Translations under genes and position numbers: made by a program
In this document: positions 1 through 60,000 of the stretch, piece by piece
Numbering within the stretch: the first letter of the stretch is position 1
How the letters are laid out: the number at the start of each line of letters is the position of its first letter
From: Anaeromyces robustus
Taxonomy: Eukaryota; Neocallimastigomycota; Neocallimastigomycetes; Neocallimastigales; Neocallimastigaceae
Assembly: GCA_002104895.1 (NCBI GenBank)
Contig: MCFG01000007.1
Span: 177,501-237,500, forward strand
Direction: 5' to 3'
DNA length: 60,000 bases
The notes under the pieces: generated by a model
Seen by the model: the letters and a program-made list of their open reading frames with translations, nothing else
Databases searched by the model: none
What the model was told of the DNA's origin: nothing

Positions 1-1
1 T

Positions 2-724
2 CTTTATCAAAATGTTCCAGATTTTATTGATATTGCTTTTAAAACGGCTCGTTCTGTTTCCCCTTCTACTAAACTTTTTTATAATGATTATAATACAGAA
101 GGGATTTATGGTAAAAGTGAAGCTGTTTTTAATTTTGTTAAAGATTTAAAATCTCGTAATATTCCAATTGATGGTGTTGGTCTTCAATATCATGTTTCTA
201 CTAGAACTTATCCTGAATATAGTAAAATTAATAATTTAATTAGTAGATATTGTTCTCTTGGGGTTGAAGTTCATATTACGGAAATGGATGTTAAAGTAGA
301 TGGTAATGAATCTACTCAATCTAAAGTTTATACTGAAGCTCTTAAAGCTTGTTTAAATAATTCTTGTTGTAAAGCTTTCCTTGTTTGGGGTGTTGGTGAT
401 AATGATAGTTGGTTAGGAAGTAGTGCTAAAGCTCTTTTATTTGATTCTTCTTATCAACCAAAAGCTGCTTATAATGCTTTACTTCAAACTTTAGGTGGTA
501 ATGGAGGTTCAAATAACAATAATAATAACAATAATAACAACAACAACAATAATAATAACAATAATAACAATAACAACAATAACAATAATAACAATAACAA
601 TGGAAATGGAAGCTGTGCTGGACTTTGGGCTCAATGTGGTGGTACTGGATTTAACGGACCAAGTTGTTGTTCTCAAGGTACTTGTAAAAAACTTAATGAT
701 TATTACTCTCAATGTCAAAATTAA
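2..724 (+). CDS. GH10 endo-xylanase, C-terminal part, with CBM1 (5' truncated by window)
   Basis: Open from the first bases of the window (frame 2) to TAA at 722-724; the N-terminal part lies outside. The visible catalytic part shows GH10 hallmarks: LFYNDYN, GVGLQYH and, at about 270-284, VHITEMD, whose Glu is the GH10 nucleophile. The WGVGDNDSW stretch and the C-terminal [14 protein letters not shown] are also typical. After the catalytic domain comes an Asn-only linker (about 512-600) and then a six-Cys fungal CBM1 (about 610-721; pattern [10 protein letters not shown] ... CCSQGTC ... YYSQCQ). The enzyme should hydrolyse xylan beta-1,4 bonds outside the cell while the CBM1 docks it on cellulose. 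No dockerin is present at this end, so it may be a free enzyme rather than a cellulosome subunit. The acid/base Glu and the signal peptide cannot be seen here. Confidence 0.93.
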
Positions 725-1686
725 TTAAAAAAAAAAAGAAAGATTGACATATAAATAAATAAAAATCAAACCTTTAAAAAATATAAAAAAATAAATGACT
801 ATATATATATATGTATATATGTATATATAAATAAAAATTTTTTTAAAATAATATATGATATATTGTATTATTTAAAAAAAAATAAAGTTGAAAAAATATA
901 AAAAGTAGATAGGTATTCGAAAATAAAAAATATTAAAATAAAAATGTATAAAATAAAAAAAGAATATTTATATAGAAAAATCTAAATATATTTTCTTTTT
1001 TATAAAAATATATAATATTTATAAAATATTAAAACATATTTTTATAAAAACAAAAATATAATATTAAATACAAAATAAATATATAAACATATATATTTAA
1101 TTTTATATTTAATATAATATATATATAAATGTTTTAGTAAAAATAAAAAAAAAAGTGTAATATTTTATATATAAAAAAAAAATAAAAATGAAACTAAAAA
1201 GAAAAAATTATTGTAATTGTTTTTATATCATTTTTTATTATTATTATTTATTATTTTATTATTTATTATTTAATTATTATATATAAAAAAAAAATTATTA
1301 TAAAGACATAAAGACAAGATAGTTAACTTTTATATATATATATTTTGTATTTATATTTATATATATATATTTACTTAATTATTTTCATTTAGTTATTACT
1401 ATATTATTTCTTATAATTAATATAAATGTAATAATATTTACAAGTAAAATATATATATATATATATCATTTTTATTTCTTTATTATTATTATTATTATTA
1501 TTATTTTTTTACTTTATATATTTTTTTTATAAAATAATTAATAATAATATAATAAACTTAGAAATTAATATTTTTAAAATTTATATAATTTCAATATATA
1601 TTTAAATTATATATATATATTTTTTACCTTTTTTGTATATGTTTATAATAATCGGTTACAGATTTTGTTTACTGTTACAAAAGATT

Positions 1687-1731
<45 letters not shown>

Positions 1732-2324
1732 CCCAAAAAAATTATTTAGTCAAAACTTTAATATATTTAAAAAATATTTAATAAATATTTATTTTTTTTA
1801 AATTTAAAAACATAAAAAACATAAAACATAAAAAAATATCCACAATCACAACAATAATTAATAATTACAATAATTAATAATAATTTATAATAATAATTAT
1901 AGTTTTATCCACATTATTTTTTATAAAAAAAAAATAAAATAAAAAATAAGAATGAAAAATAATATATATATAATATATTTATATATATATAATTAATTGC
2001 ATATTTTTTATATATTTTTATTAATAATATTATTATTGTTTTATTTTTATTGATCTTTTTGTAATGTATGACGAATATGTTATTATTATTATTTTATTAT
2101 TATTACATATATATATTATAAATAATACAGAAATACATATATATATATTTAATAAAAAAAAAATCTATTTATTATTATTATTATTTTATTTATATTTATC
2201 TATTTTTTTATTTTTGCTTTTTTATTTATTTTTATTTGTTTTTTTTATGTTAATTTTATAATTTTTTTTCTATTTTTTTCATTTTTTTCATTTTTTTTTT
2301 CTTTTTATCTTTATTTTTCTAATT
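725..2324. other. Gene-free AT-rich spacer between convergent genes
   Basis: No credible coding sequence. It is the 3' side of both the xylanase and the deaminase gene, so it holds two terminator regions. It contains a poly-A run of about 39 (1688-1726), (TA)n tracts and (ATT)n near 1478-1506. The open frame at 2064-2261 is Ile/Tyr/Leu low-complexity translation of AT repeats. Confidence 0.8.
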
Positions 2325-3581
2325 TTAATTAGTCATAATAATATCTTTATTATTACTAATAATTTTTTTAATCCATGATTCCCATTTCTTTTCCCAAACT
2401 TTTAACATTTCTTCTTTACTATATTCTTTGGTAAAACTACCATACTTAATAGAATTAATACAAAGTTGTTTTAAGGTCCATAGATCAAAGTTTTCAAAAC
2501 TCATAAAAAGCATATAAAAATCATAAGTGGAACCTTCATAACCATAAAGGGATGGATCATCTGGTGAAACACTAACTGGAATATTATTTTTTAAAAAGAT
2601 AATAATAGGATGATTTTTCATATCCTTAACTAAACCAAGATATTGATTAGAAATTGGAGATATTTCTAAACACATTTCTTTTTCTTTAATGATTGGACCT
2701 AAAGTTGGAAGATGACGGGATAAAGAATAACCATGACCAATTCTTTTAGTATCTAATATAACAGCATCAAATAAATTTTTATCGGTAGCTGAACCAGAAT
2801 CTGTAGTTTCACCAGCATGGAAATAAAATGGAATATCAATACCTAATTTCTTTTGTTGTTTTTTGAAATTTAATAAAGAATCAATATGAGCTTCTAAAGT
2901 CATAAGATGTTCATGACCAACCATATCAAATCCTACAACATATTTTGGATATTTCTTAAAAAGTTCTGCGGTAATATTCATAATTTTTACCATTTCTTCT
3001 TGTTTTGTATTTCTAACAGGAGAAATAATAAATTTAAGTTCAAAATAATCATCCCCTACTAAATTTAATTTTTCTTGATTTTCTTCAATTGTTTTAACTA
3101 ATTCTCCAAACATTTTAGAGAATTCTATAATACCAGTATCATCATAGGGTTCATAATATGGTATACGGATTTCTACTTGTTGTAAATCTTTTTTAGAATA
3201 TCTTTTAATAATTTCTTCAACATAAAGTCTACAAAAAAAAAATAAAAATAAAAATAAAAAAAAAATTATTAATGAAAATGATTAAAAAAAAAATTTTTTT
3301 TTGTTATATTTTTTTTTTAATATTGTTTATATTTATAAATATTTATATATTATTATTATAATTTTTTTTTTTTTTTTAAATTAAAAAATTAAAATTAAAA
3401 ATTAAAATTTTATTATTGTGGCATGATGAATTTATTAAAAAAATTAATATAAACAATAAAAAAACAATACGAAAAAAATTTTTTTTTTTATTAATGACAC
3501 AAAAAACATAAATAAATAAATAAATCAATAATAAATGAATAAATAAAATATAATTTAAATAAATTAAATAAATAAATATAA

Positions 3582-3636
<55 letters not shown>

Positions 3637-4511
3637 ATGTATATAAATAATAATAATAACAATAAATAATAACTATAATATTAATAATATTAATAATAAT
3701 AAGATAGTGCTACAATTATATTAGTTATTTAATATAAAAATCCACTTTTTTTTATCATTTTATTATTATTAATATTTATTATTATTTATTTATTTATTTA
3801 TTATAACTTTATTATATATAATGTGAAAAAAAAACAAAAAAAAAACTTATAAAAAAAAAAAAAAACAACTTACTTTGTAAATGGTACGTATGAAAATATA
3901 CCACGAATAGAAATAAAAGTTCTACTGAAACGGTCCCAAATTTCATTTTCAGTATAAACAATATCTTCTTTATTTGTTGGAACAATAGTAAAACATTCAT
4001 ATAACCATTGATCAAATGCAGCAGTACCTTTTTTATATTGATTTCTAACATCTTTAACATGTAACCAACCTTCTTGTTTTTGAGTTTCATTGATACCATC
4101 TTTAAAGAATTGAAAATCAGCTACATTTAAATTATCCATACTAGAATCACCAATAAATTTTAAATATAAAGTATCACTACTAATAACTTTTTCAATTATC
4201 CATTTAGCATCAACTAAAGCATCAATATGACAATGATGAATTATACCTTTTGGTAATGCTGTTATAGAATTTAATAAATAAGAATTTTTACCTTCAACAA
4301 ATTTTTTAATTTCAGAAAAATGAATTGCTGAAAATGGTGCTTCAGAAAGTTCTTTAAACATTTTTAAATCTTTTTCTTTATTTTCTTGAAGAATAGCATT
4401 AGCAAATTCTTCTTCTAAACTATGATTTTTATAAGCTTCTCCATCAAAAGATTCATTTCTATCTTTTTCAAGTAAAAGATTCTTTTCTTTAATAAAATCT
4501 TCCTTTAACAT
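2325..4511 (-). CDS. ADA2/ADGF (CECR1)-type adenosine deaminase
   Basis: Two exons: 4511-3874 and 3228-2325, joined across a 645-nt GTAAGT...TAG intron; 513 residues, close to human ADA2 length. Expected to deaminate adenosine to inosine with a zinc ion. Seen motifs: KGIIHHCHIDA (metal-binding HxH), FYFHAGET (catalytic Glu region), RIGHGY, LEISPISNQ and SPDDPSLYG, all in ADGF order. The N-terminal MLKEDFIKEKN helix resembles the ADGF-specific N-terminal segment rather than plain ADA. Odd point: ADGF proteins are usually secreted, but no signal peptide is seen, and an in-frame TGA at 4551-4553 lies just upstream of the chosen ATG. Either the enzyme is cytosolic or a further 5' exon was missed. 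A purine-salvage role is likely. The intron contains an (AAAT)n microsatellite at about 3573-3637. Confidence 0.9.
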
Positions 4512-7100
4512 TTTTTTTTTTTTAATTTTTATTCTTTTTTTTTTTTTTTTTCAAATATTATTTAAAATTATAATTTTTGTTGTTAATAATTTATTATTAT
4601 TTATTAAATATATATTATAATATTAATGAATTATAATTAAATATATATATATAATTACTTTTTATATAAATAGATTTCTATGATAGATTTAAAAAATTTT
4701 ATAAATCTAATTTGTGGTAATTTAAAAAAATATTTACAAACAAAAAAAAAATTTTATCTTTTTTTTTTTTCTTTTTTTTTCCTTTTTTTTTTCCTTTTTT
4801 TTTTTCCTTTTTTTTAATTTTTTATTATTTAATTTTTTTTTAATATTTTTTTAATATTTTTTTTTATGTTTTGTATTCCTTTGTAATAAATTAAATTTTT
4901 TATCCTCAAAAATTTTTATTTTTATTAATTAATAATTTTTTATATTTTTTTAATATAAAAAAAATTTAAAAATTAAAAAAATTTTTTTTTTCCGTTTAAT
5001 AATAAAGTTGATCAATGAAGATTATTTTTTTATATTAAATAAATAATAATAAAAATGATAAAAAAAAAAAAAAGAACAATAAAGAAAAAATAAAAAACAA
5101 TGGAAAAAATAAAAATTAAAAGAAAAACAGAAAAACAAAATAAAAATAAATAAAAATAAAAAAAAAAAAACAATTTAAAAGCCATTTATAATTAAAAAAA
5201 ATAAGAATTAATAATTTAATTAATTATTCATTCATTCATTCACTTATTTATTTATTTATTTAATTCATTATTATTATTTATTTAAATATTTAAAAGATAA
5301 AAATTAAAAAAGTTTAATTAATAATAAATTTATTATTAATTATTTATTTTAATTTTTTTTATTTTTTAATAATCATTTTTTTTATGGCACACAATTCGTA
5401 CGTCAACTATATTGAATTTAAATATTTCATTATTAAATAATACAACATAATAATTTATTATTATAAAATGAAATGAAATATAATTCATTTTCATTTATTA
5501 TTAAATAAAATATTATTTATCATACAGATAATTATTATTACAACGACTAAAACATGAATTCAAGTTATGTTATTATTTATTATTATTATTACTATTAATA
5601 TTAATACTATTTTATAACTTGAAAAGATAAATAAATAAATAAATAAATGAATATTTTATTATTACTAATTTATTATTAAATGTTAATATGAATAATTCTT
5701 TTTTTTTTTCAATATGAATGATTATGAAATTATAAATAATATAATATTACTTTTTTTTACATATAAAAGATAGTTTAATATAATATAGTATCTTAAAACC
5801 TTAGATAAAATGAGAGTTGTTAAATCATTAAAAAGATATACATATCTATAATACATTAATATAAATATATTTTTTAACTTATATATTATAATTTATTGGT
5901 TAACTTTTAAGAAATATAAACTATTATATATATATTATTTGTTTTTTCTTTTTTTTCATATAAGATATGATATATGATGTAGCTAACATTAAATAAAATT
6001 AAAATTAAATAATAATATATTTTATTTTATAATTTATATTTTTTATTTCATTATACCTTTTAATTTATCTATAATAATTTATTTTATTTTAAAATTTAGA
6101 TTATAATAATACTTAATAATCCGTTATATTATATATATATATAACAATTTAAATAAAATGAAAAATTCTTTTTCATGTTTTTTTTTTTTTAGGTGTTAAT
6201 TAATTGTTTTTCTTTTTTTAGTTTTTTTTATTTCTTTTTTTCTTTTTATATTTTTTTTTACTTAATTTTATTTTATTTTGAATTTTTTTTTTTTAATTTT
6301 TTAATTTTTTTATTTTTAATTACAAAATTTAAAAATTATTGGTTAAAATAATTTAAAAAAAAAGAAATAAAAAAAATTCAAAATAAAAAAAAAATAATAA
6401 ATTTTATTTTTAATTATTATTATTAAATAAATTTTTTTTTTAACTTTATTATAATTTTTTTTAAAAAAAAAAAAAAAACATTTCAATGGATTTGAATTTC
6501 AAATCTTGATTTTCTTTTTATAATTTATATTATTTATTTATTTATTAAAATTCATAGAATATTAAAAAAAATATATTAATAATATTAATAAAAATAATAA
6601 TCTTTCTAATTATATTCAACATTTTAAACAACCAAAAAAAATAAAAAAATTCAGTTTTTCAATTAATAATCCATTTATCATTATTAATATATTAATATAC
6701 AGTTTATTCATTAAAATTTATCATTAAAAAAAATAAAAAATAAATTTAGACTTATATATATTTATTTAATTATTTATTACACTTTTAAAACATTATTATT
6801 TAACTACATATATATAAAATATTAATTTAAAAAAAAATATTCATTAATATTACTGTAATTACTTATCCACCATATATATTATTACTTACATTTATTATTA
6901 ATAATTAGTTACATCAAAAATATTATTATATTTTTTATCATTTCAATTATTCTTAATAGATTTCATATTTAATTTAATGTTTAACTAGAATTCAAAAAAT
7001 TTAAATATCTATCATAATTTTTATAATATACATATTCAATTTTTTTTATCTTTTTTTGAAATAAATAATAATTAAGTAAAAAAAAAAAAAAAAAAGCAAT
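4512..7100. other. Divergent intergenic region, deaminase / TopBP1-like gene
   Basis: About 2.6 kb with no supported gene. It should carry both promoters since the flanking genes diverge. It holds long T and A runs (4750-4815, 5060-5180), (TTTA)n near 5244-5262 and a poly-A run just before the ATG at 7101. No tRNA-like fold or other RNA gene was recognised. Confidence 0.75.
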
Positions 7101-8148
7101 ATGAGTGAAGAAAAAAATATGAGTGAAGAAAAAAATATGAATGAAGAAAAAAATATGAGTGAAGAAAAAAATATAAATAACATTGATAATTTTGAAAATT
7201 CTGAAAGTTTAGGAATCAATACTTTAGATGAAGAAACTATTGAAAGTACTTGTTTAAATAATTTAGTTATTTGTTTTACAGGATTTGAAGCAGAAGAACT
7301 AGTAACTATATATATATAATTTTTATTTTTATTTTTTAATTTATTTTTTTTTTATTTTTATTTTTCAATTTTATTCTTTTGTCATATATGTTATTGTCTA
7401 ATTTTACATTTTTTTTTTTTTTAAAATTTATATATATTTTAATAAAATTATTATTTATATAAAATAATTGAATTGATATATATATATTTTTTTCTTTTCT
7501 AAAAAAAAAAAAAAAACTATTAACATTATATATTTTTATTATAAGTCTTTATATGAGGAACAAATCGTTTTAATGGGTGGAACATATAGTCCACATTTAA
7601 CCAATGATGTTACCCATTTAGTATCTAAAAATACTGTATCTGATAAATATAAAGTAATTTGAATAATTTATTATAATAAAATAGATATAAATATAAATTT
7701 TTAATTTTTTTATTAAAATTTTATATAATATGTAAAATTATTATTCAAAAAAAAAAAAAAAGTTTGCTGCAAAATTAGGAATACCAATTATTCAAGAAAA
7801 CTGGATAAATGAATGCTGGAATAGAAGATTAGAAAGGGGATTTAATGGAAAAAGGGTAAATTTTAAATATATACTATTTATTGTATATATAATAATATAT
7901 ATATAACAAATAGAAGTAATAATAATAATAAAAAAAAATAAAATAAAATTTCATTTTAAATTTATATAAAAATTTACAAATAATTAAATACTTTTTTTTT
8001 TTTTTCTTTTCTTTTCTTTTCACAAATTTCATAAAAATATGTTTTATTCAATTAAGATTGCTGAACAATATTTATTACCCCCATTTGTAGATGTTCAAAT
8101 ATGTGTTACAGGAATATCGGGAGGTATATAGTTTTATTTATGGATTTC

Positions 8149-8181
<33 letters not shown>

Positions 8182-9985
8182 CTTTATTATTATTTATTTT
8201 AAAAATATATATATTTTTAAAATTTGCTTAGCATAATAATTCAAACCGAAAATTTCAAGTTTTTTTTATATTAAAATACTTATTTTTTTTTTTTTTTTTT
8301 TCATTAATATTTTTATTGATATATATATTTATATATATTTATAATAAATATAATTTAAAATACAATAAATAAAATAAAATAGAAAATCGTGAAGTAATAG
8401 AAAATTTTACAAGATTATATGGAGGACAATATTCAGCAGATTTAACACATCAATGTACACATTTAATTGTTGAAATATCCTTTTTTTTTTTTATATATAT
8501 AAAAATTTATTAATAAAATTTATAATAATTATATATATATATATATAAAGATTTAAGAGAATATATTATAAAGAGAGTATATATATATAAATATAAATAA
8601 TTTATTTCTTTTTTTTTTTTGTAAGTCAAAACGAATATTATTATTCCTTAACCTTTATAATACAAACCTAATGGAAGAAAATATGAATATGCAAAAAAAT
8701 GGGGTTTATATTTAGTTAATCCCCGATGGTTCACTGATTGTATTTCTAAGAGAGGTAAATTTTATTATATATATATATAAAAATATAATTATAATTAAGT
8801 TATTTATACATATATATTTATATATTTATATATTAATAATTTTTCATTGATATATATTCTTTATTTTAATTTATTTCTTTTATAATATATTTTAATATAT
8901 TTTAATATTAATCTATATTTAAGTTCGTATTGATGAAAGTGATTATTTATTAGAAAACAATGGTAATTATTCAAATAAATATATAATAATAAATAATAAT
9001 AATAATAAATAAATAATTTTCTAATTGAATATGAATTATTTAATTATTATATATATATATAAAGATGAAGAAGAAAATAATACAGATGAAACTTATGATA
9101 TGAATGATTTTCCAGATGATGAAAATTTTGATTTTCTTATGTCCGAAGAAATAAAAAAAAATATGATTAATAATTCTTCCCTGGATAGTTATTTAGAAAG
9201 ATGTATTATCTATTTTGGAAGTGGTTTTTCTCCAGAAAAATTAAATTTATTGAAAAAATGTGTTTTACATGGTGGAGGTACTCGTTATTCCGATTTTAAT
9301 TCTAAAGTAACCCATTATATTGTTAAAAGTAAAAAAAGTATTAATAAAAGGTAATATAAATATAATTAGAAATATTGAATATTTTTTTTTCATTTATTTA
9401 TATGTATTATATATTATTATTATTATTATTTTATTTTTATTTTTATTATAATTTAATATAAATATAATTTTATAATTTTATATTTCAATTCTTATAGTTT
9501 TCTTACTTTTTTTTTTTTTTGTTTTATTATAAATAAATAATATATATAATTTTTTTATTAACTCAATTCAATTACTTTTATATAATATACATGAAAAAAA
9601 AATTTTTCTTTTCTCTCTCATTTTTATTAGTGATAAAGAAATTCTTAATTCAATACCAAATCAATGTGTAGTAGTAAGTTATAAATGGTTACAAAAATGT
9701 TTTATTGATAAAAAATTATGTTCAATAGATGAATTTAAAATTGATCAACCACAACAAGAAATGAATAGTCAAATTATATATCAAAATGACAATGATGAGG
9801 ATGATGATGATGATAATGATGAAAATGATATTCAAAATAAAGGAAAATTAAAAATACGAAATAATAGTTTATTATTAAATTTCGATGTAAATAATATGTA
9901 TGAAGATATTTATAATGAAAATTTTAATAATAATAATAATAATAATAATAATGATGGATTTATAGAAAGTCCACCTAAAAGGAAT

Positions 9986-10043
<58 letters not shown>

Positions 10044-11037
10044 GTCAATACAAAAATTCCAAAGTTAATCCAAATAAAGTTTTAACCATGGAACCTTCTT
10101 ATCCTGAATCACAAAATAATTCAATAAATGAAGAATTAAAATCAACAATTATTCAACCTATAAGTAAACTTTTTGAAGGATTAAATTTTGTTAGCAAAGG
10201 TTTCAGTCCAAATCATGTAAGTTATAAAAATAATAAATAATAATTATGATAATAATTATTATAATAAATAATAAATTATAAATAATAATAATAAATATTA
10301 TTAATTATTATAATAAATAGGAACAAATTATTGAAAAAGAAGTATTAAAGCATAGTGGACAATATTTTCATTCAGAAATATCAATAAAAAATAATTACTA
10401 TCAAATTTTACCTTTTATAAAGTAAGTAGTTATTAGAAAATACAATAATAATAAAAAAAAATTAATAATTATTAATAAAAATATAATATAATAATTATTA
10501 TTTAATTATAATCAATAAAATTAAATATAATTATTTTAATTATTTTAATTATTTTAATTAATTATATTATAAATTTCAATTTAATAATTATAACCTAATT
10601 AAAATATATACTTTTAATATTATATTATTTTAATATCGTATCAAAGTACTTTAAATATTATAGTGTCTCAAAAAGCAATTATTGTTACAGAACATTGGCT
10701 TGAACGTTGTTTAATTGTAAATTTATTTATTTATTTATATATATTTATTTATTTTTTTGTATATTTAAAAATATAAATATGTATATATATATATTTAATA
10801 ATTTGTTTGTTTATTTATTTTTATTTTTATATTTATTACTATTATTTTCTTTTTACGAATTATTTTCTTATATATATTTTATATCGATATAAATTAAAAA
10901 AAAAAAAAAAATTTTTTTTTCATCCATAGGATGATATATTACATAATCCAGATGAAAATCCAATTTATATACCATGTACCTTAGAAATGCCAATAGAAGG
11001 TTTGTTATTCATGATATTAAAATATTAATATAATATT

Positions 11038-11100
<63 letters not shown>

Positions 11101-12593
11101 CAATTATTATGGTTAACCCATTTTTTATCTAATTAAAATACATTAATATATTATATATAAATTATATATTATATTTTTTAATAGAATTTAACGGCATTGT
11201 AATTGGAAATACTGGATTTAATGGAATTGAAAAAGCACATATTGGAAAATTAGTTGTTAAACTAGGTAATTTTTTTAAAAATATAAAATTTTATTAACAT
11301 TATTATTTATATTCTATTCTTATAAAAATAAAAAATATATAAATATATATATTATAATATTAATTATTATTATTATTATTATTATTTTCTTTTTTAATAA
11401 TATCATATCATTTTATATTTTAAATCTTATTATCATTATTGTTATAATAATATATGTATATATATAAATATAGGTGCAATTTATACAGATACCCTAACAA
11501 GAAAGCATGATTTCTTAATATGTAAACCAGAAAGTATAAACAATTCGTTAAAATATAGAAAAGCATTAGAATGGAATATTCCCATACTAGAAGTGGATTG
11601 GATTTATGATTGTTTTAGACAAGTAATATATATATAAATAATGAAAAAAAAAAAGGAAAAAAAGAAAAATATTTAATTATTATTATATATTTAATATTAA
11701 TATACCTAATTTTTTATATAATTAGGAACGAAGACTTCCATATGAAAATTATTTAATAAATAATAAAACAAAGTCAAAAGATGAACGAGAAGTTCAAGAA
11801 ATACAAAATAATGGTATTTTATATATTTTTTTAAAAATAGATAATATATTTATATAATGTATATTTATATATTTATATTGTTTTATTGATTAATTTTTTT
11901 TTCTTTATTTATTTAATTATTATTATAATAATTATTATTGATTTTAAATTATTAATAAAAGATGTTTTTTCAAGTCTTTCAAATATATTAAGTAATAATA
12001 ATAATAATAATAATGAAATACATATGAGAGAAGAACCTGAAGAAATGCAAAGTATTATATTATTATTATATTATATTATATTATATTATATTATATTATA
12101 TATATTAAATAATAATGACTTTTTTTTTTTAATATTATTATTATTTCTAATTTTTATTATATTAATAATATTAAAATTATTTAAGTTGACCAAGAACCAT
12201 CAGAAAATAAAGAAAATAATAACGAAAATAAGGTAAAGAAAGAAGAATAATTATCAATTATAAGTTCTTTTACATAATATATAATATATATAATTATTTA
12301 TTTATTTATATCAAATTTATTTTATATATTTATATTGATTATATAATTTTTTTTTTTTTTCATTAATTTTTAAAAGGATAAAGAACCTGTGGAAATGGAG
12401 TCAAAACCTAAAAAAGAAGAAAATCCAGAATTATTAAAAGGCGTAGTTATTAGTATTAGTCAACGTTTATCTCATAAAAAAAATGAAATTTGGGAATTAG
12501 CATCTAAAATGGGTGCAGAATGTATTATTAAATTTAATGATACTTGTACTCATTATATACATTATATCCTTTTTATATATATATATATATATA

Positions 12594-12626
<33 letters not shown>

Positions 12627-13822
12627 GATTATAATTATAATTAATATTTTATTATTATAATTATATAATGATTACTACCTCAATCATTATGTATAAAATT
12701 TTCCTTAACTTTAAAAAATATTTATTTTTATTTTTCTATTTTTTTTTTTTTGGAAAAATTACCTGGTGTAAGAGCAAAAGAATCATTTAAAGATTTTAAA
12801 TTAGCATTATCGAAAAAGAAGTTTATTGTATCTCCTGTATGGCTTGAAAAGGTTTGTTTTTTATAAACCAAATTTATTTTATATTTTATTTTATTTTATT
12901 TTATTTAAATGGTATTAATATATTTATTTATGATATTTTTTTAAATTTTTTGTTTTTTTAATATCATTTTAAAAGTGTTATGAATTACAAAAACATGTCC
13001 CTGAAAATGATTATCCACATACTTATAATCCAAATAAACAATTGTTATTAAAAAGCAATGAAAATAATCAAAATGGAAATACTAATAATAATAATACTAA
13101 TAATAATACTAATAACGATAATAACAATAACAATAATAATAATAATTCAGCAATGAATGATAAAAATTCAAAAGGAAAAGATTTAACTAGAAGTCATAGT
13201 TCAGCTAATTTAAATTCATTTTATGAAAATTATGTCATAGCCAGCAAATCTAATGAAAATAATAATAATAGCAATGAAAATAATAATAATAATGAAAATA
13301 ATAGTAATGAAAATACTAATAATGATAATGATAATAATAAAATAGAATCACTGTCAAAAAATGATGACAAAATGAGTATAGATAATAGTGATGAAAATAA
13401 TAATGAAAAAGCTGAAGGCTATGTATCTGCTATGGATAATATAATTAAAATGACATCTGTAAGAATAACTATAACTATATACATATATCATATTTTAAAG
13501 TGTTACATTAGTTAATTAATATATACATATAAATGTATCAGTTAAATAATTTAATATATATATATATATATTAATTATTTTTATATTTATATTTAGATGA
13601 GAAGAAGACCAAGAAGTATAAGAAGAGATACCTCTAATGATAAAACAAAAATAGATAATGAAACAAGTAAAATAATTGAATAAAAGATATTTTGTTTTAT
13701 TATTATATATAAATATATATATATATTACTAATTAAAAAATAATAATTTTATTTAATAAAAAATAATATATCATTAAAATATTTGTGTATATTTAAATAT
13801 TTAAATATAAAAAAAATATTTA

Positions 13823-13869
<47 letters not shown>

Positions 13870-14167
13870 AACAAGCAATTTAGATTTAGAAACCTCTAAA
13901 AGAAAATTCGTAGAAGAAAATGATGAAGGATTAGTAAAAATTGATGATCCAGAAGCAAGAATGGAAAAATTGAAATTATTAGATAAAGTTAATCAAAATA
14001 AAAAAAGAATTAAAACTTTATCACCTGATGGTTCAAATATACAAACAACAGATACTAATAGTAGTAATAGTAATAGTAATAGTAATAGTAGTAGTAATAC
14101 CGATATAAATAATATTCCAGATAAAAATGAAAAAAATATTGAAATATGTAAAATTTTTTATTCTTTA

Positions 14168-14251
<84 letters not shown>

Positions 14252-15134
14252 CATTATCATCATTTTAATTTCAATTTATATTTAAAAAAAAAAATTGTTA
14301 TATTTACTATATTAATATATTAATTTATTTAAAATATTAAATATGTATATATATATTTATAATTATATCAAAAAGATAATAATAGTAATGAAAGCAATGA
14401 AAATAATGAAAATGATAGTCATACAACAATGGGAGATTCAATCGATAAACCAGAAATGATTAAAGATACCAAAGAAGAAGAAAAAGAAAATAAAAATGAA
14501 TTAAATAATGGTAAAATAATAATAATAATATTATTATAGTTATTATTATTTTTTATAATAAATAATTAAATCATTAAATAATAATAAATTAATAAACTAA
14601 TACATATTCTTATTCATATCTCTAATAAAATAATAATAATTTTTATTTTAATTATATATATAATATATATATATTTCATTTTTAATTTTAATGAAAATAT
14701 TAATAATACAATAAAGAAAAACCAATAGAAAATGAAAAGGAAAAAGAAGAAAAAGAAAATGATAAAATTAAAATCAAAAAAGAAGTTACTCCAAGAAAAA
14801 ATAAAAATAATAATAATAATAACACCAACGACAACAACAACAACAACAATAATAATAATAATCCTATAGTTTATGATGATTCATTTGTAATTAATAAAAC
14901 TAATCTACGTTCTAGACCAAATAGTAATATGTGTTTTATGTTTTCAATTATTAAAAATGATTTAAGATCTCTTTATGCAAAAAATATCCTTTTATTATTT
15001 TTAATAAATTTTTTTTTTAAAAAAAAATATATATATATATTTTAATATTTTAAATAATAAAATATGATATTATTAATAATATAATATAAAAAATAAATAA
15101 TTTTTTTTAATTAATCCTTAACTCGAGATAATTA

Positions 15135-15165
<31 letters not shown>

Positions 15166-16267
15166 ATATTATTTTTAATGATCTTACAAATTAGAGCTTT
15201 AGGTGGTAAAGTTAGTGAAAAAGATCATTGGGATGAATCTTGTACTCATTTAATTATTAAAGAACCTAATAGAGGTGAAAAATATTTAGCTGCCATTGCT
15301 TCTGGTATTTGGTAAAATATTTTTTAAATAATTATATACATAAAAAAAAAAAAAAAAAAAAAAAAATAGAGTATAATAATATAGTATATAAATATAAATA
15401 AATGTTATATATTATAAAATATATAATAAACATTATATAAATATTATATAATATATTCTATAAATTTAAATATAAAAATTTATTTTAATATTAATATTAA
15501 TATTAATATTTTATTTTATTTTATTTTTATTTAATTTGATTATTTTTTTTTTAGGGTTCTTAAACCAGAATATATGGAAGAAAGTATAAATCAAGGAAGA
15601 TTTGTAAATGAAGAAGATTATGAATGGGGAAGAAGCTCAAGTGATAGTAATTATTATATAATATAATATATTATATATTATATAATTTTTAAATAATAAT
15701 GTATTATAAATATTTTATATAAATTAGGTAATATTGCTAAAGCAGCACCACGATGGAGATTAAAACTTGAAAATTTCACTAGACCTATAGAAGAAAAATT
15801 TCAAGGTAGTTTTGAAGGATGGGATATTTTATTAATGGTAGATTCTAAAAAAAGAGAAGGATTTACTAGACTTCTTAAAGCAGGAAAAGGAAAAGTAACC
15901 ATATTAAAAAATTCATTACGTAATATTAAAAATAAGGTAAAAAAAAAAAACAAAACAAAACAAAACAAAACAATAATAATGATAATGATAATAATAATAA
16001 AAGTATAAAATAAAAATAAAAATAAAAAAAAAAATAAAAATATATTAAATTAAAATTGGTTATATATATATAATTAATAAAATGATATTTAATTTATCAA
16101 TAATTTTTTTTTATTTTCTTTTTATTTCTATTATTTAATTCAGTTTAATATAATATAATTTAATTTAATATTTTAATTATTAATATTACTAATTATACTC
16201 ATAAAATAAAATATTTATTTTATAATATTTAATATTATATAATTATACTTTTTAATTAATCAACAAA

Positions 16268-16302
<35 letters not shown>

Positions 16303-16474
16303 ATAGGAATATACTCATTTCTTTATTGATGGTACTACAAGAAATCGTTTAAAAGATTTATCTTCACTTTCCTATCTTATTGAAAGGAATATTCAATGTT
16401 ATGATGCTCAATATATTGCTGAATATTTAATCTCACCAAATCCACAATCAAGTCGATTTGAAATTAAAATATAA
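7101..16474 (+). CDS. TOPBP1: TopBP1/Dpb11/Rad4-like multi-BRCT checkpoint scaffold (28 exons, three AT-AC introns)
   Basis: Exons: 7101-7301, 7546-7653, 7763-7855, 8057-8123, 8383-8474, 8664-8754, 8924-8962, 9065-9350, 9631-10216, 10321-10421, 10647-10716, 10930-10999, 11185-11265, 11474-11622, 11726-11813, 11962-12051, 12186-12232, 12377-12563, 12763-12851, 12976-13458, 13597-13666, 13869-14147, 14376-14510, 14717-14983, 15188-15311, 15555-15646, 15728-15936, 16307-16474. These join in one frame to 1453 residues (human TopBP1 is about 1520). Eight BRCT repeats lie at roughly 55-128, 142-220, 271-360, 505-580, 602-695, 768-866, 1235-1322 and 1355-1440; each pairs a THLI/THYI-type strand with a late Trp (for example CTHLIVE and NPRWFTDC). 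KHVPENDYPHTYNP after BRCT6 and CTHLIIKEP...EDYEWG in BRCT7 are TopBP1-specific. The family scaffolds replication initiation and ATR checkpoint activation by binding phosphoproteins in the nucleus. No BRCT0 was seen. Linkers are Asn-rich, and the N-terminus carries four copies of a six-residue MSEEKN-type repeat. Introns 5, 18 and 24 are AT-AC. Confidence 0.9.
8475..8663 (+). other. AT-AC (U12-type) intron 5 of the TopBP1-like gene
   Basis: Starts ATATCCTT (8475) and ends AC (8663). TTCCTTAAC at 8644-8652 matches the U12 branch-site consensus and sits about 12 nt before the end, the classical minor-intron spacing. Removing it is phase 0 and joins CTHLIVE to KPNGRKYEYA, restoring an unbroken BRCT2; no GT-AG alternative does this. 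Confidence 0.9.
11042..11100 (+). repeat. Poly-T run of about 59 in intron 12
   Basis: An uninterrupted T run fills part of the 11000-11184 intron. It is the longest homopolymer in the window and is likely length-variable and assembly-sensitive. Confidence 0.9.
12564..12762 (+). other. AT-AC (U12-type) intron 18 of the TopBP1-like gene
   Basis: Starts ATATCCTT (12564); TTCCTTAACT at 12701-12710 is a full match to the U12 branch-site consensus; ends AC (12761-12762). Removal is phase 1 and joins CTHYIH to GVRAKESF in BRCT6. The branch site lies about 54 nt from the 3' end, longer than usual for minor introns; no AC or AG dinucleotide occurs between the branch site and the inferred end. Confidence 0.83.
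14164..14251 (+). repeat. (TAT)n microsatellite in intron 22
   Basis: About 29 TAT/ATT triplets inside the intron 14148-14375. Read through, it would encode poly-Tyr, so the frame crossing it is intron translation rather than protein. Confidence 0.85.
14984..15187 (+). other. AT-AC (U12-type) intron 24 of the TopBP1-like gene
   Basis: Starts ATATCCTTTT (14984); TCCTTAAC at 15115-15122 is the branch-site match; ends TTAC (15187). Removal is phase 1 and joins LYAK to KIRALGGKV at the start of BRCT7. The branch site is about 66 nt from the 3' end; a (TA)n tract between them could fold and shorten the real distance. Confidence 0.82.
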
Positions 16475-18917
16475 TATTTTTTTTTTTTTAAAAAAGAAAA
16501 AAGAAAAAAGAAAAAAAAAATTGAAATAAATAATTAAATTAATGTTTTTTATATAAACCAAAAAAAAAAAAAAAGAATAATAATAATTTTTCTTTCTTTC
16601 TTTTTCTTTTTTTCTAGTATTTATAATTAAAATAATTATAAATCAATTTAATAAAATTACAATAAAATTACAATAAAATAAAATAAAATAAAATAAAATG
16701 AAATATTGTTTTTAAAAAAAAAAAAAGTAATATTATATAATAATAATAATAATTGATAATTGATAATAATAATAAGAAATCTTTTAATTAAAATTTAAAC
16801 TTTTATGTTTTAAAATTTAAAATTCCAAATTTGATTTTATTAATTAAATTTAATAATAATTAAAATTATTGAAATTCATTGAAATTTAGTTTGAAATTAT
16901 TAGTTACATTATTAGTTACATTTCTTATTTACATTAATGTAATTATAATTACAGATTACAGGATGTATGTTAATCAATATGATGTAACCAAAATTTAATC
17001 ATTGTAACCATAATGATTACTAATTAAAAAAAATAGTAATTAAATAATTAAATAAATAAAATCAATGAATAAATAAATAATTAACTAAATAAATAACTAA
17101 ATAAATCAATGAATGAATAGATAAATAAAAAATTTCATGATTTTTTTTTTATTTATTTATAAATAAATTAAACTTGATTTATTTATATATTATTTTAATA
17201 ATAAATCATTTTATAAATAAATAGTTATTATTATTATATTAGTAATTAAAATTATTTATTTATTTATTTTATTTATTTACATTTATTTACTTATTCAAGA
17301 TTTATTTATTTATTTATTTATTTATTTATTAATTTTATTTATATTTATTTATTTAATTCATTATTCATTAACATTTATTTATTTATTTATATTTATTTAT
17401 TTATATATTTATTTATTTATTTATTATATTTATTTATTTATTTATTAATTATTAAATTAAAAAATGAATAATAAATTTTATTTTATTAAAAGAACAATAT
17501 AATTAGTAATTATATTACAATATATAATAGCAATATATTAATTTATATTATTATATATATCTATAAATAATTAATAATTAATAATAAGTAAATTATTAAA
17601 TTATTAATTATTTAAAATTATTAAAATTTTATAAAAAATGAAAATCAAATAAAATAAAGGAAAAAATTATTATTAATTATCATAATTTATTTAATTTTTA
17701 TTTATTCATTCATTTATTTATAATGAAATATCCTTAAACTTATTTATTTATTCATTTATTAAATTATAATTAAATTAAAAAATTTATTTAATTTTATATT
17801 TATATATTAATTTATTTTTAATAGTTAAAAAAAATTTTTTTCTGTTTTTTTTCGTATATTTGAGTGGCATTAAATCCGCATTTTATTGATAATATATTAC
17901 AATATATTGTAATATATAGTTATTAATTATATTTTTAAAATGTAAATAGTTTAATTTTTAATAGATTTTTTTTTAATTGATTTTTTTTTATTTTTTTTTT
18001 TAAAATTTCTTTATTATTATTATTAATAATATAATATATTAAAGTATATTATAATATATTATATTAAAAATTTTAAATTAACGAATGGATGAATTATATT
18101 CTAATATATGGTAAATTATCTATTACCATATATTATTATATATTTAAATCAATTTTTTTTTTTTTTTTTTTAAAAAAAAGTTTTCATATAAAAAGATTTA
18201 AAAATGTAGTTTAAAAAAAAAAATTTTTTTTTTATTTTGGTATTTTTTTTATTTTTAATTATTTTAATTATTTACATTTTTTACTAATTTTATTATAAAT
18301 GTTTTTTTTACTTGTAATGTTTTATAAAAAAATAAATTTTTAAATTTTTTAAAAAAAAAAAATAATAATAATAAATAATAAAACAATTTTAATTTTAAAG
18401 TGATAAAATTTACAATAAAATAGTGCTATAAAACATAAAAATCACAGAACCATATTATAAAGAAAAAAAATTTTTTTATAAGAAAATTAAAAAAATAAAT
18501 AATATAATAATAATTTATAATTAAATTTAAATAATAGTGTCATTATTAAAGAATAATTTTAATAAAAATTTCAAAAAAAAAATAATATAAATATCATAGA
18601 TATAAATATAAAAATAAACTTTATTTAGAAAATATTTTTTATCGATATAATTTATGTTATATTTTTTTCTTAACAAATTAAATTATAATAAAAAAATTCA
18701 AATAGAAAAAGTATACTTGAAAAGAAAAATTCCTTTAATATTTAAAATAATATAATAATATAAAAAGAAAAAATATTTAATTATCAGTTCTTCAAGTGTT
18801 TATTTATTTAAACAAAATAACTTATTACCTAAATTATTTCTTAAAATAATTATAAAATATAAAATATAAAATATAATAAAATAAAATAAAATAAAATAAA
18901 ATAAAAAATAATTAAAA
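16475..18917. other. Intergenic region between TopBP1-like and GCL genes
   Basis: No gene seen in about 2.4 kb. It holds (TTTA)n/(AAAT)n tracts, densest at 17040-17460, and poly-A/T runs. Both neighbours read rightwards, so its right end should hold the GCL promoter; an AAAATA-type repeat (18880-18905) abuts the start codon. Confidence 0.75.
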
Positions 18918-21900
18918 ATGGGTTTACTTAGTCTTGGTACACCAATGACTTGGGATGATGCTAAAAAGCATTCAGACTTTATTCATGGTCATGGTATTAC
19001 ACAATTTTTAAATGTATGGGATAAAGTCAGTAAGACTAAAAAGGATTCAAATGGATTACTTTGGGGAGATGAGGTATTTATTTAAAATAAATAAATGTAT
19101 ATATGTTAATAGCATATTATCGTAGTTTTAATAATAATAATGATATCATATATTATAAGTAATATATTTAGTTCTTATTGATAAAGATAATTATAATTAT
19201 CATAATAGTCATTAAAAAAAATTAGAATTTACATTTAATTTATATTTTAAATTAATAAAAAATTTTAATAAAAAAAAATACAGAAATGTTGTTTACCCCA
19301 CTAAAAAATTTTTTTTTATTTATCAAATATTCAAAATAAATAGATTGAATATTCTGTTGTAAATATTGATAAAGATAATAAAGTTGCAAGATTAAGTTTA
19401 AATGCTGCAGGTGTATTAGCTGATCTTCAGGAAGATGAATTATTAGAGTAAATATTTTATTTAAAAAAAAAATTATAAATATATATATATATTATATTAA
19501 TATTAATAAATATTATTATATGTTATTTTTTATTATAATAATATTTATTTATTATAATAATATTTTTTTTATTTATTTTATTTTATTTATTTTCATTTAA
19601 ATATTTAAAAAAATAACTTTTAATAATAATTTTTTTATTTTATTTTTATTTTTTTTTATTATTTTATTTTATTATATTATTTATATTTCATTTTTGTATA
19701 TTTAGAGAAAATTATGAAGCTTCATGGAAACCAGAATATGCTAAATATATGATTGAAGGTACTCCAGGATTCCCTTATGGTTCAAAATTATCAGATTTAT
19801 TAAAAGTAGAAGATAATATGAAATTAAGACGTAAATTAATTCGTGAAAAATTAGGTAAAAATGATATTGTTGTATCTATAACAGCTTTTCCAACTTTAGG
19901 AGCACCTGATTTTCTTTATCCAAATCATTTTCATCCAAATCCAGATCCAAAACTTATTTCATTATCTCCAGAAATTTTAAAAAATTTAAATGCTGATCCA
20001 AATTATGAAAATCATTTAACTTTAGAAGAAATTTTAAATAATATGAAACCTTCTTTCAGTCAAAGTCTTTTTATACCCGATCAAGCTATTACTGATCATG
20101 CTCGTTTCCCAACTTTAACTGCTAATATTCGTCAACGTCGTGGAAGTAAAGTTGCCATAAATCTTCCAATTTATAGAGATAATTTAACACCTCAACCATT
20201 TAAAGAACCTTTACCTGAATCTATTGCTAGTATTGTTGAACGTTATGGTAATATTAATAATATTAATAATAATAAAAATAATGATATTTCCATTTTATAT
20301 TCCCCTTCAACTTCTTCAGGATCAGATAATGGTAGTAATAGTGATTCTGAAAGTTTATATTGTCATTCTCTTAATAATGATCCAATAACTGAAGAACAAC
20401 ATCAACATCAACATCAAGGTCAACAACAACAACAACAACAACCAGGAAAACAACAACAATCTACAAAAATTTCTTTACCGGATGCTATTTTACCATCAAA
20501 AGAAAATCATGTTTATTTAGATTGTATGTGTTTTGGTATGGGTTGTTCATGTCTTCAAGTTACTTTTCAAGCTTCTGATATTCAAGATGCTCGTTATATT
20601 TATGATGCTTTAGCACCAATAACACCTATTCTTTTAGCACTTACTGCAGGAGCTCCAGCATATAAAGGATATCTTGTAGATACAGATTGTCGTTGGAATG
20701 TTATATCTGGTAGTGTTGATGATCGTAATCCAATTGAAAGAGGATTAAGAGAAGCTAAACCAGGAGAAACCAAAGAAAATGGTGAACCTTTCCAAAGAAT
20801 TAATAAATCAAGATATGATTCTATTGATAGTTATTTATCTGTAGGACCAGATTATACTTCTCCATCCTTCCAATCATCTTCTAAAAGTCCAAAAGCTTCC
20901 AATGATTATTTCAAAGAAAAATATAATGATATTAAATTAACTTATGATGAATCTATTTATCAAAATTTAATTCATCATAATATAGATGAATTATTAGCAA
21001 AACATATTGCCCATCTTTTTATACGTGAACCATTAGTTATCTTTAATGAATTATTAATTCAAGATGATGAAAATAGTACAGATCATTTTGAAAATATACA
21101 ATCTACCAATTGGCAAACTTTAAGATTTAAACCACCACCACCAAATTCTGAAATTGGATGGCGTATTGAATTTAGAAGTATGGAAGTTCAATTAACTGAT
21201 TTTGCTAATGCTGCTTTTTCCATTTTCCTTTTATTACTTACACGTACTATAAAAGCATTGAATTTAAACTTTTATATACCAATATCAAAAATTGATGAAA
21301 ATATGCAAGTGGCCCAAGTTAGAGATGCTGCTAGAACAAAAAAATTCTGGTTTAGAAGACATATTCTTCCAGTTCAAAAGGAAGGAATAGCTGATAATGA
21401 AGAAGAAATAGATTCCTATGAATTAATGACTATAGATCAAATTATTAATGGTTTTAAAGATGAAAAAGGTACTTTCCCAGGACTTTTATGTCTTATATGT
21501 GAATATCTTTCTAAATCAAGAATTGAAAAAGAAACTCTTGAACAATTAAATCGTTATATTAATTTCATTTCTAAAAGAGCAAGTGGTGAATTAGTTACTG
21601 ATGCTGTATGGATAAGAGATTTCATTACACATCATAAAGATTATCAACATGATAGTAAAGTACATTCTTCTATTGTTTATGATCTTATGAATTTATTAGA
21701 AGGTGTAAATCAACATCAACCCGAAAGTTTATTAAAATTAATTAGAAATGTAGGAGTATGTGGATTATTTAATGAAGAAGAAAAGAAGAAATATGAAAAA
21801 GAAATTAAAGAAAAATTAAAAGAAATTTCTCAACTTCAAAAATTAAATAATAATAATAATAATGAATATAATAATGATAATAATAATGAAATAGAAGAAG

Positions 21901-22154
21901 ATAATAATAATAATAATAATAATTCAACTATAAATCCATTAAAAAAGAGATTATTTAAATCATTAAATAATTGTTATTCTAAAAAAGCAAAACATCTTAT
22001 AGAAGAAAATGAAAAAGAAAAAGGAGAAGAAGAAATCAAATTAATAGAAACTAATAATATTAATAATAATAATGCTTCAACATCTTCATCACCTTCATCA
22101 GTATTACCTAAATCTAATATTATAAATACATCAGATATGAGATGTTTTAGATAA
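18918..22154 (+). CDS. GCLC: Glutamate-cysteine ligase, catalytic subunit
   Basis: Three exons: 18918-19073, 19344-19447 and 19706-22154; 902 residues. Catalyses ATP-dependent joining of L-glutamate and L-cysteine, the first and rate-limiting step of glutathione synthesis, in the cytosol. Family hallmarks: N-terminal MGLLSLGTPMTWDDAKKH, then MIEGTPGFPYG (about 102-112), SITAFPTLGAPDF, DHARFPTLTANIRQRRG, VYLDCMCFGMGCSCLQVT, LALTAGAPAYKGYLVDTDCRW (GCL core) and ERGLREA. It is much longer than the human enzyme (about 637) because of an Asn/Ser/Gln/His-rich insert at about 265-345 and a charged, Asn-rich C-terminal tail (last 110 residues or so); both are low-complexity and probably disordered. 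Start chosen because MGLLSLG is the conserved N-terminus. All introns are ordinary GT-AG. Confidence 0.96.
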
Positions 22155-22250
22155 ATATTATAAATATTATATATATATATCTATTTATAAAAAGATTTAT
22201 AATAAATTTATGTAAATTTATTTTAAAAATGATATTCATAATGTAGATTG

Positions 22251-22282
<32 letters not shown>

Positions 22283-23248
22283 ATAAGAATTTTTTAGGAT
22301 ATAAATAATAATCATATTATCTCGTAATCATAATTATAATAATATAATAATAATCATAATAATTAATTAAATAATTATTTTAATTTTTTTTTCATCTTTT
22401 CATATTTCTATAATTTTATTAATTTATTAAAAAATTTTTTAATTCTCTTTCTATTTCTCTTTCTATTACAAATTGCTAAAAAAGCAAAAACGAAAAAAAA
22501 AACGAAAATACAAAAAATAAATAAAAATAAAAAAAAAATAAGAATAAAAAATTTGATCAAAAATATAACCGTCATAATTATTATTATTATTTTTTTTACT
22601 TTCTTAGTAAAATAACTTTTTTTAAAGATTTAAATAAATAAATAATTAATTAATTAAATAAATAATATAAAGAAAAAAAACGTATTTATATAAAAGTATT
22701 ATGTATATACATCTATATATATTTTTTATTTTATTTTTTGGTTTATTTTATGAGTAATTTTATTTATAATTTTGTTTAAAATTTTATTTTATTTTATTTT
22801 ATTTTAAAGAATTAGGGTGTTTTTTTTTTTTTTTTTTAATTATACTATATAATAAATACATTTAATGAATAAATAAATGAATAAATAAATAAATTAAATA
22901 AATAAATTAAATAACAATAATTATATTTAAATAAATAAATAAATAAATAATAAATAAATAAATGTATAAAATAAATAAATAAATAATTAATTAATAAATA
23001 AATAAATAAATAATTAATTAATAAATAAATAAATAAATAATAAATAAATAATTAATTAATTAATTAAATAAAAATAATTATATTTAAATAAATAAACAAA
23101 TAAATGTATAAAATAAAATTTAATATTTAATATTTAATATTTGATTTAATTAATAAACAATTTTTAAGGGATAAAAAAAAAGAGGGATTATATAACACAA
23201 AAAAAAAAAATTTTTTTTTTATATTATATTTAATATAGATTTTTATTA

Positions 23249-23283
<35 letters not shown>

Positions 23284-24365
23284 AATCATGTTATTATTAA
23301 TGCTTCAATAGAAAAAAATTGTGGAATTATATCCGTAGATAAAAATTTACATTACATAATTACATTTATTACGTTATACGTTATACATTGCATTTTATAA
23401 AATTTTAATATATTATAAAATTATATAAAATTTTAAAACATAATAAAATCATTGATATTTTAATATAATAGGTAATTATAATATTTTATAATAAAAAAAA
23501 AAAAGAACATTTTATGAAATATTAAAATATATATACAAAAATAATACTTTATATTTACTTATATATAAATAAAATAATAAAGATAAATAAATAAATATTT
23601 TATACATATTTTATATATTTTATATTATATTATATATATTATATATTATATATATTATAAATTATTGAAACTTTTTTTTTAATAATAATATTTAATAAAT
23701 GCTTTTTTTTTAAAAAAATTTAAATGAACAATAATTTAAAGTAATCAGTAATTATTATAAATTAATTTTTCGTTTTTATTTTTTAATTTTTTTTTTATTC
23801 ATTAGTATTTATATTAATAATTAAAAATATCATACTTATTGTTAATTTATTTAAGATTTAGTTTTAGGTTATATATACAATATTTTATTAAAACTAACCA
23901 TTATTTAACATAACATATATTTTTTATTTTACAATAATAATAATTATTACTTTTTAAATAATGCTAAAATAAAATATAATATACAATATATAATTACTGA
24001 TATTATATATTTTAGAATATTCTTTTTATGTTTTTAAGTGCAAAAAAATTATAGAAGAATATTCTTCTATAATTTTTTTTGTTTTATTTAATTTTTAAAT
24101 CATTAAAAAAAAAAAAAGAAAAAGAAAAATATATTTGAAAAGATTAATAAGATATATGTATCGATATTGTATTACTATGTAATAATTATGAACTCTTAAT
24201 TTATGATGTTCTAACGAAAAAAAAAAAAAAACGAAATTGGTTAATAGTTTATAATATGTAAAAAAAAAATAATAATAATTAATATTATAAAGAAATTTTT
24301 GATGAATAATTTTTATTTTAGTATATATTGATATACTAATTGATATAGGATTTTGAATTAATTAA
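22155..24365. other. Convergent intergenic region, GCL / receptor genes
   Basis: No gene. Contains poly-A near 22262-22282, a long block of AAAT/TAAT-type repeats (about 22860-23110), (ATT)n near 23250-23280 and the 38-nt palindrome listed separately. Confidence 0.75.
24042..24079. repeat. Perfect 38-nt palindrome downstream of the receptor gene
   Basis: Left arm 24042-24060 (core ATTATAGAAGAAT) and right arm 24061-24079 are exact reverse complements with no spacer. It lies about 290 nt past the receptor stop codon in a convergent spacer. It could be a 3'-end hairpin or the remnant of a small inverted-repeat element. Confidence 0.85.
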
Positions 24366-24570
24366 TTAACTAATAATAATATTTTTTGTTTTTCTGACAG
24401 TTGGATCCATTATACCATATATAATTAATATTTTTGATCCTACAAAAATTAAATTTGTTATTAAAGGTATAATATTTAATAATACCATCGTTATTATATA
24501 AGAATATGTATTGGTCATGATATCAAATACAGTTAAAAAGCAAAGTGATAACTAATTATTTTTTATTAAT

Positions 24571-24608
<38 letters not shown>

Positions 24609-27600
24609 AAGTTTTTTTATTTTTTAATTTTTTATTCATTAATTTATAAATTTATATATCCTTTTTACCATAACACTAGATATTAATGAAGATATATATA
24701 TTTTTCTGGACTTATATATATAAATTTTAAAATAACAAAAATAATAATTAATTAAATATTATAAAAAATAAATAATTGTGAAATAATTATAAAAAAAACA
24801 AATAAATAAATAAATAATTCTATATTTTATTTACTTCATTGAATTGATCAGGAACTAAATTATAATAATAAATAAAAGATAAAATATAATAAAATTTTAG
24901 TATATATATATAAATATAAATATAAATATATATAGAAAAAAATATTTTTTATTTAATAAAATATGATATATATTTACTTTTTCTTCCTTGATATGAAATA
25001 ATAATTGACATTAATAATAAAATATAATCAATTAAAAATATCGTTATTAAAAGGTATTCTTTTCCACATGAACATACATTAATATTAACATTTCCAATAT
25101 CATCATTATATATAGTTTTTTGAGTAACACCTTTATTAGTAATTCCCCATATTATCAATAAAATAAATTGCATTATTGGAATTATTGAATATGTAATATT
25201 ATAACTATGACTTTTCATTAATTTATTATTATTATATATATTTATAATTATTTCTGATTTAATGGTATAAGAACATATAAATAATGTTATCTTTTATTTA
25301 TTTATATATTTAAAATAATAGAAAATAAAATTAAAAAAAAAAAAAAAAGAAAAATTTTTTTAATATTAATTCTAGTAATATGATTTTTTTTCCTTTTTTT
25401 TTTAAAAAATAATTATACTTTATTTTTTTATACTTACTCCTATTATCATTGCAACCACTCTAGCAATACATCTATATTTTACATTATTTCCTATCCAAAA
25501 ATCAACTGAAATATCTAATATCATACTAGATAATATTAAATATATCATGAATTTCATACCTGATATTTGAATATATCTATTTTTATGATTTCTAAAAAAT
25601 TTTTTTTTTTTTTTAATAATTGATATTAATATTATTTTAAATATATATATATATATAAATATTTAATATATATATATTTATAATGAATGTTTTTTTAATT
25701 GTTTTTATTATTTATTATATAATATCTATAAATTATAATTTTATTTTAATAATTATAGATAGAATAGAATAAAATATATATATATATTTACATTAAAACA
25801 AGTAATAATAAAATAGATTCAATTGTAAAAGATATTATTGATAAAATTGCTATAATTAATCCTTTATAGTTGGTATAAGGTATGTATGGACATTCAATGG
25901 TTGATATAGTATCTGATTTACAGTTTAAATATTTTATTTCCATTTTTTGAGTATTTGAATTACATTTACCAATTTCATATTTAATATTTTTACTATTTTT
26001 ACAATCTGGTGTTAAAATATCATCAATAATATCACAACATTCATTAACAATATCTTTAAATGAACCTTCATTGGTATTATTATGTTTATAAAAAAGATGA
26101 GCAAATAAAAGTGATATTGGTGCTTTTGATTCAAATTCATTTAATTCATAACTTAATTATATATTTTTTATTATTTTCCATTTCAATAAATTCATTGATT
26201 ATTTTTATTATTATCAAATATAAAAATATATAATAAAGGATTAATTAAAATAATAGTAATAATATATATATATATATATCCATTTTTAATAATAATTTTT
26301 ATTATATTATTAAAATAATAAATAAAGATTAATAATAATAATATATAACTTACAAATTGTTGTATGGAAACTATATAAATATTTATATATATATATATAT
26401 AAATATAAATGATATACATTAATAAATACTAATAAATAATTATAATAATATAATAACATAAATTTGTGTTGTAAAAAAAGAAAGATAATATATATATATA
26501 TATATATAACAATTTTTAAAAGAATATATGAATATATATATATATATAAATTATTTTATATTACTTGCATTGGTTTTGCAATTTTTATAGTTTCATCATA
26601 AATTTCACAATTTTCTGCATAAGTTTGATCAATACCAATATAATTTACACCTTCTGATACTTGTTTTGCAAATATTTTTTCGTTATTTTGTAATACTATT
26701 ATAATTTTATTATCATCGTCATAAGTTATCGTATTTTTTGAATAATTGGCTTGTTCATCACATTTAAGTATCTTGTTTTGTAATTGATTATTAAGATTAC
26801 TATATAATATATTATTAATTTTAATTCCTCTATCATTATCAACATCAATATGTTCAAAATAACCAACATTCATTTCTCCATTATACATAAAATAATAAGG
26901 ATTGGATCCATCTTTTCTTAATAAGGCATTACAAAATTCTTTATTGGTTTTTTTTTGTATATTTTTACATCTAATATTATTATGTATATATATATATTAA
27001 AAATAAAAAATATTAAATATATATAAATATAAATATATATAGATAGGTATAATATTCCATTCATATTATTAATTTTATATTTTTTTATATATATAATATA
27101 TATATATGATGATAAATACATATGCCCATGAACATTTTCAAATGGCTAATATCATAAAATAAAAATAATAATAATTAATAATAATTTTTTATTAATTAAT
27201 TATGATGAATAACTGATGATAAACTAATTAAAATATTAAAATTAATATATATATACACACACATATATATATACTTTTTTTTTTATATTAAATTTTGAAA
27301 TCTTACCGTTACAGATACATTTAATTCACCAAAATATGGTAGATCTTCATCTATTAAGATTTCAATAAATTCAAAAAGTTCATTTATATATTGTGATTCT
27401 TTTGAAATTACCATACCTTTATAAAAATATATAATATTAAAAAAAGGAAGTTTTTTTTTTTTTTTTTTTATTAATTTATTATTATCAATTTTTATTTTTT
27501 TTTAAATATATATTTAATATAGTATATATGATAGTTTTAATTTTAAATAATACCTACACCACCAAGATCTGAAATATTAATATATTAATATTAATATTAT

Positions 27601-28678
27601 ATTAATTTATATTATATTTTTTATTTTATTTATATTTATATTACATGTTGATCCTCCAGGGACATACTAATGTTAAATTTTATATTAATAAAAATATAAT
27701 TAAATTCAATTATAAATTATTGATAATAATTAAATTTTATGATAATAAATAGAATAAGTATATTATATTATTTTATATTTACACATAATTTAATTTCGGG
27801 TATAGGCTTGAAGGTTGTAAAAAAAAATGATATTAACATATATATAATATTATTATTATTGTTAATATGTCAAAAAAAAAAAAAAAGATATATACATATA
27901 ATAATTTTTTAAATACTATTTTAAAAACATACAAAACTGAAAACAACATCATAAAACATTCCATTAACACTAGTATTATCTAAAATTTTAATTTCATCAT
28001 AAGTAAAAGTAGGTTGTTCAGCAACTGATGTAGGATATGTTTGATTTTTCCATTTCTCTATTTGAACTTCATCTAACCAAGTATCAATCTTTTTGTAAAT
28101 TAATATTAGTATGTAACATAAAAATAAAAAATTATTTTATAAATTTTAATTTATTTATTTATTTTTTTTTTTTAATTTTTATTTTTTATAATAGTATATA
28201 TATATTTTTATGTACATATCCATTTTCCGTTATTTCTTTTAATATAGATAATTTTTGTATATTTTCATCACTACTTCTTAAACCACACTGTTTAATATTT
28301 AATTCAGGATCTTCAGTAAATATAGGAATTTTAAGAGACTGACAAAGTGTTATTAGAAATTTTGTATCTTATTTTAAAATAATATATTTAAATATATAAT
28401 TAATAAATTATTATACATGTTTATATATATATATATTATCATTATCATTATCGTTCATATATATATATATTAACATTATCACTATCATTATATATATAAT
28501 TCATTTACATATAAATATATATAAATATTTAAAAAAAAAAAAAGTATTTATAGATAAATATTACCTTCTCCATGTTTATTATATAATCTTAATCCTGGTT
28601 TTCCTGTACATTCTTTTATAATTTTTGCATATTCAAATGCTTTTTCCCATGTCCACTATTTATTTGTTTTTATTTTTT

Positions 28679-28717
<39 letters not shown>

Positions 28718-29304
28718 TATTATTTTATTCAATATTCAATATTCAATAATTAGAATTTATTTCATTTAAAATAATAATTGTAAAAGAAAAAAATTATATA
28801 TATATTTTGAATTATAAATTGAAATAAAAATTACAGTTTCCGTATAATCTGATCCCCTAAGATTAAAGAAAATAATAATAATAATAATAATAATAATAGA
28901 TAAGTAATTATATTTATTGTTTATTATAATAATTTATATATATATTTATATATTTTCATAATTTATATATATATTTATATATTTTCATAATTTATATGTA
29001 TATTTATATTTATATAAAAAATATTTAAAAAATTTACCAATAATTACTTAAAGGCTTTATATAAACAAATCAACAAATAAATATTAATATATATATGAAT
29101 TATATATGATAATTTAGTATTATATAAATGAAAAATTTTATTATTATTATTATTATTATTATAATATAATAAAATTACAGGTGGATAATGAAGATCATAT
29201 CCTTTATTTATACATTCATCAAAAGTTGTTATATTAAATTTAAAAACTCTAAAATCTGCTTGTAATGGTATAGCTAACCATTGATTATCCGAATGGTCTT
29301 ATAA

Positions 29305-29348
<44 letters not shown>

Positions 29349-30591
29349 ATATATTATTTGATATGAAATTAATAACTAATTTTTTTATTTTTTATTAATA
29401 CATTTTATATAATATTTTTTAACTTACAATCATAATATGAATATTTATTTATCATACTTTCAAATGATATTTCTTTTATATTAGCATATTGTTTAAAAAA
29501 ATTCTTAAGTTCTACAGTTTCATTTTTATTAGATCTTAAGGTTAACTTATAAATGATTATATACCAAAATAATAATAAAAATAAAAAAGTAATAATAAAA
29601 GTAATAATAAAAAATAGAGTATGTTAAAACAAATATATATATATTATATTAAATTTATTAGTTAATAATTATAAATTTATTAGAATTATCAAGAATATTT
29701 TTAAACCTGTGTTGTTCCGAGACTAATTAAATCAGGACAAGGTTCATCATCTACACAAATTTTGGCATTTGCATTATCAAACCTTTTTGAAAACGAAAAA
29801 AAAAAAAAATAGTAAAGTTGATATTTTTTCATTAACAATTTAACCATTATATTTATATTTATTCATCTTTCCATTTATTTATCTATTTATTTATCATCTA
29901 TCCATTTATTTATCTATTTATTTATTCATCTATCCATTTATTTATCTATCTATTTATTCATCTATCCATTTATTTATCTATTTATTTATTTATCTATCTA
30001 TTATCTAAAATTTTATTTTATTTTAATTTAATTTACCATCCAACAGCATCTATTCTAAGACAAAATATTTTCCCTTTTTTTTTCTGATTTATATACCAAA
30101 CTGGAAAGGCATGAACATATGGTGTTGATGCAGAAAAAAAAGCAGTTGTTGCTATTCCCCAATATAAAATGGTATGTTTTTCAATATTATCATTATCAAT
30201 ATCATCATCATTACATATTATTGAAACTTGTATACCTGATCTACATTTATACAAAAAAATTTTTTTTTATTTATTATATTGAAAATATAATATTGTTAAT
30301 TAATGATGAATAAAAATAAATTATTATTAATTTTTTTAATTAAAAAAAAAAAAAAAAATAATTCTTAATAACTTACAAACTTGTTAAAAGGTCATATTCA
30401 TCAAATAAATATGTATCATAATTAAAATTTAAATGATATCTTGTTAAATATTCACCATTTTCTCCATAAGTATCCATTGAAAATTTTGTAGGTTTATCAT
30501 TATTATTGTTTAAACAATAACATATTTTAAATATAAATAAATATAAATATATGAATACATATTTATTAAATATATATCTTTTATAATACAT
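24366..30591 (-). CDS. Class C-like GPCR with sugar-binding-protein ectodomain (23 exons)
   Basis: Exons (minus): 30591-30377, 30240-30037, 29782-29707, 29545-29428, 29297-29179, 29054-29038, 28856-28835, 28655-28565, 28367-28216, 28088-27933, 27806-27783, 27666-27645, 27568-27554, 27416-27307, 27145-27120, 26970-26565, 26370-26354, 26151-25792, 25591-25438, 25290-24978, 24854-24835, 24710-24669, 24551-24366; 954 residues in one frame. A hydrophobic N-terminus (about 8-26) serves as signal peptide. Residues about 50-450 resemble a bacterial ABC-transporter sugar-binding protein: PPPLSNYWGSDYTETWTW and VPGGSTYLGGVGMVISK match the conserved hinge and strand motifs. A Cys-rich stretch leads to seven membrane helices at about 694-717, 730-750, 757-780, 799-817, 843-864, 882-905 and 911-935. 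GRKIPDQFNESR between helices 5 and 6 is the class C signature, followed by CFLTVFDI. Receptors of this layout are known from anaerobic-fungus membrane proteomes; sugar sensing with G-protein coupling is inference. Eight exons are 26 nt or shorter, so automatic gene callers would likely fragment this gene. Confidence 0.88.
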
Positions 30592-32279
30592 TTTTCTTTA
30601 TCATATAATGGGTGATATATTTATAATAACAATTTTTAATATAAATATTTCATTATTCTATAAATGATATTATATAAAGATAAATATATATATATTTTGT
30701 AATATTTGTATATAATATTTAATATAATTTTAAATATTTTTTTTTTTTTTTTTTTTACATTTAAACTATATTATAAATTTTTATAAAACATTTACATTTT
30801 ATTATCCATAAATGATTATTTTTTATATATATCTATAAATTTTTTAAAATTACGTAATATTAAATTTTCATATATAAAATAATTTTTATTTTAGAACCAC
30901 TTTTATGTTAAGAAGTTAAGTAATTAATCTTATATAGGTAGTTATATATTAATAATATTTTAATAATGTAATTAAATGGTAAGGTAAATCACGGAGAATA
31001 AATTATGTTTAAATTATTAAACTTTTTATGATTATATAATTTTATCTATATTAATTTTTATTATTTTATTATTTAATTTTATGATTTATAATCATATTAT
31101 TAATTATTAAAGTTAATTGATAATTGATCTCTAATTAACTTTATATTAAGGTTTTATTTTTTAATGTAAAATTAATTTTTTGATGGAAAATTAATTTTTT
31201 TTTTTTACAGAATGTGTAAAAGAAAAATAAATTCATAACAAATTAAAAATAAAATTATTTATATATATAAAGTATATTATGATATTAATTACTAATGTGT
31301 TAATATTAAAAAAATAAAATAAATAAAAATTTTATAATTCTACTTCAACCAATTTTATAAGTTTCCTGAATTTTTAATTGTTTAATAACTTCTTTTTTTT
31401 AATATTATATAAATATTATAATACACATTGTACACATTGCTTTATATTTATTTAATTATTTAATTAATGAATTAAATAATTAAATAATTAAATAATTAAA
31501 TATTATATTTTTATTTTTATTATTTTTTTTTTTTGTTCTTTTTTAATGTAATTTTCTTTATTTTAAACTTTATTTTATTTTTAAATTATTTTTTCATTAT
31601 TGCAATAAAATATTATATCAAATAATATTTATAAAATAATGAAAGACAAAAAAAAAAAAAACAAGCAATTATTAAAAAATTAAATAATTTTTTATCAATG
31701 ATTATTTTTTTAATAATAAAGCTTGTTCTTTTTATCTATTTATTTTTTTTTTTAATAATAAAAGATATTCTATTTTTTTAATAATTAAACTTGTTCTTTT
31801 TATCTATTTATTTTTTTTAATAATAAAAGATATTCTATTTTTTTTAATAATAAAACTTATTCTTTTTATCTATTTATTTTTTTTTAATAATAAAAGATAT
31901 TCTATTTTTTTTTTATTAATAAAACTTATTCTATTTTTTTAATAAAAAAACTTAATCTATTTTGTTTTTATAATTTTTATAATAAATTTATTCTATTTAT
32001 TATTAAAAACTTTGTTATATAATATTTTAATATTATTATTTTAATTAGATTTATTTATATACAAATATTTTTTTATTTTATTATTTTTTCTATTTTTTTT
32101 TTTTTTTTTTTTGATTTTCTTTTTTTCTTTTTTTTTTTTTTTTTGATTTTTTGTAAATGTTTTTTTTTATAATTTCCTTTTAAAACTTTTTTTTAAAAAA
32201 AAGGATAGAAAGGAAATATATTCTTATGAAAGATATAAATAAATAAATAAATAAATGATAAAAAAAATGATATTTTTTA
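30592..32279. other. Upstream region of the receptor gene
   Basis: No coding sequence supported. It lies between the receptor start and the 3' end of CotH paralog 1 (both minus strand), so it should hold the receptor promoter. Mostly T-rich, with the 66-69 nt repeat listed separately. Confidence 0.7.
31720..31935. repeat. Tandem repeat, about 66-69 nt unit, three copies plus part
   Basis: Copies begin near 31722, 31790, 31856 and 31925. Each carries CTTRTTCTTTTTATCTATT, a T run, AATAATAAAAGATATTC and another T run. Length differences fall in the T runs. Confidence 0.8.
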
Positions 32280-33931
32280 TTATTTAGAACAATAGGATTG
32301 AATACCACACCATTCTCCATTTTCATAACCCCATGAACCATCATTATCAACTTCATAAATAGTACATCCTTTACAACATGAATAACCAAAAATTTCAGAC
32401 CAACAAGTTTCAGCTTTATCATTATCAACATATGGAGTAAGACCACACCATTCTCCTTTTTTAAAATCATAACCCCAATCACCATTTTCATCATGTGCAT
32501 ATACTTTAGTATTATTTGGTGAACAACATTTATAACCAATTAATTCAGCAATACAATTAATTATGGATAATGAAGTTTCTGATTTAGATGTAGTAGTAGT
32601 TGTAGTTGTAGTTATAGGAATAGTAACAGTTGATGTTGGAGTATTAGTAATAGAAATAGTATTTGAATCCATTGGATTACCTGAATTATCTGAACTACCT
32701 GGAGCATCTGGACCACCTGGACCTCCTGGACCTCCTGGACCGCCTGGACCGCCTGGACCGCCACCAACATAAATATCATCACCTGGTAATTCAACTTCTT
32801 TATCTATAGTATATTTATAATTTTCATCCATGTAAATAGGATCACAAGTCATATTATAAGTTTTACAAACATATCTATATTTTTGAAGAATCCAATATTT
32901 TAAACCATATGCTTTAGAACTATGAATACTTCTAATATTAGTAAATTCACAATTAGCATCCCATTCAGCTAAAGAAAGGTCATCTGAAGCTTCATTAAGT
33001 TTACCTGGATATTTACCATTTTCATTTGGAGTTTTATCTAATTCTACATAAGGTCTTATATATTCTTTTAATTCATCAATATGTGGGAAAAGAGTAGCAG
33101 GATTAAAAACTTTAGTAATATAATTTTTAAGTATATTATCAAAACGAGTAGAATTATTGAAAATTAAAACATCAAGAAGTGGACGTTGTACACTTCTTAC
33201 AGTTTGTTCTACAGAATAAGCATAATATTCTGAACTAGTAATATTTTGTTCTTTTCTAACTCTATTATAACCCATAGCAACTTCTTGACCAAATTCACTA
33301 TCAAAATCATATAATATAATTTTCCATTTATCATTCTTTGGTTTATATAAATAAAAATTATGTCCAAAATTAGTGAAATGATCATAAGATCCAACTAAAT
33401 ATTCAAAAGCTATTTCTGTTAAGAAAAGATCAACATCTAAAATATCATCAATATCTTCCATAGAATTAGCCTTATCTAAAGCAGTTAAAAATTTAATCCA
33501 TTCTGAATTATCAGTAACATCTTCATTTTTATTTTCACAACCAGTACTAGAAGCTTCAAGAGTTAAATTTTGTTTAGTATTTTTACATTGATATAAAGTA
33601 GTAGTATCTTTATCTCCATATTCAAATTCTATCCATGATAAATTAATGGCATCCATTAAAACATAAACACCCATATATTCCTCATTGATATAAAGGAGAG
33701 CATAATTAGCAGAGATAGAAGGTACACCTAAACGATTATGAATATCACAAACTAATTTTGATCTAAGAAATGAAGCATCACGAACATCTGGACGAAGTCT
33801 AAGTTGTGTACGACCATATAAATTTTCACCACCACGAATTTTAACATTATAACCTTGTTTACCAAATTCACGAGAAGAAGTACCTCCAATAGATAAAGTA
33901 ACTTTATTAAATGATTTATCAGTACTGTTGA

Positions 33932-33966
<35 letters not shown>

Positions 33967-34527
33967 TAATAATTATTATAAATATATATATAATATAAAA
34001 ATATATATATATAAAAAAAACATAGAATATTAAATATTTAAATATAAATATATAAATATAAATATAAATATAAATATAAAATGTATATAAAAAATATATA
34101 AATATATAAATATAAAAATATATAAATATATAAATATATGTAAAAAAAATATAAATATTAAATTATAAATATATAAATTAATAAATATTAATAGTTATTT
34201 AGTTATTACAAAATATATAAAAATATCCAATATATATAAAAGAATATTATTAATATTTTTTAACAATTTACTTATTTTTTTTTTATTTTGAATTTTTGAC
34301 ATTTACTCTTTAATACTAACAACTAAAGAAGCTTTTTTAGTTTTAAACTCATTATCTATATCTTCACCCATAACATTACCAAGTCCCCCTTTTTCTTTTA
34401 ATAAAGCGGCATCATTTTCAGATAAAGTAATTTTGAATATAGCAAGTTCATTATCAGTTAATTCAAATAATTCAGGACGCTTTTTATTCTCTCCAATAAA
34501 ACTACTATAAGCTACAATACAAGTAGC

Positions 34528-34566
<39 letters not shown>

Positions 34567-34807
34567 TAATATTTTTAATTTATTAATATATATAAGATAA
34601 ATATATTTTATGTTAATAAAAATAATATGATAGTAATAAATCATTCTTTATAATAAAAATAATTAAAAGAGAAAAGTAATAATGTAATAATATCCTATAA
34701 TATATTATATTATAGAATTAATGAACAAAAAAGACCACTTTTTTTTCTATTTTTTATTAATTACCATATAATAATAGGACTAATAATTCTATTGTTCTTT
34801 TTAACAT
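32280..34807 (-). CDS. CotH-family protein with two fungal dockerins, paralog 1
   Basis: Three exons: 34807-34765, 34526-34307 and 33924-32280; 635 residues. Exon 1 gives a secretion signal (MLKRTIELLVLLLY) and joins phase 1 to ATCIVAYSS. The CotH kinase-like domain spans about 30-430: RPELFELTDNELAIFKI, SIGGTSSREFGKQGYN, GVYVLMDAINLSWIEFEYGD and ILYDFDSEFGQ, with the DFD-type acidic motif. A Gly-Pro-Gly collagen-like linker and a Thr run follow. Two Cys/Trp-rich dockerins end the protein (about 547-590 and 592-635; GDWGYDFKKGEWCG and GSWGYENGEWCG). Dockerins bind fungal cellulosome scaffoldins, so this is probably a cellulosome-associated extracellular protein; CotH function there is unknown, and bacterial CotH phosphorylates spore-coat proteins. 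Start chosen by signal peptide, phase and agreement with paralog 2; the frame upstream of exon 2 is poly-Asn intron translation. Confidence 0.92.
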
Positions 34808-35233
34808 TTTTTTTTTTTATTTTATGTTTTACTAAATTATAATATTAATTTCTAATTAATATTATTATTTATTTTTATAAAAAGTTTGATGAACAAAAAA
34901 AAAAAAAAAAAGTAAAAAATAATCTTATTTATATTTTTTCCTGTCTTATTATTAAATAAATAATAATAAATATATAAAAATATTTATTTTTATATATTTA
35001 TATTTATATTTATATTTATATTTATATATATATATTTTATATTTTTTATTTTATATTTTATATTAATAAAAGTAATAATTTAATAAAAGTAATAATTTAA
35101 TAATTTAATAATTTAATAACTGGAAAAAAAAAAAGTTGTGTTACATTAAAAAAAAAAATTTTTTTTTCATACAATATGAAAATTTTATCATAAAACAAAA
35201 AAAAATATTAAACATCTTTTATTATATTCAACT

Positions 35234-35268
<35 letters not shown>

Positions 35269-35306
35269 TAAACTATTAAAACTATTAAAACTATTATTAT
35301 TTATTC

Positions 35307-35350
<44 letters not shown>

Positions 35351-36573
35351 TATTTTCAATATTTATTTATTGTAACTTGTTAAAATAAAAAAAGTTTGTA
35401 TAAAATAGAAAAAAATTAAACTTTTATAATTTATATTAAAATAAATAAATGAATAGAATATAAACAAACAATATATTTATATACAAATTAATATGTATAA
35501 AATAAATATATTAATATATATTCTGTTTGTATACATTTTTTTAATATTTGAATCTGTGATGTAATATTAAAATGTGTCAAAATGTTTTTTTTTTTTTTTT
35601 TTTTTTTCCATATAATGTATACGCCACAATTTAATAATACAAAAATTTAATTATTAAATTTTTGTAATTTTTTTCATATTAATAAAGTTTGACATAAATA
35701 ATATTTGTGTAACATAATATAACTAATAAAAAAAAAGAAAATTAAATTAAAAATTGTTAATTAAATATTAAAAAATTAATAAAAAATAAATTAATTATTA
35801 AAATATATTTTATTGTACTTTGTGTCTTTTTTTAAATTATTTATTTTGTGTCTTTTTTTTTTTTCTATTTTTCCTATTCTTTTTAATGTATTTCATAAAG
35901 TAATTTAAGAAAATTTGTAAAAAAAAATATATATATATATATATATCGTAGAGTATTATTATTATTGTTATTTTTAGAAAAAAAAGTTTTTTTAAAAATT
36001 TTTATTTCATTATTTGACTATTTGATTCAGTCACACTATTGTTTTAACATTTAATTAAAGGGTTAATAAGTTAAAAATTATTATTTTTTATTATTAATAT
36101 TAATTATTTATTTTTATTATTCATATAATAAGAAGTTACATTCTATTTATTATTTAATTCATTCTATTTATTATTTAATTATTATCATAGATATCTATTT
36201 ATTTAATAAGAAAATTATGTAATTACATATTATTTGTTATTATTATAATTATTAATTATTGTTAATAATAATATTAAAAAATATAAAATTTGTAATTTAT
36301 AAAAATAAAATAAAATAATATAAAATATTATTATTACAATTTTTAGTTTTATTTATTTCTTTAGATTTAAAATATTATAAATTATTATTAAATTAACACT
36401 AACATTTACATAATTATTTATGATATACAAATAATCCACATTATCTATTTTTAATGTGTGTATACATTAAATTAATAAATATATACACACATTAAAAATA
36501 GATAACGTGGATTGTTTGTATATCATATAGTAATATTTTTTTTAAAAAAAACTTTATTATGTTTACATAGATA

Positions 36574-36635
<62 letters not shown>

Positions 36636-36646
36636 TGATTATTATT

Positions 36647-36712
<66 letters not shown>

Positions 36713-36748
36713 TATTATTTATTATTTATTATTTATTATTTATTATCA

Positions 36749-36779
<31 letters not shown>

Positions 36780-36967
36780 CTTATTTATTATTTATTTATT
36801 TATTATTTATTTAGTATATAAAATTTATTAAATAATAATAATTAAATACTATTATTATTAAAAATTTGTAGATACAAAAATAACCAGTTTTTAAATATTT
36901 TAAAAAAATATAAATTATAAAAACTCAAAATTATTAAATTTTTTATTTTTTAATTTTATTTATAAAA
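34808..36967. other. Divergent promoter region, CotH paralog 1 / transcription factor 1
   Basis: No gene. It contains (ATT)n tracts (35238-35268, 35300-35352, 36572-36765), TTTA repeats to about 36815, a 29-nt hairpin at 35638-35666 (13-nt arms, 3-nt loop) and the large hairpin at 36419-36527. Confidence 0.75.
36419..36527. repeat. Long hairpin, 46-nt arms and 17-nt loop (MITE-like)
   Basis: Arms 36419-36464 and 36482-36527 are reverse complements with two mismatches in 46; both arms include ATCCAC(A/G)TTATC and TTTTTAATGTGTGTATA. It stands about 440 bp upstream of transcription factor 1. No target-site duplication was convincing in this AT-rich setting. Confidence 0.85.
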
Positions 36968-39733
36968 ATGGAAAAAACATTTCAGAATATAACTGATTCA
37001 AATAATTTAATTGATTCCATGTAAATGTTATTGTTAATTTAATAATAATTAATAATAATTTAAATACCAAAAGAAATAAATAAAATAGTAATAATAATAT
37101 TTTATTTTTGTTTTATTTTATTATATTTTATTTCATTTCTTTTATATTATATATATATTTATATTTATAAAATGTATATATAAAAATTATAATTAATAAA
37201 TGTTGTTTTTTATTAATAAAGAAATAATAAAAAAAGAAATATAAATAATTTATATGATGATTCGAGTAATAATTATCAAGAAGAACCAATAACTGTGGAG
37301 AAAAAAGTGAAGAAAGGTAATAAGGCATTTTTTATATTCATAATAAACTTATTTTTATAATAAATTATAATTCGTTTTTTATTTACTGATAATTTATTAT
37401 ATAATTTTATAATAAATATATAAATAAATTTATATTTATATTATTAATTATAGGTCCAAAAGTTGGTTTTATAAATGATAAAGTTAATGCTGAGGTTGTT
37501 AAAATATTAACAAAATCAAATATTCAATGTGAAATAAAAAATGAAGAGATTGTAGTTGATAATAAAAAAGAAACTAATTCCAATTCTAATGACATTACTT
37601 TTAATACAATAAATGTTAATAATAAAAATAATAATAAAAATAATAATGGAGATGCTGATTTAGAATACGATTCAGATTTTAATTTTGATTTTGATTCTGA
37701 TGACAATCTTAACTCTGATAATAAATTATTAAAAAACAAGTATGAAAATAATATTTTGGATTCAACAATAATTAATGTAAAATTTATTAATAAAAAGATG
37801 ACTTCAGGATCAGCGACTGATATAATAAATAATATATCAACTTTATATTTAAAATATTTAAAAAAAGAAGAAATTAATCATGAATATTTAAATAATTTAC
37901 ATGAAATTTTTTCACTACGTAATTTTGATAATGAAAAAGAATGGAATCCTTTAAAAACAGTTAATACTGAAGATTATAAAAAAATTAAAAATGTTATGAT
38001 TGAATATACTCCTGGTTCTAAAAAAGATTTACTTCACATAAATTTTAATTTAATTACTGATTTTTTTAAATATGCTTATAATATAACACCAATTATTTAT
38101 CCAAGTGTGATTTTACTTCGAATTCAACAGAAATCATTATCTCCTGGATTACTGTTTGCTATTTATTCAGGAGCATATTTATTCCGTCCAAATCAAAATA
38201 AAATTAAATCAAGATTTTATTATGTCATGTCAGTTAGAAGTTTATTAGGAAATATTCAAAAATATGATATTCAGAATTTACAAACAGCATTTATATTATC
38301 TAATATACGTAAGAAAGATAAATAAATATATATTATATTATTTAATTAATCACAATAATACATAATAATTTATATATATATATATATTTTATTTTTTTTT
38401 ATAATATATATTAAATATTATATTTATTTTATATAATTTTTAATTAAAAATAATTTAATATATTAATAATAATATAATAGTCCCAGGTCTATATCTTAAT
38501 TATATGTTATCTGGAATCACATTAAGATTAGTTAAAGTATTAAATCTAAATGATGATTGTAAACAAGATAAAAATAATTTATTTTATTATGAACGAGTTA
38601 ATTCTATATGGTTAAGTATAAGTATAGACACATTATTAAATTTTACATGCAATAATTTAGAACATATAATTTGGTTGGATCAACCGTTACCTCAAAGTGT
38701 AACGGATCGTATGTTAATGGAAAAATATCCTCCAAGTGAGTATTCTATAAAATTTATAGTTATTACAAATTATATAGCAAAAGTAATAAATCATGCTAAA
38801 AATCGAAGAGAAGGAATATTTAACAATAAGGAATTTTTAAATTTAATGGAAGAACAAGAATCTATTCGGAAACATTTAAAAAAAGATTTTAATAATTTTC
38901 AAGAAAGTAAATTTAAAAATAATAATGTAAACGGCTATCAACTTTATATTTATTTGATATTTTTTACAGCAAAATTAATATTATTTAATATGGAATTGTC
39001 TCCTTTTGTATATCAAAAACGATTATTTCCTTCTAATAAATATATCAAAATTAGAAAAACTCCAATGAAAAATAATATTAACACTAATAAGAATTTAAAT
39101 ATAAATCATAATAATGATATCCTAATTAATGAAAATCTAAATATACCTATAAATAAAAATGAAATTAAAACAACAAATTCAAGTCATCATTCAGAAAAAG
39201 AATTTAATGCTGAATATTTTAATAGCAAATATCGTTATTTTTCTATTTTAGAAAATATACCATGTACTTGCTTTAACTATAAACGTTACGATGAAATTGA
39301 TATTGTTGATAACGTTTATAATGATGATAATGATGACAATAATGTTGATTCTTTATTTTTAAATATACCTCCACTTGTAAATGATATAGATTATGAAAGT
39401 TGTTATAATGTTTGTTATGATACTGTTGAACTTTCAAAAAATGTTTTATTTGAAATAAATGAGCAAATGGATCCATCACGAATTATATATCCATGTTATT
39501 TATGTTTTGCATTTTACAATATTGGTTTATTTTATATGTTAGTTTATGCAAATTTTAAAGAAGAAAAAGTCAAAAAAGATATTGAATATTTTCATGATCA
39601 AATTAAAAATGTATATCATTATTACCCACATGTATCAGTATATTTTTCTAAAATGTATGAATACGCTAAAATGGATGCCTATGAAGCATTTTCTAATAAT
39701 TCTATCCTATTTTGTCCAAAAGGATCTTTTTAA
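36968..39733 (+). CDS. Fungal transcription-factor paralog 1, Zn2Cys6 cluster missing
   Basis: Four exons: 36968-37020, 37222-37316, 37454-38308 and 38481-39733; 751 residues. It shares the order of its downstream neighbour: KKGPKVGFI (neighbour KRGPKIGYI), an acidic/Asn-rich stretch, then a fungal-TF middle homology region with LLFAIYSGAYLF, FILSNILPGLYL and GITLRLVKVLNL, the PGxxW-like and GxAxRxAxxLxL pattern of the fungal_trans domain. Where the neighbour has its six-Cys zinc cluster, this protein has an Asn-rich MEKTFQNITDSNN leader with no Cys at all. If the model is right it cannot bind DNA through a zinc cluster and may act as a partner or competitor of paralog 2. An alternative is a cluster-bearing 5' exon that I missed; none was seen upstream. 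Confidence 0.75.
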
Positions 39734-40185
39734 ATTAATTTGTATATATAAAAATTAGAACAATAAAAAATAAAAAATAAAAAATAAAAAATAAAAAATA
39801 AAAAATAAAAAATAAAAATTATGTAAACTCATTCTTAACAAAATAAATTATTGTTTATATATATATATATATTATTGTTATTGCTTTTTTTTTTTTTTTT
39901 ATCTTAATTTTTTATTTTATTTTTTTTATATTATTTTAAAAATTTATAATATAATTTTAGTATTGAAAATTTTTATCATAATCATGTACTTAATTCTACT
40001 TTCAATAATAATTTTTTTTTTTTACTTGTAGATTATTAAATAATTTAATTTAATTGAAAATTTTTAATATAAAATAAATTTTAATATAAAATAGATTTTT
40101 TTTAAATTTTAATATAAAATAAGTTTAAAAATTATGTTAATGAAAAATTAAATAATATTAAAACACAGTATAATGCTATTTATAA
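39734..40185. other. Short spacer between tandem transcription-factor genes
   Basis: About 450 bp containing eight AAAAAT-type hexamers (39766-39818) and a poly-T run (39885-39900). No gene; it should hold the 3' end of paralog 1 and the promoter of paralog 2. Confidence 0.7.
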
Positions 40186-43100
40186 ATGGATAAATCATGT
40201 AATAAAAAAAATCGAAGTAAAGTTTCTCATGCTTGCGAATAGTATGTTTTAAAATTATATAATTATTGAAATACAATATAAAATTTATATTATAAATGAT
40301 TTAAGATCTTTGTAAATTATTTACAAAAATTTTAATTTAAATTAATTTAAAAGAAATTTATTCATTTATAATATAAATTTTAATTGCATTTCAATAAAAA
40401 AAAAAAAAATAATAATTGTTTTATATTTACACTAAAAAATAAATATGAAATATTAATTTTTTTTTCTTTTTTTATTAAAGCTGTCGAAAAAGGAGAATAA
40501 AATGTTCAGGAACTAAGCCAAAATGTGAAAATTGTTATAAATTAAACATAAATTGTATTTATTTACCAGTAATTAAAAAGAGAGGTATATATATATATAT
40601 ATTAAAAGAAAATTTTTAACATTTATCATAATTTATGAATTTTAATATATACTCATATCATGCTAATTACTCAATTTGTTTATTAATTTGATATTATTTT
40701 CTTCATTTTTTTTTTTTTTTTTTATTTTTTCCTTTTTAAAAAAATTATCTTATTGTATGTATATATAATAATTATTATGATAAGGACCAAAGATTGGATA
40801 TATTGAAAAAATTTTAAATGATGAAATTCCAAAAAAAATAGATGAACTCATTACTAAAAATTTAATATCTGATAAAGATATCGTTTTACTAGCAAAAAAT
40901 AATGAATCTTTATTTAATAATAATATATTAAAAAAGTATATTAATAATAAAAATGAAAATCAAGATGAATTGATTCAACAAAATGTAAAACCAATAAATT
41001 TAAAAGTTCTTAAAGAAAATATTAAATCAAGATTATTAATTCTTAAAAAAGAAGACGTTATTATTTTTAAAAATTCAGAGAAAACAAAAGTTGGAACAGC
41101 AATAATATATAATAATTCTGAAATTTTAAAATATCATTATATTGAAATTGATATAGAATTAATTAAACTTTATTTTCGTTATGCCCACGTTTATATACCT
41201 ATTTTAGATAAAACTATTTTTATGCAACATGTACGAAATAAAACAATTTTACCTGCATTACTTTTAGCTGTATACACAGCAGCATATTTATTTAAACCTA
41301 AACCAGATATTAAACAGGCTATGAGATATTATAAAATGGCATATTATAGTATTATTGAATTTAATTTTGGTATTGACTATCAATTAATACAAACCTATAC
41401 TATTATATCAAATTGTTGTAAAGTATATACATAATATTTACTTATTTATTTATTATTTATTATTTATTTATTTATTTATTTATCTTTATATTAACATAAT
41501 AATTTATTTAATGACATTTATATACATCCTTTTATTTAATCATTAAAAATGTGTACATATCGATGTCTAAAGTACCAGGAACAAATACTGGTTGGATAAT
41601 TATTGGAAATGCATTAAGACTTTCATATATATTACATTTATATAAAGAAAATAAAAGTTTAAATAAATTATACAACAATGAAAGAAAAATTACATTTTGG
41701 TATAATATAAGCATGGATATTTTATATAGTATTATGACTGGTCGGTCATATCGATATGATTATTATAATATGCTAGATTCAGAATATATTATTTCTTTTT
41801 TATCTCAATTGGAAATTACGAAAAATGCTTTAACATTAGTAAAGACTTTAATATTGAGTAAAATATTTCATAATATTATTCTTTACATTAGAGAAATTCG
41901 TTTAAATAATATTAAAACAAATGATTTATATGAAAAAATTGAGCATTGGTTAGAAATATTAGAACCTGAATTTAATTATAATTACAATGCTGAAGATGAG
42001 GATATATATGATATTGTTACTAATAGTCAATTTGATATATTTTTTACATTTTTAAAAATATTATTTTATAGACGAAAATCAACATTAATTACAAAAAAAT
42101 TTGATCAAAAATTGCCAGATGAAAATGATTTGAATGTTTATGGCGACATAGGATATAATTTTATTAAATATAAAGGGAACGAGCTAAAGTTTTCTGATTA
42201 TTTATTAAGATATTGTTTTGATTTTCTTAAAAAGAAACATGAAATAAGATCTAATGATAAAAAGTTTACATTTTATGAAGGTAATATCCAAAATTTATTA
42301 TAAATATTTTCTTTGTCTTTTTAAAATACTTTATTATATTATATTATATTATATTATATTATATTAATATTCTAAATATTTTTATTTTTATACTAACATT
42401 TGTATAACATTTTTTTTAATTATATTATCATTCTTTTTTTTTTTTTTAAATAATAAATAATTTTTAAATAGATAATTCCAAGTTAGATTTATCAAATGAA
42501 TATGATACATTTACTGCTAAAGAAAAAATTCAACATATACCTGAATTTTTTATATATAACAATTTTTTATATATAAAATTTAATAAATTTAAACTTGCAA
42601 AAATTGACTATAATTTAAAAAATGCTTATAAAAATTTTGAAGAAGATAATCAAAGTTCTCATTCTAATAGTTTAGTTAATGATAATAATAATTTAAAGCG
42701 TACATACAATCAGACAAATTCAAATGATAGTAATAAAGATATTGATGCTAAAAGATATAAAATATTAGATTCATATTTTAATAAGAATGAAAATGAGAAG
42801 TCAGAATCAAATAATGATGTAAACCAAAAATTTAGTGATAAATTATTGAATAATATATACAATAAACTTTCGAATAACACTCGTAGTATTAATAATAATG
42901 AATATGAAAAAATATATGATAATCAAATTTATTTAAACCATGATCTAACTAATTTAAATAATGATTATAACATAAATGATTTTAATAAAGATAATTCTTT
43001 TCTTGATCATCATGATAATAAATTAGATTTTTCACAATTTTTTATATTGAATGATAATGATGACAATAATAATTATTATATATCTTCGGATGAAGATATA

Positions 43101-43610
43101 TCTTCAAGTAATCAATTTTATGAAATGGAAAATGAACATGATAATATGGAAGAATCAAATAATGATAATATTTTTAATCCTTGTAATGATAAAATACATA
43201 TTAATTATGATATAATTCAAAGATATATAAAACTTGACGAAGAAAGCGAAACAGAATCTATACAAGATAATTCAGTAACCTTATTAAAAGAATGTTATTA
43301 TTTATCAAAGATAGTTCATAAAAAAATTAAAAAATTACTTCAATATTTAAATAATAAAAATATGATTATGAATTATCTTACTGTATGTTGTTTTTATGAA
43401 ATAGGAATTATTTATATGCTATTTTATGTTAATGAAGGAAATGAGGAAGATTATCAAACAGCGAAATATTATGAAAGTTTATTAGATGAATATTCTAAAT
43501 TCTATTTGGCAATTAACCCATATTTAAAAAATTATCGTGAAATGTTAAAGGAAGCTGAAAACTCAGTTCAAAATAACACAAAACAATTTGTTATAAAAGA
43601 TTTTTTTTAA
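40186..43610 (+). CDS. Zn2Cys6 fungal transcription factor, paralog 2
   Basis: Five exons: 40186-40241, 40481-40584, 40785-41417, 41573-42280 and 42472-43610; 879 residues. Cysteines 17, 20, 27, 34, 37 and 44 form an exact C-x2-C-x6-C-x6-C-x2-C-x6-C zinc binuclear cluster with basic residues between them (CRKRRIKC). An intron splits the cluster at Tyr19. The middle homology region contains YFRYAHVYIPILDKT, LLLAVYTAAYLF, PGTNTGWIIIGNALRLSY and KITFWYNISMD, typical of fungal_trans regulators. The long Asn/Asp-rich C-terminal part is probably disordered. Expected to bind CGG-type DNA triplets and regulate transcription in the nucleus; its targets cannot be told from sequence. The exon 3 donor was set at 41418 (GTAAAG) because it alone keeps phase and gives SNCLPGTNTG, matching SNILPGLYL in paralog 1. 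Confidence 0.9.
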
Positions 43611-44120
43611 ATGTACTTAAAAAAAAAAATAATTTGAATATTTATATATTATGTTATTTAATAATATAATATATAATTATATATCAAGTAAACATAATAT
43701 ATAATAATACGTCATAATGTATATAGTTATATAGTATTTAATTTATTAATAAATTCTTTGTATTTACATAAACTTTATTTATAATAAAACATTTTTACAA
43801 TTATTTTATAATATTTTATTTCATAATAGATTATAATAAAATAATAGTATTAAGTTCAAAAAAAATTTTTAATATTACTTTGTAATAAAAGAGTAATTGA
43901 ACTTTTTTTTTTTTTTTTTTTAAAAAATAAAATTTTCATATCCTAAAAATTATGCGATGAATAATGTTATTAATAATTTTTTTTTAGAAAAAAATATTAA
44001 TTACATATCAATAGGAAAAATTTAAACATATTTATTATGATAATAGTAATAATAATATTATTATTTTTTTTTTTTTATTTTTCTTTTTATATTAAAATTT
44101 ATATATATATATATATATAT

Positions 44121-44187
<67 letters not shown>

Positions 44188-44200
44188 TTCATTCATTCAT
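43611..44200. other. Convergent spacer with TTTA microsatellite
   Basis: Joint 3' region of transcription factor 2 and the PEP-utilising enzyme. (TTTA)n fills about 44120-44189 and runs into a TTCA repeat that contains the stop codon of the minus-strand gene. No gene seen. Confidence 0.75.
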
Positions 44201-46909
44201 TCATTCTTCTCTTTCCAATAAAGTAACAATACCATTAATTGCATCTACTTCAATTTCTTCACCATCTTTAATTATTTCTGTAACGTTATCTATTCCAACA
44301 ACACAAGGTTTATTAAATTCTCTACTTACTAATGCTCCATGTTGAAGCATTCCTCCAACTTCTAAGATAATTCCTCCACAATTAATAATTAATGGTGTCC
44401 AACCTGGATCAGTAGCCTTGGTAACTAAAATTTCACCTGGAATAAATTTTTTTTCATTTAATGATTTTAAAACTTTGGCTTTTCCTCTTACTTTACCATA
44501 ACTAACAGAATCCCCAATTAATTGATTTTTTTTTGAAGATCCTTTTCTTTCATGAGAAAAAATTCTTCCTCTAGAATCAAAGATAACTGGTTGTCTTTTC
44601 CAAGTGGTAATAATTTCTCTATACTTATTATCTTCTTGGATTTTTGCATAAATATCTTCTTTAGTATAGGCATCTACATTTTGTAAAATATTACTTAAAG
44701 TTTTCATTCTTAATTTAAAAATATCATTTATATCATCAATTAATTCTTTTTTTAATAAAATTTCAGCTCTCTTTAATATTAATTCTCTCATAATTCCTAT
44801 AATGAAAACAATATAATATTTATGGGATTCTCTATATTGGAAAAAGTTTACTGTTAAGAAATAAGCCTTTTCTAACTTAGTACTGAAACCTTTTTCTTTA
44901 GCAAATTTACGGAGTTTTTTATAAATTTCTGGTCTTTTTTCATTTGTCTTATCAAAATCAAGTTGAGGATTATTATTTTCATCGTATTTTAAAACTGAAG
45001 AATATATTTGATCAAGGATGGTTCTTGGATCTTCATGATATCTTTTATTAAAAATATCTAATTCTCTTTCTCCTCTGAAACCATACTTTTTCATAAATGT
45101 TTCATATTCAATATAAAATTTTTCTGGGAATTTTTTATCTAAAAAATCTTGATAAAATTCATCTTGACTTTTATTCATATATTTCTCTTTATCTAAATAT
45201 GTAGATAATTTATATAAATCCAATCCCATTAAAACTGTGACAAATGGGAAGCATTTGATTAAATTATTAAAATCTTCTCTTAATTCAGAATTATCTTTAA
45301 TATATTCCTTAAATAAATTATTAAGCTTAAAATATCCAATCATTCCGTTAGCTAATACTGGAATAAGATAATTTCTAAAATGTACAATTAAGTCATTAAT
45401 AAGATATTCAAATGTTATTGATATTGGTACCTTTCTTTCCAAATCTTTTTGAACATTTTTTTTAGTTAATGTAATAAATTGGTTCATATGAAATTCAAGA
45501 TTTTCTTTTGATGATTTAGCAAAAAATTTTGGAAAAATAATTCTTTTAATTGGAATTCTTAAAATCAAACCAAATATATTTATGCTTAATGCTTCACACA
45601 CTTTTTCATTTTTATATTCTTTACCATAATTCGTTAATGTTTCTTTAAGTAAACTATTTATATTAGATGCATAATTTATAATTGTTTCAACTTTAACTTT
45701 GGTCATTACATTGGAAAAATTTACTAATAATTTTCCTCCAATACCATCAAATACACATTCCTTTAAATTATCAATATTTTCAATACCTGGTATAAGCTCT
45801 GCAGCAGTATGAATAATTAATTTTATCACATCTGCACCTAATGTAGTCATGGGTTCTTCAAATCCTTGAACACCTACAGTTACATCAAAATAAAGTTGTC
45901 TTTTTTCGTTTGGTTTAGTTAAAAATTCTTCTGGTATTTTATTATAGGTAGTAATAGGTCTTGCTTGAAGTATATATAAAATACTATTTTCTATACCAAA
46001 TTCAATATCAATAGGAGTATCATAATTATTTTCAATATCTATAATTTTTTCAACAATTTCAATTATTTGTTCTTTTGATAATGAAGATTCCTTTTGTTTA
46101 TCACAATTTTGTTTAAGAACCGAGGTACCATTATTTTTATTCAATTTTACAATTTTATCTTTACTTCCTAATTTTTCACTAATAATTGTTTTAGATATTT
46201 TATTTATTATATATTCATCAGGGGTGATAATACCACCAACAACACTTTCTCCTAATCCAAAATTCGAAGTAATTACGACTTCATCATAATCATTATTTAA
46301 TGGATTTATCGAAAATCCTACACCAGAAACATCACAATTAATTTGTTTCATGATAACTATAGCAATTTTTATGTCAGAAGCATCAAAACCTTTTTCCAAT
46401 TTATATTTAAATACTCTATAATCAATACAAGATATAAATGACTTTAAAATAAATTCTTCAAGTAATTCAAATCGAGTTCCTAAATATGTTTCGTAGTTTC
46501 CAGCAAAGGATGCTCCTGATAAATCTTCTTCTGGGGATGATGAACGTACGGCATATAATATTTTATTAAAATCATCTGGAAATAATTTTTTAAGATAATT
46601 TTCGATATTTTGCTTATCAGTTGAACTCAAAGTCAAATTATTTAAGCACCAATCCTTAATATTATTTAATATCTCTTGGCAATCATTATTATTTTTACTT
46701 AACTGAAAAATAAATTCATTATATAAAGATGAATTTTTAATTTTTTTTATCCAATCTTCAAAAAAGTCCACAGTAAGTATAATTCCTGAAGGAACATTTA
46801 AATTTAATGAATTTAATTTCAGTAAAGAATACCCTTTACCCCCAACTTGAGAAATATCAGCTAATGTATTGGAATTAAGAGAAATAATTTTTGTTTCTTT
46901 TTCATTCAT
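44201..46909 (-). CDS. PEP-utilising dikinase of RPH / PEP-synthase type
   Basis: Single exon, 902 residues. The N-terminal ATP-grasp (PPDK_N) domain at about 15-320 shows GGKGYSLLKL, YAVRSSSPEEDLSGASFAGN, GVGFSINPL, NFGLGESVVGG and QARPITT. A long helical middle region (about 340-800) is not a standard pyruvate-binding barrel. The C-terminal phospho-histidine swivel domain has ATDPGWTPL and GGMLQHGALVSRE, with His857 as likely phosphocarrier. This order (ATP-grasp, variable middle, His domain) is that of rifamycin phosphotransferases and related PEP-synthase-like enzymes, whose middle domain binds the acceptor; the acceptor here is unknown. The start has MNEKE directly before the domain. It lies head-to-head with an exporter gene and both lack introns, unlike their neighbours, which suggests bacterial origin. 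Confidence 0.88.
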   Translation of the reverse strand: MNEKETKIISLNSNTLADISQVGGKGYSLLKLNSLNLNVPSGIILTVDFFEDWIKKIKNSSLYNEFIFQLSKNNNDCQEILNNIKDWCLNNLTLSSTDKQNIENYLKKLFPDDFNKILYAVRSSSPEEDLSGASFAGNYETYLGTRFELLEEFILKSFISCIDYRVFKYKLEKGFDASDIKIAIVIMKQINCDVSGVGFSINPLNNDYDEVVITSNFGLGESVVGGIITPDEYIINKISKTIISEKLGSKDKIVKLNKNNGTSVLKQNCDKQKESSLSKEQIIEIVEKIIDIENNYDTPIDIEFGIENSILYILQARPITTYNKIPEEFLTKPNEKRQLYFDVTVGVQGFEEPMTTLGADVIKLIIHTAAELIPGIENIDNLKECVFDGIGGKLLVNFSNVMTKVKVETIINYASNINSLLKETLTNYGKEYKNEKVCEALSINIFGLILRIPIKRIIFPKFFAKSSKENLEFHMNQFITLTKKNVQKDLERKVPISITFEYLINDLIVHFRNYLIPVLANGMIGYFKLNNLFKEYIKDNSELREDFNNLIKCFPFVTVLMGLDLYKLSTYLDKEKYMNKSQDEFYQDFLDKKFPEKFYIEYETFMKKYGFRGERELDIFNKRYHEDPRTILDQIYSSVLKYDENNNPQLDFDKTNEKRPEIYKKLRKFAKEKGFSTKLEKAYFLTVNFFQYRESHKYYIVFIIGIMRELILKRAEILLKKELIDDINDIFKLRMKTLSNILQNVDAYTKEDIYAKIQEDNKYREIITTWKRQPVIFDSRGRIFSHERKGSSKKNQLIGDSVSYGKVRGKAKVLKSLNEKKFIPGEILVTKATDPGWTPLIINCGGIILEVGGMLQHGALVSREFNKPCVVGIDNVTEIIKDGEEIEVDAINGIVTLLEREE

Positions 46910-47614
46910 TTTTTTCTTTTTAAAAAAAAATAAATATTGTAAGAAATTATTTTACTTAATTGCTTTTTTTTATTTTTTATTTTATTGTTTTGTTTTATTA
47001 ATTACTTTTTTTTTTATTAAATAAAAATTTTTTATTCTAATGTTCTATTTTAATAGTTACTTTTTTTTTTATTATTAAATAGAAATCTTTTTTATTTTAT
47101 TGTTTTATTTTAATAATTATTTTTTTTTATTATTAATTAAAATATTTTTTATTTGGTTGTTTTGTTTTGAAATTTTCAAAAAAATTTACTACATATTTAT
47201 ACAAAATTTTTTTTTTTGTATTAATACAATCTAATATATATTATTATTATTATTCCTTCTATTTTTCCGTCTTTTTTTAATATAATCTTCATACTATTTT
47301 TCCTACTATTTTTCCTACTATTTTTCTAAAATTTTAAAACTTTATTTATTATAATTTTTTGAAATTTTAAATTAAAATTGAAAATTAATTACTGCCTAAT
47401 ATAATAAAAAAAATTATTGGTCAATCCTAATTTACTTTTATTAATAAAAAAGAATAAACATTTATAAATAATACATACATATCAATATTTTAAATATTAT
47501 GGAAAAATAAATTAATTTTTAATGAAATTTTAAAAAAAAAGTTGTAAAATTCAAACTTAACAAAAAAATTTTTTTTTTTAAAATATAAAAATTTTTTATA
47601 AATTACATATTAAA
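46910..47614. other. Divergent promoter region of the intronless gene pair
   Basis: 705 bp between two start codons on opposite strands, so it must hold both promoters. It has repeated blocks of a T run followed by ATTATTAAATA / TTTATTGTTTTATTTTAATAAT (46960-47165; about three imperfect copies). No operator could be identified. Confidence 0.7.
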
Positions 47615-49165
47615 ATGACTAATAATATCATCTATGAAGGAGAAAAAATTTCTGATAAAAGGCGTACACTAATACTAATTAATTTTATTATTAGTTGTAT
47701 TGCATCATCTATGCTTACTACAGCATTAACTACTGCTTTACCACCTATTATGAATGATTTTAAAATAGATTTTAATACTGGACAATGGCTGACAAGTGGA
47801 TTTTCATTATTTATTGCAATTATTACTCCATTATCTGCTTATTTAATTTCTAGTGTAAAAACAAAAAAGTTGTATTATTTAGCTCTATCTTTTTTTATCA
47901 TCGGTTTAACTATATGTGCTTTGTCACCAAATTTTTGGATAATGATGATAGGAAGAATTATTCAAGGTTGTGGTAATGGTTTAATAACTGCTATGAGTCA
48001 AGTTATTATTTTAACTATTTATCCACCAGAAAAAAGAGGTACAGTAATGGGTTGGTATGGGTTATCTGTTGGGTTTTCACCAATTATTGCACCAACATTG
48101 GCCGGAATTTTAGTAGATTATATTAGTTGGAGAATGATATTTGTAGTTTCTATTGTTATCATGGGGTTCTCTTTAATATCCGCTTTATTCATTTTTAAAA
48201 ACGTTTTACCCATAATAAAAAAATCTTTTGATATTGCCTCATTATTTCTGAGTGCTTTGGCTTTCGGTGGGATTACTTTTGCAATCAGTAATATGGGAAA
48301 ATACAAATTTGTAAGTCATCAAGTATTAACGGTACTAGTTATAGGTATTATCTCAACAGTATTATTTGTAATGAGACAACTTCATTTAAAAACTCCTTTC
48401 TTAGATATTCGAGTTTTAAAAGATCCAATGCTTTCTATTAGTATTATATCCATTGTCTTAATACAGCTATTTTTGTTAGGTTCCACTATTATCTTTCCAA
48501 TATATGTTCAACAGCTCAAAGGAAAATCAGCTACCATTTCTGGTCTAGTTATTTTACCAGGTTCATTGCTCTTAGCATTGATTAGTCCGATAGCTGGTAA
48601 AATATATGACAAATATGGAATAAAATTTTTATTTCTTATAAGTTCTGTAATAATAATTGCAAGTAATTTGAGTTTATTCTTTATCACTATTAATAAAAGT
48701 GTTTGGATTGTGGCTATTATTCAATCTTTTAGATGTCTTGCTCTTGGTTTGATTTTTACACCTTTGATAACCTGGGGTATGACTAATATACCAAAAACGA
48801 AAACTTCAGATGCTACAGCACTTTTAAATTCAATACGTAATTTAGGTGGTGCTATTGGCTCAGCTTTATTTGTTTCTATTATGACTGGTGTAGCAAATAC
48901 TATAGGAAAGACAAAGGAAAACCCGGAAATGTTTGGTTTTAATTTTGTTTTTCTAATAATGGCTATTCTTTCTGTTATTCTCTTATTTTTTGGTATATAT
49001 GAGTGTATAAAAAAACAACCAAAAAAAGAAAACAATGATAGTAATAATAACAATATTTATGACAATAATAATATTGATAATAATCTAATAAATGAAAATA
49101 ATAGAAAAGCTTTGAAAAGTAAAAGTACACAAATAGATATAATCGAATTAAAAAATGAAATTTAA
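47615..49165 (+). CDS. MFS multidrug exporter, DHA2 (EmrB/QacA-like, 14 helices)
   Basis: Single exon, 516 residues, with about 14 hydrophobic segments from residue 16 to 465 and a hydrophilic Asn-rich tail. MLTTALTTALPPIMNDFKID followed by GQWLTSGFSLF is the DHA2 first helix and loop; WYGLSVGFSPIIAPTLAGIL plus SWRMIFVV is the drug-antiporter motif C region. Expected to export drugs or toxic compounds against protons at the plasma membrane. The core reads like a Firmicutes permease while the C-terminal Asn-rich tail looks native, suggesting a transferred gene that has since been domesticated. It is divergent from the PEP-utilising enzyme, 705 bp away. Substrate cannot be inferred. Confidence 0.9.
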   Translation: MTNNIIYEGEKISDKRRTLILINFIISCIASSMLTTALTTALPPIMNDFKIDFNTGQWLTSGFSLFIAIITPLSAYLISSVKTKKLYYLALSFFIIGLTICALSPNFWIMMIGRIIQGCGNGLITAMSQVIILTIYPPEKRGTVMGWYGLSVGFSPIIAPTLAGILVDYISWRMIFVVSIVIMGFSLISALFIFKNVLPIIKKSFDIASLFLSALAFGGITFAISNMGKYKFVSHQVLTVLVIGIISTVLFVMRQLHLKTPFLDIRVLKDPMLSISIISIVLIQLFLLGSTIIFPIYVQQLKGKSATISGLVILPGSLLLALISPIAGKIYDKYGIKFLFLISSVIIIASNLSLFFITINKSVWIVAIIQSFRCLALGLIFTPLITWGMTNIPKTKTSDATALLNSIRNLGGAIGSALFVSIMTGVANTIGKTKENPEMFGFNFVFLIMAILSVILLFFGIYECIKKQPKKENNDSNNNNIYDNNNIDNNLINENNRKALKSKSTQIDIIELKNEI

Positions 49166-49429
49166 TTTCTCAAAAGTGAATCATTATCGGTATTGTAGTT
49201 AATGTAGAAGAAGATGATAATTTTTAATAATAAATAAATAATAACAATGATGTTTATAAATAATTATATTATATATATATATATATTTAATAAAATTTTC
49301 ATAAATAAAAAAATATATATAATAATACTATTTTCATATATTTCAAATAAATAAAATAAAAATTAAAAAAAAAGAAATTTATTAAAAAATATTTAAAAAA
49401 TATACAAAATGTAAAAAATAAAAAAAAAA

Positions 49430-49501
49430 AAAAAAAAGAATTACATTTGTAAGAAAAGATATATATATATATCTTTTCTTACAAATGTAATTCTTTTTTT
49501 T
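49430..49501. repeat. Perfect 72-nt palindrome
   Basis: Every base from 49430 to 49465 pairs with 49501 down to 49466. Each arm includes GAATTACATTTGTAAGAAAAG and the centre is (AT)n. It lies 265 bp after the exporter stop codon. Confidence 0.95.
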
Positions 49502-50297
49502 ATATGGTACATCATTATTCAATATAATAAGATTCTTGTAATAAAAAGAATATAAGTAATAGTCATTATCATTATTAAAATAAAAATTAAAATAACATTA
49601 TTCATCAGTATTATCATAATAATAATTGTAATAACAAAATCTGATCTTTTAATAATAATAAAAATATCTATTAATATTTTAAAATTTTCTCTAAGGTAAA
49701 AAATTACACTACCAAAAAAATAAAATATATGTATAAAATTTTTTATTATTTTCATTTAAATATGAAAAAGTATAAATAATACAATTTATTTAATGATATT
49801 TAATGTTATTATGTTTTATTATAATAATTAATAAATAAATAAATAAATAAATAGCATAAAAAATGTATAAACAAATAATCTCAATAAATGTTTTTTCTTT
49901 TCAATATTAATAAAAATTTTAATAAACAAGTTAAAAATAATAGACTACTACTAAAAAAAAAGTACAAATAATAATAAGGCAATAAATAATAGATTTAAAC
50001 ATCTATCAAAAACAATAATAAATTGAATATAAATAATTTATAATTGGTATAAATATTATTATTATATATAATAATATTTATATATAATAATAATATATAA
50101 TATTAGATAAAAATTATAAAAAAATTTTTATATAATAGCAAAAAACATATGTTAACAGCTTTTTTTTTTATTTAATTATTTATATTTAATTTAAATTTAT
50201 ATATATTTAAATTAAATATAAATAATAATATATAATAATTAATATTATTATAATAATGAAAAAGAAAATAAAAAAAATTTTTATTATATGTTTTATT

Positions 50298-50465
50298 TTC
50301 ACTTTTTATTTTATTTCACTTTTATTTAATTTCACTTTTTATTTTATTTCACTTTTATTTAATTTCACTTTTTATTTTATTTCACTTTTTATTTTATTTC
50401 ACTTTTTATTTTATTTTATTTTATTTTATTTTATTTTATTTTATTTTATTTTATTTTATTTTATT
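50298..50465. repeat. 33-nt minisatellite grading into (TTTTA)n
   Basis: TTTCACTTTTATTTAATTTCAC-type units recur at 33-nt spacing (from about 50315 and 50348), shorten, and pass into a TTTTA pentamer run at 50405-50465. Confidence 0.8.
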
Positions 50466-50707
50466 TAATTTAATTTAATTTAATTTAATTTATTTTATTA
50501 CTATTTTTATTTTATTTTACATTAATAAATATTAATTATAGATTGTTAAGGTATTTTTTTTAAAATAATAAAATTTATTTTTTTTTATTGCTTAAAGAAG
50601 TATATATATTAATAAATAATTTTTTTTATAAGATTACATTATCATTATTTCAATATTATTTCATTTTTAAAATATTATTTTATTTTATTTTTTTTTGTAT
50701 TAATAAA

Positions 50708-53424
50708 CTATTTAGATTTACAGTAGGATTGAATACCACACCATTCTTCTTTATCAAAATCATAACCCCATTTTCCAAGATCATCGGTTTCATATACATA
50801 GCAATTTTTACAACATTTATATCCATATTCTTCGGACCAACATTCTTCATCATCAGTATATTCTGTGTATGGGGTTATACCACACCATTCTCCTTTTTCA
50901 AAATCGTAACCCCAATCTCCTTCTTCATCAGTATCATAAACTAATTTACTATTTTCTTCATTACAACATGGATATCCGTATTGTTCAACCCAACATTTGT
51001 ATTTTTGAGAAGTAGTATCTTTATCTTTTGGAGGGGTATTTGGAGCATCACCTTGACCACCTGGACCACCTGGGAAACCACCTTGACCACCTTGACCTCC
51101 TGGTGGACCAAAGGTTTCTTCTTCACCAGAAATATCTAATTCTTCATCAATAGAGTATTCATAATTTTCATCTAAATATTTTTCATCACATTCCATATCA
51201 TAAGTTTTACAAATATATCTATATTTAGAAAGAATCCAATGTTTTAAACCATAAGCTTTACTATTTTGAGCACTTCTAATCATTGTATATTCACAATTAG
51301 CATCCCATTGAGCTAAAGAATAATCATTAGCACTTTCATTAAGTTTACCTGGATATTTACCATTTTCATCTGGTGTTTTATCTAATTCAACATATGGTCT
51401 AATAAATTCTTTTAATTCATCAATATGAGGGAAAAGTGTAGCAGGGTTAAAAACATCTGTAACAAATTTTTTAACAATATTATCAAAACGTGTAGAATTA
51501 TTTAAAATTAAAATATCAATAAGATGACGTTGTTTAGTCCATTCCTCAAATGAATATGATGGATAATCAGTATTCTTTTTAGTACTTTGTTGTTGACCAA
51601 ATCCAAAACCACCAGCACCCATAGAAACATCTTGACCAATTTCTCCATCAAAATCATATAATAAAAATTTCCATTTATCATCTTTTGGTTTATACATATA
51701 GAAGTTATGACCAAAGTTAAGATAGTGATCCCAAGAACCAGCTAAATATTCATAAGCAATTTCAGTTAAAAATTGATCTACATCGAAAATATCTTCAATA
51801 TCTTCAGCAGATTGAGCAGCATCTAAAGCAGTTAATAATTCAACCCATTCAGAATTATCAGTAACATCTTCATTTTCATTAACACAACCAGTAGAAGAAG
51901 TTTTAACAGTTAAATTATTATTCATATTTTTACATTGATAGAGTGTAGTAGAATCTTTATCACCATATTCAAATTCAACCCATGATAATTTAATAGAATC
52001 TAATAAAATATAGAAACCCATATATTCATCATTAACATAAAGTTGAGCATAATTAGCAGAAATAGAAGGAAGACCTAAACGATTATGCATATCACAAACT
52101 AATTTTGATCTTAAGAAAGTAGCTTCACGAGCATCAGGACGAAGTCTAAATTGAGTACGTCCATATAAATCTTTTTTACCTCTAACCTTTAAATTATAAC
52201 CTTGTTTACCAAAACTACGAGAAGAACTACCACCTAAAGAAAGAGTTACCTTGTCAAATGATTTTTCATCTCTATTTAAAAATAATAATATATAATATTA
52301 TATTTTATAAGAATGATATTTTTTGTTATTTATATTATTATAATTTTTTTCTTTTATTTATTTATCTATCTAATAATTATTAATTCTTTTATATATATTA
52401 TTGTTTTTATTATTTCTTAATCTATAATAAAAATAAATTTTTCATTTTTTTTATAAAAAAAATCTATAATAAAAATTAAATAATCATTTAATAATCATTA
52501 TTACATACCCATTAAGTTCAACAACCATGGTAGCATTTTTAGTTTTAAATGAATCTTCATCAAATGGACTACCTCCAAAACCACCTAGGAAACCACCTTC
52601 TGTATCATTAAAATTTGGCATACCTTTACCATCACCACCTGGGAAACCACCTGGAAATCCTCCTTCAGTCATATTAAAGTCTGGCATACCTTGTAAACCA
52701 CCTGGAAATCCTCCTTCAGTCATATTAAAGTTTGGCATACCTGGAAATCCTCCTTCAGTTATATTAAAGTTTGGCATACCACCTTTACCACCTTTATCAC
52801 CTTTACCACCTTTACCACCTCCAAAACCATGAGAATTAGCATCTTCTTTTAATTGTTTAAATTCTTCAGGTGGTAAATTAATACGAAATATAGCAACTTC
52901 TTTATCTGTTAATTCAAAAAGTTCTGCACGTTTTTTGGCGTTACCAATAAAATTGCTTGCAGCTGAAACATAGCAAACTAAATAAATAAATTATAATAAA
53001 AATAAATATTATATTAATAAATAAATAAAAACATATATTTATATGTTATTAATTAAAGTTAATTAATATAATTTAAGATGATGATTATTGTAAAGAAATG
53101 TTTGTTTTTTTTTTTTGTTTTTTTTTTGAAACATATTATTATGATTTATGTATTATTATTCATAAATTTTATTATATATTTAATATATATTAATTTATTA
53201 TGTGTTTATTATTTAATTTTTTTAAACAAAATTATTAATATATTTGTGACTTTTTTTTTTTTTTTTTTTTTTTTTTGTAATTATTATTTATTGTATATAT
53301 TTTTTTATCTTTTATTATTATAATTTTTATATATGAATAAATATATCTAATTTATTATTATTTTTATATATAAAAAGATATATTATTTACCAAATAATAA
53401 TAATGCAATTATTTTTTTTAACAT
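50708..53424 (-). CDS. CotH-family protein with two fungal dockerins, paralog 2
   Basis: Three exons: 53424-53391, 52977-52509 and 52271-50708; 688 residues. Exon 1 encodes the signal peptide core (MLKKIIALLLF), joined phase 1 to VCYVSAASNF. The CotH domain shows RAELFELTDKEVAIFRI, SLGGSSSRSFGKQGYN, GFYILLDSIKLSWVEFEYGD and LLYDFDGEIGQ. It differs from paralog 1 by a Gly-rich insert of about 75 residues in the N-terminal part (about 65-140), made of GGK(G/D) runs and four MPxFNxTEGGFPG-type repeats, each offering an NxT/S glycosylation site. A short collagen-like Gly-Gln-Gly linker precedes two dockerins (about 600-643 and 645-686; GDWGYDFEKGEWCG and GKWGYDFDKEEWCG). Likely a secreted cellulosome component. 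Exon order, phases and dockerin pair match paralog 1, so the two arose by duplication, now separated by about 16 kb. Confidence 0.93.
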
Positions 53425-56400
53425 TTTGGTAAATTTGTTTTCTTAATTTTTATTTTATTTTAATTATATGTTATTATATACTATTATTTTTTTCTAATAT
53501 GTTCTAAATAATTATATATATAATAACAAATTAGTAACAATTATGCTTTGATATTTATAAATTATTAATGTTCTTTTTATTATTATTCCGTAAAAGAAAT
53601 AAAAGTTGTTGAGATATTTTATTTACAGGGTTTTTTATATTAATTATTTACAAAGAGAGATGAATAAATATTTATTTATTCTTAATTGTTTTATGAAATG
53701 AAAGAACTGAAAAAAAAAAAAAAAAAAAAAAAGTATGTTAAATATATTAATTATAATATATATATTATAGCTTAGCCAATAAAATTTATTAATATAATTA
53801 AAGCACGTTATTTAATAAAGTTTTATCTTTTTTTTTTTAAATTTTGGTATTTTTTTTTATTATTAAATTTTTCTATTATATATTTTATTATTAATTATAA
53901 TTTATTTGATAATAATACTATTCTTTTTTTTTTTTTATTTATTTATAAATCTATTTTTTATTGGATAAAATTCACTAATCTTGGTTTACTTCTTGGCCAT
54001 AATAAAAAATTAATATAAAATAATGATAATAAAGAATTTTTTTTAATATTATTTTATTTTTATTTTTTTATTATATTTTAATTAATTATCAATTATTATT
54101 TTATTAATTTTATTAATAGAAGATAATTTTCATATTTATATTTATTATAAATTAAAATTATAACCGTATACCGTATATTATAATAAATATAAATAAATAA
54201 GTAAGTAAATAAATGAATAAATAAATAAATAAATAAATAATTTGTAATAATAATAGAAAAATAAAAAAAATTAATTATTATGGAAATGATTCTAATAAAT
54301 TAAATTTTTAATTTATTAATGGGTTATAATAATAAATTAATATTTTAATAATATAATAATTCAAACAAACCAATATTGTTAAAATAATTAAATAATATTT
54401 TTTATAGATTTTTATAGAAAAGCTTATAAAAAATTATAATTTAGTTATTTTTTTATGCAATTTATAATTAAAAAAAAATTATAATAAATTTTGTTATATC
54501 ACATTTTATTTCTTATTTTATTTTAATCATTTTTATTTTTTTAATTACATAATTCTTTACATTTTTTTTATATAATTTACTTTATTTTCTATATATTTTC
54601 AATAAAATCACCATCTGAATTGAAAATTTAATAATTTTTATAAGATAATAATGAATTAATAAGATTATTTACATTATATCATTTAATATTATATTATTTA
54701 GGTAATAAAATAGATTTTCATATTTGAATCATTAATTTTTTCTTTAATTTTATTAATATTATTTTTTTAAACTATCATTATAATAATTATTATATTATAA
54801 AAGATAATATTGATATAATTAATGGATTGCTTTTAAAAATACATTGTAGAATATATTTTTGACATAGCTTTTACTGATCCACTTTCTATACATATTTAGC
54901 CAAGATTAATATCCTTTTTTAAATTATTATAATGATATGTTGTTTTAATATGTTTTTGATATGACTTCTATACATTTTATTGATTAACCTTCAATACATC
55001 TTAGCCAAGATTGAAACTGAGAATAATAATAATTTTTTTTTACTCAATAAAATATCCAAGAAAATATCATAAAATATTCTTTATATATGAAAGAAAATAA
55101 TATTATTTGTATAATAAATAAAGTTCTTTAAATATCGTTGTTTTAAACAAATTATTTATTATTATAATATATAAAAAATATTATATTATAATATAAAAAT
55201 GTATATATATATATGAATAATAAATGTTTTAATTATGAAATAATATTAAAAATTTAATATAAAATTCTTGGTCTTTATTTAAAAATTTTTATTTATATAA
55301 TTTTTTTAAACCATTATTATATTTAATAATATATTATAGAAGATAATATTAATATAATTAATTGGTTGCTTTTAAAAATACATTATAGAATATATTTTTG
55401 ACATAGCTTTTACTGGATCCACTTTCTATACATATTTATTCAAGATTGTAACTAAGATTTCATACATATTAGCTAAGATTGCAATTGGAAATAATAATTT
55501 TTTTTTTACCCATAAAAGTTAATAAAATTATAATGATATCTTTTATTATAATATTTTTTTTGACATGGCTTCTATACATTTTATTGATTAAACTTTAATG
55601 TATATTAGCCAAGATTAAAAAATGAGAATAATAATAATAATTTTTTTTACCCAAAAAAGTATCCAATAAATTATCATAAAAAGTTCATAATATATGAAAG
55701 AAAATATTATTTCTATAATAAATAAAGTTTTTTAAATATCCTAAATTTTGACAAATTATTTATTACTATATTAAATTAAAAAATATTATTATAGAAAAAT
55801 ATATATATATATGAATAATAAATGCTTTAATTATGAAATAATATTAAAAATTTAATATATGATTCTTGGTTTTTATTAAAATATTTTTATTATTTAAAAC
55901 TAATAAGGAGAAAGAATAATTATGATAATTAGCATCATCATTATAATCATAATAATAATTATTATTATATTTTATGACATATTTTATGACATATATTTTA
56001 TTTTGTTGTTTTGATATTGTTTTAACATTATTTTTAACCCAATTTTTTTCATTCAATGGTCAAATTAATTTATTGTATATAAAACATATTTATCTGGTAC
56101 GTTAATAAATAATTTCCTTTTATGGTTAATATTTAATTAATAACCATAAAAATAATTAAGTACAAAGAATATTTATTTTTTTTTTTTAATACTCAACTGA
56201 ATATCATTGAAAATTTGACCCAAAATAAGAATCTTTCTTAACAAAAAATACATACATATCGTATCAATTAAAAGATTTTTTGTTTATACACTAAAGTTAT
56301 GAAAAAAAAAGACTACTTTTATATAAATAAAATTATATTAACAATTATGTTTAATTATTTAAAAAAAATTATATAATCAATATTTCAATGGTAAAAATTA

Positions 56401-56805
56401 ATAATATGATAAAAAAGAATTTAAAATAAATAAATAAATAATAATGAATAAATAATAATATATAAATAAAAAAATAGATAAATAAATAATAAATAAATAG
56501 ATAAATACATAATATAATATAAAAACTGATATTATTATTTAATTATAAAAAATTTATTATTATTATTATTATTAATTAATTAATTATTAAATTAATACAA
56601 GATATTATAAAATTTTAAAAAAAAAATAATAAAACATTTTTAACTATATATATTTTTATTTAATTCTATATTATTATTTAAATTTTTAGTATAAAATTAA
56701 ATATATACTATATAAAAAATAATTTTTTTTAAGTTATTAAAATGCATAATAGAATTTTTATTAGTTGGCAACATAAACTAAAAATATGCCAATTTTTCAT
56801 TTGAT
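53425..56805. other. Long gene-free region with a duplicated non-coding segment
   Basis: About 3.4 kb between the start of CotH paralog 2 and the 3' end of the chitin-binding gene. No coding frame is convincing. It holds poly-A (53711-53731), (AAAT)n near 54215-54240, the duplication listed separately and AAAT/AATA repeats at 56425-56510. Confidence 0.75.
54765..55890. repeat. Imperfect tandem duplication of a non-coding unit, about 540-600 bp
   Basis: Copy 1 runs about 54765-55290 and copy 2 about 55305-55890. Shared blocks include GACATAGCTTTTACTG (54861 and 55400) and ATGAATAATAAATG (55213 and 55811). Within each copy a shorter motif, TCTATACAT ... TTAGCCAAGATT, recurs. The changing offset (539 to 598) shows insertions since duplication. 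Possibly a decayed repeat element; no open frame. Confidence 0.8.
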
Positions 56806-59800
56806 TTACCAGCAATGACCATATCTGGATTGACATCCCTTATCACAGTAGGAACTACCTTTACCACACCATCCATATTTACTACAACATTGACCGGATG
56901 GACATTTGCCATAGTTTTTACCACATTTTCCTGTAGTAATTTTACCATTACAATCACCAAATTCAGATTGACAACCTTCACTAATTTTACAATGTTTATC
57001 AGTTTGTCCACACCAACCATATTTACTACAGCAGTATCCTTTTTTACAAATACCAATACCTTTACCACATTTTCCAGTACTAGTTGGTGTTGACTTTTTA
57101 GTACTAGTTTCTTTAGTAGAAGTTTTAGTTGTTTTAGTGGATTTAGTAGATTTAGTTGTAGTTTTTTTAGTTGTAGTTTTTTTAGTCGTAGTTTTTTTAG
57201 TTGTAGTTTTTTTAGTCGTAGTTTTTTTAGTGGTAGTTTTTTTAGTGGTAGTTTTACCCTTACATTCACCAAATTCTGATTGACAACCTTTACTAATTTG
57301 ACAGTATTCATCAGTTTTTCCACACCAACCATATTTACTACAACAGTATCCTTTTTTACAATTACCAATACCTTTACCACATTTTCCAGTATTAGTTTCT
57401 GTTGACTTTTTAGTAGTAGTAGTACTACTTTTTTTAGTAGTTTTAGTTGTTTTTGTTGTTTTAGTAGATTTAGTAGTTTTAGTAGTTTTACTAGTTTTAG
57501 TTGTAGTTATACCCTTACATTCACCAAATTCTGATTGACAACCTTCACTAATTTGACAATATTTATCAGTTGTTCCACACCAACCATATTTACTACAACA
57601 GTATCCCTTTTTACAACTACCAATACCTTCACCACATTTTCCACTATTTGTTGGAGTAGATATATTTGTAGTAGTAGTAGTAGTAGTGGTGGTGGTGGTG
57701 GTGGTTTCACCATTGGTTGTAGTAGTTGTAGTAGTTGTAGTAGTATTTGAAATAGAAGTAGTTGTAGTAGTAGTTGTGGTAGTAATTGGTTCTGTAGTAG
57801 TAGTAGTGGTAGTTGTAGTAGCAATGTAACATTCACCATAATCTGGTTCACATCCTTTATTGACATAACATTTACCATTTGGTGTACTATATGGAATATC
57901 AAGTACAACTCTTTCTGAAATATCTTCATATGATTGATCTAAATTATCTCCCTTTGGTGTACGATAGAAATCGGATGAATTCTTATTGTATGATTCAATC
58001 TTTGCTTTACCATTACTATCACTAGTGATTTTAACATCATCATAATTATTTGAAAGTAATTGCATGAAAGTATTAATATCATTTTCTTCAATAATTTCTC
58101 CTTTTGATTTAACTTCGGCATCAGCATTAGCTGAATCATTAAGATTAATAGTATAGATAGTAACACCATTACTCTTGAATTCATTAACTAATTCAATAGA
58201 TTTAGAAATGACTGTTCCAAAATCAGAATCATCTTTAGTAAGAATTGGATTACCTCCACTAACAATAACAACATTATCATGTTTTCCATTCTTTACATTT
58301 CCCCATCTATTTAAGAATCTTTGAGTACTTTCTAAAGCAGCAACAAAGTTAGAACCAGTAGATTCGGAATCAATTTCAAAAGTAGGAATATTACTACTAG
58401 CCATATTCTTTGCTTCTGTAGCACTATCAGCAAATAAAACATATGGAACTTGAACATCTGCTGGTAATTTACTTAATAAATCATTAATCATACTGTTTAA
58501 TTTTTCCATTTTACCATCTTTCATATTTGATGAATTTTCTAAAACAAGAAGAACGTTTTCAGTGACTGTAACATCTGATTTTTTAATAAGATCGAAACAG
58601 ACACCTTTACGACAACAGTAACCTTCAGGACATCTTTCACCATTACTACTACCACATTGTAATGTAATTTTACCAGTAGGAGTACTTGAGATAGTAGTAG
58701 TAGTTGTAGTAGTAGTGGTGGTAGTAATTGGTTCTGTAGTAGTAGTGGTAGTGGTGGTAGTAGCAGTGTAACATTCTCCATAATCTGGTTCACATCCTTT
58801 ATTAACATAGCATTTACCATTTGGTGTACTATATGGAATATCAAGAACTACTCTTTCTGAAATATCTTCATATGATTGATCTAAATTATCTCCCTTTGGT
58901 GTACGATAGAAATCGGATGAACTCTTATTATAAGATTCAATCTTTGCTTTACCATTACTATCACTAGTGATTTTAACATTATCGTAGTTGTTAGAAAGTA
59001 ATTGCATGAAAGTATTAATATCATTTTCTTCAATAATTTCTCCTTTTGATTTAATTCCAGCATCAGCATTTGCTGAATCATTAAGATTAATAGTATAGAT
59101 AGTAACACCATTACTCTTAAATTCATTAATTAATTCAATAGATTTGGAAATAACTGTTCCAAAATCAGAATCATCTTTAGTAAGAATTGGATTACCTCCA
59201 CTAACAATAACAACATTATCATGTTTTCCATTCTTTACATTTCCCCATCTATTTAAGAATCTTTGAGTACTTTCTAAAGCAGCAACAAAGTTAGAACAAG
59301 TAGATTCGGAATCAATTTCAAAAGTAGGAATATTACTACTAGCCATATTCTTTGCTTCTGTAGCACTATCAGCAAATAAAACATATGGAACTTGAACATC
59401 TGCTGGTAATTTACTCAATAAATCATTAATCATACTGTTTAATTTTTCCATTTTACCATCTTTCATATTTGATGAATTATCTAAAACAAGAAGAACGTTT
59501 TCAGTGACTGTAACATCTGATTTTTTAATAAGATCGAAACAGACACCTTTACGACAACAGTAACCTTCAGGACATCTTTCACCATTACTACTACCACATT
59601 GTAATGTAATTTTACCAGTAGGAGTACTTGAGATAGTAGTAGTAGTTGTAGTAGTAGTGGTGGTAGTAATTGGTTCTGTAGTAGTAGTGGTAGTGGTGGT
59701 AGTAGCAGTGTAACATTCTCCATAATTTGTTTCACATCCTTTATTAACATAGCATTTACCATTTGGTGTACTGTATGGAATATCAAGAACAACTCTTTCT

Positions 59801-60000
59801 GAAATATCTTCATATGATTGATCTAAATTATCTCCCTTTGGTGTACGATAGTAATCTGATGAATTCTTATTATAAGATTCAATCTTTGGTTTACCATTAC
59901 TATCACTAGTAATTTTAACATTATCGTAGTTGTTAGAAAGTAATTGCATGAAAGTATTAATATCATTTTCTTCAATAATTTCTCCTTTTGATTTAACTTC
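56806..60000 (-). CDS. Repeat protein with vWA-like domains nested in CBM18, then four CBM18 modules (5' end outside window)
   Basis: Open from the window edge to TAA at 56808-56806; at least 1064 residues, N-terminus not visible. The upper part (57800-60000) is tandem 942-bp units, each 314 residues. In each unit a half chitin-binding motif (CGSSNGERCPEGYCCRKGVC) is followed by about 240 residues resembling a von Willebrand A fold (VTENVLLVLDNSSNM, VPYVLFADS, HDNVVIVSGGNP, GVTIYTINL), then the other half (NGKCYVNKGCETNYGEC) and a Thr-rich linker. The MIDAS metal site is degenerate (DNSSN or ENSSN for DxSxS). The C-terminal part has four complete CBM18/hevein modules (CCSKYGWCG core) joined by Thr/Lys linkers made of TTKK-type repeats. 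Probably an extracellular or cell-wall protein binding chitin; function unknown. Thr-rich linkers are likely O-glycosylated. No dockerin and no membrane anchor at this end. Confidence 0.85.
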   Translation of the reverse strand, partial: EVKSKGEIIEENDINTFMQLLSNNYDNVKITSDSNGKPKIESYNKNSSDYYRTPKGDNLDQSYEDISERVVLDIPYSTPNGKCYVNKGCETNYGECYTATTTTTTTTTEPITTTTTTTTTTTISSTPTGKITLQCGSSNGERCPEGYCCRKGVCFDLIKKSDVTVTENVLLVLDNSSNMKDGKMEKLNSMINDLLSKLPADVQVPYVLFADSATEAKNMASSNIPTFEIDSESTCSNFVAALESTQRFLNRWGNVKNGKHDNVVIVSGGNPILTKDDSDFGTVISKSIELINEFKSNGVTIYTINLNDSANADAGIKSKGEIIEENDINTFMQLLSNNYDNVKITSDSNGKAKIESYNKSSSDFYRTPKGDNLDQSYEDISERVVLDIPYSTPNGKCYVNKGCEPDYGECYTATTTTTTTTTEPITTTTTTTTTTTISSTPTGKITLQCGSSNGERCPEGYCCRKGVCFDLIKKSDVTVTENVLLVLENSSNMKDGKMEKLNSMINDLLSKLPADVQVPYVLFADSATEAKNMASSNIPTFEIDSESTGSNFVAALESTQRFLNRWGNVKNGKHDNVVIVSGGNPILTKDDSDFGTVISKSIELVNEFKSNGVTIYTINLNDSANADAEVKSKGEIIEENDINTFMQLLSNNYDDVKITSDSNGKAKIESYNKNSSDFYRTPKGDNLDQSYEDISERVVLDIPYSTPNGKCYVNKGCEPDYGECYIATTTTTTTTTEPITTTTTTTTTSISNTTTTTTTTTTNGETTTTTTTTTTTTTNISTPTNSGKCGEGIGSCKKGYCCSKYGWCGTTDKYCQISEGCQSEFGECKGITTTKTSKTTKTTKSTKTTKTTKTTKKSSTTTTKKSTETNTGKCGKGIGNCKKGYCCSKYGWCGKTDEYCQISKGCQSEFGECKGKTTTKKTTTKKTTTKKTTTKKTTTKKTTTKKTTTKSTKSTKTTKTSTKETSTKKSTPTSTGKCGKGIGICKKGYCCSKYGWCGQTDKHCKISEGCQSEFGDCNGKITTGKCGKNYGKCPSGQCCSKYGWCGKGSSYCDKGCQSRYGHCW
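57800..60000 (-). repeat. Near-identical 942-bp coding tandem repeats
   Basis: The same sequence position (a Met codon in FMQLLSNNYD) recurs at 59949, 59007 and 58065, exactly 942 bp apart each time. Copies differ by scattered bases (for example TCSNF versus TGSNF, LDNSS versus LENSS). The array continues past the window edge. Confidence 0.93.

Follow-up and report, generated by a model that had tools for sequence, protein, structure and literature searches.

Three very probable U12-type AT-AC introns in a TopBP1/Dpb11-like gene of Anaeromyces robustus, and an altered U6atac gene in the same genome

U12-type AT-AC introns are known by an RTATCCTT 5' splice site, a TCCTTRAY branch site, AT-AC ends and GT-AG introns as neighbours. 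A short distance from branch site to acceptor is usual rather than defining for U12-type introns, with an optimum of 11-13 nt given in the available part of one review (PMC3584512). There is debate over why scattered lineages have kept minor introns. Larue and Roy (2023) described minor introns and minor snRNAs in the Neocallimastigomycetes, with Piromyces finnis and Neocallimastix californiae named in the available part of that article (PMC10639083). The genomes of gut fungi are extremely A+T-rich, a setting in which U12 motifs are conspicuous, so that sequence reveals how far the machinery can be stretched. Here we describe a TopBP1/Dpb11-like gene of A. robustus in which introns 5, 18 and 24 are, with high confidence from the sequence evidence below, predicted to be U12-type AT-AC introns removed by a retained minor spliceosome. 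Coordinates are collected in Table 1, where positions without a contig name refer to the window, the whole 60,000-nucleotide stretch of DNA analysed.

Table 1. Positions of the gene, its AT-AC introns with their motifs, and the U6atac gene
Feature	Position	Strand	Details
TopBP1/Dpb11-like gene	7101-16474	+	28 exons and 27 introns; 1453-aa product with several BRCT domains
AT-AC intron 5	8475..8663	+	189 nt, phase 0; distance from branch A to the last base, 12 nt
Intron 5 U12-type 5' splice site ATATCCTT	8475..8482	+	
Intron 5 branch site TCCTTAAC	8645..8652	+	
AT-AC intron 18	12564..12762	+	199 nt, phase 1; distance from branch A to the last base, 54 nt
Intron 18 U12-type 5' splice site ATATCCTT	12564..12571	+	
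Intron 18 branch site TCCTTAAC	12702..12709	+	
AT-AC intron 24	14984..15187	+	204 nt, phase 1; distance from branch A to the last base, 66 nt
Intron 24 U12-type 5' splice site ATATCCTT	14984..14991	+	
Intron 24 branch site TCCTTAAC	15115..15122	+	
U6atac gene	G000:C1:239650-239797	-	predicted RNA start GUGUUGUAUGAGCCGAGAGA

The gene model was open through all exons and reached a stop codon with no internal stop. The initial annotation had placed AT-AC introns at 8474/8664, 12563/12763 and 14983/15188, with the reading frame restored by each removal and ordinary introns as neighbours, and the model bore this out at every junction, the other 24 of the 27 introns being GT-AG. The predicted product matched the Pfam BRCT family in six stretches (2.7e-82) and BRCT_TopB1_SLF1 (3e-9), with further matches to PTCB-BRCT and RTT107_BRCT_5, and had 16 homologues, among them vertebrate TOPBP1 and P0001, a protein deposited for A. 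robustus. These matches and its BRCT array are shared with the TopBP1/Dpb11/Rad4 scaffold proteins, among which it is ordinary, although its Asn/Glu-rich linkers are long.

All three AT-AC introns started with ATATCCTT, which fits RTATCCTT, and carried TCCTTAAC, which fits TCCTTRAY. The shorter string ATATCC was found in exactly three of the 27 introns, the AT-AC ones, while none of the 24 GT-AG introns had TATCC at +2 to +6 or contained TCCTTRAY. A branch motif near the 3' end had also been claimed for all three, which holds for intron 5 (12 nt) but not for introns 18 and 24 (54 and 66 nt). A closer candidate in intron 24, ATTTTTAAT, which by eye lies roughly 9 nt before the acceptor, was less favoured on account of its weak pairing with U12 (-2.1 kcal/mol, versus -6.5 for the preferred branch site). 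A single AG (15126) lies between branch site and acceptor in this intron and is unused in the present model.

Taken alone, neither motif was remarkable for the window: RTATCCTT occurred 11 times against 7.85 expected (not significant), and TTCCTTAAC twice against 0.56, a weak excess given that two or more were reached in 9 of 100 shuffles. The ordered pair of RTATCCTT followed by TCCTTAAC at 40-300 nt was observed three times against a block-shuffle mean of 0.02 and was significant, since none of 300 block shuffles reached three; in a control with permuted-letter motifs, three were reached in 1 of 300. Loosening the pair to RTATCC[TA]T and TCCTTRAY at 30-400 nt added one match in the window, at 24656, which we attribute to chance, since its branch word runs antisense to a coding-looking frame on the minus strand. 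The loosest pair (RTATCC[TA] with YCCTTRAY) gave four extra pairs in the genome loci searched, none with ATATCCTT. A 200-kb stretch of contig C1, of which 7,500 nt are N, held no motif pair, loose or strict, a null result that is uninformative because a genome with a few hundred minor introns would be expected to hold about one or fewer per 200 kb.

The initial annotation had inferred a working minor spliceosome and named components to look for in the genome, and much of this stood. A U12 snRNA gene scored 57.4 bits, above the Rfam cut-off, with its branch-site-pairing element GUAAGGA intact, and a full-length U6atac gene (model positions 1-126) scored 61.5 bits against a cut-off of 33. The only U4atac match scored 40.4 bits (E 4.8e-4), under the cut-off of 53, and is treated as a candidate. 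No U11 snRNA was matched by the covariance model among the 39 of 6831 first-look candidates that were scored. Three of the five minor-specific proteins sought were present: SNRNP25, for which the closest solved structure bears the name U11/U12 25 kDa protein (E 7.6e-9) and which was also observed in N. californiae, P. finnis and Piromyces sp. E2; CENATAC/CCDC84 (1.1e-16); and TXNL4B (184.7 bits, versus 95.3 for Dim1). The genome search gave no match to the U11-48K zinc finger (zf-U11-48K) and none to PDCD7, for which the search controls were equally silent, so that its absence is not established. Separately, the SNRNP25 family search returned three further, weaker matches on two other contigs. 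From these genes the organism is predicted to have a minor spliceosome, with U4atac probably encoded.

The U6atac copy departed from the Rfam consensus (RF00619) at several positions, among them those that contact the 5' splice site. Positions 12-14 read GCC instead of AAG, 21-22 CA instead of AG and 26 G instead of A, such that 6 of the 21 positions from 10 to 30 differ. Element 12-16, usually an AAGGA that pairs with UCCUU of the 5' splice site, is GCCGA here. With the two RNAs in the usual register, pairing is lost at +6 and +7 and reduced to a wobble at +8, leaving as ordinary pairs the adjacent +4 and +5 and an isolated +9, with a pairing energy of -2.5 kcal/mol against -6.8 for the consensus. 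Positions 26-28, the site of the catalytic triad, read GGC rather than AGC, and U12 has GCC opposite. In computed folds the altered stretches could pair with each other as a GCCGA/UUGGC hairpin, which the consensus lacks. The two major U6 genes found were normal.

Features that the copy shares with other U6atac RNAs are the 5' end, GAGAGA, the U4atac-pairing region and the terminal T run. Its stem II with the U4atac candidate had a 14-pair run at -27.7 kcal/mol, and was weaker when either partner was swapped for the Rfam consensus, while the consensus pair was stronger (-30.8 kcal/mol). Over longer segments consensus U4atac paired with the A. robustus U6atac at -39.8, versus -37.1 for its own U4atac. 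Covariation between the two RNAs is thus not clean, the own pair being preferred over mixed pairs only in stem II.

The most serious alternative, though an unlikely one in our judgement, is that this U6atac is a non-functional copy and that an ordinary U6atac lies outside the assembly, in which case the introns would be plain U12-type introns served by standard machinery. Such a reading draws on the alteration of two parts that are conserved in the Rfam consensus, the AGC triad and the element facing the 5' splice site, and on the 769 contigs of an assembly that may be incomplete. Copies of U6atac do arise: among nine weaker matches, seven (L002-L008) were re-searched, and the only one to reach E 0.01, L002, was a 43-nt 5' fragment. 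That fragment has no CCAATCA box, whereas the full-length gene has one at -88, much like those of the two major U6 genes (-90 and -89); the U4atac candidate has none on the same strand and one inverted at -140. The full length, the retained pairing with U4atac and the terminal T run argue further against a dead copy, and no second full U6atac was found by DNA search or by the covariance model, with which 46 of 1013 candidates were scored. In other sequence collections a 20-letter pattern from the U6atac 5' end matched one viral and seven prokaryote records, taken as chance because none of those eight loci held an snRNA above the Rfam cut-off.

Far less probable is removal of the segments by the major spliceosome as U2-type AT-AC introns, the U12-like motifs being relics. 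AT-AC ends alone are insufficient proof of U12 type, and the branch-to-acceptor distance is significantly shorter in U12- than in U2-type introns, according to the available part of one review (PMC3584512); two of our introns have long gaps, and pairing between the altered U6atac and the 5' splice site is poor. Against this, both U12-defining motifs are letter-perfect in three introns, where for relics one would predict decay in so A+T-rich a genome, U12 retains its partner element for the branch site, and minor-specific genes have been kept.

The choice of junctions was also examined through the encoded protein, a comparison independent of the motifs. Around each site, every AT-AC, GT-AG or GC-AG choice that kept the frame and introduced no stop (23, 92 and 76) was scored with BLOSUM62 against P0002, a relative's protein of 1446 aa on a contig that we read, from its length of 4483 nt, as a spliced transcript (cDNA). 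At every site the AT-AC intron of our model was the top match, with P0002 residues matching across the junction; the second-best AT-AC choices (same AC, later AT) were 16, 15 and 18 units lower, and the top GT-AG choices 158, 83 and 90 units lower. The deposited protein P0001 contained 26 of the 27 junction peptides, those of AT-AC introns 5 and 18 included, and 1367 of 1369 aligned residues were identical to our model, with 84 gap columns. It departs at intron 24, where it reads RPNT-LGG and P0002 agrees with the AT-AC junction; otherwise it differs in that it starts later, has less of the Asn-rich stretch and is changed in one residue adjoining that stretch. The idea that these are ordinary GT-AG introns and the AT-AC reading an accident of modelling, as an open in-frame GT-AG intron (14924-15196) that reproduces RPNT-LGG would have it at intron 24, is hardly credible, as that reading loses 24 residues (1237-1260, within the Pfam BRCT match 1229-1320) that are present in P0002, GT-AG options trail by 83 units or more at each of the three sites, and P0001 itself uses AT-AC at introns 5 and 18. 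One of the deposited gene models is probably in error.

We return to the preferred explanation, U12-type introns removed by a minor spliceosome. Counting against it are the sub-cut-off U4atac, the unmatched U11, zf-U11-48K and PDCD7, the distant branch sites in two of the three introns, the weak U6atac pairing and the bypassing of AT-AC intron 24 by P0001. In the mechanism we propose, a U11/U12 particle, whose 25K protein is encoded, would recognise ATATCCTT and TCCTTAAC jointly, with U12 binding the branch site through its unaltered GUAAGGA, and on A-type introns the U4atac/U6atac particle would have the aid of CENATAC and TXNL4B. Once the first step is complete, the first AC 3' of the branch site would be used, 12, 54 or 66 nt on. 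Given the divergent U6atac, U11 and proteins would probably contribute more to holding the 5' site than they do in animals.

More tentatively, and on balance still doubtful, the altered U6atac and the branch gaps of 54-66 nt may reflect a loosened, transformed minor spliceosome in Anaeromyces that runs on a rewired U6atac and in which U11 and proteins choose the sites. The U6atac/5' splice site helix would then be reduced to two adjacent ordinary pairs while the introns keep ATATCCTT, and some branch sites would lie outside the region that standard classifiers score. The program intronIC, for example, scores the branch region from -55 to -5 (PMC7367187), and by position the branch motif of intron 24 is wholly outside this region and that of intron 18 mostly so; such minor introns may be undercounted as a result. 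Suppressor tests show that the U6atac/5' splice site helix matters in mammalian cells. If the U6atac found here works, it would be a natural rebuild of a contact important for minor 5'-splice-site use, with consequences testable in existing minigene assays such as the P120 assay in CHO cells (PMC4980772).

Our literature search found nothing on Anaeromyces together with the minor spliceosome, or on anaerobic gut fungi together with U12 or the spliceosome, and TOPBP1 was absent among the matches listed for TOPBP1 with minor introns. The view in the initial annotation that three such introns in one gene would be exceptional is not established, as minor introns and snRNAs of Neocallimastigomycetes, the class to which A. 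robustus belongs, were already published (PMC10639083, available part). Because sister gut fungi are covered there, the three introns are additions to a known phenomenon; Anaeromyces, the TopBP1-like gene, branch distances and U6atac changes are unnamed in the available part of that article (PMC10639083). New beyond the initial annotation are the altered U6atac and the distant branch sites. With known U12-type AT-AC introns the A. robustus trio shares its 5' splice site, branch site, ends and GT-AG neighbours, and it differs from them in the position of the branch A in introns 18 and 24.

The gene model, hand-built from reading positions 5500-17000 and then translated, contained 28 exons, 27 introns and 1453 open codons, with a BRCT array including TopBP1-type domains recognised by Pfam. 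A homologue search with the model protein returned 16 proteins, among them P0001 (the deposited A. robustus BRCT protein), P0002 (a homologue from a relative) and bird TOPBP1 proteins. P0001 was identical to the model at 1367 of 1369 aligned residues, with 84 gap columns, and both misfits adjoined gaps. Introns 5, 18 and 24, described in the initial annotation as AT-AC U12-type introns among ordinary neighbours, began with ATATCCTT and had AC as their last bases; TCCTTAAC was present in all three and in none of the remaining 24, which had GT-AG ends, as had been proposed for the neighbouring introns.

Neither the 5' splice site word nor the branch word was singly in significant excess in the window. 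Motif pairs spaced 40-300 nt were observed three times against a mean of 0.02; none of 300 block shuffles gave three, and in a control with letter-permuted motif pairs three was reached in 1 of 300. For a motif-independent test, in-frame, stop-free AT-AC, GT-AG and GC-AG introns were enumerated around each site (allowing donors up to 150 nt upstream or 120 nt downstream and acceptors up to 120 nt upstream or 100 nt downstream), and the whole protein of each candidate (23, 92 and 76 per site) was scored against P0002. The top-scoring choice was the proposed AT-AC intron at all three sites, exceeding the best GT-AG choice by 158, 83 and 90 units and the second-best AT-AC choice by 16, 15 and 18 units. 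By these sequence tests the three are real U12-type introns, as initially claimed. Minor introns in the lineage of A. robustus, a member of the Neocallimastigomycota, are already in print, in the text available (PMC10639083).

The 1446 codons of P0002 take up nearly the whole of its 4483-nt contig, from which we infer that its source is either spliced RNA or a gene copy lacking introns; in the alignment it was continuous through all three AT-AC junctions, with residues matching the model. P0001 held 26 of the 27 junction peptides, including those of introns 5 and 18, and departed from the model at intron 24, where a GT-AG intron reproduces its sequence. This reading leaves P0001 missing 24 residues, within a Pfam BRCT match, that are present in P0002, and the deposited model is probably wrong here, an annotation error due to the AT-AC intron.

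Other genes were also observed in the window. A 916-aa frame resembling bacterial phosphoenolpyruvate synthase and rifamycin phosphotransferase families, under their curated cut-offs, is a candidate for horizontal transfer because it is intronless amid intron-rich genes. The adjoining intronless 527-aa DHA2/EmrB-type MFS transporter, above the TIGR00711 cut-off, may be considered a candidate too. The window also encodes a pair of CotH proteins that carry CBM_10 repeats, as is typical in anaerobic gut fungi.

Features in the window and on contigs (C) of the A. robustus assembly, G000
Feature	Position	Strand	Remark
TopBP1-like gene model	7101-16474	+	
Intron 5	8475-8663	+	AT-AC
Intron 18	12564-12762	+	AT-AC
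Intron 24	14984-15187	+	AT-AC
Intron in P0001	14924-15196	+	GT-AG
CotH protein	32280-33932	-	
PEP-synthase-like frame	44201-46951	-	
MFS transporter	47582-49165	+	
CotH protein	50708-52297	-	
CCAATCA loci	G000:C579:12074, C514:5048, C1:239797 (minus), C81:92871		both U6, U6atac, U12
U6atac 5' fragment, 43 nt	G000:C766:128917-128959	+	95% identical

The minor spliceosome implied by such introns was recovered in part. Covariance-model searches across the genome detected U6atac (61.5 bits, cut-off 33) and U12 (57.4 bits, cut-off 53), a U4atac candidate below its cut-off (40.4 bits against 53), and no match for U11. Protein-family searches of the genome found SNRNP25; its top-ranking relative of solved structure bears the name U11/U12 25 kDa protein. 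Over 172 residues SNRNP25 showed 100% identity with an A. robustus database entry, and its five matches included A. robustus, Neocallimastix californiae, Piromyces finnis and Piromyces sp. E2. CENATAC/CCDC84 was matched (1.1e-16), as were two DIM1-family loci, one being TXNL4B (184.7 bits against 95.3 for Dim1). The same searches gave no match or first-look candidate for the 25-position zf-U11-48K profile, and none for PDCD7, for which the search controls were likewise silent. In the available text of De Wolf et al. 2021, CENATAC and TXNL4B are tied to the minor spliceosome via co-occurrence and biochemistry, and CENATAC selectivity with A-type introns is discussed (PMC8280824).

Positions 10-30 of the U6atac read GAGCCGAGAGACAGUUGGCAC where the Rfam consensus has GAAAGGAGAGAAGGUUAGCAC (6 of 21 changed), with C at position 14 in place of the G of the GG14/15 pair. 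According to the text available, mammalian suppressor experiments matched GG14/15 to the 5' splice site dinucleotide CC5/6 (PMC4980772). In that register the consensus formed six ordinary pairs, with +4 to +9 of the 5' splice site, whereas the genome's U6atac kept +4, +5 and +9, lost +6 and +7, and had a wobble at +8. Its best predicted duplex with AUAUCCUUUU was -2.5 kcal/mol against -6.8 for the consensus, and a hypothetical AUAUCGGCUU was predicted to pair with it at -10.8 kcal/mol. GGC also stood where the consensus has AGC, which we take to be the triad, with GCC opposite in U12. GCCGA and UUGGC of the U6atac could form a hairpin (predicted -6.0 kcal/mol), none being predicted in the corresponding stretch of the consensus. 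The U12 partner of the branch site was unaltered. Both major U6 genes found had ordinary ACAGAGA and AGC, and the change is therefore specific to U6atac.

That this U6atac is a working gene is favoured by its full length, its T-run terminator and a stem II with U4atac of -27.7 kcal/mol (a 14-pair run) that weakened when either partner was replaced by consensus (-20.1, -25.6). However, the changed positions are conserved ones in the family consensus, and over longer segments the consensus U4atac paired slightly better with it than its own (-39.8 against -37.1). A CCAATCA box at -88 of U6atac, with others at -90 and -89 of the U6 genes and -104 of U12, also favours a working gene, although U4atac had only an inverted box, at -140. 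The box, present 88-104 nt upstream in 4 of 5 full-length snRNA loci and counted 15 times over both strands of 200 kb, is a possible snRNA promoter element. DNA search of the genome gave one full U6atac copy and one fragment with no CCAATCA box; base-calling error is unlikely, since the fragment bears the same GCC and GGC changes. Searching viral and prokaryote collections with the U6atac 5'-end pattern returned no snRNA among the matches.

The second A of TCCTTAAC lay 12, 54 and 66 nt from the last base of introns 5, 18 and 24, the motif standing at -60 to -53 in intron 18 and -72 to -65 in intron 24. In all three the terminal AC was the first past the branch motif, and in intron 24 one AG, 5 nt past the branch base, was skipped. 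Such usage is compatible with scanning for the first AC, but AC-free gaps of this size are not rare by chance because the introns are only 7-10% G+C. As printed in the portions available, one survey looked for the branch site within -40 to -5 (PMC2846911), intronIC scores the region -55 to -5 (PMC7367187), and a 2023 survey ran intronIC at default settings (PMC10639083). Neither departure, in spacing or in U6atac, was met in the literature examined (partial texts), and neither is put forward as unpublished. Of the two, the alteration in U6atac is the less expected; as for spacing, the optimum for U12-type introns printed in the available part of a review is 11-13 nt (PMC3584512), in contrast to the 54 and 66 nt of introns 18 and 24.
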